From Gemmatimonadota bacterium (GTDB lineage Bacteria > Gemmatimonadota > Gemmatimonadetes > Longimicrobiales > Gaopeijiaceae): 64,000 nt of DNA. Made by a program: the position numbers and the translations under genes. Shown piece by piece: positions 1 through 64,000 of this stretch; within the stretch, counting starts at the first letter, position 1; the number at the start of each line of letters is the position of its first letter. The stretch is from the NCBI GenBank assembly GCA_015664885.1, contig DQPL01000039.1, positions 1 through 64,000 of the forward strand. The letters are read 5' to 3'. The notes under the pieces were generated by a model, which was given only the letters and a program-made list of their open reading frames with translations, had not been told where the DNA came from and did not search any database.

Positions 1-3000
1 AAAAAGGCGGCGCGCCGGACGCCATCGCGGCAGCCGCTAGCTGCGCCGCCGCCGGCGCGAAGGCTGCGGCCGCGGGCGGCACGGGCGCGGGCACCGGAGT
101 GGACGGCGCCGCAACGAGTGACGCGGAGGCGGGCAACGGAGACGCCTGTGCTGGCGGCACGGCCGGCTCCATCTGCGGGCCGCGCCAGCGGATGTGGAAA
201 GGGTCGCCTCCTATGGAAATTCGGAGTGCAGACGAACCTTCGCGCAGGACGCTGCGATGGCCGAGCGCTCTGGTCTCCACGCCGTAGAGCGGCTGCAGGT
301 CCACCGGGACCCGCTCTGCGATGAGCCGACCCAGCAGGTGCAGCAGCGAAGACACGTCACCCTTGTGCGCGCTCAAGGCGGACTGAGCGACGTGCGGCCG
401 GCCCTCGAGGATGCGAGCGATCATGCGCGTGCACGAGGAGCCCGGCCCCATCTCCAGGAAGAGGCGGACGCCCTGCTCGTATGCTCGCTCGATGAGCTTC
501 GGGAAGTCGAAGCCGCGCACCGCTTGCTCGAGAATGCTGTCGGCCGCGCTCTCGCGGGTCACCTCGTAGACGTCTCCGGCTGCGGCGCTGAAAAAGCGCA
601 CTCCAGCGGGAGCCGTCGTCGGGAAGAGGTGGAAGTCGTGGTACTCTTTGGCCACGGGTTCGGCCACGGCGCAGTGCACCGTGGGCACGCCTTCCAGCGC
701 GTGGAAGTTGCAGTGCAGGGCGTCCACCACCGCGGCGACGCGTTTGCGGTCGCCTCCGATGACGCATTCGGCCGGTGTGTTGATGATAAGCAGGTAGACG
801 CGCTCCTCGGCGTCCAGTACGCCACGCACCGCCGCGGCTGCTCGATCGACCACGCCGGTGACCCAGTCCACTTCCTCGAACTCAGTCAGACCCCAACTCT
901 TGCGGATGCTGTCGCAGTTGCCCGCCAAATCGTCGGTGAAGAGCGAGCTCTCCATGAGTCGAGCGAGCATCATTTCTCGGTCTCGCCAGGCGCGTAGCGA
1001 GAACAGCCCTGTGGGTTCTCCCAGGCTGTAGCCCAAGACGCTGCCTGGCTCGACGCCGAAGGAGCGCACGAGGTCGGACACCACCGTGCCCAGCGCGACC
1101 TGCGCGATGATGAAGGCGCGCTCGTCATCGCCAAGGTCCTTGCTGGACGCCGCGTTCCAGAAGCGATCAGGCAAGAGTTGCTGCGGAAGGTACAGAGTCT
1201 CGGCGTCTTGCCTGCGAGCGATCTCCGGCCACTCTACGGCCAGCTCGCGACCCATGCCGGTATAGTGGTTGCCCGACCCTGGGAAGACGAAGGCGAGCTC
1301 CCTCCGACCGCCCAGCGGGTGGGGATTCCACAAGATGCGGTTCGAATCCGGCAGGGCACTGTCGTCGGCCTCACCACGTAGCATGGCGCCCGCCGCGTCT
1401 GCCAAGCGCAGCAGCTCCTCGCGGGAGCGCGCAACGAGCGACAGGCCGAGCTTGGCCTCCGGACTTTGCCCCACTTTCCGGAACCAATCGCGCGCGAGCA
1501 ACTCGATGGCTTCGGTCTCGTGGCGCGCGTGGGACGCGAGGGCGGCGAGCCTCGCTCCTAGCAGCGAGACGTCGTCGCCTTCTACGGCGAAGAGTGCCTC
1601 GCTGCGCGCCCCCAGCGGTTGGCGCCGCTCGGGGAGCGTGGCTCCGCCCTTGCTCGCCTCGTGCTCCTCGAGCACGAGGTGGCAACAGCCTCCGTCCACA
1701 CCGAGTGTGCTCACACCCGCGCGGCGGGGGCCGTCGGCCCGGTTTCTCAGCCAGTACTGGGGCTCCTTCGCGAGCAGGAAGTCCCTGGGCGACAGGTCCG
1801 CGCGCACCGACCGCAACCCTCGTACAGGCGGCAACACCTCCTGGTACAGGCAGAGCGCTGTCTTGACCGTCGACGCGAGCGCCGAAGCAGCGCCGGCGTG
1901 TCCGACGTCGGCCTTCACGCTGCCCAGGTGCCGCACCGGCGCCAAATGGCGTGGTGAGAAGAACGAGCACAGCGCCTCGGTCTCGATGCGGTCCTCGATA
2001 TGGTTGCCGCTCCCGTGGGTCTCGACGTAGCCGACCAGGGCGGGGTCGAGATCCGCTTCTTGATAGGCGCGTTCGAGGGCTCGCGAATAGGTGTCGGGCG
2101 TGGGCATGGGCCGCTGGGCCGAGCCTCCCGAGTTGGCGCCGAATCCGCGGATCACAGCGTAAACACGGTCCCCGTCGCGCTCGGCATCCTCCAAGCGTTT
2201 GAGTACCACTGCCGCGGCTCCCTCGCCTACTACCGTACCATCCGCGTCCGCGTCGAAGGGGCGCGCGCGACCGCTTGCCGAGTAGTGGTGGAGCGCATGC
2301 GTGGCCAGCACCGCGCGCACATCTCCCGCGAGATCCACTGCTCCTACCAGACAGCTATCCAACTCGCGCTCTTGCAGCGCACGCACCGCGACCTCCAGCG
2401 CATGCATGCCTGAAGTCTCCTCGCTGGAGATCGTGTAGCTTGGACCGCCAACGCGAAACTCCCGCGCGATGCGACTCGCGACGATGCCGCCCAACGCGCC
2501 CATAGTGCGGTTGGCGGTCAGGGGCGGCACAGTGTTGTCGCGCACGCCCTCGTCCGCCGCCCAACGGAAATGGAAGTTGGTGGTATTGAGGTCTAGCGCG
2601 ATGCCGATGAAGACGCCGGAGCGTAGCCGCTCCCCGCCCTTGAAGCCCGCGTCATCGATGGCGTTCGCCATGACATTGAGCATGAGGAGCTGCTGAGGAA
2701 GCATCTCCTCCAACTCCCTCGGCGGAATGCGGAACCGACCCTGAGGAATGTCCAAGCGATCGATGTAGTGGCCACGAAAATCGTTGGCGTGTAGCCCTAG
2801 GCCCTCGAACCAGTCGCACTCTGTGGCACCCCACCAGCGCGTTGGCGTGGTGGGCTGTATCTCCGGTTCGCCGCCGAGCACACGCTCCTGAAAGGCCCGC
2901 AGGCCGACCCAAGGGCCGAAGTGAGCGTCCATGCCCACGATGGCGATGGGGTCGGTGCGCGGTGCTTGCGCGGATACCGACGCCTGCGCGCCCGGCCGCC

Positions 3001-4327
3001 ATTCCTCCAGAAGCACATGGGCGTTGATCCCGCCGAAGCCGAACGCGCTGATGGCGGCACGTCGAGGTACCTCCTCGGAGCGCCGCAGCCAGGGCTGGCC
3101 TTGTGAGAGGACCCGGAAGGGACCCGAATTCAGGCCCTCGTCCACCGGTGTCTCGAAGTTGGCGGTCGGCGGTAGCGTCTCGGACTCCAAGGCGAGCAGG
3201 ACCTTTGCCAGTCCAGCGGCAGCGGCGGCTGTGAGCAGGTGGCCCACGTTGGACTTCACTGACCCGATGACACAGGGCCGCTCCTGGGGAGGAACCTCGG
3301 CCCAGAGTGCTTGCAGGCTCCGGAGTTCTGCTTTGTCCCCGGCGGGTGTGCCCGTGCCGTGGCATTCGATCAGGTCCACATCCTGCGGTGTCCAGCCGGC
3401 CTGCTCGTAAGCGGCCCGCATCGCGCGCAGCTGTCCCTCGAAGTCCGGCGACATGAGGCTGCCGCCCACGTCGTTGCTCAGGCCGATGCCGCGGATGACG
3501 GCGTGGATCCGGTCTCCGTCGCGCTCGGCGTCTTCGCGTCGCTTGAGCAGGAAGAGCCCCGCGCCCTCCCCGACCACGAGGCCGTCCGCGCGGTGATCGA
3601 AAGGCGAACACCGGCCGCTGGGTGACAGCGCCCGCAACTGGCTGAAGCCCATCTGCGTGTAAAGCGATGACGGCCGCGACACCCCTCCCGTGAGCATGGC
3701 GTCAGCGCGTCCCGATGCGAGCTCGTCGCACGCGAGCTTCAATGCGTAGAGCGATGACGCGCACGCCGCGTCCAGTGTGTAGCTGCCACCACGCAGGCCC
3801 AGCGCGTGGGCCACCAGGCCCGCGGGAAGTCCCGCCACATATCGATTGAGGGGCTCGGTGGCGTCGGGCTCAGGGCCGACTTGCCCGAGGCGTTCCGCGA
3901 AGCTCCGGCCCAGCGTCTCCAAGGCCAGCGCGGAGGCCGCATCGGTGGGCAGAACGATGTTGCCGAAGATGACGCCGGTGCGATCCCGGTCGAGGGTCTC
4001 GGGCAGGCCGTCCGCGAGGGCCATCTGAGCCGCGCGCAAGGCCACGCGAAACATGGGGTCCAGCCGATCCAGGAGATCTGCGTCGATACTCAGCTCGTCG
4101 ACATTGAGCTCGATGTCGAGCAAGAGGCCGGCGCGCCGCGCGTAGACCCGATCCGCGGCCGCGATCTCGGGTGAATACGCATCGTCTGGATCGAGGGACC
4201 AACGGCGAGCCGGGACTTCTACGGTGGCGTCCTTACCGCTCGCGATGTTGGTCCAAAAGTCCTGCGGGTTCTCGGCGCCGGGAAAGACTCCCCCGAAGCC
4301 AACGACAGCTATGTCGAGGCGATTCAG
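1..4327 (-). CDS. PUFA synthase-like protein, KS-CLF-AT (3' end beyond window)
   Basis: This is the third gene of the pfa-like operon. It is open from position 4327 to the left edge (about 1,440 residues) and incomplete at its C-terminus. Reading the minus strand shows three domains. The first is a ketosynthase with the DAACASS active site (Cys about residue 189), an ECHGTGT motif and a SNVGH motif. The second is KS-like, but its active-site Cys is replaced (SSEETSG, about residue 634), as in chain-length factors. The third is an acyltransferase with PGSGNHYTGMG and GYSLGE (Ser about residue 1101). The visible sequence ends in an Ala/Pro-rich linker. KS-CLF-AT is the N-terminal half of myxobacterial Pfa3, where dehydratase domains follow; those would lie outside the window. 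The start is CTG, overlapping the pfaA stop (CTGA), with GAGG 7 nt upstream; no ATG, GTG or TTG fits before the KS domain. Domain calls are strong; the product is unknown. Confidence 0.85.
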   Translation of the reverse strand, partial: MNRLDIAVVGFGGVFPGAENPQDFWTNIASGKDATVEVPARRWSLDPDDAYSPEIAAADRVYARRAGLLLDIELNVDELSIDADLLDRLDPMFRVALRAAQMALADGLPETLDRDRTGVIFGNIVLPTDAASALALETLGRSFAERLGQVGPEPDATEPLNRYVAGLPAGLVAHALGLRGGSYTLDAACASSLYALKLACDELASGRADAMLTGGVSRPSSLYTQMGFSQLRALSPSGRCSPFDHRADGLVVGEGAGLFLLKRREDAERDGDRIHAVIRGIGLSNDVGGSLMSPDFEGQLRAMRAAYEQAGWTPQDVDLIECHGTGTPAGDKAELRSLQALWAEVPPQERPCVIGSVKSNVGHLLTAAAAAGLAKVLLALESETLPPTANFETPVDEGLNSGPFRVLSQGQPWLRRSEEVPRRAAISAFGFGGINAHVLLEEWRPGAQASVSAQAPRTDPIAIVGMDAHFGPWVGLRAFQERVLGGEPEIQPTTPTRWWGATECDWFEGLGLHANDFRGHYIDRLDIPQGRFRIPPRELEEMLPQQLLMLNVMANAIDDAGFKGGERLRSGVFIGIALDLNTTNFHFRWAADEGVRDNTVPPLTANRTMGALGGIVASRIAREFRVGGPSYTISSEETSGMHALEVAVRALQERELDSCLVGAVDLAGDVRAVLATHALHHYSASGRARPFDADADGTVVGEGAAAVVLKRLEDAERDGDRVYAVIRGFGANSGGSAQRPMPTPDTYSRALERAYQEADLDPALVGYVETHGSGNHIEDRIETEALCSFFSPRHLAPVRHLGSVKADVGHAGAASALASTVKTALCLYQEVLPPVRGLRSVRADLSPRDFLLAKEPQYWLRNRADGPRRAGVSTLGVDGGCCHLVLEEHEASKGGATLPERRQPLGARSEALFAVEGDDVSLLGARLAALASHARHETEAIELLARDWFRKVGQSPEAKLGLSLVARSREELLRLADAAGAMLRGEADDSALPDSNRILWNPHPLGGRRELAFVFPGSGNHYTGMGRELAVEWPEIARRQDAETLYLPQQLLPDRFWNAASSKDLGDDERAFIIAQVALGTVVSDLVRSFGVEPGSVLGYSLGEPTGLFSLRAWRDREMMLARLMESSLFTDDLAGNCDSIRKSWGLTEFEEVDWVTGVVDRAAAAVRGVLDAEERVYLLIINTPAECVIGGDRKRVAAVVDALHCNFHALEGVPTVHCAVAEPVAKEYHDFHLFPTTAPAGVRFFSAAAGDVYEVTRESAADSILEQAVRGFDFPKLIERAYEQGVRLFLEMGPGSSCTRMIARILEGRPHVAQSALSAHKGDVSSLLHLLGRLIAERVPVDLQPLYGVETRALGHRSVLREGSSALRISIGGDPFHIRWRGPQMEPAVPPAQASPLPASASLVAAPSTPVPAPVPPAAAAFAPAAAQLAAAAMASGAPPF

Positions 4328-7300
4328 GAGCTGACCTCGAGGGGCAGTCGATTGCTGCGGAACGTGCTCGTCAGCCCCTCGTCGATGGTGTTCTCGCACC
4401 CCTCGAAGCGCGCGACCAGCCGGCCGTCGCCATCGAGGAACTCCAGGTCGGCGAGCACCCGGGTCTCGTCACTCTTCGTGATGCGAGCCACCACGTGGGC
4501 ACCGTCTTTCGGGAACGCTCCGTATTGGCGGTAACTGGCCGCCGCACATGGCAGCGAAGGACCGGCGCTGTGGACCCCCGACCAGAAGGTGAGAAGTTGG
4601 ATGCCCACGTCGAGCACCAGCGGATCCGTCAGCCAGCGCCGACGGAACGGACGCTCCATCCACTCGCTCGGCGGCGGGGCCGCCGACGCGTCGGCGACGA
4701 CGCCCTCCGGGGAGCAGGTCTGCACACGTTCGATTCCCTGAAGAGCAGGGCCGTGGAATAGGTGATCGCGGTACGTCTCGGCTGCGGTCTTCTCATAAGC
4801 GGGTCCCTGCGGAGCGTTCAGTTGGGGCTCGCCCTCCGGCAGGGCCTCGGCCAGGAGGATCTCCGCCCTAGCGTGCAGGAACTCCCTGTCGTCGCCCTGA
4901 GTGGCGCGCAGCTCCATCTCAACGCGGTAGTAGCCTTCCTCGTCCTTACGCGCACTACCTGCGTGGATCTTCAGGCCCAGGCTGGCGTCCGCGTCCAAGA
5001 CCAAACCCTTGAGCAACTTGAGGTTGTCGAAGCCGTGGAACTTCAGGCCGGGATTGCCATGCAGCGCGCCGTGCGCGAGCCATTCGGGCAGCATCGCCAT
5101 GGGCACGACGGCCTTGCCGTCCAGGACGTGCGAGCGCAGGAAGGAACAACTCGCTACGTCGATGTCCTCTTGAGCCACCAGCGGCAGGGAGGAGGAAGCG
5201 TCAGGACCCATTGGTCCCGTTTGTGCGATAGGCTCAGGGCTCACAGCGTCGGCCGGGGCGGGGCCCAGGACAACACGCTCGACGTCCGACTCGTCAGTAG
5301 CCAACTCGCGTAGCAGGTGGTCCGCACCCTGGGCCAGCGGAATGAGTGGCACTCCTTCGCTGGCGAAGGCCGCCCTGAGCGATTCGTCCACCATACCGCC
5401 TTCCCAAGGTCCCCAATTGAGGCTCAGGACCCTGCAATCGGGAAGACGCCGGGCCTCTTGCTGGGCGACTTTGTTGAGCACCTCGTTTGCGATCGCGTAG
5501 TCCACCTGACCCACGCGACCATACCGTGCGGTCGACGAGCTGAACAACACGAGGGCGCGCAAGGCGTCACGGTCCACTGCCTCGAGCAGGTTTCGAAGAC
5601 CGGTCACTTTTGGCTCATAGACCTTCTGGAAACTTTCGGCCGTCTTGTCGAGGATGTGCTGGTCGGCGAGTACGCCAGCCCCGTGCACTAGGACCCGAAC
5701 GGGGCCGTGGAGCTCACGAATCGAGGAGAGAGCGTCGCTTACGGCCAATGCGTCAGTCACGTCGACCTGCATGTAGCGTACCGTCGCGCCCGTATCGTTC
5801 ATCCGCTCGAGGTTGGTGCGGATCTCCCTCTCGGCGCGGATTCGCTTGTACATGTCGCCAGCCTCGCGCGGCGATGGCGCGTCGCCGCGTGCGAGCATGG
5901 CCTGCTTGATTTCCGCCTCGGTCCCGAGCTTCGCTAGCCACTCGGGCTCGGCTTCCGGCTCCGGGCTGCGACCGAGTAGCGCGAGCGTCGGCTGGCACGA
6001 TTTCGCAAGCGCCAGAGCGACCTCCGCGGTGACGCCTCTCGCGCCGCCACTGAGCACTACCACATCGCCCTTGTCCAGGGGCAGGGATCCGTTGGCGGAC
6101 GGGAGTGACCCGCCTACCAGCTCGAGCACGCTACGGCCGGTAGCGCTCAAACCCACTTCCACGGGGCCGGCGCGGAACAGCTCGGCAACAATGGCGCGCG
6201 CTGCGTCGGAATTTTGCAGGTCTGGTGCCAAGTCGAGTGCGCGGCAACGCACCTCAGGCCACTCACCAGCGGCTGACTTTGTAAGGCCGGCAAAGCCCCC
6301 GGAGAGCGGGTCGGCAATCTCGTTGCCCGTGGTGCCGAATGCCCCATCGAGGCGGGAGGCGCTCACTAGGAACGCTCCGCCCTTGAGGCCAGCGGTACGT
6401 AGGCCGTTGCCGGCCGCCTGGACCACCTGGAGCGCACCCAGCAGATCCTCGTCCGACGCTCCGTCGCGCGGGGGAAGGATGACGACACCCACGACAGCCT
6501 CATTGCTCGAGCCGTTCAGCGACTTCGCCGACACGGCGCGTGGCTGGTAACCCTCGCCCTCGAGAAGCTTTAGGATCTCCGACGCCAACTCCGCGTCTCC
6601 ATCGGTAATCCAGATCGCGGCTCCGGCAGCCGGCCGAGTAACCTCCTCTTCGGGGGCACCGTTGAAGTCCCGCGACCGCAGCACGTACCGCTGCAGCGGT
6701 CTCAGGGCTACTTCCTCCACCTCGGCCTCCGGGTCCGCGGCGACTGCCTGCGTCTCCGCCGCCAATGCCACGGTCTTCACGGCGGGCGACGAGACCGTGA
6801 CCTGTGCCTCGACCACCCCTGGCGTGGGCTCGCTCGAGGTCACCGGTGTGGCGCCCTCTCCGGGGATCAGGTCGAGCAGCGACTGGAGTGTGCGCAGCGT
6901 GCCCAGCTGATCGGGGCCGACCTTGGGCGCGTTGGGCAGCTCGTCCTGCAGCGCGGACAGGATCTCGACACGCTTGATGGAATCGATGCCCAGATCCGAG
7001 TCGAGCTCCATTTTTAGCTCGAGTACTTCCGCAGGGTATCCTGTCTTGTCGGACACGATGTCCAAGAGGATCTTCGCCACGTCTAGATCAGGCGCCGCCG
7101 CCGGAGCCACAGCGGCTGTGACCGGTTCTGGCGCCTCGGCGGGCACGACGACGGCGGCCGGCGATTCGGCCGGGGCCGGTACCATGCGCTCGAGGCTGGG
7201 AGCGGCGTAGACCGACGGGGCGGCGGGCGCAGGCAGAGACATCAACGGCTGTGCACTCGAGACAGCGGGGGCCACAGGAGGTGCCGGTGCCACGGGCACG

Positions 7301-10300
7301 CCCATCGACATGTCCAGGAAGCGCTGCTGTTGCTGGAGCAACGTGTGGTAGTGCTGCTGAGAGGCATTCTGCCCCTCGAGGAACTGCTGATGCAGCTGCG
7401 CTGTCTGCTGCTGGAGGTGCTGAAGCACCGCCATGTTCTCCTGAGTGATCCGCAGGGCTTCAGCCACCGAGCCTGCTACGGGAGCCGCCACGGGAGCGAC
7501 CGGTACGGGCAGCGGAGCAGGGGTACTCAGCAAGGCCGGGGTACCCGGCAAAGCCGGGGTGCCCTCCCCGTTCGGCGCTCTGTCCTCGGTGTGCGCGCCG
7601 TCGGCCCGTGCGGGCTGTGCTGCCTTGTCATTGTTGCGTGGCATCGGTTCTCTCTTGCGGGTCCGGATATTGGCTCCCCCCACCTGATAGGTGAGCGCCG
7701 CGCGGCCGGCTATCGCCGGAGCAGCGGGCGGGTCGAAGGAAGCGTCCCAGGGCTGCAGGTCTATGGTGTGGCCGAGTGAGCCGATCTGGGCCAACACTCG
7801 AGCTAAATCGCGGATGCCCGAGCGCGATCCGTGGCTCGCGTCGAGGGCGAACGCGTGGTGAGGCTCGCCGTCAAGGACGGAGTCGACGAGCCCGCTGAGG
7901 TGCCCGTGCGGTCCCGTCTCCACGAAAGTCCGTACGCCGTCCTTGTGCATTCGGCTGACAAGCTCATCGAAGAGTACAGGGCGCGCGAGCTGCCCGGCCA
8001 GAAGCGCTTTGGCCTCCTCGGCGTCGGCCGGGTACGACTTGCCGGTGCTGTTCGCGTAGACGGGCACCGGGCCTTCGGCTAGTTCGATTCCCTCCAATGC
8101 GCTGGCGAGCGGTGCTTCGGCTTCAGAGACCAGCGGGGAGTGGAAGGCAGCAGAGACGGGCAGGCGACGCGCGTCGATCTGACGAACACGAAGTGCCCCT
8201 GATGCGCGCTCGATCTCGTCGGTGGCACCAGAAAGAACGACCTGTGCCGGCGCGTTGCGGTTCGCCACCACTAGGTCGAGAGACTCGGCGGCGATGACCT
8301 TCTCCACCTCCGCGAGGCCTGCCCGCACCGCGAGCATGGCCCCCCGGCCACCGTCCAGTTCGCCCATCACGCGACCGCGGAGTCGAGCGAGCGCGTGGAA
8401 GTCCTGCCTCGTCAGCCGGCCGGCAGCGCACAGAGCGCTGAGTTCGCCGAAGCTGTGGCCGGCCGTCGCCGCAGGCGTGACCCCGAACAAACGAAGAACC
8501 GCGTCGGCCCCGAGGCTGACGGCTCCGATTCCCGGCTGAGCGTTTGATGTGTCCCGCAGCGCGTCTTCTTGTAGCTGCCGCGCGTCGTGATCGAAGGCGG
8601 GATGCGGATAGACTACGTCACTCAAACGGTTCTCGGAGTCTCCGGCGTCGGCCAGCTCGAGGGACGCGCGCATGCTCGGGAACTGACACGCGAGGTCGCG
8701 GAGCATGCCTACGTATTGAGAGCCTTGGCCGGGAAAGAGAAACGCCAGATCGCCCGCCGCTGGGCCACGACCATAGTAGACGCCGTCCGGCGTGGACCAC
8801 GTCGTCTCTTTGTGGGCGTCGAGCAGGCTGGTGACTCGAGTTGCCAGAGCGGGCGCATCGGTATGGCCCTTCTCGACGACGAGCAGTAGTCGCTCGGCGT
8901 CATCTGCACGGAAGGCCTTACGGGAGATCTGGCCCAACTCACGAACGGCGTCCCAGTGCGAAGCCTCACCCAGACGTGTCAACCATTCCTTGAGGTTGTG
9001 TTGCGTAGGTGCGCTGAAGGCAACGATTTGCACATCTCCGTCCCAATCAGTCTCCTCGTTCGCGCTGCCCTCGCTGATGTGCTCCTGCAGTACGCAGTGA
9101 AAGTTGCTGCCACCGAAGCCGAAGGAACTGACCGCTGCTCGCCGAGGATGGCCGTCGGGCGCGAGCCAAGGGCGTTTGTCCGTGTTCACGTAGAAGGGCG
9201 AGGCGCCCGGCGCGAGCTGCGCCAACGGCTTTTCGACCTTCAGCGTGGGCGGCAGCACTTTGTGGTGAAGCGCCATCGCTGCCTTGATCAGGGATGCGGC
9301 GCCCGCTGCGGCCTTGGTGTGTCCAATCTGAGACTTCACCGAACCGAGCGCACACCACGTGCCCTCCGCCCCGCTCTCACGGTAGACCGCAGTGAGGGCT
9401 TCGGACTCGGCGGCGTCTCCTGCGACCGTACCGGTACCGTGGGCCTCGACGAGTTGCACGGTATCGGGCGTGGTGCCGGCACGCTGGTAGGCCCGGCGCA
9501 GCGCCTTGGCTTGACCCAACGAACTCGGCGCATAGATGGCGTTGCCCTTGCCGTCGCTCGATGTGCCCAGACCACGGATCTCGGCGTAGATGCGGTCGCC
9601 GTCGTGGACTGCGTCGTCCAAGCGCTTCAGGACGAGGATGCCCACTCCTTCACCGAGGATGGTGCCGTCGCCTTCGTGGTCGAAGGGACGTGCATTGCCG
9701 GTGGCGCTCAACGCGGGCGTCTTCGAGAAGCACATGTACATGAAGATGTCGTTGAGCGTGTCGACACCGCCGGTGATGGCCATGTCGCAGCGGCCGTCGG
9801 CGAGCTCCATGGCGGCTAGGTGGAGTGCACTCAGCGAACTGGCGCAAGCCGCGTCCACGACGCAGTTGGTGCCACCCAGGTCCAGCCTGTTCGCGATCCT
9901 GCCCGCGACGACATTGCCGAGAAGGCCTGGGAACGACGCCTCTTGCCACTCGACGTAGGAGTCCGAGATGCGGCGCACCACGTCCTCCGCCACTTCACCG
10001 TCGACGCCAGATTCAGCCAACGCCCTACGCCAAAACGGGTGTCCGAGGCGCGCACCCAGGGAAATCGTTAGTTCCAGGGTCCCAGTAACACCCATCAGCA
10101 CACTGACGCGATCCCGATCGAAGTCCCGATCAGGGCCGTAACCCGCGTCGATGAGTGCCTTGCGCGCCGTATAGAGCGCCAGGAGCTGCGCGGTATCGGT
10201 CGCCTCCAGGGCGTTCGGAGCGATGCCGAAGTCCAGTGGATTGAAATCGACGGGTGGCAGGAACCCGCCCCGCGCCGCGTAGGTCATGTCGGGCGCTTTG

Positions 10301-10488
10301 GGATCGGCGCTGAAATAGTCGTCCGGTGACCAGTGCGTATCGGGCACGTCCGTGATGGCATCTACGCCATTGCGGATGTTGTGCCAGTACGCTTCCAGGC
10401 CGTCTGCCTCGGGGAAAATGCAGGAGATGCCGATGATGGCCAACGGGACGTCCCGCTCGCGTGGCTCAGGAGACTGTCGATTGTTCAC
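4324..10488 (-). CDS. pfaA: PfaA-like multidomain synthase, KS-MAT-ACP-KR-DH
   Basis: A 2,054-residue iterative type I PKS/fatty-acid synthase subunit. Domains in order: ketosynthase (about 10-470; catalytic Cys215 in DAACASS, His350 in EAHGTGT, His390 in the QIGHTKAAAG motif); malonyl-CoA acyltransferase (about 578-900; GQGSQ, Ser678 in GHSFG); a Pro/Ala- and Gln-rich linker (about 945-1135); one acyl carrier protein (about 1135-1205; Ser1169 in LGIDSIKR); ketoreductase (about 1290-1740; GGARGVTA, Tyr1663); and a C-terminal hotdog dehydratase (about 1770-2045; His1786 in HVLDGKAVVP). Order and motifs match PfaA/Pfa2. The unusual point is a single ACP, where PUFA synthases carry about 4-9 in tandem. 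It starts with GTG overlapping the pfaD stop (GTGA) and its own stop overlaps the next gene. The product may be a polyunsaturated or otherwise modified fatty acyl chain; its nature cannot be read from sequence. Confidence 0.93.
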   Translation of the reverse strand: MNNRQSPEPRERDVPLAIIGISCIFPEADGLEAYWHNIRNGVDAITDVPDTHWSPDDYFSADPKAPDMTYAARGGFLPPVDFNPLDFGIAPNALEATDTAQLLALYTARKALIDAGYGPDRDFDRDRVSVLMGVTGTLELTISLGARLGHPFWRRALAESGVDGEVAEDVVRRISDSYVEWQEASFPGLLGNVVAGRIANRLDLGGTNCVVDAACASSLSALHLAAMELADGRCDMAITGGVDTLNDIFMYMCFSKTPALSATGNARPFDHEGDGTILGEGVGILVLKRLDDAVHDGDRIYAEIRGLGTSSDGKGNAIYAPSSLGQAKALRRAYQRAGTTPDTVQLVEAHGTGTVAGDAAESEALTAVYRESGAEGTWCALGSVKSQIGHTKAAAGAASLIKAAMALHHKVLPPTLKVEKPLAQLAPGASPFYVNTDKRPWLAPDGHPRRAAVSSFGFGGSNFHCVLQEHISEGSANEETDWDGDVQIVAFSAPTQHNLKEWLTRLGEASHWDAVRELGQISRKAFRADDAERLLLVVEKGHTDAPALATRVTSLLDAHKETTWSTPDGVYYGRGPAAGDLAFLFPGQGSQYVGMLRDLACQFPSMRASLELADAGDSENRLSDVVYPHPAFDHDARQLQEDALRDTSNAQPGIGAVSLGADAVLRLFGVTPAATAGHSFGELSALCAAGRLTRQDFHALARLRGRVMGELDGGRGAMLAVRAGLAEVEKVIAAESLDLVVANRNAPAQVVLSGATDEIERASGALRVRQIDARRLPVSAAFHSPLVSEAEAPLASALEGIELAEGPVPVYANSTGKSYPADAEEAKALLAGQLARPVLFDELVSRMHKDGVRTFVETGPHGHLSGLVDSVLDGEPHHAFALDASHGSRSGIRDLARVLAQIGSLGHTIDLQPWDASFDPPAAPAIAGRAALTYQVGGANIRTRKREPMPRNNDKAAQPARADGAHTEDRAPNGEGTPALPGTPALLSTPAPLPVPVAPVAAPVAGSVAEALRITQENMAVLQHLQQQTAQLHQQFLEGQNASQQHYHTLLQQQQRFLDMSMGVPVAPAPPVAPAVSSAQPLMSLPAPAAPSVYAAPSLERMVPAPAESPAAVVVPAEAPEPVTAAVAPAAAPDLDVAKILLDIVSDKTGYPAEVLELKMELDSDLGIDSIKRVEILSALQDELPNAPKVGPDQLGTLRTLQSLLDLIPGEGATPVTSSEPTPGVVEAQVTVSSPAVKTVALAAETQAVAADPEAEVEEVALRPLQRYVLRSRDFNGAPEEEVTRPAAGAAIWITDGDAELASEILKLLEGEGYQPRAVSAKSLNGSSNEAVVGVVILPPRDGASDEDLLGALQVVQAAGNGLRTAGLKGGAFLVSASRLDGAFGTTGNEIADPLSGGFAGLTKSAAGEWPEVRCRALDLAPDLQNSDAARAIVAELFRAGPVEVGLSATGRSVLELVGGSLPSANGSLPLDKGDVVVLSGGARGVTAEVALALAKSCQPTLALLGRSPEPEAEPEWLAKLGTEAEIKQAMLARGDAPSPREAGDMYKRIRAEREIRTNLERMNDTGATVRYMQVDVTDALAVSDALSSIRELHGPVRVLVHGAGVLADQHILDKTAESFQKVYEPKVTGLRNLLEAVDRDALRALVLFSSSTARYGRVGQVDYAIANEVLNKVAQQEARRLPDCRVLSLNWGPWEGGMVDESLRAAFASEGVPLIPLAQGADHLLRELATDESDVERVVLGPAPADAVSPEPIAQTGPMGPDASSSLPLVAQEDIDVASCSFLRSHVLDGKAVVPMAMLPEWLAHGALHGNPGLKFHGFDNLKLLKGLVLDADASLGLKIHAGSARKDEEGYYRVEMELRATQGDDREFLHARAEILLAEALPEGEPQLNAPQGPAYEKTAAETYRDHLFHGPALQGIERVQTCSPEGVVADASAAPPPSEWMERPFRRRWLTDPLVLDVGIQLLTFWSGVHSAGPSLPCAAASYRQYGAFPKDGAHVVARITKSDETRVLADLEFLDGDGRLVARFEGCENTIDEGLTSTFRSNRLPLEVSS
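4325..4338 (-). promoter_or_regulatory. Shine-Dalgarno and CTG start of the KS-CLF-AT gene
   Basis: On the minus strand GAGG (4335-4338) lies 7 nt before CTG (4325-4327), whose last two bases belong to the pfaA stop TGA (4324-4326). The reading frame of the KS domain (LNRLDIAVVGFGG) begins right there, and the upstream frame offers no ATG, GTG or TTG nearby. The same 4-base overlap type (GTGA) joins pfaD to pfaA, so termination-reinitiation coupling is likely. A frameshift fusion or a sequence error is the alternative. Confidence 0.55.
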
Positions 10489-12203
10489 GGCAGGTGCATC
10501 TCCAGCTGTGACAGAGTGCGCGGCAACACTTGCTGCTCTTCCGGGCTCAGAATCAAGCCCTGGCTGCGCAACGTCTGTATCCGACCCAATACGGCGGCGC
10601 CGTAAAGGAGATTCAGACTGACGGTGACCACGCTCCGGTTGCTCGCTTCCGCGAGGAAGCTATCCTGAACCCAGGCATTGAAAGCACCCATGGCGGGACC
10701 GCACCAAATCTGGTAGTCGAGGGTTCTCGACGGCTCGCCCGTGTTGGCCCAAATAGAAGTTTGGCCGAGGTACCAGCGGAACGCCAGCGCCATGCGGTGC
10801 TTGGGGTCGATCTGGGCACGCTCCCATTGCGTGGGGTCGCGCTCGAGGAAGTACGTGCGCACGTCCTCGAGAACCTCTTCGAAGCTCTTCCTGAAGACGG
10901 TTTCTTCGAGCTTCTGGCGCTCATCCTCCGGGATTTCGTCGATCGAGTCGTAGGCCCTGTAGAGCTCGTACAGGCGACCGCCCCGCATGGCGAACATGGT
11001 GCCGCGCTTGAGCACCTGCACCTTGACGCCCATCTCGAACATGTCGGCGGCCGGCGCCATTGCGATGTCTGCTTGCTCGGAGGCGGCCAGCATCTCTCGG
11101 ACCGCTGGTGACGTTCCCGCTTCTACGCAGGCTTGGTTCACGGAGCCCAACAGGACGTAGGTAGCGCCCATGGCGAATGCCGCTGCCGCGGCATGCGGGG
11201 TCGCGATGCCGCCAGCGGCTCCCACGCGCAAGGCCTCGGGGTAGGCATATTCGCGCTGAATGCGGTCGCGCAAAGCGATCATGGTCGGCAGCAGGCCCAA
11301 CGCGGGCCGATTGTCGGTATGCCCAGCGCTATCGGCTTCGGCCGTGAGGTCCTGGGCGACGGGGATCTCTCTCGCGAGGCGCGCCTGGGTTTCCGTGATG
11401 TCCCCGCGGGCAACGAGCTCCTGCAGGAACGCCTCGGGTGGCGGCGAGAAAAATCGGGTCGCCACCTCCACCCGCGAGGCCTTGGCGATGACCCGGTTCG
11501 GGGTCACTACTCTGCCGTCGGTATCGCGGTAGATGCCGCTCACCCGGTAGCGAATGAGGGGAAGGGTGAGGCGCATGTATGCCGAAGCCTCCACCAAGCG
11601 AACACCGTGCCGCAAGTAGAGGTCGACCACGCCGTGCTCGACGTCGGGCTCGTTGGGACTGTGAATGAGGTTGAAGCCGAAGGGCGCTCCACCCAGGGAC
11701 GACGTCAGGCGGTCGATGGCCGCTTCTACAGTCCTGAGCGGGAGGCCCGCGGCGCCGAAGATGCCCAGCATGCCCGCGTGGCTCATGGCTTCGACCACTT
11801 CCGCGGATCCGATGCCGTTGGCCATCGCGCCGGCCACGCAGGCGAGCTTCAGCCCGTGCGCTTTACGAAACTCTGGGTCCCCGAGGTTGTCCAGGCGCAG
11901 AGGTGCGGCGTGGCCCACGATGGCGCGGTCGCCCTCGTAGAGTCGCACATCGGTCCCGAAACGTGTCTCCCCTCGCACGGCCACCGCTCTCCGAAGTCCC
12001 GGCTGAGCTACTTCATCGCCGCCCAGCACGTACACCGGCCGTCGAATGTCCGCGATGCTCTCGCGCAGAGCGTCCGCGCCGGGCAGCACGTCGGATACGT
12101 GCCCCGACCAAGCGCCCAGCACGGCGGCAGTCGGCTCGACAGGTCCGGTCGCCTGGCTGGGTCCACCAGTCCGGTGCGGAGACGTTCGTGTCAGAGGGCT
12201 CAT
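10485..12203 (-). CDS. pfaD: PfaD-family enoyl reductase (NPD/FMN-type)
   Basis: A 572-residue flavin-dependent trans-acting enoyl reductase of the PfaD/2-nitropropane-dioxygenase family, the ER partner of PUFA synthases. Visible family features are the conserved GHTDNRP stretch (about 294-300), the glycine-rich FMN phosphate site (VGAAGGIATPHAAAAAF, about 327-343) followed by YVLLGSVNQACVEAGTS, and the long C-terminal region ending in the LDYQIWCGPAMGAFNAWV segment typical of PfaD. It is first in the operon, as pfa1 is in myxobacteria, whereas pfaD is last in marine gammaproteobacteria. The ATG start at 12203 faces a divergent thioesterase across a 213-bp gap that must hold both promoters; I could not pick convincing -35/-10 boxes there. 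Its stop overlaps the GTG of the next gene by four bases. Confidence 0.93.
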   Translation of the reverse strand: MSPLTRTSPHRTGGPSQATGPVEPTAAVLGAWSGHVSDVLPGADALRESIADIRRPVYVLGGDEVAQPGLRRAVAVRGETRFGTDVRLYEGDRAIVGHAAPLRLDNLGDPEFRKAHGLKLACVAGAMANGIGSAEVVEAMSHAGMLGIFGAAGLPLRTVEAAIDRLTSSLGGAPFGFNLIHSPNEPDVEHGVVDLYLRHGVRLVEASAYMRLTLPLIRYRVSGIYRDTDGRVVTPNRVIAKASRVEVATRFFSPPPEAFLQELVARGDITETQARLAREIPVAQDLTAEADSAGHTDNRPALGLLPTMIALRDRIQREYAYPEALRVGAAGGIATPHAAAAAFAMGATYVLLGSVNQACVEAGTSPAVREMLAASEQADIAMAPAADMFEMGVKVQVLKRGTMFAMRGGRLYELYRAYDSIDEIPEDERQKLEETVFRKSFEEVLEDVRTYFLERDPTQWERAQIDPKHRMALAFRWYLGQTSIWANTGEPSRTLDYQIWCGPAMGAFNAWVQDSFLAEASNRSVVTVSLNLLYGAAVLGRIQTLRSQGLILSPEEQQVLPRTLSQLEMHLP

Positions 12204-12416
12204 TCGGTGTCCAGTCGGCTCTTTGAGCCTGGTGCCTTACGGGAGCCTAATTTGTCAGTGTTGACGCGAGGATGCGACCCCTGCAAACGCTTCCTCCACA
12301 ATCGGATAGGTCGCGCAACCGTCCTCTCGCTCCCGCGTCACGAATGCCTGCATAAATATGTGCTGCGGTGCGCCCTTCGCTGGCGCTGATGCCTTTGCGG
12401 CCGTACGACTCTCCCG

Positions 12417-12854
12417 GTGACCAACTCGCCCCCCCACTCCACCTTGCTGTCGGACCTGCCGGTGCACGTCACAGTCCCCGTGGCTTGGGGGGACCTCGAC
12501 GCGCTCCAGCACGTCAACAACACCGTTTATTTCCGCTGGTTCGAGACCGGGCGCGTGGCATTGTTCAGGCGAGTCGGCTGGCTCGGAGAGAGGCGCGCGG
12601 ATGGCGTTGGGCCGATTTTGGCGCGAGCGAGCTGCGTATTTCGCCTGCCGGTCGGGTTCCCCGACACCATGGAGGTGGGCGTGGGCGTCACCGAACTGGC
12701 CGAGGATCGCTTCACCGTCGTGTACCGCATCGTGAGTGACCAGTTGGGTGCGGTGGTGGCCAAAGGCGAGGGACGCATCGTGTGCTTCGACTACAACGCG
12801 GGAAAGAAGACGCGGTTGCCTGACGCGGTACGAGAGGCGCTCGAGGCTCTCTGA
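12417..12854 (+). CDS. Acyl-CoA thioesterase, 4HBT hotdog family
   Basis: A 145-residue single-domain hotdog thioesterase. The N-terminal segment WGDLDALQHVNNTVYFRWFE (about 24-43) carries the catalytic Asp and HVNN motif of the YbgC/4-hydroxybenzoyl-CoA thioesterase family, and the length fits. The start is GTG at 12417, just before the conserved region. It is divergent from the pfa-like operon. PUFA synthases need a thioesterase for product release and discrete hotdog thioesterases can do this, so it may release the product of the neighbouring synthase; this is inference from position. It could equally be a generic housekeeping thioesterase. Confidence 0.85.
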   Translation: MTNSPPHSTLLSDLPVHVTVPVAWGDLDALQHVNNTVYFRWFETGRVALFRRVGWLGERRADGVGPILARASCVFRLPVGFPDTMEVGVGVTELAEDRFTVVYRIVSDQLGAVVAKGEGRIVCFDYNAGKKTRLPDAVREALEAL

Positions 12855-12928
12855 ACCGAGGCGGCTCGGCATGCGACTCCTAATCGAGAAGCCCTGCCAG
12901 TCACCCCAGAGCCAGCCGCCGACCCGCC

Positions 12929-13085
12929 ATAATCGAAGTCCGAGACCTCACCTACACACCTCCCGGCGCCACTGCCCCAGCCGTGTCCCGTGTTTCCTTC
13001 ACCGTGGCACCAGGCGAAATCTTTGGACTGCTTGGCCTCCGGCGCGGGCCGAGTAGGCGCGACCTTGCCTTCCCCTACTGCTCGA
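12929..13085 (+). pseudogene. ABC transporter ATPase remnant (5' end only)
   Basis: The translation IIEVRDLTY...VSFTVAPGEIFGLLG is the start of an ABC ATPase up to the Walker A motif. At about 13037 the frame breaks. Shifting one base gives ASGAGRVGAT, a decayed version of the usual PSGAGKST. Similarity stops about 50 bases later, near a run of nine C at about 13088. No in-frame start codon is joined to the conserved part. This is the first ~50 residues of a normally ~250-300-residue protein, so it is a dead remnant. It faces a truncated secretin, as if one deletion removed the 3' parts of both convergent genes. Confidence 0.75.
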
Positions 13086-13091
13086 ACCCCC

Positions 13092-13622
13092 CCCCAGCAG
13101 CCTCGCGACCGCGCGTTGCACGCGCGGGATATCAGCGACGATCAGCTAGTTGGTACTCGCCGCGGCGCTGATACTGCCACGTGGGGAGAGCAGGGGGGCG
13201 ATCGTTGCTTGCAGTTCGGCCGCCCGCGAGAAGGAGATTCGGTAGATCCTCGTCACGATGGGTTGCACGGCCTCCAGCGCGTTCAGCGCCGCGAGGTTGC
13301 TGACGCGAATGATCCCGTACTCGTCTTCGACGGCGACGAGGCCCTGCGCCGATAGAATCGCACGCAGCGCGGAATCCCACGGCTGGTCATTGATCTCGGC
13401 GGTGACGATCCCCGCGACGTCCCGGCCCTGCACCCTCGATTTGCCCGAGAAGGTCGAGAAGGCGAGCAGAACGTCGGTGATCGGTGATTCCACCCACGAT
13501 ACCGAGATCCCGGGTTGTTCGGGCCGGGCTTGCCGCTCGGACGGCACCGCCTGAGCGAGCGCAGGCGTCACCCACAGAGCGAGCGCGAGGCCTACGAGCC
13601 GTGCTCTCGAAGACATAGCCAA
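13092..13622 (-). pseudogene. Truncated PilQ/GspD-type secretin (N-terminal part)
   Basis: The open part is 158 residues (13146-13622): a signal peptide (cut near ALA-QA, about residue 24), then a secretin/TonB N-terminal (STN) domain and the start of an N0/N1 region (TRIYRISFSRAAELQATIAP, LLSPRGSI). Secretins read TNTLIVTD at this point. Here STN is followed by TAG (13146-13148) and then LIVADIPRVQRAVARLLG in the same frame, so similarity continues for ~18 codons past the stop and then ends at the scar near 13090. The beta-barrel half (~400 residues) is gone. A short expressed STN-domain protein is possible, but a truncated secretin is the simpler reading. Confidence 0.75.
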
Positions 13623-13649
13623 GCTCCCTCCTCAAAGTCGCTCGTGGCC

Positions 13650-16457
13650 CTAATGGGAAACCGCGGCCTCCTCTTCTGTTGGCACGGGTGCCGCAGCCTC
13701 CTCCCTGCGGAACTCGTCCCTCGGAGCGGCCGGCATAGGACGCCAGCCCGCTTCCTGAACGGCCGCCTGCGCGGCCGCGAAGCGGGCGATCGGGATGCGG
13801 AATGGAGAGCAACTCACGTAGTCGAGGCCCATCTCGTGGCAGAACTCGACCGACTTGGGGTCGCCACCGTGCTCGCCGCAGATCCCGATCATCAGGTCAG
13901 GTCGAACGCCACGCCCGAGCTCGACCGCCATGCGCATGATCTTGCCCACACCGGGAATGTCGAGGGTCGCGAACGGGTTCGCGGGCAGCACGTCGTGCTC
14001 CATATAGTGCACGAGAAAGCCGGACTCGGCATCGTCCCGTGAGATACCGAACACGGTCTGGGTGAGGTCGTTGGTTCCGAACGAGAAGAACTCGGCGGTC
14101 GAGGCGATTTCGTCGGCGGTAAGGGCGGCGCGCGGGATCTCGATCATGGTGCCGATCTTGTACGGGACCTCCTGTCCCTCTTCATCCATCACTTCACGAG
14201 CCTCGGTTTCGACCAGGCGACGCTGCTGGCGAAACTCGTTCACGTGAGAGATCAAGGGGATCATGACCTCTACCTTCACGTCAACGCCTTCCCGCATGCA
14301 CTGCGTCGCCGCCTGAAAGAGAGCGCGCGTCTGCATGCGCGTAAGTTCCGGCAGCAGCATGCCTAGACGGACGCCCCTCGTGCCCAACATCGGATTCGTT
14401 TCCAGGAGCGTCTCTGTCCGCTCGAGGAAGTCCTGCTTCGCACGGATCTCATCGAGCGTGTCGTCGATCTCCTGGAGTGTGGCCAGGTGTTGGAGTCTGA
14501 GCTTGAGATCGGCCAACTCGTGCAGCAGCTCCTGGTGGTCGGGCAGGAATTCGTGCAGCGGCGGGTCCAGCAGACGAACCACGACCGGCAGGCCGTCCAT
14601 CGCCCGGAAGAGCCCTTCGAAGTCATTGCGCTGCAGGGGCAGTAGCTTGTCGAGGGCCTCGTCGCGCTCCAAGTGGTTGCGGGCCATGATCATTTCCCGC
14701 ATGACCGGGAGCCGATCCTCCTCGAAGAACATGTGCTCTGTGCGGCACAGCCCGATGCCCTGTGCTCCTAGGGCACGGGCACGGCGGGCATCATCGGGAT
14801 AGTCCGCATTCGCCCAAACTTCGAGCGTCCTGAACTCGTCCGCCCAGCCCAGTAGCTGGGTGAGCCAAGAGTCCTGTACGTCCGGAACGACGGTCGGTAG
14901 CGCACCGAGATAGACTTCTCCGAGCATGCCATCGATCGAGATCTCGGTGCCTTCGCGGATCGTGATGTCTCCCATGCGCGCTTCACGATCGACCAAATCG
15001 ATCTCGAGCGACTCTACTCCCACGACGGCCGGCTTGCCGAACTGGCGCGCGACTAGCGCAGCGTGGCTGGTCCGTCCTCCCCGGCTGGTAATGATGCCCT
15101 GCGCCGCGAGCATTCCGTGAACGTCGTCGGGCCTGGTCTCCGGTCGGACCATGATCACCGCTTTCCCGTCCTCCCGGGCCCATCTCTCTGCCGTGTCCGC
15201 GTCGAACGCCACGATGCCTACCGCGGCTCCGGGCGACACGTTCAGACCCGACGCGATCAGCTGCGCCTCGCTCCTCGCGTCCTCATCGAACTGAGGATGC
15301 AGGAAGAAGTCCACTTGCTCGGGGCTCACCCGCAGCACGGCCTCCTCTCGCCCGAGCAGCCCCTCGTCGACCATGTCGACGGCGATGCGAACCTCCGCTT
15401 GGGCAGTGCGCTTGCCGTTCCGCGTCTGGAGCAGCCACAGCGTTCCGTGCTCGATGGTGAACTCGAGGTCCTGCATGTTTCGGTAGTGAAGCTCGAGCTT
15501 GTCCGCGATCTCACAGAGCTGCTGATAGGCCTCTGGGAAGCGTTCTGCCATCGCGCTGATGTCCAGGGTCTTCCGAGTCCCGGCCACCACGTCTTCTCCC
15601 TGCGCGTTCACCAAAAAGTCCCCTGCCAAGCCCGGCTCCCCCGTAGACGGGTTTCGGCTCATCACGACCCCCGTGCCCGAGGTCTCCCCCATGTTGCCGA
15701 AGACCATCGTCTGGATGTTCACCGCCGTACCGATGTCGTGCGGGATCCCAGATGCGTTGCGATAGTCTACGGCGCGCTTCCTATTCCAGGATTCGAACAC
15801 CGCTTCGGTCGCCGCGCGCAGCTGTTCCAGCGGATCCTGTGGAAAGGGAGCGTGGGTGTGAGTCCTGACCAGGTCCTTGAACCGCTGCGTGAGCGCGGTC
15901 CAGTCCTCTGCATCGAGGTCAGAGTCCGAGGACACTCCCGCGGCCAATCGCTTTGCCGCGATGACCTGCTCGAACACTTCAATGTGCATGCCGCGCACCA
16001 CCGTGCCGAACATCTGAATCAATCGACGGTACGCGTCGTATACGAAGCGTGCGTCGCCGGTGAGCTCGACCATCCCACGGGCGACTTCGTCGTTCAATCC
16101 CAGGTTCAGGATCGTGTCCATCATGCCAGGCATCGAGAATTTCGCGCCCGACCGACACGAAACGAGCAGCGGTCTCGCCGGGTTGCCAAACTCCTTTTCC
16201 GTGGTCGCCTCGATGCGCTGCAGGGCCTCGATCTGTTGTTCCCAGATATCCGCAGGGAATTCGCCCTCGACACCGAGGTATGCGATGCACGCTTCGGTCG
16301 TCACGGTGAAGCCTGGAGAGACCGGGACCTGAATCCGCGTCATCTCTGCCAGATTCGCTCCCTTGCCGCCGAGCAGCCCGCGCACTGCCTCCCAGTCACC
16401 GGCGGAGGCTTCTGCTGCTTCGAGCTCCGTGAACAGGTATACCCACTTCCGATCCAT
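13650..16457 (-). CDS. ppdK: Pyruvate, phosphate dikinase
   Basis: A 935-residue PPDK that interconverts pyruvate + ATP + Pi and PEP + AMP + PPi in the cytoplasm. Seen: the ATP-grasp start LLGGKGANLAEMTRIQVPVSPGFTVTTEAC, the swivelling phosphohistidine domain with GGRTSHAALVARQFGKPAVVG (usual Met replaced by Arg), and the C-terminal PEP/pyruvate TIM barrel ending with GICGEHGGDPKSVEF, including the catalytic Cys. Length is close to the family norm. The start at 16457 (MDRKWVYLF) is preferred over an upstream ATG at 16535 because a promoter lies between them and the family begins with this segment. A C-terminal Ala/Glu-rich tail of about 25 residues is extra. Confidence 0.97.
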   Translation of the reverse strand: MDRKWVYLFTELEAAEASAGDWEAVRGLLGGKGANLAEMTRIQVPVSPGFTVTTEACIAYLGVEGEFPADIWEQQIEALQRIEATTEKEFGNPARPLLVSCRSGAKFSMPGMMDTILNLGLNDEVARGMVELTGDARFVYDAYRRLIQMFGTVVRGMHIEVFEQVIAAKRLAAGVSSDSDLDAEDWTALTQRFKDLVRTHTHAPFPQDPLEQLRAATEAVFESWNRKRAVDYRNASGIPHDIGTAVNIQTMVFGNMGETSGTGVVMSRNPSTGEPGLAGDFLVNAQGEDVVAGTRKTLDISAMAERFPEAYQQLCEIADKLELHYRNMQDLEFTIEHGTLWLLQTRNGKRTAQAEVRIAVDMVDEGLLGREEAVLRVSPEQVDFFLHPQFDEDARSEAQLIASGLNVSPGAAVGIVAFDADTAERWAREDGKAVIMVRPETRPDDVHGMLAAQGIITSRGGRTSHAALVARQFGKPAVVGVESLEIDLVDREARMGDITIREGTEISIDGMLGEVYLGALPTVVPDVQDSWLTQLLGWADEFRTLEVWANADYPDDARRARALGAQGIGLCRTEHMFFEEDRLPVMREMIMARNHLERDEALDKLLPLQRNDFEGLFRAMDGLPVVVRLLDPPLHEFLPDHQELLHELADLKLRLQHLATLQEIDDTLDEIRAKQDFLERTETLLETNPMLGTRGVRLGMLLPELTRMQTRALFQAATQCMREGVDVKVEVMIPLISHVNEFRQQRRLVETEAREVMDEEGQEVPYKIGTMIEIPRAALTADEIASTAEFFSFGTNDLTQTVFGISRDDAESGFLVHYMEHDVLPANPFATLDIPGVGKIMRMAVELGRGVRPDLMIGICGEHGGDPKSVEFCHEMGLDYVSCSPFRIPIARFAAAQAAVQEAGWRPMPAAPRDEFRREEAAAPVPTEEEAAVSH

Positions 16458-16496
16458 AAGCCTGGAATCCTGGGCCAGGGGGAGAACGCTACGAGA

Positions 16497-16526
16497 GGTA
16501 TACCGGACTCGCCGCAGACACGTCAA
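16497..16526 (-). promoter_or_regulatory. Sigma-70-type promoter of ppdK
   Basis: On the minus strand TTGACG (16521-16526) and TATACC (16497-16502) are separated by 18 bases. Transcription would begin near 16490 and leave about 33 nt of leader before the ATG at 16457. The fit to -35/-10 consensus is good for this GC-rich DNA; not tested. Confidence 0.5.
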
Positions 16527-16552
16527 GTTGTACACTAAGGGGGACTAGGAGC

Positions 16553-16681
16553 ATGGGGATCACCGGATACGTACTACTCGCCTTACTCGCTGTCCTGAGC
16601 GTTTATTTCGCGACGATCTACAACAACCTCGTTCGCCTCAAGCACACGGTCACGAAGAACTGGTCGAACGTTTCGACTCTG
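16553..16681 (+). pseudogene. LemA-family remnant (N-terminus only)
   Basis: From the ATG at 16553 (AGGAG just upstream) about 43 residues match the start of LemA proteins: one transmembrane helix (GYVLLALLAVLSVYFATIY) followed by NNLVRLKHTVTKNWSNV, the conserved beginning of the LemA helical bundle. After SNV the frame runs into unrelated sequence and similarity moves to another frame, where a different protein's C-terminus starts. LemA proteins are normally ~180-200 residues, so about three quarters is missing. The 73-residue open frame probably has no function. Confidence 0.75.
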
Positions 16682-16956
16682 ACGGTGACGGGCGCGTGGA
16701 CATGGAGGAGTGGGACCACGCGCGCAGGGAAGCCGAGGCGATCGTGGAAGACCACGTCGCCAAGGCGGCAATGAAGCCCGACGTCGATGTCTTGATGAAG
16801 TCGGAGGAGGACCATCCGTTCATCCCTTCTACAAAGAGCCAGGACGAGCTCACTCAGGTCTATCGCTGGAAGGCCACGGGCGGGCTCATCCTTTTCGTCG
16901 CCGGGTTTGGCGCGCTCGGTGTGACGCTGACTGCCCGTTTCGGGCCGACCCCATGA
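16676..16956 (+). pseudogene. C-terminal remnant of an EF-hand-like membrane protein
   Basis: In the frame shifted from the LemA remnant the sequence reads RFDSDGDGRVDMEEWDHARREAE, an EF-hand-like Asp-rich loop. A hydrophilic stretch follows, then one transmembrane helix ([19 protein letters not shown]) and the stop at 16954-16956. Proteins with this layout and a GIDE-type domain often follow lemA, which would make this the 3' end of the next gene. The join lies near 16672-16682 (AACGTTTCGAC). An ATG at 16696 allows an 86-residue product, but nothing suggests it is a designed gene. The GIDE identity is an inference from the tail only. Confidence 0.6.
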
Positions 16957-16963
16957 GGTCTTC

Positions 16964-18208
16964 GTGATCGCCGTAACACGTAGAGAAACGGTCTCGGTCG
17001 ACGTCGCAGGCGTGGCCATCGGTGGAGGTGCGCCAGTGGTCGTCCAGTCGATGACAAATACCGACACAGCCGACGTTCACTCCACGGTCGATCAGATCAG
17101 GCTTCTCGCCGACGCCGGAAGTCAGTTGGTGCGCGTGACGGTCAACAATGACGAGGCCGCGCAGGCGGTGCCCGAGATCGTGAGCCGACTGCGCGGCGAC
17201 GGCTACTCGACTCCGATCGTGGGCGACTTCCACTACAACGGCCACCTGCTGCTCACCAAGTATCCGAAGGCCGCGGAGGCGCTGGCGAAGCTGAGAATCA
17301 ATCCCGGGAACGTCGGGACCAAGCGCCGTGACGAGAACTTCACCCAGATCATCAAAGTCGCGATCGAGCACGACAAGCCCGTGCGCATCGGTGTGAACTG
17401 GGGATCGCTGGACCAACGGTTGCTCACCGAGCTCATGGACGCGAACGCGCTGGAGGAGGCCCCCAAGGAGGCTCGGGAAGTGCTGCTCGAGGCCATGGTC
17501 GAAAGCGCGCTGCGCTCGGCGGCGCTGGCGGAAGAGACGGGGCTGGGCCACGACCGCATCGTGATCTCGGCGAAGGTCTCCACGGTTCGCGATCTCATCG
17601 CGGTGTACCGGATGCTCGCGCGGCGAGGCGACTATCCGCTGCACGTCGGCCTGACCGAGGCGGGTCTGGGCATCAAGGGAATCGTGGCCACAACCGCCGG
17701 TCTGGCTCCCATCCTGCTGGATGGGATTGGCGACACCATTCGTGTGTCGCTGACGCCTGCTCCGGGAGGCGACCGCGCCGAAGAGGTGCGCGTAGCTCAA
17801 CAGGTGCTCCAGTCTCTGGGCATCCGTCACTTCGAGCCCCAGGTGACGTCCTGCCCCGGGTGTGGCCGCACCACGAGCACGTTTTTCCAGAAGATGGCGC
17901 AGGACATCACTGACTACATCCGGGACATGATGCCCGAGTGGCGTGCCCAGTATCCGGGCGTCGAGGAAATGGACGTCGCGGTGATGGGCTGTGTGGTGAA
18001 CGGACCCGGTGAATCGAAGCACGCCAATATTGGGATCTCGTTGCCGGGTACCTTCGAGGATCCCAAGGCGCCCGTCTACATCGACGGGGAACACTCTACG
18101 ACGCTCAAGGGCGACGGACTCGTGGACGAGTTCAAACAGATCCTGTCCGATTACGTGAAGAGAACGTACGCGCCTCGTGTAGCAGCGGGGACCGCGAGCG
18201 AGGAGTAA
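16964..18208 (+). CDS. ispG: (E)-4-hydroxy-3-methylbut-2-enyl-diphosphate synthase (GcpE)
   Basis: A 414-residue [4Fe-4S] enzyme of the MEP isoprenoid pathway that reduces MEcPP to HMBPP. Seen: the N-terminal barrel ([22 protein letters not shown] is recognisable, with the QSMTNTDT motif), [14 protein letters not shown], and the C-terminal cluster-binding cysteines at about 296 and 299 ([10 protein letters not shown]) and 342 (GCVVNGPGE). Length fits the bacterial two-domain form. The start is GTG at 16964, 7 bases after the remnant's stop. Nothing else of the MEP pathway is nearby. Confidence 0.97.
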
Positions 18209-18357
18209 GAGCCTGTCTTGGCGCACCGGAAGGATCGTCTACAACTGTGGGTGCAACGGTCTCCTCAGGCTTGTGCGTCCTATGAGCGATCTTTCACGGA
18301 TGGTCTGACGGATGACCCACCTTATGAATCGAAAATCCCGCACGTCGAGGACGTAAC

Positions 18358-19563
18358 ATGAGCTTTTCCAGACGCACACTGAGCTTGGCCACAGTGGTGC
18401 TTGTCCTCGCTGTCCTCGGCGCCGGAGTTTGGTGGCGCCTTGGCGGATTCTCTCAGGAGGCGGAGGCCGGCACAGTCGCAGAGGGCAGTGAAGTCGAGCT
18501 GCCTGAGACTTCCAGCGGCAGCCAGTTTTCCGCCAATATGCCACAGCCGGTAGGTGGCGCCGAGGTCATGCTGGACACGCTCTGGATTCGCGTGGGCGCG
18601 GCCGGGCAGGCGGAAGCGTTTCGCAGGACGACTCTGACGGCCCAGGTCGCCGGCATCGTGCAGGCACTCCCGATCCGGGAGAACCAGCGCGTTGCCAACG
18701 GCACGCCCTTGGTGCGACTCGATAGCACAGAGTACGCTCTGGGCGTTGACCAGGCGCGCGCCGACCTACTCGCCGCGGAGACCGACTACCGTCAGCTCGT
18801 CCTGTTCGATGACGAAATCGAGGACCTGGCAATCCGCGCCGAGCGCGAGCGCATCGCACGCACGCGTAGCGGTCTTGACCAACGCAACGTGGCGCTTCGC
18901 CGGGCCGAGCTGGAGCTGGAGCGCTCTCGCATCGTAGCGCCGTTCGGTGCGAGGATCGCGGACATCCGCGTAGTGGAAGGTCAGTACGTGAGCGTGGGGA
19001 CGGAGCTGCTTACCGTCGTCGATCTCGACCCGATCAAGGTCGAAGTTCAGGTTCTCGAAGCAGAGCTCGGATTCCTGTCCGAAGGGCGGCGCACCGAGGT
19101 CCGCTTCGCGGCTTATCCCGGCGAGACCTTCATCGGCTCCATCGAGACGATCAATCCGGTCGTCGATCCGGACAGCCGCACGGGGCGCGTGACCGTGCTA
19201 CTTCCCAATCGCGAGCACCGCATCAAGCCGGGAATGTACGCCGAAGTTTCGTTGGACGCGGAGGCATTGCCGGATCGCGTATTGGTTCCGCGCTCGGCCA
19301 TTTTGGAGCGCGGGCAGGGCGTCCGACGCACGATGCTCTTCGTCTATGAGCCGAGCGGAAACACGGGCGTGGCCGAGTGGCGTTACGTCAACACAGGCCG
19401 CGAGAACGAGACTCACGTTGAGATCCTCAGGGAGGGTCTCGAGCAGGGCATGGTCGCGCCCGGCGAAGTCGTGCTCATCGACGGCCACCACTATTTGGCG
19501 CACGACACTCCTGTGCGGCTCGTCGAGAATGTAGAAGCCGAGGGCGGGAGGCCGAGCCGATGA
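18358..19563 (+). CDS. RND efflux periplasmic adaptor (MFP)
   Basis: A 401-residue membrane-fusion protein linking an RND pump to a TolC channel. It has a single N-terminal anchor helix (about 9-25) rather than a lipobox, then the barrel-sandwich/lipoyl half motifs (AQVAGIVQALPIRENQRVANG and IVAPFGARIADIRVVEGQYV) around an alpha-hairpin (about 130-185), and a beta-barrel domain (GRVTVLLPNREHRIKPGMYAEV). GAGG precedes the ATG. It is the first gene of a four-gene operon; its stop overlaps the next start (ATGA). The substrate is unknown. Confidence 0.92.
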   Translation: MSFSRRTLSLATVVLVLAVLGAGVWWRLGGFSQEAEAGTVAEGSEVELPETSSGSQFSANMPQPVGGAEVMLDTLWIRVGAAGQAEAFRRTTLTAQVAGIVQALPIRENQRVANGTPLVRLDSTEYALGVDQARADLLAAETDYRQLVLFDDEIEDLAIRAERERIARTRSGLDQRNVALRRAELELERSRIVAPFGARIADIRVVEGQYVSVGTELLTVVDLDPIKVEVQVLEAELGFLSEGRRTEVRFAAYPGETFIGSIETINPVVDPDSRTGRVTVLLPNREHRIKPGMYAEVSLDAEALPDRVLVPRSAILERGQGVRRTMLFVYEPSGNTGVAEWRYVNTGRENETHVEILREGLEQGMVAPGEVVLIDGHHYLAHDTPVRLVENVEAEGGRPSR

Positions 19564-20960
19564 GATTGAAGTCCACGGCGGGTGTACTCATCGCCCTCGG
19601 GACCGTTGCCCCCGGGCTTGCCGCTCAATCAGCGGATTCGGTGCAGCTGACGCTGGCGAGAGCGCTGGGCATCGCGGAGGGCAACAACCCCACGTACCGG
19701 CAGGCGAACAACAACGCACTGCTGAACGGCATCGAGATGCGCTCGACCTGGTTCGATGAGCTATTGCCACGGGTGAACCTGTCCCTCTTCGATACCGGGT
19801 TCCGCGGCAACCTGCAGCGCATCGGCTTCGACAACTTCGGCAATCCGATCGCCAACCCCTCCGCCGACTGGAACTACTTCTCCACGACTACCCAGGCGAT
19901 GTCCCTCAACTGGAACATGCGCGGTCGGTCGCTATTCCAGGCGCACCGTAGGCAGTCCATCACAAACGAGGACCGGGATCTCAGCGTGGTCCGGGCGCTT
20001 ACGGGGCTCCAGGTCCAGATCCAGCGGCTGTACATGGACGCGCTCGAGCAACGCGATCTCATGTTCGCCGAAGAGGAGTTGGTCGAGGCGCGGCGGATCG
20101 ACATGACCGTTGCCGAGCGACTGTTTTCCCTGGCTCTGCGCACACGCGTCGACGTGCTAAACGCGGAGCTCGCGGTGGAGCAACAGTTGCTCACGCTTCG
20201 GCAGCAGCGAGCGGCGTACGAGCAAGCGGTGCTCGCCCTGCGCACGCAGCTCGGCCGTGAGGAACTCGTGTCGCTGTCTCTGGCTGATGAGGAACTGCCG
20301 ATTTTCGACCCGTCCGTTCTCGATGTCGAGGAGTTGGTCGCCTCGGCGCTGGTCGTGAATCCCGAGCTCCGGCAATCGAGATTATCGGTACAGTCGGCCA
20401 CGCTCGGAGTGCAGGAGACCCAGAACTCTTGGTGGCCCTCTGTGTCGGTGGGTGTCGACATTTATCGGCGATCTCAGGCACCCCGGACGGGGTCCGTCTT
20501 CGACGTCGGCATCAGCGAGCCGCTGGACGCGCAATTCCGCGTGAATTTCTCCATCCCGATGTTCAACAACTACTTCCAGAACCGTCAGGGAATGGAGCAG
20601 GCTGCGGTCCAACTCGACAACGACCGTGAAGCGGAACGCGAGGCCAGGTTGCGCATCGAAGAGACGGTTCGCAGCGCCGTGCTGGAGATCTCGAATCAAT
20701 ACGAGTCGCTTCGTCTTGCGGGACGCTCATCGGAGATCGCGCAGGAGGCTTTGCGGCTCGCACGTGAGGAGTACCGCATCAGCGCCCGCACCTTCGAGGA
20801 TCTGCGCGCGAGCTTCGACTCCGAAGCGACGACTCGACGCCAAGTAATCACGGCGCGCCATAGCTTCGTCGACGCTCTGCTGAGCCTCGAGGAGGCGATA
20901 GGCGTCCGCGTTCGAGGCGGGAGTCCGCCGCCTAGTGCATCCGCCTCGGGAGGGAGCTGA
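19560..20960 (+). CDS. TolC-family outer-membrane efflux channel
   Basis: A 466-residue protein with a signal peptide (cut near GLAA-QSAD, about residue 22) and the two long helical-hairpin repeats of the OEP family. Examples are LTLARALGIAEGNNPTYRQA near the N-terminus, a coiled-coil stretch about 140-240, and a second set about 330-450. It overlaps the adaptor gene by four bases and is followed three bases later by the first RND permease, so it is the dedicated outer-membrane channel for this pump. The Ser/Gly-rich C-terminal tail is unremarkable. Confidence 0.92.
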   Translation: MRLKSTAGVLIALGTVAPGLAAQSADSVQLTLARALGIAEGNNPTYRQANNNALLNGIEMRSTWFDELLPRVNLSLFDTGFRGNLQRIGFDNFGNPIANPSADWNYFSTTTQAMSLNWNMRGRSLFQAHRRQSITNEDRDLSVVRALTGLQVQIQRLYMDALEQRDLMFAEEELVEARRIDMTVAERLFSLALRTRVDVLNAELAVEQQLLTLRQQRAAYEQAVLALRTQLGREELVSLSLADEELPIFDPSVLDVEELVASALVVNPELRQSRLSVQSATLGVQETQNSWWPSVSVGVDIYRRSQAPRTGSVFDVGISEPLDAQFRVNFSIPMFNNYFQNRQGMEQAAVQLDNDREAEREARLRIEETVRSAVLEISNQYESLRLAGRSSEIAQEALRLAREEYRISARTFEDLRASFDSEATTRRQVITARHSFVDALLSLEEAIGVRVRGGSPPPSASASGGS

Positions 20961-20963
20961 CCA

Positions 20964-23900
20964 GTGTCCATACCCGGCGCGTCGACCAAGAAGCCCGTTG
21001 CGGTGTGGATGCTGTTCTTGGCGATTATCTTGCTGGGCGGCATCTCCTATGTGAGGTTGCCGATCGACTTGCTGCCTGATGTGAGCTACCCACGTTTGGT
21101 GATCTACACGTCGTACCCTGACGTCGCGCCCGCCGAGGTGGAACGCCTCGTCACGGAACGCATCGAGGGGCAGGCGGCGGCCGCGCCAGGGGTGGAGCGG
21201 GTGACCTCGGTATCGCGCGAAGGCGTGAGCCTGGTCACGCTGCGCTTCGCGTGGGGCACGGACATGGACTTCGCCATGCTCAATGTGCGTGAGCGCATGG
21301 ACAACGTGCGCGAGTCGCTGCCCGAGAGCGCCTCACGGCCAGCGATTCTGCGGGTGGATCCCGAGTCCGATCCCATCATGACCTTGTCGGTCTCAGGCGG
21401 CATCGATCTCTGGCAGACCAAGGAGCTCGCGGAGACGGTATTCCGGCGTCGGCTCGAGCAACTCGACGGGGTCGCCGAGGCGGCTGTCACCGGGGGACTC
21501 GATCGCGAGATCCAAGTCGAGGTCGATCCCGGGCTTCTCGACTCCTACGGGCTGACGATCCAGGAGATCTCGCAGGCGCTGGACGCTGCCAACGTCAGCG
21601 CACCGGGCGGCACCATCCTACAGGGCCGGTATCGCTACCCGCTGCGCACCTTGGGCGAATTCCAGACTGTCGAAGAGATCGCGGACGTGGTGGTCGCCCG
21701 TCAGGCGATCGGTGGCGGCGCCACCAGCGAAGGCTACAGGGTGATTCGTTTGCGCGACGTGGCGCGGGTAGTCGATGGCTTCGCGGAGCGGGAGACGATC
21801 GCGCGCTACGCCGGAGAGGAATCTGTCGGCCTGCTCGTCTTCAAGGAATCTGGCGCCAACACGGTGACCGTTGCCCGGGCCGTGGAAGATGTGCTCGAGC
21901 AGTTGCACGACGAGTATCCGGCCATGCACATCGACGTGGCGGACGACCAGGCCGGCTTCATCGCCGACTCGATCACCAACGTCTTCCAGGCGCTCGTCTT
22001 CGGAGGCGTGCTCGCGTTCCTGGTTCTCTTTCTTTTCCTGAGGGATCCCAGGTACCCGGTAGCGATCGCGCTCGCGATCCCCATTTCAGTAGTGGGCACG
22101 TTCGCGCTCATGGATGCCGCCGGCGTGAGTCTGAACATCATGAGCCTCGGTGGGCTCGCACTCGGCGTCGGCATGTTGGTCGACAATTCCATCGTCGTGC
22201 TCGAGAATATTTTCCGGCATCGCGAAGAGCTCGGGAAGGATCCGGTCGCGGCGGCGGCAGCGGGTGCCGAAGAGGTGCAAGCGGCGATCACGGCGTCCAC
22301 GCTGACCACGATATCAGTCTTCGGTCCCATCATCTATGTCGAGGGCGTGGCGGGCGAGCTGTTCAAGGATCTTTCACTCGCGGTCACGTTCTCACTGCTG
22401 GCTTCTTTGCTGGTGGCCCTAACGCTCCTACCGTCTCTGGCGGCACGCTTCGCGGGTGGCCGTGAGGAGCGTACGAGCTTGGAACGGGTTGCGGTCGAGC
22501 GGCCATCCGGCTTCTTGCGGATCACGCTCTGGGTCCTCAAGGGCATCTGGTTCGCTCCGTTCCGTCTCATCAGCGGCGGCGCGCGATTGGCAACAGCGCT
22601 CTTGCGCTTCTGGGGCGTCGGCATCGCCCGGTTCCTGGGCGTCGTGTTCGGCCCCACGCTACGCCTGTTCGACCGCCTCTTCGACGGTTTTTCAGCATGG
22701 TATCACCGCGTCCTGGAATGGTCTCTGGATCATTCAGGTCGGGTGCTCGTAAGCTCGGGAGCCGCGCTGGCGGTCACGTTGACCCTCGGCCTCACGCTCC
22801 AGCGAGACCTTCTGCCCGACGTGGATCAGGGTGCCTTCAACATCCGACTGGAGTTGGACGAAGGGACCGCGCTCGACGCCACGCTCGAGGCCGCAACGCT
22901 GGTGGAGTCGGCGGCATTGGCGGATCCGGACATCGAGGCGGTGTTCAGTAATGTCGGGCGCGATGTGCGCGCCTACGCGGCCGGGGAAGAGGCTTCTGGA
23001 CTTCACACGGCGACCTTCCAGGTGCGCGTGCGCGACGGCGTGGCGAGCGCTCCCGTGGCCGACCGCATGCGGGCATTGGCGTCGACCTTCCCGCCTGGGG
23101 CACTGTCCGTGCAGACGGGCCAAGCCACCGCGCTGGGGACTCTGCTGGGTGGATCCGAGGCGGATATCGCGGTGCGGATTCGCAGCGAAGATCTGGACGC
23201 CGCCTACGTGGTAGCCGAACGCGTGCAGGCGCTTCTCAGTGAGCTGAGCGGTGTGGGCAATGTTCGTATCGGGACCGGGCTCGGGCAGCCGGAAGTCCAG
23301 ATCGAAATCGACCGTGCCGCGTGCGCGAGCTACGGCATCGATCCGCAGCTCGTGGCGGGCACGATCGACCGAGCCATGCGGGGGGACATCGCCACAGAGT
23401 TCGTGGACTTCGACCGCAAGATCGACATCGTCGTGCGCTATCCGGATGCTCTGCGGTATTCGCGCGCGACGCTCGACGGGCTGCGTGTCCAAGGGGTTCC
23501 GATTCGCGAGCTCGTACATGTGCGGGAGGCTCTGGGGCCCGCACAAGTCCGTCGCGAAGAACAGGCTCGCGTTATCCCAGTTTACGCGGACGTCGTGGAC
23601 GGCGGACTCGACCAGGCGATCGGGCAGATCGAGGCTTCGCTCGCGACAATCGTGCCGTCGAGGGACGTGCGCTGGGAAGTGGGCGGCGAAAACGAAGAGA
23701 TGCGCCGTTCCTTCAGGGACCTGGCGTTCGCGTTCGGACTCGCGCTGATCCTGGTATACATGATTCTGGCCGCTCAGTTCGAGTCGTTCGTGCACCCGTT
23801 TACGATCCTGATATCGGTTCCGCTCGCGCTGGTCGGCGCCGTGCTCGCGTTGATTGCCACGAGGCAGGGACTCAATACCATGAGCTTGATCGGAGGCGTA

Positions 23901-24230
23901 ATCCTTGTCGGAATCGTGGTTAACGATGCCATCGTGAAGGTCGATTTCATCAACCTGGCCAAGACGCGCGGGCTGGATCTGCGGGCAGCGATCCTCGAAG
24001 CCGGCCGGGTGCGCCTGCGCCCGATCATCATGACCACGGTGACAACCGTGCTGGGTCTGACCCCGATGGCGCTGGGCATCGGCCGCGGCTCGGACCTGAG
24101 GGCGCCGCTGGCCATTGCCGTCATCGGTGGCCTCGTGGTCGCCACCGCGCTCACGCTGGTCGTGGTGCCGGTGGTGTACCAGACCGTCGAATTCGCTCGC
24201 CTTCGTTTGACGTCGGGGTTTAGCTCATGA
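20964..24230 (+). CDS. RND efflux permease 1 (AcrB/HAE1 type)
   Basis: A 1,088-residue inner-membrane proton-driven pump subunit with 12 predicted helices and two large periplasmic loops. TM4 reads GVGMLVDNSIVVLENIF (Asp-Asn where AcrB has Asp-Asp). TM10 reads GIVVNDAIVKVDF, without the AcrB Lys. The segment between TM6 and TM7 (about 496-590) is roughly 50 residues longer than in AcrB and partly hydrophobic. The start is GTG at 20964 with GGGAGGGAG upstream. It overlaps RND permease 2 (ATGA), suggesting a paired, possibly heteromeric pump as in MdtBC. Substrate unknown. Confidence 0.93.
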   Translation: MSIPGASTKKPVAVWMLFLAIILLGGISYVRLPIDLLPDVSYPRLVIYTSYPDVAPAEVERLVTERIEGQAAAAPGVERVTSVSREGVSLVTLRFAWGTDMDFAMLNVRERMDNVRESLPESASRPAILRVDPESDPIMTLSVSGGIDLWQTKELAETVFRRRLEQLDGVAEAAVTGGLDREIQVEVDPGLLDSYGLTIQEISQALDAANVSAPGGTILQGRYRYPLRTLGEFQTVEEIADVVVARQAIGGGATSEGYRVIRLRDVARVVDGFAERETIARYAGEESVGLLVFKESGANTVTVARAVEDVLEQLHDEYPAMHIDVADDQAGFIADSITNVFQALVFGGVLAFLVLFLFLRDPRYPVAIALAIPISVVGTFALMDAAGVSLNIMSLGGLALGVGMLVDNSIVVLENIFRHREELGKDPVAAAAAGAEEVQAAITASTLTTISVFGPIIYVEGVAGELFKDLSLAVTFSLLASLLVALTLLPSLAARFAGGREERTSLERVAVERPSGFLRITLWVLKGIWFAPFRLISGGARLATALLRFWGVGIARFLGVVFGPTLRLFDRLFDGFSAWYHRVLEWSLDHSGRVLVSSGAALAVTLTLGLTLQRDLLPDVDQGAFNIRLELDEGTALDATLEAATLVESAALADPDIEAVFSNVGRDVRAYAAGEEASGLHTATFQVRVRDGVASAPVADRMRALASTFPPGALSVQTGQATALGTLLGGSEADIAVRIRSEDLDAAYVVAERVQALLSELSGVGNVRIGTGLGQPEVQIEIDRAACASYGIDPQLVAGTIDRAMRGDIATEFVDFDRKIDIVVRYPDALRYSRATLDGLRVQGVPIRELVHVREALGPAQVRREEQARVIPVYADVVDGGLDQAIGQIEASLATIVPSRDVRWEVGGENEEMRRSFRDLAFAFGLALILVYMILAAQFESFVHPFTILISVPLALVGAVLALIATRQGLNTMSLIGGVILVGIVVNDAIVKVDFINLAKTRGLDLRAAILEAGRVRLRPIIMTTVTTVLGLTPMALGIGRGSDLRAPLAIAVIGGLVVATALTLVVVPVVYQTVEFARLRLTSGFSS

Positions 24231-27200
24231 TCCGGATGAGCCTGCGAAGGCCTGTGGCGGTGGCGATGACGTACACGGCCGTGGCACTGCTCGGCCTACG
24301 CGCGTGGCAGAACATTCCCGTCGAGATGCTTCCGGATACTCAACTTCCGCAGCTCACGGTTACCGGCACATGGCGAGGCGCGTCGCCCGAGACGCTGGAA
24401 GCGTTCCTCACAGCGCCGCTCGAGGCCACGATCCAGCAGATCTCAGGCGTCGAGAAGATCGTCTCCGAGTCGTTCGAACAGCAGGGCTTGGGCACCGCCG
24501 AGATCCGCATCGAATTCGACCGCGATACCGACATGGACTTCGCTCGCCTCGATCTCTCAGAGCGTCTCGCAACGTTGGAGGAGGAGCTGCCCCCCGGCGT
24601 CGACAGGGTTCAGGTGAGTCAGTACGTGCCCGAGGAGTTTCAGCAGCAAAGTCAACCATTCCTGTACTACACCTTCACGGGACCCTACACCCGTGAAGCG
24701 CTTCGCCAACACCTGGAAGACGTCGTGCAGGACGAGCTCGGCCAAGTCAACGGCGTGGCGCTGGTACAGGTCTTCGGCGGACGGGATCGCCGGCTGGAGG
24801 TCAACCTCGACGAGGCGAAGATCGCGGCGCTGGGGCTGGACCCGCGCGACGTGGGTCAGAGCATCCGCGACCTCGATCTCGTGCGCGAGGCGGGGGCGAT
24901 CCGTCAGGGTGACGACGAGCTGGCCATCACCATCGTGAATCGGCCTGCGAATGCGGATGATGTTCGCACCGCGGTGATCACGGCGGTGGGCGGCACACCG
25001 GTGCGCGTATCGGACGTCGCGTCGGTGCACGATACCTACGAGGAGGCGCAGTCGTATTCACGCATCGCTGGCCGGCCGTCGGTGGGCTTCACGATCGTGA
25101 AAGGCGTCGGTGTGAATACCGTGCGCGTCGCCGACGCGGTGAAGGCGCGTCTCGCGCAGTTGGAGCGCCTGAGCCCCTTCGGCACCGAGTTCGACCTCGT
25201 CTACGACGAGAGTGAGGACATCGAGCGACAGCTGACGGACCTGCGTAGGCGCGCAGGCTTCAGCGCGATCGTGATCTTCGTGGTCTTGCTGGGTTTCCTG
25301 CGGTCCTTCCGTTCGGCTGCGCTCATTTTTGCGACGATCGCATTCAGCGTCCTGATCGCGCTCAACCTGATCTACTTTGGCGGCCTGACGCTGAACTTGC
25401 TCACCTTGATGGGCCTCGCGATGGGCTTCGGCCTCATCGTGGACAATTCAATCGTAGTCCTGGAGAACGTGTACCGGAGGTGGCAGCGAGGTGAGGAGGC
25501 GTTCTCCGCCGCGGAGGGCGGCGCGCGCGAAGTGGTGTTGCCCATTCTGGCGTCCACGGCCACAACGCTGATCGTCTTCGTGCCCTTCCTGTACCTGCAG
25601 GGTGAGCTCCGTGTCTACTACGTGCCGCTCGCAATCGTGGTCGCGCTGACACTGATCGCGTCGATCTTCGTGGCGTTCTCGTTCATACCCGCGCTGTCTG
25701 CCCGCTTTCTACAGACGGGGCGCGGCACTCCGAAGCGCGGAGTCGAGGCCCGGCAGCCGCTCTACGTGCGCTTCTACTCCGACGTAGTCTCGTTCACCGT
25801 GCGCCGGCCGTGGTTCGCGATGTCAGTGGTGGTGATGTGCTTCGGGGGCTCCTACCACCTCTTCAACACCTATGTGAACACATGGGCCCTATGGGGAGGG
25901 GGCTTTGGCTCGCGCACGTACATTCAGGTGAACATTACGCTTCCGCGAGGCTCCAACCTCGAGCGTACCGACCAGCTCGTGCGCTACTTCGAGGACCGCG
26001 TGGCGCAGATCCCCGAGGTCGAGCAATACACGGCCGACGTGCGTGCCCAGCGCGGTCGCATGGAGATCACCTTCCCCGACTCCATCGAGAACACGCAGAT
26101 CCCGGTCGCCATCAAGGAGCAGATGGTGGCGTATAGCCACACCTTCACGGGGGCGGACGTGCGCGTGTACGGCTTCGGTCCGTCGTTCTACGGGGGAGGT
26201 GGCAGCGCGCCCAACTACGGGATTCAGGTGTTGGGCTACAACTATGAGCAGGTGAGGGACATCGCCGAATCACTCGGCGCAAAGCTCGAGCGCATGAGTC
26301 GGGTTCAAGAGGTGGACACCAACTCGAGCTCGAACCGGTTCAACCGTGACAAGGCGTCGGAGTTCGTGGTGCGTGTCGATCGTAACCGCCTGGCGCAGCA
26401 TGACCTTACGGTGGAACAGCTCGTGGTGAGGATGAACCAGGCCGTGGGTGGGAGTGCGCAGCTCGGCACGGTGAAGCTCGGCGGCGAAGAGGTGCAGTAT
26501 CAGGTCAAGCTCGAGGACAATGTCGACATGGATGTGCTCGCGCTGAAAGAGACCCTGATCGATACACCCGGTGGTCGCCGCATCCGCCTGGGCGACGTCA
26601 TGAGCATCGAGCCCCGTGACGTGCTCGCACGTATTCGTCGCGAAGACCAGCAGTACGAGCGCACCGTCGCCTACGAGTTCCGCGGACCGCAGAAACTCGG
26701 GGACTTGGTGCACGAGAGCATCATCGAAGCCACCGTAGTGCCTCCCGGCTACACGGTGCAGAAGGGCAACACCGGGTTCTCGATCCGGCAGGAGGAGCGC
26801 ACGCAGATCTGGCTGGTGATCACACTCGCGCTATTGCTCGTGTACATGGTCACAGCTGCGCTCTTCGAGTCGCTTCTGCAGCCGCTGTGCGTGATCCTCA
26901 CCGTCCCGATGGCGCTGATCGGTGTCTACCTGATCTTCTTCTACTCGGAGGCGTCCTTCACGAGGGAAGCGTACGTCGGCGTGATCATGATGTTCGGCAT
27001 CGTCGTGAACAACGCGATTCTACTCGTGGATCACGTGAACGGCGTGCGATCGAGGGAGCCGGGCCTCCCGCTGCCTGACGCCATCGTCAAGGGCACCCTC
27101 GAGCGAGTCCGGCCGATTCTCATGACCACCGCGACGACCGTTCTGGGGCTGCTTCCGCTCGTGCTTTTCGGCGAAGGGACAGGCTCGAACATCTGGGACG

Positions 27201-27349
27201 CACTAGCGCTTGTGTTGATCGGTGGCCTTCTGTCGTCGACTCTTTTTGTACTGACCATTACTCCGGCCGCGTATCATGTGCTGGAGCGGGGAAAGGCTAG
27301 TCGTGCCGCGGCGCGGGTGGAACGCGACGTCGTGGTGGCTCGGGCCTAG
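24227..27349 (+). CDS. RND efflux permease 2 (AcrB/HAE1 type)
   Basis: A 1,040-residue RND permease with the same fold as its upstream neighbour but only distantly similar. TM4 is MGFGLIVDNSIVVLENVY, TM10-11 is FGIVVNNAILLVDHVN, and the periplasmic porter domains are complete. It has the usual short TM6-TM7 link. It begins inside the stop of permease 1 and is last in the adaptor-TolC-RND-RND operon. Two different RND subunits with one adaptor suggest a heterotrimer or two alternative pumps sharing the other parts. Confidence 0.93.
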   Translation: MIRMSLRRPVAVAMTYTAVALLGLRAWQNIPVEMLPDTQLPQLTVTGTWRGASPETLEAFLTAPLEATIQQISGVEKIVSESFEQQGLGTAEIRIEFDRDTDMDFARLDLSERLATLEEELPPGVDRVQVSQYVPEEFQQQSQPFLYYTFTGPYTREALRQHLEDVVQDELGQVNGVALVQVFGGRDRRLEVNLDEAKIAALGLDPRDVGQSIRDLDLVREAGAIRQGDDELAITIVNRPANADDVRTAVITAVGGTPVRVSDVASVHDTYEEAQSYSRIAGRPSVGFTIVKGVGVNTVRVADAVKARLAQLERLSPFGTEFDLVYDESEDIERQLTDLRRRAGFSAIVIFVVLLGFLRSFRSAALIFATIAFSVLIALNLIYFGGLTLNLLTLMGLAMGFGLIVDNSIVVLENVYRRWQRGEEAFSAAEGGAREVVLPILASTATTLIVFVPFLYLQGELRVYYVPLAIVVALTLIASIFVAFSFIPALSARFLQTGRGTPKRGVEARQPLYVRFYSDVVSFTVRRPWFAMSVVVMCFGGSYHLFNTYVNTWALWGGGFGSRTYIQVNITLPRGSNLERTDQLVRYFEDRVAQIPEVEQYTADVRAQRGRMEITFPDSIENTQIPVAIKEQMVAYSHTFTGADVRVYGFGPSFYGGGGSAPNYGIQVLGYNYEQVRDIAESLGAKLERMSRVQEVDTNSSSNRFNRDKASEFVVRVDRNRLAQHDLTVEQLVVRMNQAVGGSAQLGTVKLGGEEVQYQVKLEDNVDMDVLALKETLIDTPGGRRIRLGDVMSIEPRDVLARIRREDQQYERTVAYEFRGPQKLGDLVHESIIEATVVPPGYTVQKGNTGFSIRQEERTQIWLVITLALLLVYMVTAALFESLLQPLCVILTVPMALIGVYLIFFYSEASFTREAYVGVIMMFGIVVNNAILLVDHVNGVRSREPGLPLPDAIVKGTLERVRPILMTTATTVLGLLPLVLFGEGTGSNIWDALALVLIGGLLSSTLFVLTITPAAYHVLERGKASRAAARVERDVVVARA

Positions 27350-27479
27350 CAGGCTGCAGGGGCGGTACGAGGGACGGCATTGTCCATCCCGTGGGACGCG
27401 GGTGTCCCGACAGGTGGAGCGGGCACTTAGGCGGTGCAAGAAAATCGTTGATTTACATCGGTTTTGTCGCCATCAATCA

Positions 27480-27495
27480 TGGCATGAGGATTGCT
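27480..27495 (+). promoter_or_regulatory. Sigma-54 (-24/-12) promoter candidate
   Basis: TGGCATG-AGGA-TTGCT agrees at every defined position with the RpoN consensus TGGCAYR-N4-TTGCW. Transcription would start about 12 bases downstream (~27507), leaving ~35 nt of leader before the barrel gene ATG at 27543. The ~50 bases upstream are AT-richer than the surroundings, as expected for an activator/IHF region. No bEBP gene is in this window. Confidence 0.55.
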
Positions 27496-27542
27496 CCGAG
27501 CGATGGTAGGACGGAACCCTGGTGGGACAGGAGAGATCCAGC

Positions 27543-28313
27543 ATGACTCTGACGCGGCGAACGCTCACGATACAGGCGCTCCTGGTGGCGGGACTCTTCG
27601 CGGTGATTCGCCCTGGAGACGTTGCAGCCCAGGGGGGTGACGGCTTCCTGTTCAAGGTGCCTGTGGTAACGGTCGGGTTCCGTATGGGCTACGCTCTGCC
27701 GAACGTAGGAAGCGATCTCTTCGCGCACACTCGAGATCAACTCACGATCGAGAGCGGTGACTTCGCCGGTGGCTACTATGGTGGAGAGCTCGCGGTCCGA
27801 CTGTCCAGTCGGCTGGACCTGGCGATCGGCGTCGGCTACGCGGGCTCGAGCACTCGGTCCGAGTTCCGCGACTTTGTCGAAGTCGTCGGCAACGACAGCC
27901 TGGCGATCGAACAGGTCACCGATTTCTCGACCACCCCGCTCACGCTCAGCGCGAAGTACTATCTGACCGACCGGGGACGCAGCATCGGTCGGTTCGCATG
28001 GGTACCGAGCACCGTCAACGTGTATGTCGGTGGTGGATTCGGCTTCACGTACTACAAATTCGATCAGGTCGGCGATTGGATCGACTTCGAGACGCTCGAC
28101 ATCTTCGCTTCACGATTCGAGTCGAGCGGTACGGGCGTTCAGGTGCACTCGCTCGCCGGGCTCGACTTTTCGATCAACAAGCGGGTGTTCCTCACGGGTG
28201 AGGGTCGCTACCTCTGGGCGGACGCGGGTGTAAATGAGAGATTCTTTGAAGGGTTCGATGATGTGGACCTCTCCGGCTTTCAGTTCACAGTCGGAATTTC
28301 GGCCCGGTTTTAA
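27543..28313 (+). CDS. Outer-membrane beta-barrel protein
   Basis: A 256-residue exported protein. It has a signal peptide of about 28 residues (cut near VAA-QGGD), then alternating hydrophobic/polar strands rich in Gly and Tyr (GFRMGYALPNVG, ARLDLAIGVGY-like strands, VYVGGGFGFTYYKF), ending in Phe (GISARF), the usual outer-membrane insertion signal. It resembles small OmpW/OmpA-like barrels but I cannot name the family. The start at 27543 follows AGGAGA; an in-frame GTG at 27522 is less likely. It lies behind the sigma-54-type site and 15 bases before the next gene, so both may be co-transcribed. Confidence 0.75.
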   Translation: MTLTRRTLTIQALLVAGLFAVIRPGDVAAQGGDGFLFKVPVVTVGFRMGYALPNVGSDLFAHTRDQLTIESGDFAGGYYGGELAVRLSSRLDLAIGVGYAGSSTRSEFRDFVEVVGNDSLAIEQVTDFSTTPLTLSAKYYLTDRGRSIGRFAWVPSTVNVYVGGGFGFTYYKFDQVGDWIDFETLDIFASRFESSGTGVQVHSLAGLDFSINKRVFLTGEGRYLWADAGVNERFFEGFDDVDLSGFQFTVGISARF

Positions 28314-28328
28314 CCGGAAGGGACGAGC

Positions 28329-29516
28329 ATGATGAAAGCACATCGCTACGGTATGGGCGTTCTTTCGGCCGCATTGCTGGCGGCTGCGCTGACCATGGCC
28401 CCGCTGACCGCGCAAGATGTGGATGGTCGTTGGATGGCCTTCCTAGGGTGCTGGGAACCGACCGGTGAGGTGGCCGAGTCGGGGCTCCTCTGCGTTCGCC
28501 CGGCCGACAACGGTGTCGAGTTGTTCACGGTCGTCGAGGGCGAGATCACGACCAGCGACATCATGGTCGCGAACGCCGAGCAGCGGCCCAGGAACATGGA
28601 GGGTTGCGAGGGCTGGGAGGCAGCGGAATTCTCGGCCGATGGCCGCCGCGTGTTCACGCGTTCCGAATTCGCCTGCGGTGGAGGCGAGCCTAGGGCCTCT
28701 TCCGGTGTGATGTCCCTGACCGCACCCACACAGTGGCTCGACGTGCGCTCGATGGATGTCGGCGGAGAACAGGTTGCCTGGGTGCAGGAGTACCGGCTGG
28801 TCGGTCCGGCGCGCATGGCGGAGGCGGGTGTCGACGACGCTACTCGGAACCTCGGTATGGCGGTGCGCTCAGCTCGTATGTCGGCGTCCCGACGCATCAC
28901 CTTGCGCGAGGTCCGTGAGGCCGCGCAGAAAGTTGAGAGCAAGGCCGTCGAGGCATGGGTCGCGGGACGTGGCGAGCGCTTTGACATTGACGCGGACGCC
29001 CTGATCGAGCTCGCTGACGACGGAATCGAGGAGAGCATCATCGATGTGGTCGTCGCGGTCAGCCACCCCGAGACGTTTCAGATCGATGCCGGTGCGGACG
29101 CCCGCACGCGTGAAGGGAGACTTCGTGGTACTCGCGTAGGGGACGGCTACACGTATGGCAACTCCCCGCGCTATGCCTTTGGCGCTCGCTCCTTTTTCTG
29201 GGACCCGTTCTACTACGGCTCGTATGGGTACAGCCCGTTCAACTCCTTCGGCGGCGGGCTCTACGGCAACCGCTACGGCTACGGGTATGGCTATGGCGGC
29301 GGCTACTACACGCCGGTCACGATAAATCGCGTCCAGCCGGATCGCGGCAGCGTGGTCAACGGCCGGGGATACAGACGGACCGGTGGCAGCAGCACGAGTT
29401 CCGGGGGCGTGCGCACTACCGGTGGTAGCTCTAGCGCAGGTCCATCGCGTGGAAGCAGCTCCGGGTCCTCCGGTACCGGCAGGACCGCGACGCGAAGGAG
29501 TGGCGGCCGGCGCTGA
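28329..29516 (+). CDS. Exported protein with Gly/Tyr- and Ser/Gly-rich tail, unknown function
   Basis: A 395-residue protein with a signal peptide (cut near LTA-QDVD, about residue 29). Residues ~30-160 form a domain with several cysteines (FLGCWEPTGE, GLLCVRP, EGCEGWE, FACGGG). Residues ~180-250 are helical (ITLREVREAAQKVESKAVEAW). From ~280 the sequence becomes aromatic and glycine-rich (repeats of YG, e.g. NRYGYGYGYGGGYY), then Ser/Thr/Gly-rich, ending RRSGGRR. The tail looks unstructured or cell-surface-associated. No known family recognised. A strong terminator follows. Confidence 0.7.
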   Translation: MMKAHRYGMGVLSAALLAAALTMAPLTAQDVDGRWMAFLGCWEPTGEVAESGLLCVRPADNGVELFTVVEGEITTSDIMVANAEQRPRNMEGCEGWEAAEFSADGRRVFTRSEFACGGGEPRASSGVMSLTAPTQWLDVRSMDVGGEQVAWVQEYRLVGPARMAEAGVDDATRNLGMAVRSARMSASRRITLREVREAAQKVESKAVEAWVAGRGERFDIDADALIELADDGIEESIIDVVVAVSHPETFQIDAGADARTREGRLRGTRVGDGYTYGNSPRYAFGARSFFWDPFYYGSYGYSPFNSFGGGLYGNRYGYGYGYGGGYYTPVTINRVQPDRGSVVNGRGYRRTGGSSTSSGGVRTTGGSSSAGPSRGSSSGSSGTGRTATRRSGGRR

Positions 29517-29538
29517 TTGGCGCCCCGACTGGAGAGTG

Positions 29539-29572
29539 AACCGGGGGCCTTCGTGGCCCCCGGTTTTTTTTT
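29539..29572 (+). terminator. Rho-independent terminator
   Basis: A near-perfect hairpin (AACCGGGGGCC / GGCCCCCGGTT, loop TTCGT) is followed by nine T. It ends the transcript of the preceding exported-protein gene and isolates the glnS operon. Confidence 0.93.
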
Positions 29573-29655
29573 CGCTCTGTGGCCGGTCTCTAGCTAACTT
29601 TGCCGGCTCGTATTCGCCCCTCCGCCCAGTAGGGGCGCGCACCTCTGGACCCCCG

Positions 29656-32043
29656 ATGATGAGCACCAACAAGGGCCATACTCCGGCCAGGGACTTCATT
29701 CGCCAGATCGTGAAGGCGGACGTGGAGAGCGGACGCTACGACGGCCGCGTCGTGACACGCTTTCCGCCGGAGCCGAACGGCTATCTGCATGTCGGCCACG
29801 TCAAGGCGATTTCCCTGAACTTCGGCATCGCGGAGGAGTTCGGCGGGCGGTACCACTTGCGCTTCGACGACACGAATCCGGAGAGCGAGGACGAGGAATA
29901 TGTGCTCTCCATGCAGGAGGATATTCGGTGGCTCGGGTTCGATTGGGGGGAACACCTGTACTTCGCGTCCGACTACTTTGGCCAGCTCTACCACTTCGCC
30001 GAGGTGCTGATCAAGAAGGGACTGGCCTACGTCGATTCGCAGTCTGGAGTGGAGATCCGAGAGAGTCGGGGCACCGTCACGGAGCCCGGTGTCGATAGTC
30101 CGTATCGCATGCGTTCAACCGAGGAGAACCTGGACCTCTTCCGTCGCATGCGGGCCTGCGAGTTCGAAGACGGCGCGCACGTGTTGCGCGGCAAGATCGA
30201 CATGGCGTCACCCAACATGCTCATGCGCGATCCCGTGCTCTACCGGATCCGACACGCGCACCATTATAGGCAGGGCGACGAGTGGTGCATCTATCCGCTG
30301 TACGACTTTGCGCACTGCCTGGAGGACGCGATCGAAGGCGTAACGCACTCTCTCTGCTCGATCGAGTTCACCAACAACCGTGAGATCTACGACTGGGTCC
30401 TGGAGAGCGTCGGCTTCGAGGAGCCTCGTCCGCATCAGTACGAGTTCGCTCGGTTGGAGATCCAGAACGCCGTGCTCTCCAAGCGCAGCATTCTACCGCT
30501 TGTGGAGGCCGGTGCGGTGTCCGGCTGGGACGACCCGAGGCTCTCCACCCTGCGCGGTTTTCGTCGTCGCGGGGTGCCGCCTGAGGCGCTGCGCAATTTC
30601 GTTGGGATGGTCGGGATCGCGCGTACCGAGTCGACCATCGACGTCGCCAAGCTGGACTTCGCGATCCGCGACGTTCTGAACGACTCGGCGCCCAGGGTGA
30701 TGGCGGTGCTGGATCCGCTCAAGATCGTGCTCAGCAACTACGTCGAGGGGCCCGGAGAGGTGCTTGAGGCGCCGTATTACCCTCACGACGTGCCCTTGCA
30801 GGGGTCGAGGGGGGTGCCCTTCGCTCGGGAGCTCTACATCGAGCGCGCGGACTTCGCGGAAAATCCACCCAAGGGGTTCCGGCGCCTGGTGCCGGGCGGC
30901 GAGGTACGCCTCCGCTACGCATACGTCATCCGGTGCGAGGAAGTCGTCAAGGACGCCGAAGGGAAGATCGTGGAGCTCCGCTGTAGCTACGATGCCGAGA
31001 CACGAGGTGGCGATACGCCGGATGGGCGTAAGGTGAAGGGCACAGTACAGTGGGTTTCGGCGCAGCACGCGCTGGACGCGGAAGTGCGCCTGTACGAGCG
31101 CCTCTTCCTCGACGGTGCGTCCCAGGCCGAGCAGGACGAGCCGGTCGACCTACTCGCGCGGGTGAATCCGAAGTCGATAACGGTCATCGAGGGTGCCAAG
31201 ATCGAGCCCTCGGTGGCGGACGATCCCGACGATACCCGGTATCAGTTCGAACGTACGGGATACTTCTGGCGTGACCCGGTGGATGGGAGTGTCGAGAGGT
31301 TGGTGTTCAACCGAATCGTGCCGCTCAAGGACAGCTGGGGCAGAAAGACCGCCAAGTCTGCGCCCGCCTCGCCTGAGTCTGTTTCGAGTTCGACGGTGAT
31401 GCCGGTCGTTGCCGAAATGCCGACGAGCTCTGGCGGTGTGAAAGGACCGATACGTGAGCGCCCCGCGGTGAGCGAGCAGCGTGCCGCGGCTCGCACGGCC
31501 GATCCTTCGCTAGCCGCCCGCTTCGAGCGCTACTCGACCGAGCTGGGCTTGAGCATCGAACACGCCGATCTGCTTTCCGCGTCCCACGCGACCGGTGATT
31601 TCTTCGAGGCTGCGCTCCAGGCTCATGCAGAACCGAGCGAAGTCGCGGCGTGGATGGTGACCGACCTACGCGGCCTGCGGGGGGATCGTGCCTTGGCTGG
31701 ACTTCCGTTTGGCGGTGAGGCGCTCGGCGCTTTGGCTGCTCTGGTGGCCGGCGGCCGCGTCTCTCGACGAGCCGCGAAGGACGTGCTCGCCAGGATGGTG
31801 GAGCAGGGCGGTGACCCGTCGGACCTCGTGGCCGAGATGGGGCTCGAGCAGGTCGACGACCATGAAGCGCTGCAGTCGGTGATCAGCCAGGTGCTTGAGG
31901 CGTGGCCGGACAAGGTCGACGACTATCGTGCGGGCAAGAAGAACCTGATCGGACTGTTCGTCGGCGAGGTGATGAAGGCCACGCGCGGGGCGGCGGATCC
32001 GAACGCTGTGCGGGGGCTGCTCACGACGAGCTTGGAGGAGTGA
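29656..32043 (+). CDS. glnS: Glutaminyl-tRNA synthetase with C-terminal GatB/YqeY domain
   Basis: A 795-residue class I synthetase charging tRNA-Gln directly. Seen: PPEPNGYLHVGHVKAI (HIGH signature HVGH), the GlnRS segment RFDDTNPESE, VLSKRSI (KMSKS signature), and the anticodon-binding barrels to about residue 570. Residues ~600-795 form an added domain like the GatB/YqeY tail (LSRRAAKDVLARM-type helices, ending DPNAVRGLLTTSLEE). A YqeY tail on GlnRS is known from Deinococcus, where it aids tRNA-Gln binding. The start is the first of two ATGs at 29656/29659. A gene for GluRS follows two bases later. Confidence 0.95.
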   Translation: MMSTNKGHTPARDFIRQIVKADVESGRYDGRVVTRFPPEPNGYLHVGHVKAISLNFGIAEEFGGRYHLRFDDTNPESEDEEYVLSMQEDIRWLGFDWGEHLYFASDYFGQLYHFAEVLIKKGLAYVDSQSGVEIRESRGTVTEPGVDSPYRMRSTEENLDLFRRMRACEFEDGAHVLRGKIDMASPNMLMRDPVLYRIRHAHHYRQGDEWCIYPLYDFAHCLEDAIEGVTHSLCSIEFTNNREIYDWVLESVGFEEPRPHQYEFARLEIQNAVLSKRSILPLVEAGAVSGWDDPRLSTLRGFRRRGVPPEALRNFVGMVGIARTESTIDVAKLDFAIRDVLNDSAPRVMAVLDPLKIVLSNYVEGPGEVLEAPYYPHDVPLQGSRGVPFARELYIERADFAENPPKGFRRLVPGGEVRLRYAYVIRCEEVVKDAEGKIVELRCSYDAETRGGDTPDGRKVKGTVQWVSAQHALDAEVRLYERLFLDGASQAEQDEPVDLLARVNPKSITVIEGAKIEPSVADDPDDTRYQFERTGYFWRDPVDGSVERLVFNRIVPLKDSWGRKTAKSAPASPESVSSSTVMPVVAEMPTSSGGVKGPIRERPAVSEQRAAARTADPSLAARFERYSTELGLSIEHADLLSASHATGDFFEAALQAHAEPSEVAAWMVTDLRGLRGDRALAGLPFGGEALGALAALVAGGRVSRRAAKDVLARMVEQGGDPSDLVAEMGLEQVDDHEALQSVISQVLEAWPDKVDDYRAGKKNLIGLFVGEVMKATRGAADPNAVRGLLTTSLEE

Positions 32044-32045
32044 CA

Positions 32046-33491
32046 GTGCGTGTCCGCTTCGCCCCGTCTCCGACGGGGTACCTGCACGTCGGCGGAGCTC
32101 GAACCGCACTCTTCAATTGGCTGCTCGCCCGCAAGGCGGGGGGTGTCGTCATCCTGCGCGTCGAGGACACCGACCGCGCGCGCTCCAGCGAGGAGGCCAC
32201 ACAGGCGATCCTCGAAGGTCTGGGGTGGCTCGGCATCGACTGGGACATCGGCCCGCTTTTCCAGAGCGAAGGCGTCGAGCGGCATCGAGCCGACGCGTTG
32301 CGACTTCTCGAAGAGGGTAAGGCCTACCGTGATTTCGCCGATCCAGCCGCGATCCGAGCAGAGGCTGAAGAGCGGGGCGTGCACCCGAGCCGTGTCGCAC
32401 GCGAAAAAGCAGATCTCGTAGCGGAGGACGAGTCCGCTGCCCGCGCCGCCGCCGGCGAAGCCTTCGCCGTACGCTTCCGTGTGCCCGCGGGCGAGACTCG
32501 CTTCACCGACTTGGTGCACGGCGACATGCGCTTTGGTAACGACGACATCGACGATCTCGTCATCCTGCGCAGCGACGGCACCCCCGTATACAACCTGGCG
32601 GTCGTGTCGGACGACGCGCACATGCGGATCACCCATGTGATCCGCGGCGACGACCACCTCTCCAACACGCCCAAACAGGTGCTGCTCTACCGTGCCCTCG
32701 GGCTACCCGAGCCGGCGTTCGCGCATGTCCCGCTCATCCTGGGTCCGGACGGCAAGCGACTCTCGAAACGCCACGGAGCGACTGCTGTCGGCGAGTACGA
32801 GTCTCAGGGGCTGCTGCCGGAGGCGATGGTCAATTTCCTGGCGCTGCTCGGGTGGAGTCCTGGCGACGACCGCGAAATCATGGAATTGGACGAGCTGGTG
32901 GCGGCCTTCTCGATGGAGCGTGTGCTCAAGAAGAGCGCGGTCTTCGATTCGGATAAGCTCATGTGGCTCAACGGAAAACGCCTCGCTGCGAAGCCCACTC
33001 CCGAGCTGATAGACACGGTTTGTGCGCGCCTGGAGGCGGTCGCGGGGGTCGATCGGGTCAGGCTCCAGGACGCCGAGTGGATGAGCCGCCTCATAGATCT
33101 GATCAAGAGTCGCGCACGTACCATTGACGATCTTGCGGACCAAGCGGTGCCGTTCGCGGCGGACGAGCTGGAGTACGAAGACAAGGCGATAGCCAAGCAT
33201 TGGGACAAGGATCCCGCGGTGGCGCTCGAGCGGCTCGAAGGACTCGCCAGGCTGTGGGCGGACGTAGACTGGACAGAAGAGAAGCTGGAAGAAGGCCTGC
33301 GCGGTATGGCGGAAAGCGTTGGTATCGGTGCCGGAAAGCTCATTCACCCGCTGCGCGTGGCGCTCACGGGCCGTATGTCCAGCCCCGGGATTTTCGAGGT
33401 GCTCATGCTGCTTGGAAAAGACCGCTCGCTGGGCCGGATCGCACTTGGCATCGAACGGACCCGCGACCTCCGAGAAAAACGACTTTCTTGA
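32046..33491 (+). CDS. gltX: Glutamyl-tRNA synthetase
   Basis: A 481-residue class I synthetase. Seen: RFAPSPTGYLHVGGARTALF (HIGH region), LRVEDTDRARSSEEA, the KRLSKRHGATAVGEY motif (KMSKS), and the C-terminal anticodon-binding helical domain. The start is GTG at 32046, right before the conserved N-terminus and two bases after the glnS stop, so the two are translationally linked. Having both GlnRS and GluRS suggests GluRS here is discriminating, but GatCAB cannot be excluded from this window. Confidence 0.96.
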   Translation: MRVRFAPSPTGYLHVGGARTALFNWLLARKAGGVVILRVEDTDRARSSEEATQAILEGLGWLGIDWDIGPLFQSEGVERHRADALRLLEEGKAYRDFADPAAIRAEAEERGVHPSRVAREKADLVAEDESAARAAAGEAFAVRFRVPAGETRFTDLVHGDMRFGNDDIDDLVILRSDGTPVYNLAVVSDDAHMRITHVIRGDDHLSNTPKQVLLYRALGLPEPAFAHVPLILGPDGKRLSKRHGATAVGEYESQGLLPEAMVNFLALLGWSPGDDREIMELDELVAAFSMERVLKKSAVFDSDKLMWLNGKRLAAKPTPELIDTVCARLEAVAGVDRVRLQDAEWMSRLIDLIKSRARTIDDLADQAVPFAADELEYEDKAIAKHWDKDPAVALERLEGLARLWADVDWTEEKLEEGLRGMAESVGIGAGKLIHPLRVALTGRMSSPGIFEVLMLLGKDRSLGRIALGIERTRDLREKRLS

Positions 33492-33517
33492 CACTGTCGA
33501 GACGCGAGCATTAGGAT
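33488..33517 (+). promoter_or_regulatory. Sigma-70-type promoter of lexA
   Basis: TTGACA (33488-33493), an 18-base spacer and TAGGAT (33512-33517). The -35 box overlaps the gltX stop. Transcription would start near 33524, which makes the TTG at 33522 an unlikely translation start and favours the TTG at 33567. Confidence 0.6.
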
Positions 33518-33528
33518 AGCTTTGCCGC

Positions 33529-33546
33529 TGAATCCGGGCGGATTCA
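33529..33546. promoter_or_regulatory. Perfect inverted repeat, likely operator of lexA
   Basis: TGAATCC-GGGC-GGATTCA has 7-base arms and a 4-base spacer. It sits immediately downstream of the -10 box, across or just after the predicted transcription start, where a repressor would block initiation. Autoregulation by the encoded LexA-like protein is the obvious idea. The sequence is unlike the Escherichia or Bacillus SOS boxes. Confidence 0.5.
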
Positions 33547-33566
33547 CAGTATTCCGGGGTTCAAAG

Positions 33567-34262
33567 TTGGCCCGTTCCAACACCATCACACCGCGTGAGG
33601 CTCCGACCACTGGTCGCCGGCTCGAGCCGCTCAGCGAGATCGAGCGCAAGATCCTCGACTTCATGGTCCAGTATCTGCGTGCCAACACGTACCAGCCCTC
33701 TATCCGTGAAATCGGAGAACGGTTCGGTATCAAGAGCACCAAGACGGTCTCAGAACACCTGCAAGCGCTGGCCGATAAGGGCTTCTTGGAGCGCGATCCT
33801 TCGCGCTCGCGCGGCGTAAAAATTCTCGACGTGGATCTCAGCGCCGAGACGGTGTCGGTGCCTTGCTACACCGAGGTGCCGCACTCAACTGGGGCTCGCG
33901 CCGACATCGACATGCACCTGTCGGTCGATCGACGCATGGGTGGGGAGCGGGGGTGCTTCATCGTGAAGGCCAAGGCGAGCGACCTCGCTGTGCTCGGCGT
34001 CGAGGAGGGCGATTTCGTTCTAGTGTCGCCCGCGACGGTCGACGAGGTAAACGACGGCGCCATCGTCGTCGCGCGCGTGGGTACCGACTCGCTGTACCAC
34101 CGGTTCTCGAGGAACGGGAAGGGAGTGTGCTTGGAGTCGTTGAAGCCCGGCGGGGAGGAGTGCGTCGTCGAGGACCTCGAGCAGTTCAATCTTCTCGGGC
34201 GTGTCGCTGCCTTCTTCCGGCGCATGGGCGACACGGCTTCGGTCAATCTGACCCAGCACTAG
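33567..34262 (+). CDS. lexA: LexA-family repressor lacking the Ser/Lys protease dyad
   Basis: About 231 residues. The N-terminal winged HTH is clear (LSEIERKILDFMVQYL, PSIREIGERFGIKSTKTVSEH, LQALADKGFLERDP). The C-terminal half aligns with the S24 peptidase domain (GCFIVKAK...EEGDFVLVSP, NDGAIVVARV, LLGRVAAFFRRM). The catalytic Ser of the RVKGDSM motif is Asp here (KAKASDL), the catalytic Lys of TVKR is His (LYHRF), and no clear Ala-Gly cleavage bond is seen. RecA-stimulated self-cleavage therefore seems impossible, though dimerisation may remain. The start is TTG at 33567 (33522 is an alternative, but it coincides with the predicted transcript start). Tandem with gltX and tadA. Confidence 0.85.
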   Translation: MARSNTITPREAPTTGRRLEPLSEIERKILDFMVQYLRANTYQPSIREIGERFGIKSTKTVSEHLQALADKGFLERDPSRSRGVKILDVDLSAETVSVPCYTEVPHSTGARADIDMHLSVDRRMGGERGCFIVKAKASDLAVLGVEEGDFVLVSPATVDEVNDGAIVVARVGTDSLYHRFSRNGKGVCLESLKPGGEECVVEDLEQFNLLGRVAAFFRRMGDTASVNLTQH

Positions 34263-34279
34263 AAGGCTGTCGAAACCCG

Positions 34280-34759
34280 ATGGCTGAGCAGCCGTCGCCC
34301 GCGCTAGACCCCCTACACATCAGTTGGATGCGTCGTGCTCTGCAGCTGGCACGGGCCGCGGAAGACTTGGGAGAGGTTCCGGTCGGGGCGGTAATCGTTC
34401 GCGACGGAGAGGCGCTCTCAGAGGCTCACAACCGGACTGTAGGCGACTCAGACCCGTGCGCGCACGCCGAAGTACTGGCGATTCGTGCGGCGTCGGCTGT
34501 CCAGGGCGATTGGCGCCTTCTGGACACCGTGCTCTACGTCACCCTGGAGCCATGCGCGATGTGCGCGGGAGCGATTGTGCTGGCACGGATCCCGCACGTA
34601 GTCTTCGCGACTCCCGATCCCAAGGCCGGCATGGCGGGCTCCCTCGAAAACCTGCTTGAGGACGAACGACTCAACCACCGCTGTGAGGTGACGGGTGGTG
34701 TGCTCGGTGAAGAGGCGTCCGAGTTGCTGAAGGGCTTCTTTAGAGCGCGACGGGGATGA
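34280..34759 (+). CDS. tadA: tRNA-specific adenosine deaminase
   Basis: A 159-residue zinc deaminase that makes inosine-34 in tRNA-Arg(ACG). Seen: GEVPVGAVIV, the HAEVLAIRAA motif (zinc His and catalytic Glu) and the PCAMCAGAIVLARIPHVVFA motif with two zinc Cys. Length and N-terminal helix match TadA. The ATG at 34280 follows the lexA stop by 17 bases. An open frame extends upstream but has no support. Confidence 0.94.
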   Translation: MAEQPSPALDPLHISWMRRALQLARAAEDLGEVPVGAVIVRDGEALSEAHNRTVGDSDPCAHAEVLAIRAASAVQGDWRLLDTVLYVTLEPCAMCAGAIVLARIPHVVFATPDPKAGMAGSLENLLEDERLNHRCEVTGGVLGEEASELLKGFFRARRG

Positions 34760-34789
34760 ATCGATCGTGAACGGAGCCGAGCCCCGAGG

Positions 34790-35128
34790 ATGAGCAGCCA
34801 CGCGATGGAACGGCTGCGTGCGGCATTGAGCCAGCGCTATGCCCTGGAGCGTGAGCTGGGCAAGGGCCGCATGGCAACCGTCTATCTGGCCGACGACATC
34901 AAGCACGAGCGTAAGGTCGCGCTGAAGGTTCTGGGGCCCGAGCTCGCCCACGCTGACGATAGGCGCGGATACGATTCTCGCGGAGTGGCCTGGCTCGGGC
35001 GGCACGCCGGAATTCGGTTTCGATCTGGACTCGGCCGGCACAACGTCGCTCGCGTCCGTCTTCACCCCAATCGACGCGTGATCGTCAGAATGAACTGGCT
35101 GGAGCTGATGGTTGATGGCCTTCGGTAG
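34790..35128 (+). pseudogene. Ser/Thr protein kinase remnant with internal deletion
   Basis: The 112-codon frame begins with the N-lobe start of a bacterial kinase: AALSQRYALERELGKGRMATVYLADD (P-loop with Arg where the second Gly of GxGGM is usual) and KVALKVLGPELAHA (catalytic Lys). Right after the Lys strand the similarity stops and a short tail follows that ends NWLELMVDGLR. That resembles the C-terminal NW(F/L)EEL of the long beta-propeller kinases common in Gemmatimonadota, so this may be the two ends of one gene with the middle lost. The kinase start is certain; the tail identity is weak. No active-site loop remains. Confidence 0.7.
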
Positions 35129-36506
35129 CCGAAAGGGCGGTCCACGCTCCCCGATCTCCACCAGGCGACCGAGTGGTTATGCCTTCGTCCACTCGCGGGC
35201 AGGCGTTCTCGTGGTACTGCTTGGACTCGTCGGCTGCTCACGCGTGGGCACCGAGCCGTCGTTCGCTAGTGGTCCGCGCGCGCCGTTGGAGCCCCGCCCG
35301 GACGACCCGATTGCCGCGGCCCTCGTTCAGCCCGTCAGGCCCTTCGAGGAGGTGCGGGGACTGTGGGTCGTGCGCTCTACCATGACCAGCGCGCGTGAGG
35401 TCCGAGAGATGGTCGAGAGCGCTGATGCGGCGGGATTCAACACCATCCTCGTGCAGATTCGAGGTCGCGCGGACGCGTTTTACGATTCTCGGCTGGAGCC
35501 GAGGGCCGAGTCCGTGACCGACGGGCTCGGCTTCGATCCGCTCGGCGATGCCATCCGTGAGGCGCATGCTCGCGGCATCGCGGTTCATGCTTGGGTGAAT
35601 ACCCACCTCGTGTGGAGCTCCGGTGCTCTGCCTCGCAGTCCACAACACCTCGTGAATGCTCACCCGGAGTGGCTGGCGGTGCCCGAGGCTCTAGGGCGTG
35701 CGTTGTACACCGCTGACGCTGACGCGGCGGGCTACGAGCAACGCCTTCTCCAGTACGCTCGGGACAACTCCGGCACGGTCGAGGGCCTGTACTCGAGCCC
35801 GTCGCATCCAGAGGTGAAGGAGCACGTGTACAACGTGTGGATGGACCTCACGGACCGGTACGACCTCGACGGCATTCATTTCGACTACGTGCGTTTTCCG
35901 TCCGGAGACTTCGACTATTCTTCGGGTGCACTGCACCGGTTCCGGGCGTGGGTGAGTCCTCGGCTACCGGCGGCTCGAAGGCGCGCGCTCGACGTCGCCG
36001 CGATAGAGGACCCGTACGGATTCGTCGACGCTCTACCAGGCGAATGGGACGAGTTCCGGCGTATGCACATCACCGACTTGGTGCGGCGGATCTACCGGGG
36101 CGTCAAAGCGAGGCGCCCCAGGATGGTGGTGTCGGCGGCGGTGTTCGCCAATCAAGACGACGCCTTCCGCAATCGGTACCAGGATTGGCCGAGCTGGCTC
36201 GAAGAGGGCATTCTCGATGTCGCCGTCCCAATGGCGTACACGGTGGACAACGATCGCTTCCAGCGCTTCATACGCGCCGGTCGCGAGGCTGCTGGACCGC
36301 GCGCACGACTTTGGGCGGGCATCGGCGCCTATCTGGACACCGAGAACGGGACCCTCGAGAAGATCGACCTCGCACGTTCGGAAGGTGCTGGAGGCATCAT
36401 ACTCTTCTCCTATGACTGGGCGGTGACGGACGGCTCGCACACAGGGGGATTGACGATTCTCGAGCGCATCGGGCGGGCGAAGTTCGGTTTGCGGGATCCC
36501 TTCTAG
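35115..36506 (+). CDS. GHL10/DUF187-type glycosidase-like lipoprotein
   Basis: A 463-residue lipoprotein. It has a signal segment with lipobox LVGCS (Cys about residue 42), then a TIM-barrel of the glycosyl hydrolase-like 10 family: EEVRGLWVVRSTMTSAREV, FNTILVQIRGRADAFY, AHARGIAVHAWVNTHLVW, DRYDLDGIHFDYVRFPSGDF and a final VAVPMAYT...GIGAYL. The Asp/Asp of DGIHFDY is in the place of the likely catalytic acids. The substrate is unknown; related proteins act on the cell envelope. The ATG at 35115 overlaps the kinase remnant. Eroded kinase genes lie on both sides. Confidence 0.85.
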   Translation: MAFGSRKGGPRSPISTRRPSGYAFVHSRAGVLVVLLGLVGCSRVGTEPSFASGPRAPLEPRPDDPIAAALVQPVRPFEEVRGLWVVRSTMTSAREVREMVESADAAGFNTILVQIRGRADAFYDSRLEPRAESVTDGLGFDPLGDAIREAHARGIAVHAWVNTHLVWSSGALPRSPQHLVNAHPEWLAVPEALGRALYTADADAAGYEQRLLQYARDNSGTVEGLYSSPSHPEVKEHVYNVWMDLTDRYDLDGIHFDYVRFPSGDFDYSSGALHRFRAWVSPRLPAARRRALDVAAIEDPYGFVDALPGEWDEFRRMHITDLVRRIYRGVKARRPRMVVSAAVFANQDDAFRNRYQDWPSWLEEGILDVAVPMAYTVDNDRFQRFIRAGREAAGPRARLWAGIGAYLDTENGTLEKIDLARSEGAGGIILFSYDWAVTDGSHTGGLTILERIGRAKFGLRDPF

Positions 36507-36544
36507 GGCATACGCGACATCACCGCGGAAGCGTTTAGGCCGCT

Positions 36545-36860
36545 TTCGAGGGAGGCTGTCCCGCAGTGACTCGCCTTCGACGTAGGGCATCACGATGTAG
36601 TGAAGCCCCTCCACTTCACCGGAGTCGTACAGCGGAAGGACGTGCGGATGTGACAGCTTGGCGGCGATGTCGATCTCGCGCAGAAACCTCTCCGACCCGA
36701 GCGACGTGCCGACGTCGGGCTTCATCACTTTCAAGGCGACCTGGCGGCTATGCTTCAAATCCTCGGCCAGGAACACGACCGCCATACCGCCTTCACCCAC
36801 TTTGCGCTCGATTCGGTACTGGTCGAGTGCTGCGTCGAGGCGGGCTCCGAGATCCGGCAT
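36545..36860 (-). pseudogene. Ser/Thr protein kinase remnant (N-lobe only)
   Basis: From the ATG at 36860 the minus strand reads YRIERKVGEGGMAVVFLAED, VALKVMKPDVG, REIDIAAKLSHPHVLPLYDSG and LHYIVMPYVEGESLRDSL: an intact N-lobe and hinge of a bacterial Hanks-type kinase. Similarity ends near 36550, before the catalytic loop (HRD) and DFG. The open frame then continues antisense into the neighbouring gene with no kinase character. A kinase needs ~260 residues for its domain, so this copy is dead. It is a diverged paralogue of the remnant at 34790, in opposite orientation. Confidence 0.8.
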
Positions 36861-36876
36861 GTCCCTGCGCGCGCCC

Positions 36877-38784
36877 CTAGGGCGAGACGGCCTCCCCCCG
36901 GAAGCGCAGGACGAGGAAGAGCACCACGGCACCTCCGCCGAGCGCGAGCCACGCGGGAAGGCCGTACGCCGTCCCGATGTTGCCGAGCACCATGCCGACG
37001 CCCGCAACGAGCAGCGCGTAGGGCAACTGCGTGCGGACGTGGTCCATGTGGTCGCACGCGGAAGCGGTGGACGAGAGAATAGTCGTGTCCGAGATGGGAG
37101 AGCAGTGGTCACCGAAGATCGCTCCCGCGAGCACCGACGCGGTCGCGCCGAGCAGAATGCCGACCTGCTCGCCGCCGGGGTAAGTCGCGGCTCCCCCGAG
37201 TGCCACGGTAAGCGGGATCACCAAGGGCAGCATGATCGCCATGGTTCCCCAGGACGTGCCGGTCGCGAACGCCATCGCCGCGGAGGTGACGAACACGATA
37301 ACCGGGATCAACTGAAGAGCGACGCGATCGGAGAGCAGTTGCGAAAGGTATTGGGCCGTACCGATCTCTTCAGTCACCGCGCCCAGCGACCAAGCCAACG
37401 CGAGGATGATCAACGCGATCATCATCGACTTCATGCCGGCGAGCGCGGCGTCGATGCACTCTTGGATGGTGAGTGTTTTTTGGACGACGGAGAGCAGCGT
37501 CGCGACGAGACAGCCCGCTAGAGAGCCCCAGAGCAGGGTGGCGAAGGGATCCGCAGCCCCGAAGATGTCCATCAAGGAGGCGCCTGGGGCTGTGCCAGCG
37601 CTGCCGCTTGTGTACAGGCCGACCACCACGACCAGGATGACGGTTGCCACCGGAATCCCAGCGTTCCACCACACTTGACGCACGCCCTCTTTGGCCTCCA
37701 TCAGGTGCGAGGAGGTATCGGCGGCCAGCGTGGCACCAGGCCGGTAAAGGTGTCCTTCGCTCGCCGCCCTGCGCTCGGCGGCGGCCATCGGCCCGAAGTC
37801 GCGGTTCATCGCGGAGGTCAGCAATACGAAGACGATTGCCAGCAAGGGGTAGAACAGAAAGGGGATCGTCTGGATGAAGATCGAGAACGGGCTTTGCGCG
37901 AGCAGCGCTTCCGCGCCGGCCGGGTTCTGCTCGGCGGCGATGCGCAGTCCATCGGCGATGAGGCTGATCTCGTAACCGACCCATGTCGAGATCGGGACCA
38001 GCGCCGCTACCGGCGCGGCCGTTGAATCGACCAGATACGCGAGCTTCTCGCGCGAGATCTTCAGGCGATCGGTGATGGGTCGCATCGTATTGCCGACGAT
38101 CAGCGTGTTCGCGTAATCGTCGAAGAAGATCCCGAGCCCCGCGAACGCGGTTGCGAGCTTCCCGCGCCGGGCGTTGTGCGCGAACGGAGTGACCGCCTTG
38201 ACGATACCCATCGTGCCGCCGTTGCGCGCGATTATGCCGACCATGGCTCCGAGCAGCAGTGTGAAGACCACGACCTGCGTGTGGCCGTCGTCGGTATTTG
38301 CCAGCCCGGGCACGACGAACTGATCAATGAGACGCCACGTGCCCTCCACGGGGTTGAAGCCCGCGACAGCGAGCGCGCCGAGCCAGACGCCGGCGAAGAG
38401 CGCGGTGATGACTTCCCGGAAGATCAGCGCGAGCACGATGGCGAGAATCGGAGGTAACAGCGAAAACCACGGCGGCGTGAGCGTGGCATCCACCTCATGC
38501 GTCGTATCCCCGATCACGATCTCGAGCGGTAGCTCGTCCCTTGATGTGATCTCCAGGCCGATCGCGGTCGCGGAGCCGTGCGCGTCGACCGCTCCGAGGG
38601 CGAGAATTCTTCCGGTCGCGGTGCGGATCTCGTATGGCGATGCTCCCTCTGTCCCTCCGAGCACCGTGACCTGAAAGGGAACCCCGCTGAGGATGACCGA
38701 CGGCGGCTCCGAGACCTCCTGTGCCTCCAGGCTCAGAGGCAAAGAGACGAGGGATGCGACAGCGGCTAGTCGGAAGAAGCGCAT
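36877..38784 (-). CDS. NhaC-type Na+/H+ antiporter with N-terminal exported domain
   Basis: A 635-residue inner-membrane antiporter. A signal sequence (cut near LEA-QEV) and a ~100-residue periplasmic beta domain (about 20-120) precede the membrane part. That part has about 11-12 helices and the family segments GAMVGIIARNGGTMGIVKAV, GIFFDDYANTLIVGNTMRP, STAAPVAALVPISTWVGYE and FGDHCSPISDTTILSST. The last, with GDHCSPISD, is the hallmark of NhaC-like carriers. The start at 38784 (MRFFRLAAV) is preferred to an ATG at 38829, since it begins the signal peptide. Ion specificity is inferred from family. Confidence 0.88.
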   Translation of the reverse strand: MRFFRLAAVASLVSLPLSLEAQEVSEPPSVILSGVPFQVTVLGGTEGASPYEIRTATGRILALGAVDAHGSATAIGLEITSRDELPLEIVIGDTTHEVDATLTPPWFSLLPPILAIVLALIFREVITALFAGVWLGALAVAGFNPVEGTWRLIDQFVVPGLANTDDGHTQVVVFTLLLGAMVGIIARNGGTMGIVKAVTPFAHNARRGKLATAFAGLGIFFDDYANTLIVGNTMRPITDRLKISREKLAYLVDSTAAPVAALVPISTWVGYEISLIADGLRIAAEQNPAGAEALLAQSPFSIFIQTIPFLFYPLLAIVFVLLTSAMNRDFGPMAAAERRAASEGHLYRPGATLAADTSSHLMEAKEGVRQVWWNAGIPVATVILVVVVGLYTSGSAGTAPGASLMDIFGAADPFATLLWGSLAGCLVATLLSVVQKTLTIQECIDAALAGMKSMMIALIILALAWSLGAVTEEIGTAQYLSQLLSDRVALQLIPVIVFVTSAAMAFATGTSWGTMAIMLPLVIPLTVALGGAATYPGGEQVGILLGATASVLAGAIFGDHCSPISDTTILSSTASACDHMDHVRTQLPYALLVAGVGMVLGNIGTAYGLPAWLALGGGAVVLFLVLRFRGEAVSP

Positions 38785-38971
38785 GGACAAGAGATTCCGG
38801 TTGAGTCGAGGAATAACCGGCGCAATCATGGGGAGGTCGACGTGCCGGTGACAAGGCTTGCTCCGACTTGCTTCCGGTCGTTGACCGAGGGGCTCGGAAT
38901 GCCGAACTTAGCGCCGCTCGCGACCCAATAGGGTCACGGTAGGCTCCCTGTAGGCCCTCAGCCCGGCACGC

Positions 38972-39532
38972 ATGGCCGAAGACAACCGGATCCACGTGAT
39001 GGACGAGGCGGACGTCCACCGGGCCATTGCCCGTATGGCCCGAGAGATCGTGGAGCGGAATGGGGGCACTGAGGCGCTCACTCTGTTGGGCATCCACCGC
39101 AGGGGCACGGACATTGCGTTGCTGCTGCGCGATGAAATCGAACGCGCCTCCGGCGATAGGGTGGCGTACGGGTCGATCGATATCACGCTGTATCGCGACG
39201 ACCTGATGACCATCGGCCCAGCACCCGTCGTTGGAGCGTCAGATCTCCCTCAAAGCGGCATCGACGACCGGAATATCGTGATCGTCGATGATGTACTCTA
39301 CAGGGGCCGCACCGCTCGCGCCGCGCTCGACGAGCTCACCGACTGGGGTCGTCCCGGACGAATCTTCCTTTGCGTGCTCGTGGACCGGGGGGGGCGGGAG
39401 TTGCCCATCCAACCGGATATCGTGGGTCGGGAAGTCCCCGTGATGGAGAACCAGCGGGTCGATGTGCTCGTGCCCGCCTTGGATGGGCGTCTCGGAGTGG
39501 AGATCGCTTTCCTCGACGCCGAGTCACAGTGA
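38972..39532 (+). CDS. pyrR: Bifunctional pyr operon regulator / uracil phosphoribosyltransferase
   Basis: A 186-residue PRTase-fold protein. Seen: [15 protein letters not shown], the PRPP loop [17 protein letters not shown], and a conserved tail. In Gram-positives PyrR binds pyr mRNA and attenuates transcription. Here it heads a pyrR-pyrB-pyrC operon (GTGA overlaps at both joins). I searched the 140-base leader for an attenuator hairpin with a T-run and saw none, so the regulation may differ or act elsewhere. Confidence 0.93.
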
Positions 39533-40500
39533 ATCCGTCGGTCTCTTCCCTAGGAAAAGACCTCGTCGGCCTTGAGGACCTCTCCGGCGATCAGATTATC
39601 TCCATTCTCGACACCGCGGAGCCCTTCAAGGAAATCTCGGAGCGGCGAATCAAAAAGGTCCCGGTCCTGCGCGGCAAGACCATCGTCAATCTCTTCTTCG
39701 AGGCATCGACGCGCACCCGGGTCTCATTCGAGTTCGCCGAGAAGCGACTCAGTGCCGATACCGTGAACATCGCGGCGAGCGGCTCCTCGGTGGTGAAGGG
39801 CGAGACCCTGGTCGACACCGCCCGCAACCTGGAGGCGATGCGCATCGACATGGTCGTCATGCGACACGGTTCGTCGGGCGCGGCCCGCTTCTTGGCCGAG
39901 AGGATCCCCTCCAGTGTCATCAACGCGGGTGATGGCCAGCACGAGCATCCTACGCAGGCGCTGCTCGACCTCCTGACGATCAGGGATCATATGGGACGAA
40001 TCGAGGGGCTCAGGGTGTGCATCGTCGGTGACGTTCTGCACTCGCGGGTCGCGCGCTCGAACATCTACGGCCTGCTGAAGCTGGGTGCTGAGGTCGCGGT
40101 CTGTGGCCCGCCGACGCTCATGCCACCGGCGATTCAGGAGTTGGGTGTGACGGCCTTCACCCGGATCGAAGAGGCGATCGAGTGGGCGGGTGTGCTGAAC
40201 GTGCTACGGTTACAGCTGGAGCGCATGCACGGTGGTTTCGTGCCGAGCCTGCGCGAGTACAACCGCATCTGGGGAGTGAGCTCGCAACGCCTCGCCGCCG
40301 CCCCACGGGACGTGCTCGTCCTGCACCCGGGTCCCATGAACCGTGGCGTGGAGATCGATTCCGACGTCGCGGATGGTCCCCACTCGGTCATTCTGAATCA
40401 GGTAACCAACGGGGTTGCGATTCGCATGGCAGTCCTGTATCTGCTGGCCGGCGGTCGCCAGGAGAGCGCCGAAGCCGCGAAGCAGGGAGGTGAGGCGTGA
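39529..40500 (+). CDS. pyrB: Aspartate carbamoyltransferase catalytic subunit
   Basis: A 323-residue enzyme forming carbamoyl-aspartate. Seen: the carbamoyl-phosphate loop [15 protein letters not shown], the 80s-loop [20 protein letters not shown] with Ser and Lys, [14 protein letters not shown], and the [12 protein letters not shown] motif near the C-terminus. The start is the GTG overlapping the pyrR stop; the longer upstream open frame belongs to the pyrR region. No pyrI regulatory subunit follows, so this is likely a class B or C ATCase working with pyrC. Confidence 0.95.
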
Positions 40501-41810
40501 GCGAGAAGCTTCTGCTCAAAGGTGGACGGGTTCTCGACCCGAGTCAGGATTTGGACGGGGTCCGAGACATTTTGCTCGCTGACGGGATGGTGGCCGCCTT
40601 GGGTGAGCAAATCGACGCCCCTGAGGACACACGCATCATTGACTGTGCCGGCCTCCTTGTGACCCCAGGGCTCATCGACGTGCACGTCCACCTGCGCGAG
40701 CCGGGCGGGGAGCACAAGGAAACGATCGCGTCCGGCGCTCGTGCCGCGGCCGCCGGGGGATTCACTGCGGTGTGCGCGATGCCGAACACCGATCCGGCGA
40801 TGGACGACCCGGCGTCGGTCGGCTTCGTCGCCGCCGAGGGGCGCAGGGCGCAGGCGGCGCGCGTGTATCCCGTCGGTTGCATCTCGGTGGGCCGCTCGGG
40901 GGAGCGCCTCGCACCGGTCGGAGAGATGGTGGACGCGGGCGCGGTCGCGATCACCGACGACGGAAGCCCGGTCACCAATTCGCTTCTGATGCGTCTCGCG
41001 CTCGAGTACGCACAGAGTTTTGGTATTCCGGTCGCCGACCATCCGGAGGACCTCTCGCTATCGCCGTCCGGACAGATGAACGAAGGGCTCGTGGCTACCA
41101 GACTCGGTCTCAAGGGGAAGCCGAACGCGATGGAGGACATCCATATCCTCCGTGATATCATGCTGGCCGAGCTGACTGGGGGGCACCTTCACCTTCAGCA
41201 CGTGTCGACGCGTTTCGGTGTGGAGTCGATCCGGCAGGCCAAGAGCAGGGGGGTGCACGTCACAGCGGAGGCTTCTCCCCACCACCTCGTGCTCACCGAG
41301 GATGCGGTCGACGGTTACCGAACCGAGGCCAAGATGAACCCGCCGCTACGCGCGCAGACGGATGTGGACGCCGTGCGAGCGGGGCTGGCAGACGGCGCGC
41401 TCGACATTATCGCGACCGACCATGCGCCCCACCACTACGACGAGAAAGAGGCGGCCTTCGAGGACGCTCCCAATGGGATCGTGGGCTTGGAGACCGCAGT
41501 TGGCATCGTGCTCACGAGGGTTGTGAACGAGGGCGTGATCGACCTCGCTACCATGGTCGAGCGCATGAGCTGTCAGCCGGCGCGAGCCTTCGGCCTACCC
41601 GGTGGCACGCTCGCGGAGGGTAGCGTCGGCGATGTCTCCGTGCTCGACCTGGACGCCCAGTGGACGGTGGATGCGGCCGCATTCCTGTCCAAGAGTCGGA
41701 ACACGCCCTTCGCCGGTTGGGTGCTGCAGGGGGCTCCGGTGCGCACGATCGTCGGAGGGAAGACGGTCTGGGAAGCTGCCAGGGAGGATGTCCGGGAGGA
41801 CGCGACGTGA
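40497..41810 (+). CDS. pyrC: Dihydroorotase
   Basis: A 437-residue amidohydrolase of the class I dihydroorotase type. Seen: [19 protein letters not shown] (zinc ligands HVH), [43 protein letters not shown] (metal Asp) and the [10 protein letters not shown]-like segment. The start is GTG, overlapping the pyrB stop (GTGA). A multifunctional ATCase-DHOase particle, as in Aquifex, is possible but not shown by sequence. Confidence 0.95.
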
Positions 41811-41818
41811 GCGAGCCG

Positions 41819-42073
41819 CTAGCTGAGCGCGTTGACGTGCCTTGCGAGTTGACCCTTGAGGCGGGCCGCCCGATGCGGGTGATAGAGACGCCGCGTGGCC
41901 GCGCGGTCCAACATCGCCACGACTGCGCGAAGGAGAGTCTGACCCTCTTCGGCGGACTCGGCCTGCTTGACCTTCTTGATTGCTGTGCGGATGCGTGCGC
42001 GGTCCGACCGGTTCTTGGCACGGGCGGTGGCACTCAAAGTCATCCGCTTCTTGGCGCTCTTGATATTCGGCAT
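41819..42073 (-). CDS. rpsT: 30S ribosomal protein S20
   Basis: An 84-residue basic protein beginning MPNIKSAKKRMTLSATARAKNRS, the standard S20 start, with the Ala/Arg-rich helical bundle. It is convergent with pyrC (8-base gap) and its ATG at 42073 faces the M50 protease gene. Confidence 0.97.
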   Translation of the reverse strand: MPNIKSAKKRMTLSATARAKNRSDRARIRTAIKKVKQAESAEEGQTLLRAVVAMLDRAATRRLYHPHRAARLKGQLARHVNALS

Positions 42074-42176
42074 GCGTCCCTCGGGGCGCGGTCATTTCGT
42101 TCGGTTACGAGCCTACAAAGCTAGAACCGACCCATGATGGGATCAACCGGTAGGGAGGGGTTAGCTTAAGGACACC

Positions 42177-42830
42177 ATGGAAGCCGTCCTTCTCATCGCC
42201 GTTCTCATTTTTTCGGTCGTAGTGCACGAAGTCGCGCACGCCTGGCAAGCTCGCCGGGAGGGTGACGACACCGCGGACCGACTCGGGCGGATTACGCTGA
42301 ACCCCTTGCCGCACCTCGACCCCATCGGGTCCGTGATCGTGCCGCTGGTGCTGCACTTCAGCGGGAGTGGCTTCTTGTTCGGCTGGGCGAGGCCGGTCCC
42401 GGTAAATCCGGCGAACTACCGGAGCCCGGTGTGGGGCGACATCCGAGTCTCCATGGCAGGGATCGTGTCCAACTTGGGTCTCGCGGTGCTGTCGACGTTT
42501 GCTTTGGCGATCGCATTTAAAGCCCAGAGCGTCCTGGGCCCCTTGGGCGGCACCACGGCGGTCGCGGCTCAGGCCGCGTACTATGGCGTTCTCATCAATC
42601 TCGTGCTCGCGTTCTTCAATCTGGTTCCGATCCCGCCCTTGGACGGCTCGCACGTGCTCTTCCATTTGCTGCCGAAACCGCTGGCGATGCGGTACAGGGA
42701 GGCGGGACGCTACGGGCTGCTCATCCTGATGGGCCTGTTCTACTTCTTTCCGGGCGTGTTCACCTACCTGCTGTGGCCTGTGACTTTCTTTGCTGGGCTC
42801 GGCACTGAGTTCGCTCGCCTGTGGATCTGA
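42177..42830 (+). CDS. M50 site-2 protease family membrane peptidase
   Basis: A 217-residue integral membrane zinc peptidase. The HEXXH motif lies in the first helix (VVVHEVAHAWQA) and the second metal motif NLVPIPPLDGSH about residue 145-157, with a predicted 5-6 helices. No PDZ domain is present, so it belongs to the short 'site-2 protease family' often found upstream of scpA. AAGGA precedes the ATG. It overlaps scpA by 10 bases. Substrate unknown. Confidence 0.9.
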   Translation: MEAVLLIAVLIFSVVVHEVAHAWQARREGDDTADRLGRITLNPLPHLDPIGSVIVPLVLHFSGSGFLFGWARPVPVNPANYRSPVWGDIRVSMAGIVSNLGLAVLSTFALAIAFKAQSVLGPLGGTTAVAAQAAYYGVLINLVLAFFNLVPIPPLDGSHVLFHLLPKPLAMRYREAGRYGLLILMGLFYFFPGVFTYLLWPVTFFAGLGTEFARLWI

Positions 42831-43648
42831 CGGTCGCAGAAAAGGCCAATGAGCGCGAGGGCTTTTTCCTCGTCGAGTTCGACCGCTTTCAGGGGCCGCT
42901 CGACCTGCTGCTGCACCTCATTCGGTCGCAGGACATCGACATCTTCGAGATCCCCATCTCGACCATCACCAAGCAGTTCCTCAAGGCCATCCGGGGTCTG
43001 GCGCCTCACGACCTCGACGGAGCGGGGGAATTCCTGGAGATGGCGGCCACGCTCATCCGCATCAAGGCGCAGATGCTGCTGCCGCGCTCCGCTGAAGAGG
43101 AGGAAGGAGACCCCCGAGCGGAGCTCGTGCGACGGTTGCTCGAGTACGAGCAGATTCGCGAAATATCGCTGCGACTGCGAGCCGCGGAGGCGGATCGCGG
43201 CCGTCGATTTGGAAAGGGATACATTCCGCCGCGCCCGAAGATGGAGCAGTCCGAAGTCCCGCTCGAGACCACCTGGGACGAGGTCTACGCCGCCGCTCTC
43301 TTGGTCGAGATGCCCGTTCCTCGGGAGCGGGAGCACCGGGTCTTGACGCGTACGGTATCCATGCAGGCCAAGGTGGTTCTGATCCTGGACGCGCTCAAGC
43401 AGGAGTCCCGGGTCGAGTTCACGCGCCTGCTGGTCGGCTTCAAGGACCGTATGCACGGTGTAATGACGTTTCTGGCTGGCCTCGAGCTGACTCGTCGCCA
43501 AGTGCTGCTCCTGCGGCAGACGCGGCCGTTCTCCGAGTTGTGGATCTATCGCAGGAACGAGCAAGTCGAGGAGGAGCGGTGGTCCGAAGCCGAGGCTTCT
43601 GACGAGACTCGCCCCGAACCCCAAGCAGATGGAGGAGCGGAAGCTTGA
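42821..43648 (+). CDS. scpA: Segregation and condensation protein A
   Basis: A 275-residue kleisin subunit of the Smc-ScpAB condensin. Seen: FQGPLDLLLHLIRSQDIDIFEIPIS, IKAQMLLPR and the winged C-terminal part (VILDALKQESRVEFTRLL). The C-terminal ~30 residues are acidic and poorly conserved. The GTG start at 42821 lies inside the upstream protease gene, and its end overlaps scpB, so the three are one operon. Confidence 0.94.
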   Translation: MDLTVAEKANEREGFFLVEFDRFQGPLDLLLHLIRSQDIDIFEIPISTITKQFLKAIRGLAPHDLDGAGEFLEMAATLIRIKAQMLLPRSAEEEEGDPRAELVRRLLEYEQIREISLRLRAAEADRGRRFGKGYIPPRPKMEQSEVPLETTWDEVYAAALLVEMPVPREREHRVLTRTVSMQAKVVLILDALKQESRVEFTRLLVGFKDRMHGVMTFLAGLELTRRQVLLLRQTRPFSELWIYRRNEQVEEERWSEAEASDETRPEPQADGGAEA

Positions 43649-44502
43649 ACGCCCCGCAAATAGTGGAAGCGGTCCTCTTTGCGTCGGACGCTCCGCTCAG
43701 CCCGGATGAGATCGCTCGAGCGGATGAGCAGCTCGACGAAGACCGGGTCGAAGAGGCGCTGCAGGCGCTGCAGGCGGAATACGACGACGCGCAGAGGGCG
43801 TTCCAGCTCGTGGAGGTCGCCGGGGGTTATCAGATCCTGACGCGGCCCGAGTACGCACCGTATCTGGAGCGTTTCGACAATGTGCCACGCCCGTCGCGCC
43901 TCTCGGGCCCGTCCATTGAGACACTCGCGATCATCGCCTATCGTCAGCCGATCGGCCGCTTGGAGATCGAGTATGTGCGTGGTGTTGGAGCGTCCGGCGT
44001 GATTCGGACCTTGCAGGAGCGTCGCTTGATCGACGTAGTCGGACGAGCGAAGGGGCTCGGCCGGCCTCTCTTGTACGGAACCACCACGCACTTCCTCGAA
44101 CACTTCGGCTTCAAGTCCCTCGAGGGCCTACCTCGGCCCGAGGAGCTCCCCATCATCCTGCGCGAGCGGCTGCCGCTCGGGCCTGTTGAGGAAGAGTCGG
44201 AGGGCGAAGAGGGCAGCGACGAGCGGGAGTCGCTGCCGCTTGACGGCGGCGACGCGGACAACGAAGCGGTCGCGGACACTCCGGCGGACGGCGACGACCC
44301 TGCGCACACCGACGCGGACGGCCCGACGGACAGTGTTGAGCCTGCGGACAGCGCCGACCTCGCGGATCCCGTTTCAGACGACGACGCCATTGAGGACGAT
44401 GACGCCATCGGGGCCGATGACACCGGCAGCGAAGCTCTCGCCGCAGGCGGTGACGACGTAGCCTCGGACGAAGACGAGCCCCGCACCGACTCGGTCGACT
44501 AG
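43645..44502 (+). CDS. scpB: Segregation and condensation protein B with long acidic tail
   Basis: A 285-residue protein. Residues 1-185 are ScpB: two winged helices (IVEAVLFASDAPLSPDEIA, GGYQILTRPEYAPYL, LSGPSIETLAIIAYRQPIGRLEIE, FLEHFGFKSLEGLPR). Residues ~186-285 are an Asp/Glu/Ala/Ser-rich low-complexity tail with about one acidic residue in three, longer than in most ScpB proteins. The start is TTG, in a TTGA overlap with the scpA stop. The tail might bind basic partners or DNA-mimic; it is unlikely to be needed for the core fold. Confidence 0.93.
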   Translation: MNAPQIVEAVLFASDAPLSPDEIARADEQLDEDRVEEALQALQAEYDDAQRAFQLVEVAGGYQILTRPEYAPYLERFDNVPRPSRLSGPSIETLAIIAYRQPIGRLEIEYVRGVGASGVIRTLQERRLIDVVGRAKGLGRPLLYGTTTHFLEHFGFKSLEGLPRPEELPIILRERLPLGPVEEESEGEEGSDERESLPLDGGDADNEAVADTPADGDDPAHTDADGPTDSVEPADSADLADPVSDDDAIEDDDAIGADDTGSEALAAGGDDVASDEDEPRTDSVD

Positions 44503-44508
44503 CAGGCG

Positions 44509-45237
44509 GTGTCGGAAGGGGTCCGCGTTCAGAAGTACTTGTCTCGTGCGGGACGCGCGTCGCGGCGGGAGGCCGAGCGCTTGATGCTCGCGGGACGGGT
44601 CAGCGTGAACGGGGAGGTAGTGCGAGAGCTCGGTCTGCGCGTGGTCGAGGGTCGCGACATCGTCGAGGTGGACGGCGAAGTGATCACGAGCACCGAGGTG
44701 CGTTGGATCGCATTCCACAAGCCGCCGGGCGTGCTTACGACCCGGAGCGATCCGCATGGTGGCAGAACCGTGTACGATCTCCTGCCGCCTGAGCTGGGCG
44801 CGCTGCGCTACGTGGGCCGCCTCGATCGACCCACGGAGGGGCTGCTGCTGCTCACGAACGACGGGGACGTCGCGAACGGACTCCAGCACCCCAGTCGCGG
44901 CGTGGAGCGCGAGTATCTGGTTGTGGCAAACGGCGAAGTAAGTCGGGCGAGCCTCGCGACTCTGACGCAGGGTGTCGATCTAGAGGACGGGCTCGCCAAA
45001 GCGGCTTCGGTGCGGATCGTCGAGCGTGGAAAGCTGGATACCACGCTTCGGTTGGTCCTTACGGAGGGAAGGAAGAGAGAGGTGCGGCGCATGATGCTCG
45101 AGGTGGGGCATGGCGTAAGTCGGCTTGTCCGACTCCGTTTCGGCACTATCACGCTCGGAGATTTGAAGGCAGGTGCGTGGCGCGAACTCGAGCACGACGA
45201 ACGCAAGAGCCTAGTCGCTCTATCCATCAGGGGGTGA
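44509..45237 (+). CDS. Pseudouridine synthase, RsuA/RluB family
   Basis: A 242-residue RNA-modifying enzyme. An S4 domain comes first ([27 protein letters not shown]), then the catalytic domain with [27 protein letters not shown] (catalytic Asp) and GRKREVRRM. The RluB type (23S rRNA) is the usual neighbour of scpB, but RsuA/RluE are not excluded. The start is GTG at 44509, seven bases after scpB. Confidence 0.92.
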
Positions 45238-45239
45238 TC

Positions 45240-45878
45240 ATGTCCGAGCTTCCCAACCTCACCGTGGTCGACCATCCGCTCATCCGGCACAAGCTCGCAT
45301 TGCTACGCTCGGTCGATACGCCGACGAAGCTTTTCCGTGAGCTCGTGGAAGAGATGGCGATGCTCATGGCGTACGAGGTGACCCGCACGCTGGAGGAGGA
45401 GGTGGTGGAGGTCGTCACACCGCTCGAGGCCACCACGGGGTATCGTATCGCGGGTAAGAAGCTCGTGGTCGTGCCAGTGTTGCGCGCCGGTCTAGGCATG
45501 GTTGAAGGCGTGCTACGCCTCATCCCGAGCGCGCGCGTCGGGCACGTCGGCCTGGCGCGTGACGAAGAGTCACTTCAGCCCGTCGAGTACTACTTCAAGG
45601 TGCCGAGCGAGTCTGCATCGCGCCGTTTCCTCGTGGTCGATCCCATGCTCGCCACCGGTGGGTCCGCTTCCGCGGCGATCGCACGACTGAAGGAGCGCGG
45701 CGTACGCGGAATCACGTACATGTGCCTGGTGGCGGCGCCCGAAGGCGTGCGCGCTTTGGCCGACGCCCATCCGGACGTGGCGGTTTTCACCGGAGTCCTC
45801 GACCGGCAACTCAACGACGTGGGTTACATCTTGCCAGGACTCGGCGACGCGGGCGATCGACTCTTCGGCACTAAATAG
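45240..45878 (+). CDS. upp: Uracil phosphoribosyltransferase
   Basis: A 212-residue salvage enzyme converting uracil and PRPP to UMP. Seen: [37 protein letters not shown], the PRPP loop [18 protein letters not shown], and the C-terminal [19 protein letters not shown]. The ATG at 45240 lies two bases after the upstream stop (GGGGTGATC before it), so it is translated with the pseudouridine synthase gene. Confidence 0.96.
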
Positions 45879-45888
45879 CCTTTTAGTG
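45869..45888. terminator. Small hairpin between convergent upp and trkH
   Basis: CACTAAA (45869-45875) and TTTAGTG (45882-45888) form a perfect 7-base stem spanning both stop codons. It has no T-run, so termination is only a possibility; it may also work as a bidirectional barrier. Confidence 0.35.
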
Positions 45889-47340
45889 AAACGAGCGTCG
45901 AGCCTTCCACGTCTCAGGGTGGAAGAGTAGTAGCACCGTGTAGATTTCGAGTCGACCGACCAGCATGAAGAAGGACAACACAACGAGTGCGGGGTCGGAC
46001 ATCCATCCGTAGTTGTCCGTGGCACCGACGTCACCGAATGCAGGGCCCACGTTGCCGACCGTGGCGATGCTCGCGGCGATCGACGTCATCGGATCCATGC
46101 CCAGGAAGCCGAGCACGACCGCGCCTGCGAGGCAGAGCAGGAGGTAGAGGATCACGAAGCCGGTGACGTTGGCGAGCACCTCCTGCTTAACGGTCTTGTC
46201 CCCGACTCTTATCAACAACACCGCCTTTGGATGCAGGTGTTTTCTGAGCTCGATCGCGGTTTGCTTGACGAGCAACAGGAGACGCATCGTCTTGATGCCC
46301 CCGCCAGTAGAGCCGGCCATACCGCCCACGAAGAAGAGCGCGAAGAGGACCATTTGCGAGCCCGGCACCCACAGCTCGTAGTCTGCGATCACGAACCCCG
46401 TGGTGGTGGTAATGCTGGTGGCCTGGAAGAGCGCGTGGCGTACTGCGGGCTCCACCGCGCTGTAGCTGCCCGAGGTCAGGTTGACCACGGCGATGGCGAG
46501 CGCGGCGAGCACCACGATGTACGTATAGAAGCGCCACTCGTGGTCTCGGAAGTAGACTGGTCGCCCGGTCGCCGCGCGGAAATGAAGCGAGAAGTTCACG
46601 CCCGCCAGATACATGAAGACGATCGTCACCCAGTGGATGTAGGGCGAATCGAACGAGGCGATCGACGCGTCTCGGGTACTGAACCCGCCACTGGCGAGCG
46701 TGGTGAAGCTGTGGTTGACCGCGTCGAAGAGGCTCATTCCTCCCAGCAGGTAGAGCACGGTCTCTGCCGCCGTGAGGCCGACATACACCAGCCAGAGCAG
46801 CTTCGCGGTCTGCGTGATACGTGGGCGCAAACGTTCAGGGGTCGGTCCTGGCACCTCGGCCTTGAAGAGCTGCATACCGCCGACGCCCAGGTACGGTAGC
46901 ACGGCGATCACGAGCACGATGATGCCCATGCCGCCGAGCCACTGCGTGAGAGACCTCCAGAAGAGCACTCCATGAGGCAGTACTTCGATTTCGGCGAATA
47001 TCGTCGCGCCGGTGGTCGTGAAGCCCGACATCGCTTCGAAGAATGCGGCGATGGGTGAGCCGAGGGCCCCGGTGAACAGATAGGGGAGTGCCCCGAACGC
47101 GGCCGCGGCCGTCCAGGCCATCGTGACGATCGCGAAGCCCTCTCTGGGCGTCAGTTCACCTTCGAACATCGTGAGCGCGTACGTGAAGCCGCCCACGAAG
47201 AAAGTCACCGCGCCGGCCAGGAGAATGCCCAGAGCGTCACCGTCGCCGTACACGAAAGCGACCCCAGCCGCCACGAACATCGACAGGGAAACGAAGACCT
47301 GGAGCAGACCTACGACGTTGGCGACCCGGGCAAGGGACAT
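45883..47340 (-). CDS. trkH: Trk potassium uptake protein TrkH
   Basis: A 485-residue membrane channel subunit with four M1-P-M2 repeats. Recognisable are the selectivity-loop segments FFEAMSGFTTTGATIF, FNHSFTTLASGGFST-like (residues NHSFTTLASGGFSTRD), TSITTTTGFVIADYE and ATVGNVGPAF, each with the conserved Gly. The ATG at 47340 overlaps the trkA stop (TGATG). With TrkA it forms the ligand-gated K+ uptake system. Confidence 0.95.
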   Translation of the reverse strand: MSLARVANVVGLLQVFVSLSMFVAAGVAFVYGDGDALGILLAGAVTFFVGGFTYALTMFEGELTPREGFAIVTMAWTAAAAFGALPYLFTGALGSPIAAFFEAMSGFTTTGATIFAEIEVLPHGVLFWRSLTQWLGGMGIIVLVIAVLPYLGVGGMQLFKAEVPGPTPERLRPRITQTAKLLWLVYVGLTAAETVLYLLGGMSLFDAVNHSFTTLASGGFSTRDASIASFDSPYIHWVTIVFMYLAGVNFSLHFRAATGRPVYFRDHEWRFYTYIVVLAALAIAVVNLTSGSYSAVEPAVRHALFQATSITTTTGFVIADYELWVPGSQMVLFALFFVGGMAGSTGGGIKTMRLLLLVKQTAIELRKHLHPKAVLLIRVGDKTVKQEVLANVTGFVILYLLLCLAGAVVLGFLGMDPMTSIAASIATVGNVGPAFGDVGATDNYGWMSDPALVVLSFFMLVGRLEIYTVLLLFHPETWKARRSFH

Positions 47341-48683
47341 CAGCTGAAGAGCTGCTCGACCTCGGAGACTGCGGCCGGGAGTGCGAACACGATCACGTCG
47401 TCGCCGGGCAACACTCTGTCGTCCCCGCGAGGGAGAATGATCTCGTCACCACGAAGGATGGTGCCGATGACGGCATCCTTCGGAAAGTGAACCTCCCGCA
47501 GCATCTTGCCGGCGATCGCCGACTCCTCATCGACGCTGTACTCGATCGTTTCCGCGTCGGTGCTGGTCAGTTCCGCAACCGTGACCACGTGGCCGCGTCG
47601 AACGTAGCGCAGGATCGCGTTGACGGTGGACATGCGCGGCGACACCGATGCGTCCACGCCCACCCGCGGAATCAGTCGCAGGTACTCGAACTTGTGTACG
47701 AGGCTCACGACCTTTTGGGCGCCCGCGGTTTTGGCGAGCAAGCTCGATAGCAAGTTGGTCTCGTCGCTACCGGTGGCGGCGACGAAACCGTCGATGCCCG
47801 CCACGCCCTCCATCTCCAGGAGCTCCAAGTCGGTCGCGTCCGCGTGCAGCACGAGCGCGTGCGGCAGCCGTTCCGCGAGCTCGAGACACCGCCGTCGATC
47901 TCGGTCGAGGATCGTGCACTCGATGCCCTTCGTATCGAGGATCTGCGCGAGGTACTCGCCCTCAGCGCTACCCCCGGCGATCATCACGCGGCGCAGGCGG
48001 GACCGCTTGTAACCGGCGAGCGGGGCGATGTCCTCGATCTCGGCGGTGGGCGAGAGCAGGTAAAGTTGGTCTCCCGCGTGGATCTTGGAATCAGACCTTG
48101 GAATGTGCGTCTTGCCGTCACGGACGATGGCGACCGTCGCGTAGTGGTGGTCGTGCAGGTCTTTCGCGAGCTCGGCCAGCGTCTTTCCGGCGACCGGCGC
48201 CCCCTCTTTGACCTTCAGTCCGACCAGATGTACGCGACCATCCGCGAAGGGCACGACGTCCGTGGCGATCTCGCTCCGTAGCAGGTCGAACGTCTCCCGT
48301 GCACACTCGCGCTCAGGGTTGATCATCAGATCGATACCCATCTGCTCTTGGGAGAGCACCGAACCCTCTCCGTAGTACTCGGGATTCGAGATGCGCGCCA
48401 CGACGTGCTGCACGCCGAATTTTTTCGCCGCCATGGAAGCGATGAGGTTGACTTCGTCCTTGCTCGTGACGGAAAGCAGCATGCTCGCGTTGCTGATCCC
48501 GGCCTTCTCCAGCACAGGAAGCGAAGCGCCGTTGCCCACGACGGTGAGCACGTCTAGTTGTTGGGAAGCGAAGTCTGCGCGCTCCGGATCGGACTCGATG
48601 ACGACGACGTCCTGATTTTCTTCGGAGAGGCGCTTGGCAAGGTGGAACCCCACCTCGCCTGCGCCGAGAACGAGCACTTTCAT
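47340..48683 (-). CDS. trkA: Trk potassium transporter regulatory subunit TrkA
   Basis: A 447-residue cytoplasmic protein with duplicated RCK modules: GAGEVGFHLAKRLSEENQDVVVIE (NAD-binding) plus a TrkA_C domain, then a second copy beginning MIAGGSAEGEYLAQILDTKG and its TrkA_C ending near the C-terminus. Length is typical for the two-RCK TrkA. It gates TrkH, encoded next. Confidence 0.95.
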   Translation of the reverse strand: MKVLVLGAGEVGFHLAKRLSEENQDVVVIESDPERADFASQQLDVLTVVGNGASLPVLEKAGISNASMLLSVTSKDEVNLIASMAAKKFGVQHVVARISNPEYYGEGSVLSQEQMGIDLMINPERECARETFDLLRSEIATDVVPFADGRVHLVGLKVKEGAPVAGKTLAELAKDLHDHHYATVAIVRDGKTHIPRSDSKIHAGDQLYLLSPTAEIEDIAPLAGYKRSRLRRVMIAGGSAEGEYLAQILDTKGIECTILDRDRRRCLELAERLPHALVLHADATDLELLEMEGVAGIDGFVAATGSDETNLLSSLLAKTAGAQKVVSLVHKFEYLRLIPRVGVDASVSPRMSTVNAILRYVRRGHVVTVAELTSTDAETIEYSVDEESAIAGKMLREVHFPKDAVIGTILRGDEIILPRGDDRVLPGDDVIVFALPAAVSEVEQLFS

Positions 48684-48833
48684 GCGCGAGCTCTCTCGCG
48701 GGCGTGCGAGTGCGGCGTCCAGGACGGACGGCGCTGGCGCATGAAGTTAGTAACAAGGTCGTTTGAGCAGTACAGCCGGTCGCGTCGTGGGGCACTGCGC
48801 GAAGGGCCGCCTGCGCTGTATCTTGTTCGCCGC

Positions 48834-48907
48834 GGGCCCGTAGCTCAGTTGGTTAGAGCAGCCGACTCATAATCGGTAGGTCGCAGGTTCGAGCCCTGCC
48901 GGGCCCA
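48834..48907 (+). tRNA. tRNA with CAT anticodon (elongator Met, or Ile2)
   Basis: A 74-base cloverleaf: acceptor GGGCCCG/CGGGCCC, D-arm GCTC...GAGC, anticodon stem GCCGA/TCGGT with loop CTCATAA, T-arm GCAGG/CCTGC with TTCGAGC. CCA is not encoded. The G1-C72 pair and lack of three GC pairs in the anticodon stem exclude initiator tRNA. It may be elongator Met or Ile2 (CAU, lysidine-modified); the GACTCATAATC stem-loop resembles both. Confidence 0.93.
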
Positions 48908-49077
48908 TTTTAGACGTCCACCCAATCCAGTGCCACGAGCCCGACTCGGAGGCGGACCAGCGGACGGCTTGGAGGTGGCTGCTACGGCCGCCACGGACCG
49001 GACTCCGCATGTAGCCCCGTTTGCGCCGAAGGTGCGTCGGCCCCACGACCCCGCACAACGATCCCTTCCCCGGGCCT

Positions 49078-52000
49078 CTATCGCGTATCCAGCACCTCTC
49101 CACTGCCACCGATCGTTACCTCGAGCGTACCAGGCTGCACCGGGGTCTCGGTCTCGCGCCCGTCAGGCCAGCGCACCCAAACTCCGGTTGGCTCGCCGCT
49201 CAAGCCCATCACCTGCACGACACTGTTGTGCGACCAATAACCCGCGCCCGCTTGCACCTCGCGTGCGGGTCCGCGTCGAGTCCCGTACACCATGCGGATC
49301 GTTGCCCCGATCGCGTCGGGGTTGAGGGATGGACCCGCGAGCCGAACACGAAGCCCTCGAACGGCGCCCACGTTCCTGAAGAGCCTGGTCGCGGCCCCGT
49401 TCTGGGACACCGCGAGGTCGATGCGACCGTCGCCATCGTAGTCGGCGAGCCCCGCGCCCCGGGAGTCCCCGTAGACCTCTATGCCGCTCGCCGCCGCGGG
49501 CAGCCCGCGCAAACCGCCGGCGCCGTCTCCCTGCAACCACAATCCGCGACCGGCGTTGTACTGGTCAGCGGGGGACACGGTCGCTAGAAAGTTCTGTGTC
49601 AGGAAGACGTCTTCGTTGCCGTCCCCATCGAAATCGGCCACTCCCACGAAAAAGGACGGCGCGAGTTGCGCTGTGGTCGGTAGAGGCACTGCCTCGAAAG
49701 AGCTGCCGCGATTCAGCAGTAGCGTGTGCTCGAGGTGTGTGACCTCGAGAACAGCTGGTGGGGCACCCGTGGAACCGAGGATCTCCGCAATGCTCGATCC
49801 TGCGAAATTCTCAGCAGTGCGATATCGCAGCCTCAAGAAGGGCATCGCTTGGGCGAGCTGCCGGAAATCGACCAGCGGCATCAGGCGACCGAGCTGCTCA
49901 TCGACCTGCGCCAGCACCAGGTCCAAGCGCCCGTTGCGATCGAAGTCACCATGGTAAAGACGGAGCGGACGCGTAGGTGAGGCGAGCAGCGGGCCATTCT
50001 GGCCCCAGTTGGTGGCCACGATGTCCATTAGACCGTCGCCGTTCAGGTCCCCGGTGGCGACGCCGTTCCATCTCCCGGTGAGGCCATCAAGCCCCAACGA
50101 GGCAGTGACGTCGACAAAGCGCCCTCGGTCATTGCGGAGCACGCGCACCGGCCCCCACTCCGTGGCCAGAACGAGGTCTGGGTCTCCGTCCCCGTCGACG
50201 TCGGAGAACACCGCCGCCGACACCATGCCGCGCTCGGCGAGCACGTCCAGGTTTTCGGAGTCGAGGGTGAAAGCTCCAGCGTCATTGACAAACAGTCGGG
50301 AGGTGGCAGGCCGGGGGTAGAGCGCTGGTAAGATGCGACCGCCGACGAACAGGTCGAGGTCTCCGTCCCCGTCGTAGTCGGCTAGTGCCAAGGCCCCAAC
50401 CGTGCTGGAGATACCGCCAACGGCGCCCGCCGACTGCGGGTCGACGACCGAGCTTCGATACGCGTCGCGGGTAGCGTCGACGCGTAGCACCGACGCGGCG
50501 CCAAGCGCGGCGGCAGGGCTCTGGGCCTCGTAGTTCGCCTGCCCCACGAGCAAGGACACGCCTCCGCCCGGAACTGGAAGTGGAAGCACGGTCGTCTGGT
50601 CCAAGAGCGTGTTCGGCATGCTAAGCGGGACGCGGCTGAAGCGACCCCCTTCGTTTCTGTAGAAGCCCAGCGTGCCGCCGCGACCGGAAGTGATGAGAAG
50701 ATCCTCGTCTCCGTCGTCGTCCATGTCGTACCAGGTCACGCCGGGCCCCAAGCGCGCGAAGCTGTTGGGCAAAAGTGGCTGCCGCTCGTGGTCGGGAAAC
50801 GGCAGCTCGGTGTGCACGTGACCCAGTTCGTCCGTGGCATCGATGAAGTACGGCTCAGCCTCGTCCTCGCCTAACGGGATTTCGGAGGCCACCGCCGGTG
50901 CAGAAGCAAAGTCGGGCTCAACGATCTCATATTCGCGGCCGGGCGGTGCGTCCCGAATCACGCTTCGGCCACCACCAGGCCAGTCGACAGTGATCGTGAG
51001 TACGTCCGAGTCCCCCGCCGCGAACGTGTACATCGCATCCGAGCCCGAGAGGTAGATTCCGCCGGACGTCACTTCTTTGCTCTGCTCTGGAATTGCTCCT
51101 GCGAGCACGCTGATCTTGGCTCCGATCCCCTGGGTGTTCGGCGGCATGCCCGCGAGACGCACGGCGATCCGACTCTCTCCGGCTTCGTTGCGCATCACTA
51201 GCGCCGGCGCGCCCAGACGGTTCAACACCAAGTCGAGGTCACCGTCCCCGTCGAGGTCGCTCGCCGCCATCCCGAGGGACACGTCCTCTTCGACGCCGAA
51301 CCCCCACTCTTCACTCACGTCTGCGAACGTCAGGTCTCCGCGGTTCCTAAATGCTGCGTTGCGCAGCGGAAGCGTCGGAAAAAGCAGGATGTCCTCTCTC
51401 CAGTCGGGAGCCGTGGCGAGCTGGGCGTCGCTGTCCAACGCATCGAAGAGGCTGCCGTTGGTGATGAGCGCGTCTTCGTACCCGTCCAGATCGACGTCCA
51501 TGAACATCGTCGCCCACGACCAGCCCGAGGCGGCGATGCCCGCGAACTGCGCGATCTCCGCGTAGGTACCGTCGCCGCGGTTGAGGAACAGGGTATTGCG
51601 CTGCGTCTGGGGGCGATCGTCGAAGACGCCGATTTCGTCGACCCCAGGTGCCCGCAGTGGCGTCCGCGTCAGTCGGCGGCGACGGTTCCGACTGAGCATG
51701 TCGGTCAGCAAGAAGTCGACGTCGCCATCACGGTCGATGTCGGAGAAGTCGACACCCATGGTGGAGTGGCTCGTCGATCGCAGGGACAGGCGAGGTGCCA
51801 GCCGGAAGTGACCGGTCCCGTCGTTCAACCAAAAACGATCGGGGCTCTCGAAGTCGTTGCCGACGTAGAGGTCGGGGTCCCCGTCCCCGTCCACGTCGTG
51901 AAACCGTGCCGTGAGCCCCCAGTCGCGAAACGGTACCGTCAGCGGACTGCCGTCCTCGTCCAGGAACCTTTCCTGATCGGCCGGAACCAGCTCGAACCGA

Positions 52001-52833
52001 CCCTGCCCGTCGTTCAGGTAGAAGAAGTCGGCCTCGCCCACCTCTTGGCGAAGAATTCGGTCGCTGTCTCGCCGCAGCTCGTAGTGTTCTCGGAACTCAG
52101 GGAGCACGGTGTATTGCTCACCGACCTGGCGGACGACGCGGTCGAAGGCCCGCTCGGCCGGTGAGAACATGTCCATCACCGACTCGACCTTGTAGTTGGC
52201 CACATAGAGGTCGAGGTCTCCGTCGCCGTCCACGTCGGCCAAAGCCATGGTGTGGCTTCCTTGCTCAGACTCGAGTCCGGATTCCTGTGTTCGCACGGTA
52301 AAGACGCCGGCCCCGTCGTTCAGAAAAAGGGAGTTGGGTCCGCCCAGCGCAGTGACGAGAAGATCCAGATCGCGATCGCCATCGACATCTGCGAAGACTA
52401 CGCCCGTGGTGAAGCGGTCGTCGGCGAGCAATCCGGCTTGCTCGGTCACGTCCTCGAAGCGCCAGTTGCCCAGATTGCGGTAGAGAGCGTTCGGGCCATC
52501 GAGGCGGCCCAGGTAGATGTCGACCCACCCATCCCCGTCGATGTCTGCCAAGGCCACTCCAGAGCCATTGGTCAGATGCCGGTTCTGGACGAGCAGATCC
52601 GCACTGACGTCGTTGTCGAATTCGACGCGGGTGCGCGAAGGCGAGAGCGACGTGAACCTCGTCGGGCCGTTCCCAGGGGCGAGCAAGGGGCGCCAACGGT
52701 ACTCACCCTCATCGATCCAGGAGCGATCGCTTACTTGGGAGCATGCCCCGGCTCCAAGCATGAGCAGCCACGAGAACACTGCTCTACGCTTCAAGGCTCC
52801 ACGGCCTGATCGAAGAGCACGATCACGTGCCAT
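49078..52833 (-). CDS. FG-GAP/VCBS-repeat CRTAC1-family lipoprotein with two ASPIC/UnbV domains
   Basis: A 1,251-residue secreted lipoprotein (lipobox GAGAC, about residue 31). It has many FG-GAP/VCBS blades with Ca-binding DxDxDG loops (ALADIDGDGWVDIYLG, VFADVDGDRDLDLLV, DVDGDGDPDLYVGNDF and others), read as two beta-propeller sections. Each section ends with an ASPIC/UnbV domain: one about 560-640 (NTQGIGAKISVLAG) and one at the C-terminus (NPDAIGATIRMVYG, WVRWPDGRETE). Most CRTAC1 proteins have one such domain, so this looks like an internal duplication. Function unknown; such proteins are often cell-surface or polymer-binding. Confidence 0.88.
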   Translation of the reverse strand: MARDRALRSGRGALKRRAVFSWLLMLGAGACSQVSDRSWIDEGEYRWRPLLAPGNGPTRFTSLSPSRTRVEFDNDVSADLLVQNRHLTNGSGVALADIDGDGWVDIYLGRLDGPNALYRNLGNWRFEDVTEQAGLLADDRFTTGVVFADVDGDRDLDLLVTALGGPNSLFLNDGAGVFTVRTQESGLESEQGSHTMALADVDGDGDLDLYVANYKVESVMDMFSPAERAFDRVVRQVGEQYTVLPEFREHYELRRDSDRILRQEVGEADFFYLNDGQGRFELVPADQERFLDEDGSPLTVPFRDWGLTARFHDVDGDGDPDLYVGNDFESPDRFWLNDGTGHFRLAPRLSLRSTSHSTMGVDFSDIDRDGDVDFLLTDMLSRNRRRRLTRTPLRAPGVDEIGVFDDRPQTQRNTLFLNRGDGTYAEIAQFAGIAASGWSWATMFMDVDLDGYEDALITNGSLFDALDSDAQLATAPDWREDILLFPTLPLRNAAFRNRGDLTFADVSEEWGFGVEEDVSLGMAASDLDGDGDLDLVLNRLGAPALVMRNEAGESRIAVRLAGMPPNTQGIGAKISVLAGAIPEQSKEVTSGGIYLSGSDAMYTFAAGDSDVLTITVDWPGGGRSVIRDAPPGREYEIVEPDFASAPAVASEIPLGEDEAEPYFIDATDELGHVHTELPFPDHERQPLLPNSFARLGPGVTWYDMDDDGDEDLLITSGRGGTLGFYRNEGGRFSRVPLSMPNTLLDQTTVLPLPVPGGGVSLLVGQANYEAQSPAAALGAASVLRVDATRDAYRSSVVDPQSAGAVGGISSTVGALALADYDGDGDLDLFVGGRILPALYPRPATSRLFVNDAGAFTLDSENLDVLAERGMVSAAVFSDVDGDGDPDLVLATEWGPVRVLRNDRGRFVDVTASLGLDGLTGRWNGVATGDLNGDGLMDIVATNWGQNGPLLASPTRPLRLYHGDFDRNGRLDLVLAQVDEQLGRLMPLVDFRQLAQAMPFLRLRYRTAENFAGSSIAEILGSTGAPPAVLEVTHLEHTLLLNRGSSFEAVPLPTTAQLAPSFFVGVADFDGDGNEDVFLTQNFLATVSPADQYNAGRGLWLQGDGAGGLRGLPAAASGIEVYGDSRGAGLADYDGDGRIDLAVSQNGAATRLFRNVGAVRGLRVRLAGPSLNPDAIGATIRMVYGTRRGPAREVQAGAGYWSHNSVVQVMGLSGEPTGVWVRWPDGRETETPVQPGTLEVTIGGSGEVLDTR

Positions 52834-52974
52834 CGTCGATGAGCAAGACGCGAATCGTGTCGTCGCTCGGCATTGCTCGAAAGATAGGGGAGTGGCCGCA
52901 GGGGGCTGAATCCCACGGAGGCATGCGAAGCTACTTCGGGGGACGTTGGGCGGACAAGGAGATGACGTGTCCGG

Positions 52975-53346
52975 TCACTCTCGCTCCGGGTCTGGGGGCT
53001 TTCGCAGTCCCTTGGCTTGCCCCCGTCTGCGCTTGTCGCCCAGGCGCTTCTCCTTCTCCCTGCGCGGCACCCTCGTCGATACACGAGGCGTCTCGCGATG
53101 CAGGAACTCCTCAAGCTTGGAGCGCAGTCGCGCGAGCGCGCGAGCGCGGTTGCGATGCTGACTGCGCTCCTCGCGCGCGACCGCCCGCAGGCCCGAGGGT
53201 AGGTGCACCAGCCGGACGCCGCTCTCGGTGGCGTTTTGGTGCTGCCCGCCCGGTCCGCCCGCGCGGAAAGTCTCCACGCGACACTCGGCGAGCAGCTGCT
53301 CGTCCGAGTCGGGAATCTCCAAGTCTGGGCGGGCTTCGTCGTCCAT
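52975..53346 (-). CDS. GGQ-motif release factor-like protein (ArfB/ICT1 type)
   Basis: A 123-residue protein with the peptidyl-tRNA hydrolysis motif RAGGPGGQHQNATESGVRL (GGQ about residue 34-36) and a basic C-terminal tail (RREKEKRLGDKRRRGQAKG). It lacks the codon-recognition domains of RF1/RF2. This layout fits ribosome-rescue factors of the ArfB/ICT1 kind, in which the tail enters the empty mRNA channel. The ATG at 53346 gives a family-like length. It is divergent from the AI-2E permease gene. Confidence 0.8.
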   Translation of the reverse strand: MDDEARPDLEIPDSDEQLLAECRVETFRAGGPGGQHQNATESGVRLVHLPSGLRAVAREERSQHRNRARALARLRSKLEEFLHRETPRVSTRVPRREKEKRLGDKRRRGQAKGLRKPPDPERE

Positions 53347-53446
53347 GGTAGAGCCTGCCTTGAGCTATGGCACGATTTCGACGATCGGGGTAGTGTTTGG
53401 CGCACGCCGTATCTATGGCGTCCCACCTAGCCTCTGCCAAGACCGC

Positions 53447-54532
53447 ATGATATTCGAGCGCACGGAGGAACACCCGGGCGCCAGGTTCCTCTTCATCCTG
53501 GCGTGTTTGGTCGTCGTGGTCTACGGCCTGAAGGCTGCCGCACCGATTCTGCTGCCGACTGCCATGGCGCTGTTCCTTGCTGTTCTGAGTCTCCCGATGA
53601 TGCTCTGGCTTTCGCACCACAAAGTACCGGCAGGGCTCGCGACGGTGATCACGGTGCTCATTTTTGTTTCGCTGGTCGGTCTACTGATCCTGGCGGGCAG
53701 TTCTTCGGTCACGGTGCTGCAAGCCAATCTCGACCTATACCAGGACCTCTTCGTCCAGCGCGTGGGAGCCGTGATCGACTGGGCGGACAGCCTGAGCGAC
53801 TTCGACATCACCCCCTACGTCACCACAGCTGCCATCACGGATCTGATCGATCCGACGTGGGTCGTGGACCTCGTGCGCGGCGCGATCGGGCGCATCGCTC
53901 AGTTCGCGGGCACGACCTTCATCGTATTCTTGATCATGGCGTTCATGCTGGGCGAGGTCACGGTATTCCCCGAGAAGATCCGGTACGTGCTCGGAGAGAA
54001 TGGCGGCGACGAGGACCGCTTTGCCAAGGTGGTTACCGAGGTGCAGACGTACCTGGGCATCAAGACAATGGTCTCGGCGGCGACCGGACTGGTTCTGGGG
54101 CTGTGGGCCAGTGTCATGCAGCTCGAGTTCCCGCTGCTGCTGGGACTGATCGCGTTGGTGCTCAACTACGTGCCGACTGTGGGCTCGATGATCGCGGCCG
54201 TGCCCGCGGTTCTCCTGAGTATCGTCTTGTTCGGAAGTGTCCCGCACGCTCTGGGTGTGGCCATGGGCTACGTCGTCGTGAATGTCCTTTTCGGAAACAT
54301 TCTCGAGCCCAATCTGTTGGGGCGCCGGCTCGGCCTGTCTACGCTCGTCGTGATCCTGTCGCTGCTCTTTTGGGGGTGGGCCTGGGGTCCGCTTGGGGCG
54401 CTGCTGTCCGTGCCGCTTACGGTGATGGTGAAGATCTGGCTGGAGAACACGCACGATTTGCGCTGGGTGGCGGTGTTATTGGACAAGTCGCCACCACCGG
54501 TGCCGGTCGGTGGCGAAGCGGAGGCGGTGTAG
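53447..54532 (+). CDS. AI-2E family transporter (PerM/TqsA-like)
   Basis: A 361-residue inner-membrane protein of the AI-2 exporter superfamily with about 8 helices. Seen: FILACLVVVVYGLKAAAPILLP (first helix), a long middle cytoplasmic/periplasmic helix, then the family C-terminal set (GLWASVMQLEFPLLLGLIALVLNYVPTVGSM, GNILEPNLLGRRLGLSTLVVI, PLGALLSVPLTVMVKI). The family exports diverse small molecules; AI-2 itself is not implied. The ATG at 53447 is chosen because the first helix follows at once. The next gene begins 3 bases after its stop. Confidence 0.88.
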   Translation: MIFERTEEHPGARFLFILACLVVVVYGLKAAAPILLPTAMALFLAVLSLPMMLWLSHHKVPAGLATVITVLIFVSLVGLLILAGSSSVTVLQANLDLYQDLFVQRVGAVIDWADSLSDFDITPYVTTAAITDLIDPTWVVDLVRGAIGRIAQFAGTTFIVFLIMAFMLGEVTVFPEKIRYVLGENGGDEDRFAKVVTEVQTYLGIKTMVSAATGLVLGLWASVMQLEFPLLLGLIALVLNYVPTVGSMIAAVPAVLLSIVLFGSVPHALGVAMGYVVVNVLFGNILEPNLLGRRLGLSTLVVILSLLFWGWAWGPLGALLSVPLTVMVKIWLENTHDLRWVAVLLDKSPPPVPVGGEAEAV

Positions 54533-54534
54533 CG

Positions 54535-55044
54535 ATGCCGAGAGTCGAGTTCGATGCGCTGCCTGATCGTGGTCGCCTTTGGGTCTTCCCCGCGACTCAG
54601 GCGCTCACGTCCGCCCAATCTGATGCGTTCTTGCACGAGGTCGACTCCTTCCTGGATGCCTGGGCTGCACACGGAATTCCGCTCCGTTGCGGCAGGCAAC
54701 TGAGAGACGACCAGTTTCTGATCATCGGCGTGGATGTGGATGCTGAAGCCCCATCCGGCTGCTCGATCGACGCTCTCGTGAACAGCTTACGCGGCCTGGG
54801 CACGGAGCTGAGCGTATCGCTCATCGATCATGCTCCCGTGTGGTACCGAGCCGGAGACCAGATCCGGAGTGCGACCCGCGCTGAGTTCCGTGCGCTTGCC
54901 AAGGAGGGGACGGTAGGGCCGGAGACCCATGTGTTCGACACGAGCCTGACCACGATCGGAAGCTTCCGCGCCGGGGAGCTCGAGCGGCCAGCGGTTTCGA
55001 CATGGCACGGCCAGGCCTTTTTCGGGGATCAGGCCAGCAACTGA
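54535..55044 (+). CDS. Conserved protein of unknown function
   Basis: A 169-residue soluble protein. Seen: RGRLWVFPATQALTSAQSDAFL near the start, then ...ALVNSLRGLGTEL after GCSIDAL, and ending TWHGQAFFGDQ. Proteins with a similar layout (RVW..., SGCSID motif, DFDRMN-like segment, SWHKRFF end) are widespread in Bacteroidota and relatives, some mislabelled ABC transporter ATPase, though there is no Walker motif. Its two Cys (about residues 52 and 73) are conserved-looking. The ATG at 54535 lies 3 bases after the AI-2E gene, suggesting a common transcript. Confidence 0.7.
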   Translation: MPRVEFDALPDRGRLWVFPATQALTSAQSDAFLHEVDSFLDAWAAHGIPLRCGRQLRDDQFLIIGVDVDAEAPSGCSIDALVNSLRGLGTELSVSLIDHAPVWYRAGDQIRSATRAEFRALAKEGTVGPETHVFDTSLTTIGSFRAGELERPAVSTWHGQAFFGDQASN

Positions 55045-56105
55045 TCGGCCAGAAATCGAGCGGCCTCCTGTTCGCCCCAAAAACGGGGCGCCCATGGGGT
55101 GCCCTCGAGGAAGCCGACGTGTCCGCCCCGGCGGTGGCGCACCATGCTCAGCTGCGGGTTCTCCAGTAACGGCTGTATCGGGATGGAGTCGGTCGGTAGG
55201 AACGGATCGTCCTCGGCGTGCAGCAGCAGTGTGGGGATACGGATCGCCTCCAAGAAACCGGAGCTGCTGCAGACCCGATAGTAGTGCGCCGCGTCCTCAA
55301 AACCGTTGAGAGGAGCCGTCGCACGGTCATCGAATTCCCAGATCGTGCGGGCCGAGAAGACGGCCTCGAGCTCGAGCAAGGGCTCGAGCATCTTTTCCTT
55401 CGAACGCACCTTGGAGTGCAGAGAGCGCAGGAAGTGGGCCGCGTAGAAGCGGCCCATGCGTGATTGCTCGAGCAGCCTGGAACCCGCGGCGAGGTCGTAG
55501 GGCACCGATATCGCCGCCGCCACGTCCACCAGACCAGATCCGCCCAGCGGATCCTCGCCGAGCAGCTTCAAGAGCACGTTTCCCCCGAGGGAGAAACCTA
55601 GTGCGCCGATCCGGTGCGAAGGGTGCTGCGCTCGGATTCGCTCCAACACGAGGCGCGGGTCGCCTGTTTCTCCCGAATGGTAGAAGTGGGGCGTCCGGTT
55701 GGGCTCTCCACCGCAGCCACGGAAGTTCAAGACTACAGGCCTGACGCCACGGGCGATGAATTCCCGGCACACGCTGCGCACGTTCCCGCGCTCGGCAGAT
55801 CCCTCGAGGCCATGCAGCACCAACACGATCGGTGCCGAGGGGTCCACTTCCGGAGCCCAGTCGAGGTCCAGGAAGTCGCCGTCGGGTACTTCGATGCGTT
55901 CCCGCTCATAGGTCGGCCCCGAGGCCGAACGGAGGATGCGCGCAAGCAGGGTTTGCGCGTGGGGTCCAGAGGCCCAGGCGGCGGCTCGAAACGGTCTGGG
56001 TTCGAAGGTCACCCGGGAAGATGGCCGCTCCTCGAAGTCTAGGAAATGCCTGAAACGCAGGGCCGATCCAGGACGTAGGAGCCGTGTAACCGGGCTGGAC
56101 CACAT
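55029..56105 (-). CDS. Alpha/beta hydrolase, YheT/UPF0017 family
   Basis: A 358-residue hydrolase. Seen: HAQTLLARILR (YheT signature near the start), LVLHGLEGSAERGNVRSVC (oxyanion hole), LNFRGCGGEPNRTPHFYHSGETGD, the nucleophile elbow GFSLGGNVLLKLLGE (Ser), LHAEDDPFLPTDSIP (acid Asp) and RRGGHVGFLEG (His). The start at 56105 (MWSSPVTRLL) is preferred to an upstream ATG at 56216. It overlaps the end of the convergent preceding gene by 16 bases. Likely an esterase or lipase; substrate unknown. Confidence 0.88.
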   Translation of the reverse strand: MWSSPVTRLLRPGSALRFRHFLDFEERPSSRVTFEPRPFRAAAWASGPHAQTLLARILRSASGPTYERERIEVPDGDFLDLDWAPEVDPSAPIVLVLHGLEGSAERGNVRSVCREFIARGVRPVVLNFRGCGGEPNRTPHFYHSGETGDPRLVLERIRAQHPSHRIGALGFSLGGNVLLKLLGEDPLGGSGLVDVAAAISVPYDLAAGSRLLEQSRMGRFYAAHFLRSLHSKVRSKEKMLEPLLELEAVFSARTIWEFDDRATAPLNGFEDAAHYYRVCSSSGFLEAIRIPTLLLHAEDDPFLPTDSIPIQPLLENPQLSMVRHRRGGHVGFLEGTPWAPRFWGEQEAARFLADQLLA

Positions 56106-56125
56106 CGAGAAGAAGTGACGGGACG

Positions 56126-56464
56126 ATGAAGCTGATCGCTGTGCTGGTGCTGGCGCTTGCCAAAGGACTGCAGGAAACGCCGCCCGACGACCGTCTCTAC
56201 GGGCGCGTGTACACAACGGGAGGCAATGTATACGAGGGCTACCTCAGGTGGAGTCCCAACGAAGGCAGTTGGTCCGATCTGCTCAACGGCAACAAGGAGA
56301 TACCTCGTCGCCACCTGCTGGAGGCCGAGGACCTGGATGAGGAGCATTTCCGCGAGCGGTGGCGCTCCCGCGGCATACGTTTCCTCGGAATCCGCATCAC
56401 CTAGGACGAAGACGAAGATGCGGTTACCAGCGCGGCCTCGGGCATCCGTTTCGGCCACGTACGT
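56126..56464 (+). pseudogene. Exported protein remnant, interrupted by TAG
   Basis: The ATG at 56126 opens a 92-codon frame (signal-like start, then DDRLYGRVYTTGGNVYEGYL and a helical part ending GIRFLGIRIT). TAG follows at 56402-56404, and the same frame continues DEDEDAVTSAASGIRFGHV, which looks like the natural continuation, since related Gemmatimonadota proteins appear to have Trp at the stop. After GHV the similarity switches to an outer-membrane protein tail. It is a 5' end with a nonsense mutation, cut by a deletion. Homology is recalled, not searched. Confidence 0.55.
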
Positions 56465-56833
56465 ATGCGGGCCGACATGCGGCTCGGACTAGAGGCTGGC
56501 GCCGGAAAAGGGTGGGGTGGGCTCACGACACAGCGCATGTGGCACTTGGGTGGACCCTCATCGCTACGTGGGTACGACCTGCGTCGCCTGACTGGCACCA
56601 GCTTCGTCAGGGCGAGGGGCGAGCTGGCACGCACCTATTCATTTGGCTCGCTATCGCTCTTCTCCGACGTTGCTTGGGCGGGGGAGTCCGAGAGCTATCA
56701 CTTCGAGGACGCGCTGTACTCCGTGGGCGTGGGTCTCTCCTTGGCGGACGGGCTGGTCCGGATGGACTCGGCGTGGGGGCTCCGGCAGCCGCGCGCCTAC
56801 CGCTTCGACCTGTACCTGGACGCCATTCTCTAG
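56465..56833 (+). pseudogene. BamA/Omp85-type outer-membrane protein remnant (C-terminus)
   Basis: In the same frame as the previous remnant, 122 codons read like the last strands of an Omp85/surface-antigen barrel: WHLGGPSSLRGYDLRRLTGT (the conserved RGY element), an alternating strand pattern (FVRARGELARTYSFGSLSLF, GVGLSLADGLV) and the ending RFDLYLDAIL with stop at 56833. The POTRA domains and most of the barrel are absent, and the full protein would be several hundred residues. The join lies just upstream of the ATG at 56465. Confidence 0.65.
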
Positions 56834-56844
56834 AGATTGCGTTC

Positions 56845-57057
56845 CATGAAACCTGCGAGATCGGTCTCGCGAGTGCAGGCAAGGACACCGAGGGCTCTCA
56901 GTTCTTCCTCGCGCATACGCGGCTCCCGCACCTCGACGGTGGTTATACCGTGTTTGGGTGGGTAGTGGAGGGGCTGGGCGTGATGGATAGCATCATGCGA
57001 GGAGACCAGATCGTTACCGCTTCCGTGATCACGAGCGGGTGGGCGCAGAGGAAGTGA
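56845..57057 (+). pseudogene. Cyclophilin-type peptidyl-prolyl isomerase remnant (C-terminus)
   Basis: The frame reads CEIGLASAGKDTEGSQFFLAH, LPHLDGGYTVFGWVVEGLGVMD and GDQIVTASVITSGW, the C-terminal ~65 residues of a cyclophilin: SQFF and HLDG.YTVFG are diagnostic. The N-terminal half, with the catalytic Arg segment, is gone, and the join to the barrel remnant is within ~12 bases of that gene's stop (56833). No start codon or ribosome site is associated. Confidence 0.75.
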
Positions 57058-57125
57058 ATCTCGCGTCGATTTCTTATTGCACCATTTGGCACTAAACACT
57101 GTGATCGTATTAAGACTGGCGGTTA

Positions 57126-57160
57126 TTGACCGGTAGTCGGGGATTGTTTACGGTGTTTAC
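57126..57160 (+). promoter_or_regulatory. Promoter/operator region of the TetR gene
   Basis: TTGACC (57126-57131), 17 bases, then TACGGT (57149-57154) form a weak sigma-70-like pair only 7 bases before the ATG. GTTTAC occurs twice (57146-57151 and 57155-57160) as a direct repeat touching the start codon. This AT-richer stretch is a candidate autoregulatory site. Evidence is slight. Confidence 0.3.
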
Positions 57161-57799
57161 ATGTCATATCAACGAAAGAAGATCCTGGCCGCGGCCGTCG
57201 AGCTCTATTTACAGGACGGCCTCGACGGCTTCTCAATGCGGAAGCTAGCGAAGCAAATCGGGGTCACCGCGCCGGCCTTGTACCGGCACTACGACGGCAA
57301 GGAGCACCTACTAGCCGATGTGATGCGCGAGGCACACCGCGCCTTCATCTCGTACGTCTATCAGGCGATCGAGGCACCTACGCCGCTCGAACGCTTTGTT
57401 CGCGCGGGCCAGGGCTTTCTCGACTTCGCGCTCGAGCATCCTCGGTGGCACGTGATCCTGTACTTCGGTCCGGAGGATCTCGGCATGGTCGAGCTGCCCG
57501 CCGACATCGAGGCGATGAGTGGCGCGCGCCATCAGTTCTGGATCGACCGCGTGCGCGAGTGCATGGACGCCGGAATCCTGAAGGAGGGGGACCCGACGCA
57601 GACGGGTCTGACGATGTGGGCACACGCGCATGGACTCCTGCAGCTGTACCGGCAGGGGCATCTACGGATTGCCGAGACAGAGTTCCGCGCGCTCTTTGAG
57701 GAATCGGCCGGGCGCCTCTGGAGCGGGGTCGCTACCGAGGCTTTCGCCGCGCAATTCGCCGACCGCCAATCAGACGCTTCGGCCTCCGTCGAAGCCTGA
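57161..57799 (+). CDS. TetR-family transcriptional regulator
   Basis: A 212-residue repressor. Its N-terminal HTH is standard: KKILAAAVELYLQDGLDGFSMRKLAKQIGVTAPALYRHYDGKEHLL in two parts (helix 1 and the recognition helix TAPALYRHY). The C-terminal ligand domain is helical and unassigned. It precedes a TolC-adaptor-RND set by 16 bases, the usual layout for an efflux operon controlled by its own repressor. The inducer is unknown. Confidence 0.9.
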   Translation: MSYQRKKILAAAVELYLQDGLDGFSMRKLAKQIGVTAPALYRHYDGKEHLLADVMREAHRAFISYVYQAIEAPTPLERFVRAGQGFLDFALEHPRWHVILYFGPEDLGMVELPADIEAMSGARHQFWIDRVRECMDAGILKEGDPTQTGLTMWAHAHGLLQLYRQGHLRIAETEFRALFEESAGRLWSGVATEAFAAQFADRQSDASASVEA

Positions 57800-57815
57800 G
57801 AAGGGAAGGGAAGGA

Positions 57816-59294
57816 ATGATTCAAATTCATATTCGCCGGTTCAGCACTGCGGTACCGGTAGCGTTCATACTGCTTTTCGTCGTAAGGGCCTTGGGGCTGA
57901 CCGAGCTCGAGGCGCAAGAGTTGGTGAGTGCGATGGGGCTCGAGCAGGTCGTGCGCACGGCGCTCGGCAGCAACCGCGACGTGATTGCTGCGCGGCTGGG
58001 ACTGCGCGAGGCCAACGAACGCGTCTCTGAGGCGCGCAGCAGCGTGTACCCCACCGTGGACTTCAACGTCGGGTACACGCGCAACGTATCGCCCACGGTG
58101 AACTTCTTGCCGGCTTCGATATTCGATCCCACGGCCGGTCCTGACGACTACATCGGCGTGCAGTTCGGCGCGGACAACCAGTGGACGTCGTCGGTGAACG
58201 TGGAGCAAGCGCTCTTCAAACCGAGCGTGTTGGTGGGGCTCGGCGCCGCTGGCCGTTTCAAGAGCCTGCAAGAAGAGTCCGTGCGAGGCCAGACCCAGGT
58301 CGTGGTGACGAGAGTCCGTTTGGCGTACTACCAACTGCTGCTCTCGCAGGAGCAGGAGCGGCTGACCGAGAATTCGCTGCACCGCGTGCGCAAGTCACTC
58401 GAGGAGACGCAGGCGCTGCACCGAGCTGGCTTGGCGTCGGAGTACGATGTGCTCCGTCTCCAGGTCGAGCTCGCCAACCTGGAGCCCAACGTACAGCGCG
58501 CGCGGAACGCTTCCATGCAGGCGCGGCGTCAGATCGCGGTAGAGCTCGACATCTCGGACCAGGAGTCTCTGGAGGTCACCGGCTCCCTCGCTGAGATGGA
58601 TCTCGAGGACCTGACAGCCAATACACCGGCCAACCGAGAGATTCTGGCGTTCACGGGATTCCAGGGTGATCTCGGAGACGCGGTGCAGGTCGCGAGTGAG
58701 TTGCGCTCCGACGTTCGTCAACTCGCGCTCAACGAAGACCTGCGCCGGAGCGAGATGCGACTCGAGCAGGTGAGCTACCTGCCCGAAGTGACTCTATTTG
58801 GGAACTACATCATCAACGCGCAGGACAACGGCAGCCCGAACTTTTTCGCCCGAGGGGACGGACAACGCGCGTACACACGGCTGGTCGGTGTGCGCGTGAG
58901 CCTGCCGATCTTCCAGGGCTTCCGACGCGATGCACGCATTGACCAGAAGCGCGCGCTCGTGCGCCAGGCCGAAGCTCAGACGGAGAAGGGGATCGACCAG
59001 GCGGTAGCGCAGGCCAAAGGCCTCGTTGAGGCGACCGACGAGGCGCACCAGCGCGCTCGGGGTCAGCGCCTGGCGGTCCGTCAGGCAGAGCGCGGATTCG
59101 AGATCGCCAGCGCTCAGTATCGAGAGGGGCTCAGCAGCCAACTGGAGCTTACCGACTCCGAGGTCGCCCTTCGGCAGAGTGAGTTCAACTACGCACAGGC
59201 TGTTTACGACTACTTGGTGGCCCGGGCTCAGCTCGACGAGGCGACGGGGCGTGTCCCTCTCGTGGACGTCGATGCCCAGGGCGACCGATTCTAA
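57816..59294 (+). CDS. TolC-family outer-membrane efflux channel
   Basis: A 492-residue OEP-family channel. Seen: an N-terminal hydrophobic segment (AVPVAFILLFVVRALGL), GLEQVVRTALGSNRDVIAARLGLREA, a first hairpin to ~residue 250, and a second repeat (VALRQSEFNYAQAVYDYLVARAQ near the C-terminus). The ATG at 57816 follows a purine-rich AAGGGAAGG ribosome site; the in-frame extension upstream overlaps the regulator and is not used. Second gene of the TetR operon. Confidence 0.92.
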   Translation: MIQIHIRRFSTAVPVAFILLFVVRALGLTELEAQELVSAMGLEQVVRTALGSNRDVIAARLGLREANERVSEARSSVYPTVDFNVGYTRNVSPTVNFLPASIFDPTAGPDDYIGVQFGADNQWTSSVNVEQALFKPSVLVGLGAAGRFKSLQEESVRGQTQVVVTRVRLAYYQLLLSQEQERLTENSLHRVRKSLEETQALHRAGLASEYDVLRLQVELANLEPNVQRARNASMQARRQIAVELDISDQESLEVTGSLAEMDLEDLTANTPANREILAFTGFQGDLGDAVQVASELRSDVRQLALNEDLRRSEMRLEQVSYLPEVTLFGNYIINAQDNGSPNFFARGDGQRAYTRLVGVRVSLPIFQGFRRDARIDQKRALVRQAEAQTEKGIDQAVAQAKGLVEATDEAHQRARGQRLAVRQAERGFEIASAQYREGLSSQLELTDSEVALRQSEFNYAQAVYDYLVARAQLDEATGRVPLVDVDAQGDRF

Positions 59295-59321
59295 GTGGGA
59301 TGGATGACGATGAGGACGGTC

Positions 59322-60413
59322 ATGAAGAATAGAGAGACGAAGCGGGCGTTGATCCGGCTGCCAGCGGTACTCGTTGGCGTGGCCATGGCGGGATGTGGCG
59401 CGGCTCAGGCTGACGCCGTGGACGACGCACTCGGGACCGAGGCGACCGTGCGTGTGATCAACGTCGAGACCTCCACCGTCACTCCTCAGGACTTCGTAGA
59501 GGATATCCGGCTCACCTCCACGGTAATGGCGAACCAAGACGTACTGGTCGCGGCGGAGGAGAGCGGGGTCATTCGAGAGATACTGCTGGACAAGGGCCGC
59601 CGAGCAATCGCCGGTGACCCAATCGCCAAGATCGACGACAGGGTGCTCTCGGCCGACGTGGCTCAGGCGCGTGCACGGTCTGAGTTCGCCTCCCAAACGT
59701 GGCAGCGTCGCAAACGCCTCTGGGAGGAGGATCAGGTTGGTTCGGAGATCGCATACCTCGAGGCGAAGTTCGCCCAAGAACAGGCTGCGGCGACCCTCGC
59801 TGGCCTCGAGACGCGGCTCGCGCGTACGGTAATCCGCGCCCCGTTCTCGGGCATCTTCGAAGAGCGCCACATCGAGGTCGGATCGATGGTGAGCCCCGGT
59901 CAATCCGTGGGCCGCCTCGTCGATCTCGACCCAGTCAAGGTGGTCGCGGGGGTTCCTGAGCGATATGCCGCCGACGTCGCAGTCGGCGCACAAGCTACGC
60001 TCACGTTCGACGTGCTGGGGGACGAGGTCTTCACGGCACCACTCCGGTACGTAGGTGCGACGGTGGATCCGCAGAACCGAACCTTCCTGGTCGAGCTCGA
60101 GCTCCCAAATCCCGACGGGCTGATCAAACCACAGATGATCGCAAACATGTCCTTGACACGGCGCGAAGTGCCCGACGCGATCGTCGTGCCACAGAACGCG
60201 CTCGTGCGCGTCGAGCATGGGTATGTCGTGTTCGTGGTCTTCGAGCAGAACGAGCACACCGTGGCGCGAGCACGTGCGGTCGAGCTCGGTCCCACACGTC
60301 GCAACTTGGTCGTGATCGAAGCGGGGGTAGAGGCCGGTGACCAACTCATCGTGGTTGGCCAGAGGAGCGTGTCTGACGGCGACCGCGTCAGCGTAGTCGG
60401 CCGGAGGGACTGA
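59322..60413 (+). CDS. RND efflux periplasmic adaptor lipoprotein
   Basis: A 363-residue membrane-fusion protein with lipobox VAMAGCG (Cys about residue 25). Seen: VLVAAEESGVIREILLDKGRRAIAGDPI (first lipoyl half), a helical hairpin with RRKRLWEEDQVGSEI, TVIRAPFSGIFEERHIEVGS (second half), then barrel and membrane-proximal domains. The start at 59322 has GAGG 7 bases upstream; ATG 59304 and GTG 59295 are alternatives. It links the TolC channel and the RND pump of this operon. Confidence 0.9.
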   Translation: MKNRETKRALIRLPAVLVGVAMAGCGAAQADAVDDALGTEATVRVINVETSTVTPQDFVEDIRLTSTVMANQDVLVAAEESGVIREILLDKGRRAIAGDPIAKIDDRVLSADVAQARARSEFASQTWQRRKRLWEEDQVGSEIAYLEAKFAQEQAAATLAGLETRLARTVIRAPFSGIFEERHIEVGSMVSPGQSVGRLVDLDPVKVVAGVPERYAADVAVGAQATLTFDVLGDEVFTAPLRYVGATVDPQNRTFLVELELPNPDGLIKPQMIANMSLTRREVPDAIVVPQNALVRVEHGYVVFVVFEQNEHTVARARAVELGPTRRNLVVIEAGVEAGDQLIVVGQRSVSDGDRVSVVGRRD

Positions 60414-60415
60414 GC

Positions 60416-63400
60416 GTGATCATGAATAAGGACGGACGTGAGCAGGGGAGAAGCGGCGGCGAGCCGCCGCAGGACTTCCGCATGCTTGAGCGCTTCAAGG
60501 AGTTCCGAGCGACGAGCTTCGCGGTCGAGCACAGAACCGCGGTCATGGTCCTTTTGTTCATCATCGTGCTCACGGGTGCGCTCTCCTACCGGGCGACTCC
60601 GAAGGAGTCCTTCCCCGAGATCGCGATCCCTATGGTTGCGATCAACACGATCTACCCCGGTGTGTCTCCGTCGGACGTCGAGAGCCAGGTCACGCGCGTC
60701 ATCGAAGAGGAACTGTCGACGATCAGCGACATCGAGGAGCTGATTTCGACGTCGATCGAGGGGTACTCGAGCATAACGGCTCAGTTCGGAACGACGGTCA
60801 ACCTGGATGAAGCCCTGCAACAGGTGCGTGAGAAGGTCGACCTCGCCAAGCCCGATCTGCCGGACGACGCGGAGGATCCGACGATCGTCGAGATGAACTT
60901 CTCCGAAATCCCGATCATGCAGGTGAACTTGTCCGGAGACTTCGGACTGGTTCGGCTCAAGGAGTTGGCGGAGGACCTTCAGGACGAGATCGAGGCGATC
61001 CCGGCGGTGCTACGAGCGGACTTGCACGGAGGACTCGAGCGTGAAGTAAGGGTCGATGTCGACCTTTCGCGCCTACAGTTCTATGGGGTCGAGCTCAGCG
61101 ATGTAATCGAAGCGATCCAGAACGAGAACGTGAACATCCCTGGTGGCTCCATCAACGTCGGAGACACGAAGTATTTGGTACGCGTGGACGGTGAGTTCGA
61201 CGACCCGACGCTCATCGCAGACCTCGTCATCAAGATCGAGGGCGGGCGGCCGATCTACGTTCGCGATGTCGCTACGGTCGACTTCGGATTCGCGGAGCGC
61301 GAGACGTTTGCGCGCATGGAAGGGAGCGCGGTAGTCACGCTCGATGTGGTGAAGCGCTCCGGCCAGAACATCATCGAGACCGCGGCGGCGGTGAAAGCCG
61401 AAGTGGACGCGATGCTACCACTGATGCCGCCATCCGGGTCGATCGTGATCACGTCCGACATGTCCGAACAGATCGACGAGATGGTTTCGAGCCTCGAAAA
61501 CAACATCGTCAGCGGCCTGATTCTGATCGTGGTCATCCTACTGTTCTTCCTGGGCGCTGGCACGTCGATGTTCGTGGCTGTTTCGATCCCCGCGTCCATG
61601 TTCCTGTCCTTCGTGCTTCTGAAGCTCATGGGCATGACCATGAACATGATCGTGCTGTTCAGCTTGATTCTTGCGTTGGGCATGCTCGTCGATAACGCGA
61701 TCGTGGTAGTCGAGAACATCTACCGGTATCTGGAAGAGGGCTGGGACCGGACGATCGCCGCCAAGAAGGCCACCGGTGAGGTCGCGGTGCCGATCATCGC
61801 GGCGACCGCGACTACGCTGGCGGCGTTCGCTCCGCTGCTGTTCTGGCCTGGAGAGATCGGTGAGTTCATGAGCTACATGCCGCGCACGCTCATCGTAACG
61901 CTATCTAGCTCGCTGTTCGTCGCCATCGTCATCATCCCCACGTTGTGCGCGATGTTCATGACCTTGGACTCGACCCCGAGGAAGCCGTTGCGGCCCGCGA
62001 TGCGCTGGGCGCTGATCGGCGGGGCCGTGCTCGCGTTCCTGGCCGTCGCCGGGGTCAACCAGCTCACTGCCGTCCTACTCACCGTGACGTTCGTAGGCCT
62101 TTGGGCGCTGCACCGCTTTCTCTTGGAAGGCCTGTCCCGGCGCTTCCAAACTGGATTGCTGCCGCGCATCATGGACCTCTATGAGCGCCAACTGCGTTTC
62201 GCGCTAGGCAACCGGCTCCTGCTCGTGGGCGGTACCGTCGTCGCGTTCATCACAACCGCCGTGGTGTTCGCCATGTTCGGTACCGGCACGGAGTTCTTCC
62301 CGGAGAGCATGCCTCCTCCGCGGCTCTTGGTCGATATCGAGACGCCTGTCGGCACCCGCGCCGCCGTCACTGACTCGATCGTGCTTCGCGTAGAGGAGGA
62401 GCTCAAGAGCCTTGGAGGACGGGAGGACTGGGAATCCGTCGTCGCCGTCACGGGCAGCGCCGGCGGCAGTGGGAATCCGATGGCGGCTGGGATGAGTGGA
62501 CCGGAGGGCGGCCGCGTGACCGTCTCGCTTGTCGACTTCCAAGACCGCGGTCGGGACGCCTTCGACATGCTCGCCGAGATGCAGCGCACAATCGGACGTG
62601 GCATTGCCGGAGCCACGATCACGGTCGACAAGGTCACGGAGGGTCCTGTCCAGGGCGCGCCGGTAAGCATTGAGTTGGTGGGAGAGGATCCTGTGCGGTT
62701 GAAGGCGCTGTCCACGGAGATGCTCGACGTTCTCGAGGCTGCACCGGTGTATCGAAAGCTCGTCGGTCTCGAGAGCGATTTGGATGCGGCACGGCCCGAG
62801 CTCTCGGTTCAGGTCGATCGCGAGAAGGCTGCGCTGTACGACTTGAACACGTCCGAGGTGGGTCGCGCGATTCGCGGGGCGATCAACGGGATCGAGGCAG
62901 CCAAGTACCGCGACGGGAACGACGAGTACGACATCATCGTTCGACTCGCCGAGCCCTATCGGCAGGAGTTGGAAGGTTTGCGCGAGCTGACCGTGATGGC
63001 CGAAGGGGGCATCCAGGTGCCCCTGCTGTCGATCGCGACATGGAGCGTCGAGGAGGGTGCCGGGACCATCCACAGGAAAGACCAGACCCGCATGGCGACC
63101 ATCACATCGGACGTCGCGGCAGGCTACACGAACAACGCGGTGCTCGCGGAAGTCCAGGAGTCCTTGCAGAAGTTCGAGGGCCGTCTGCCCTCTGGCTATA
63201 CACTGCGCTACACAGGGCAGTCGCAGGATCAGGACGAGGCGCAAGCTTTCTTGGGCGGTGCGTTCCTCACGGCGCTGATGTTGATCGGCTTCATTTTGAT
63301 AAGCCAGTTCAATTCGGTCGTGAAGCCCATCATAATCCTGACCTCCGTGATCATGTCGACCATGGGGGTGCTGTTAGGGCTCATGATCTTCCGCATGCCT

Positions 63401-64000
63401 TTCGGTGTCATCAACACCGGCGTCGGCATTATCTCACTGGCGGGGATCGTGGTGAACAATGGGATCATCTTGATCGACTACATCGACGTGTTGCGAGAGC
63501 GCGACCACATGGACCGACGTGAGGCGCTCGTGCAGGGGGGGCTGACGCGATTCCGTCCCGTCGTACTCACGGCTTTGACGACCGCTCTCGGTCTGGCACC
63601 GTTGGCAATCGGCTTGAACTTCGACTTCTTCGGCCTGTACACCTCTCTCAATCCGGAACTCTATTGGGGTGGGGAGCAGGCGGCGTGGTGGGGGCCGATG
63701 GCGATTGCGATCATTGCGGGTATTCTGTTCGCGACGTTCTTGACCCTGATCCTGGTACCGGTCATGTACTCGCTCATCGATGACACGACGGACTTCGTCC
63801 GGCGCCACTTCCTCAACACGGAAGGCGCGAGCTCTGGGACGGGAGAAAGCACCGACGGCGAAGTCGGGCAAGAGACGGGCGCGGGCCCGCGCGAGGGAGT
63901 GGCTTCGCCTGCGACTTCCGCACCCGTGGGGGCGACCAGGGAGAGAGTCGACACGGACCCGTTCTCGATGCCGGGCCTCGATCCACAAACCGATGCGCTC
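60416..64000 (+). CDS. RND efflux permease 3 (3' end beyond window)
   Basis: At least 1,195 residues, open to the right edge. Standard RND topology: TM4 LGMLVDNAIVVVENIY, TM10-11 GIVVNNGIILIDYID. Two departures are visible. The TM6-TM7 link carries two extra hydrophobic helices (about residues 526-560: RWALIGGAVLAFLAVAGV and LTAVLLTVTFVGLWAL). The C-terminal region has an insertion (LYTSLNPELYWGGEQAAWWG) before the last helices. A hydrophilic tail of over 50 residues follows the last helix. The GTG at 60416 has GGAGGG upstream; ATG 60422 is possible. It is the pump of the TetR-TolC-adaptor operon. Confidence 0.9.
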   Translation, partial: MIMNKDGREQGRSGGEPPQDFRMLERFKEFRATSFAVEHRTAVMVLLFIIVLTGALSYRATPKESFPEIAIPMVAINTIYPGVSPSDVESQVTRVIEEELSTISDIEELISTSIEGYSSITAQFGTTVNLDEALQQVREKVDLAKPDLPDDAEDPTIVEMNFSEIPIMQVNLSGDFGLVRLKELAEDLQDEIEAIPAVLRADLHGGLEREVRVDVDLSRLQFYGVELSDVIEAIQNENVNIPGGSINVGDTKYLVRVDGEFDDPTLIADLVIKIEGGRPIYVRDVATVDFGFAERETFARMEGSAVVTLDVVKRSGQNIIETAAAVKAEVDAMLPLMPPSGSIVITSDMSEQIDEMVSSLENNIVSGLILIVVILLFFLGAGTSMFVAVSIPASMFLSFVLLKLMGMTMNMIVLFSLILALGMLVDNAIVVVENIYRYLEEGWDRTIAAKKATGEVAVPIIAATATTLAAFAPLLFWPGEIGEFMSYMPRTLIVTLSSSLFVAIVIIPTLCAMFMTLDSTPRKPLRPAMRWALIGGAVLAFLAVAGVNQLTAVLLTVTFVGLWALHRFLLEGLSRRFQTGLLPRIMDLYERQLRFALGNRLLLVGGTVVAFITTAVVFAMFGTGTEFFPESMPPPRLLVDIETPVGTRAAVTDSIVLRVEEELKSLGGREDWESVVAVTGSAGGSGNPMAAGMSGPEGGRVTVSLVDFQDRGRDAFDMLAEMQRTIGRGIAGATITVDKVTEGPVQGAPVSIELVGEDPVRLKALSTEMLDVLEAAPVYRKLVGLESDLDAARPELSVQVDREKAALYDLNTSEVGRAIRGAINGIEAAKYRDGNDEYDIIVRLAEPYRQELEGLRELTVMAEGGIQVPLLSIATWSVEEGAGTIHRKDQTRMATITSDVAAGYTNNAVLAEVQESLQKFEGRLPSGYTLRYTGQSQDQDEAQAFLGGAFLTALMLIGFILISQFNSVVKPIIILTSVIMSTMGVLLGLMIFRMPFGVINTGVGIISLAGIVVNNGIILIDYIDVLRERDHMDRREALVQGGLTRFRPVVLTALTTALGLAPLAIGLNFDFFGLYTSLNPELYWGGEQAAWWGPMAIAIIAGILFATFLTLILVPVMYSLIDDTTDFVRRHFLNTEGASSGTGESTDGEVGQETGAGPREGVASPATSAPVGATRERVDTDPFSMPGLDPQTDAL

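Follow-up and report, generated by a model that had tools for sequence, protein, structure and literature searches.

The window (the whole analysed stretch of 64,000 nucleotides, bases 1-64000 of contig C88) most likely carries the 5' half of an eight-gene operon, pfaD-pfaA-pfaBC-oleA-oleB-oleC-oleD-pfaE, of a Gemmatimonadota genome (3.96 Mb in 136 contigs, 99% complete). By analogy with published systems, this pfa-ole operon very probably builds a short polyunsaturated acyl chain, two of which are joined by OleA on the way to a long polyunsaturated hydrocarbon.

Positions 2-12203 are filled on the minus strand by three genes, which encode a PfaD-type enoyl reductase (ER), a PfaA-type protein and a KS-CLF-AT protein; this is the order given in a preliminary description of the same DNA. 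The genes and their domains are as follows:

10485-12203, minus strand: pfaD (pfa1), enoyl reductase of 572 aa (TIGR02814; FabD_helical_ins and NMO in Pfam)
4324-10488, minus strand: pfaA (pfa2), KS-MAT-ACP-KR-PS-DH protein of 2054 aa (TIGR02813; Pfam domains)
9235-10446, minus strand: KS domain of PfaA, active-site stretch VDAACASS (PF00109/PF02801, residues 15-418)
7891-8742, minus strand: MAT domain of PfaA, GHSFG (PF00698, residues 583-866)
6865-7068, minus strand: single ACP of PfaA, LGIDSIKR motif, LGIDSIKRVEIL (PF00550; own ACP HMM)
5401-6060, minus strand: KR domain of PfaA (PF08659, residues 1477-1696)
4393-4812, minus strand: PS-DH domain of PfaA (PF14765, residues 1893-2032)
2-4399, minus strand: 5' part of pfa3 (pfaBC), KS-CLF-AT, 1466 codons (open frame running off the contig; Pfam)
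3152-4315, minus strand: KS domain of Pfa3, LDAACASS (PF00109/PF02801, residues 29-416)
2183-2953, minus strand: CLF of Pfa3, KS-like without the cysteine, site ISSEETSG (aligned to the KS-CLF structure 6riw)
713-1291, minus strand: AT domain of Pfa3, PfaB-like, GYSLG (PF00698 25 bits, TIGR02816 108 bits; both under cut-off)
1-39, no strand assigned: junction with the remainder of pfa3 and oleABCD-pfaE (39 bases exactly identical to the end of contig C79)

PfaD scores 624 bits with TIGR02814 and PfaA 1398.8 bits with TIGR02813, both above the curated NCBIfam cut-offs (449.25 and 1010.1, respectively). Based on these profiles the synthase is of the Pfa/secondary-lipid type, as had been proposed from the sequence before. 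The Pfam domains along PfaA follow in the order KS, MAT, one PP-binding domain, KR and PS-DH, and the GTG start of pfaA and the stop of pfaD overlap by 4 bases. Concerning the third protein, 6riw, a structure of Moritella PfaC, is the best match among solved structures over the KS and CLF domains together, with 416 bits and before any PKS (the query was the protein of G020, a second species of the same genus). The KS-CLF pair appears nearer to the KS-CLF of Pfa synthases than to FAS or trans-AT PKS.

The truncation of the third gene is an assembly break at the contig end and the gene is not missing, because contig C79 ends in exactly the 39 bases with which the window begins, and the pfa3 reading frame runs across the join. 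The operon is divided between the contigs C88 and C79; in G020 pfa3 is uninterrupted, and all eight genes lie on one contig, with about 80-94% protein identity to the window operon. With the GTG at 4399 as start, the complete pfa3 product has 2310 aa; where translation really begins is uncertain, possibly near 4324. The remaining dehydratases and an acyltransferase had been expected outside the window, and a leftward extension with a count of DH and AGPAT domains had been suggested. When FabA-like domains were sought in this genome, three matches came up within a single open frame at the C79 end, which places the dehydratases as expected; the complete Pfa3 has no AGPAT, no acyltransferase family being found after the dehydratases. 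Three FabA matches are also found in the Pfa3 of Geomonas and, from this comparison, are normal for this Pfa group.

On C79, pfa3 is followed on the same strand by OleA, OleB (alpha/beta hydrolase), OleC (AMP-binding), OleD (3beta-HSD) and a phosphopantetheinyl transferase (PPTase) of the ACPS type, and the genes of the operon overlap slightly or stand small gaps apart. OleA is a thiolase in which the catalytic cysteine, glutamate, histidine and asparagine are all kept, and the B, C and D families come after it in that order. Its best structure match among OleA-type structures, which are entries for Xanthomonas OleA, is 3s21 (E about 1e-57). The ACPS-family PPTase at the end of the operon reads LRTILG, HGKP and FNVAH, compared with the motifs hRxhLS, x(G/D)xP and (F/S)NxSH; the second fits, while the first and third fit in part. 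Its fit to the Pfa P0 and P1b motifs is loose, which counts against the main explanation.

Concerning the surroundings of the operon, an efflux operon (18358-27349) consists of an HlyD-type adaptor, an outer membrane protein and two tandem AcrB-family pumps. In G020 these upstream genes are likewise kept next to the pfa operon, over the part of the locus that was retrieved. A pyruvate phosphate dikinase gene (13650-16535) lies between the two operons in the window, and tblastn gave no match for it at the corresponding place in G020. The open reading frame at 12255-12872 was considered as a PfaT-like thioesterase and rejected, as it is without a family match and the similarity at the same position in G020 is weak. 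Also, contig C67 of G000 (15878-18386) holds a small cluster of an ACP, a KS and two FabA-like proteins, away from the main fatty acid genes.

Among known systems, the closest plan, judged by gene content and order, is that of the pfa-ole cluster of Geobacter bemidjiensis ('Type I', Shulse and Allen 2011), and it is not specifically myxobacterial. Both share the order pfaD-pfaA-pfaBC-oleABCD-pfaE, with pfaB and pfaC fused as KS-CLF-AT-DH. The differences are the host, here one of the Gemmatimonadota, and the one ACP instead of 2-5; the best-segment identity of PfaA to the Geobacteraceae relatives is about 49-57%. In Shewanella oneidensis and S. pealeana (pfaABCDE plus oleABCD) a Pfa synthase feeds OleA, giving C31:9 (PMC6463001), but PfaB is a separate protein, there are several ACPs, and pfa and ole do not form one operon in every strain. 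The preliminary description had assigned the genes to the myxobacterial pfa1-pfa2-pfa3 plan. The order ER, KS-MAT-ACP-KR-DH, KS-CLF-AT-DH is indeed that of the Pfa1-Pfa3 of Aetherobacter, Minicystis and Sorangium; in the available part of the account of these clusters, AGPAT is described as peculiar to myxobacterial Pfa3, the PPTase is at a separate locus and ole genes are not mentioned (PMC8436480). Here the complete Pfa3 lacks AGPAT, oleABCD directly follows pfa3 and the PPTase is inside the operon. We rejected the myxobacterial assignment on the missing AGPAT and the presence of the ole genes, and consider it highly improbable that this is a cluster of that type making EPA, DHA or ARA.

The distribution of the arrangement was followed by a scan of species genomes, which gave 80 related loci in Geobacteraceae, Planctomycetota, Elusimicrobiota, Gammaproteobacteria, Verrucomicrobiota and others. 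Neighbours of Pfa3 were counted in the 45 loci in which the Pfa3 end is at least 1.5 kb from the locus end: OleA adjoins Pfa3 in 43 of them, once on the opposite strand (L140), and all four ole genes are visible in 29. Within the family of the window organism (58 genomes), OleA is found in five genomes, all of which belong to the eight that match PfaA strongly; in four it lies inside the pfa operon, and the fifth (G013) has a distant OleA (38% identity) located elsewhere. The related Geobacteraceae loci belong to the same KS clade and have the same gene layout. The ole-linked Gemmatimonadota G003, G039 and L062 are placed elsewhere in the KS tree than the window genus, whose own placement beyond its two species is weakly supported. 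This hints that pfa-ole was possibly gained separately within Gemmatimonadota, in a tree whose deeper branches are weak. A second pfaD-pfaA-pfa3 type is also present in the family (L053, L055, L057 and L027/L059, of genomes G005, G018, G013 and G041); it has DSIKQ ACPs, three or four where complete, is without adjacent ole genes and could possibly be a true PUFA synthase or another lipid synthase. Three loci with pfa-ole operons (L110, L111 and L123) come from MAG records titled Klebsiella pneumoniae; they group with MAGs of Gammaproteobacteria or Verrucomicrobiota and the titles are probably wrong.

The PfaA of the window contains exactly one ACP by Pfam, by motif and by an ACP HMM built from relatives, which bears out the single copy with DSIKR read from the sequence earlier. 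The several tandem ACPs typical of Pfa synthases are lacking; they are not required, and single-ACP clusters were already provided for by Shulse and Allen 2011 (PMC3098273). Based on the motif and our own HMM, most complete relatives have 2-5 ACPs. G020, the second species, at 88% identity, likewise has one ACP, as does contig L065, in which the linker is present in full between the coiled-coil stretch and the KR; a single copy also occurs in two more complete relatives, L066 (Gemmataceae) and L069 (Elusimicrobia). The linker between AT and ACP (window 7068-7710) has a glutamine-rich helical stretch, ITQENMAVLQHLQQQTAQLHQQFLEGQ, which is kept in the window and L065. Candidate extra ACPs in the Pfa3 of Planctomycetes (motif matches such as LGLESLLQLL) were rejected; they correspond to the dehydratase stretch PGSLGCESFLQLL of the window and are not reported by the ACP HMM.

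A single ACP could also arise if several near-identical copies were collapsed in a short-read assembly. In many relatives, the ACP copies of a protein have about 70-145 identical bases in common; exact stretches of up to 145 bases are long enough to mislead short-read assemblers. In the relative G005 (L053) a run of N falls exactly in the ACP region of PfaA, so such repeats do disturb assemblies. Against this, the count of one agrees across the window, the second species and L065 with the linkers intact on both sides, the contig is continuous at the ACP, and in ole-linked Gemmatimonadota of the same family the two ACPs are diverged, with just 20-33 bases in common. We therefore regard a collapse as unlikely. 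Mapped on a KS tree (86 sequences), the presence of one ACP requires at least three changes and would therefore be read most simply as repeated loss. The single ACP would then be a real, repeatedly evolved reduction which would lower throughput and leave the chemistry unchanged.

The reactions, chain length and product proposed here are carried over from published systems onto the gene content, order, co-occurrence and homology described above. PfaE would arm the single ACP, on which PfaA, PfaBC and PfaD would act iteratively on malonyl units and give a polyunsaturated acyl chain. OleA would condense two such chains head to head, OleD would reduce the beta-keto acid, OleC would close the beta-lactone and OleB would decarboxylate it to the olefin. 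Geobacter bemidjiensis, which has pfaD,A,B,C, oleA,B,C,D and pfaE in tandem, makes hentriacontanonaene, C31:9 (PMC4882568). In Shewanella C31:9 depends on pfa, and the two chains that OleA links come from Pfa, with 16:4n-3 as their predicted structure (PMC6463001). By analogy with both, a 16:4 acyl chain and C31:9 as product would be expected here. Shulse and Allen had proposed for Type I synthases that they provide the precursors of olefins (PMC3098273).

Because the Geobacter order is shared and OleA adjoins Pfa3 in 43 of 45 loci, a polyunsaturated hydrocarbon is the most likely product and is favoured over EPA or DHA, in line with the earlier remark that the product may be neither. OleA could instead be supplied by the ordinary fatty acid pathway, as it is in Xanthomonas, and the Pfa enzymes could make something else. 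The operon could also encode a PUFA synthase proper, with a long-chain membrane PUFA as main product and the hydrocarbon as a side product or derived from ordinary fatty acids. The Pfa domain set is present, and in Shewanella pealeana one enzyme makes EPA and feeds OleA (PMC6463001); the position of oleABCD within the operon, between pfaBC and pfaE, the tie of the clade to ole and the complete Pfa3 without AGPAT speak against such a synthase, and we find it improbable. Tentatively, a minimal one-ACP Pfa synthase may serve OleA alone, giving hydrocarbon and no free PUFA, with a chain possibly other than that of C31:9.

The gene order is already known from Geobacter; what is new in the hydrocarbon-forming operon proposed here is the bacterial group and the number of carrier domains, which is lower than usual. 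The known range of pfa-ole operons now includes a Gemmatimonadota genus, and the survey describes a Pfa clade closely tied to olefin genes across many phyla. Naturally occurring one-ACP forms also become available for a synthase in which yield is believed to be governed by the number of ACPs, and a direct comparison of one-ACP and multi-ACP members would bear on whether this number alters the rate only or the product too.
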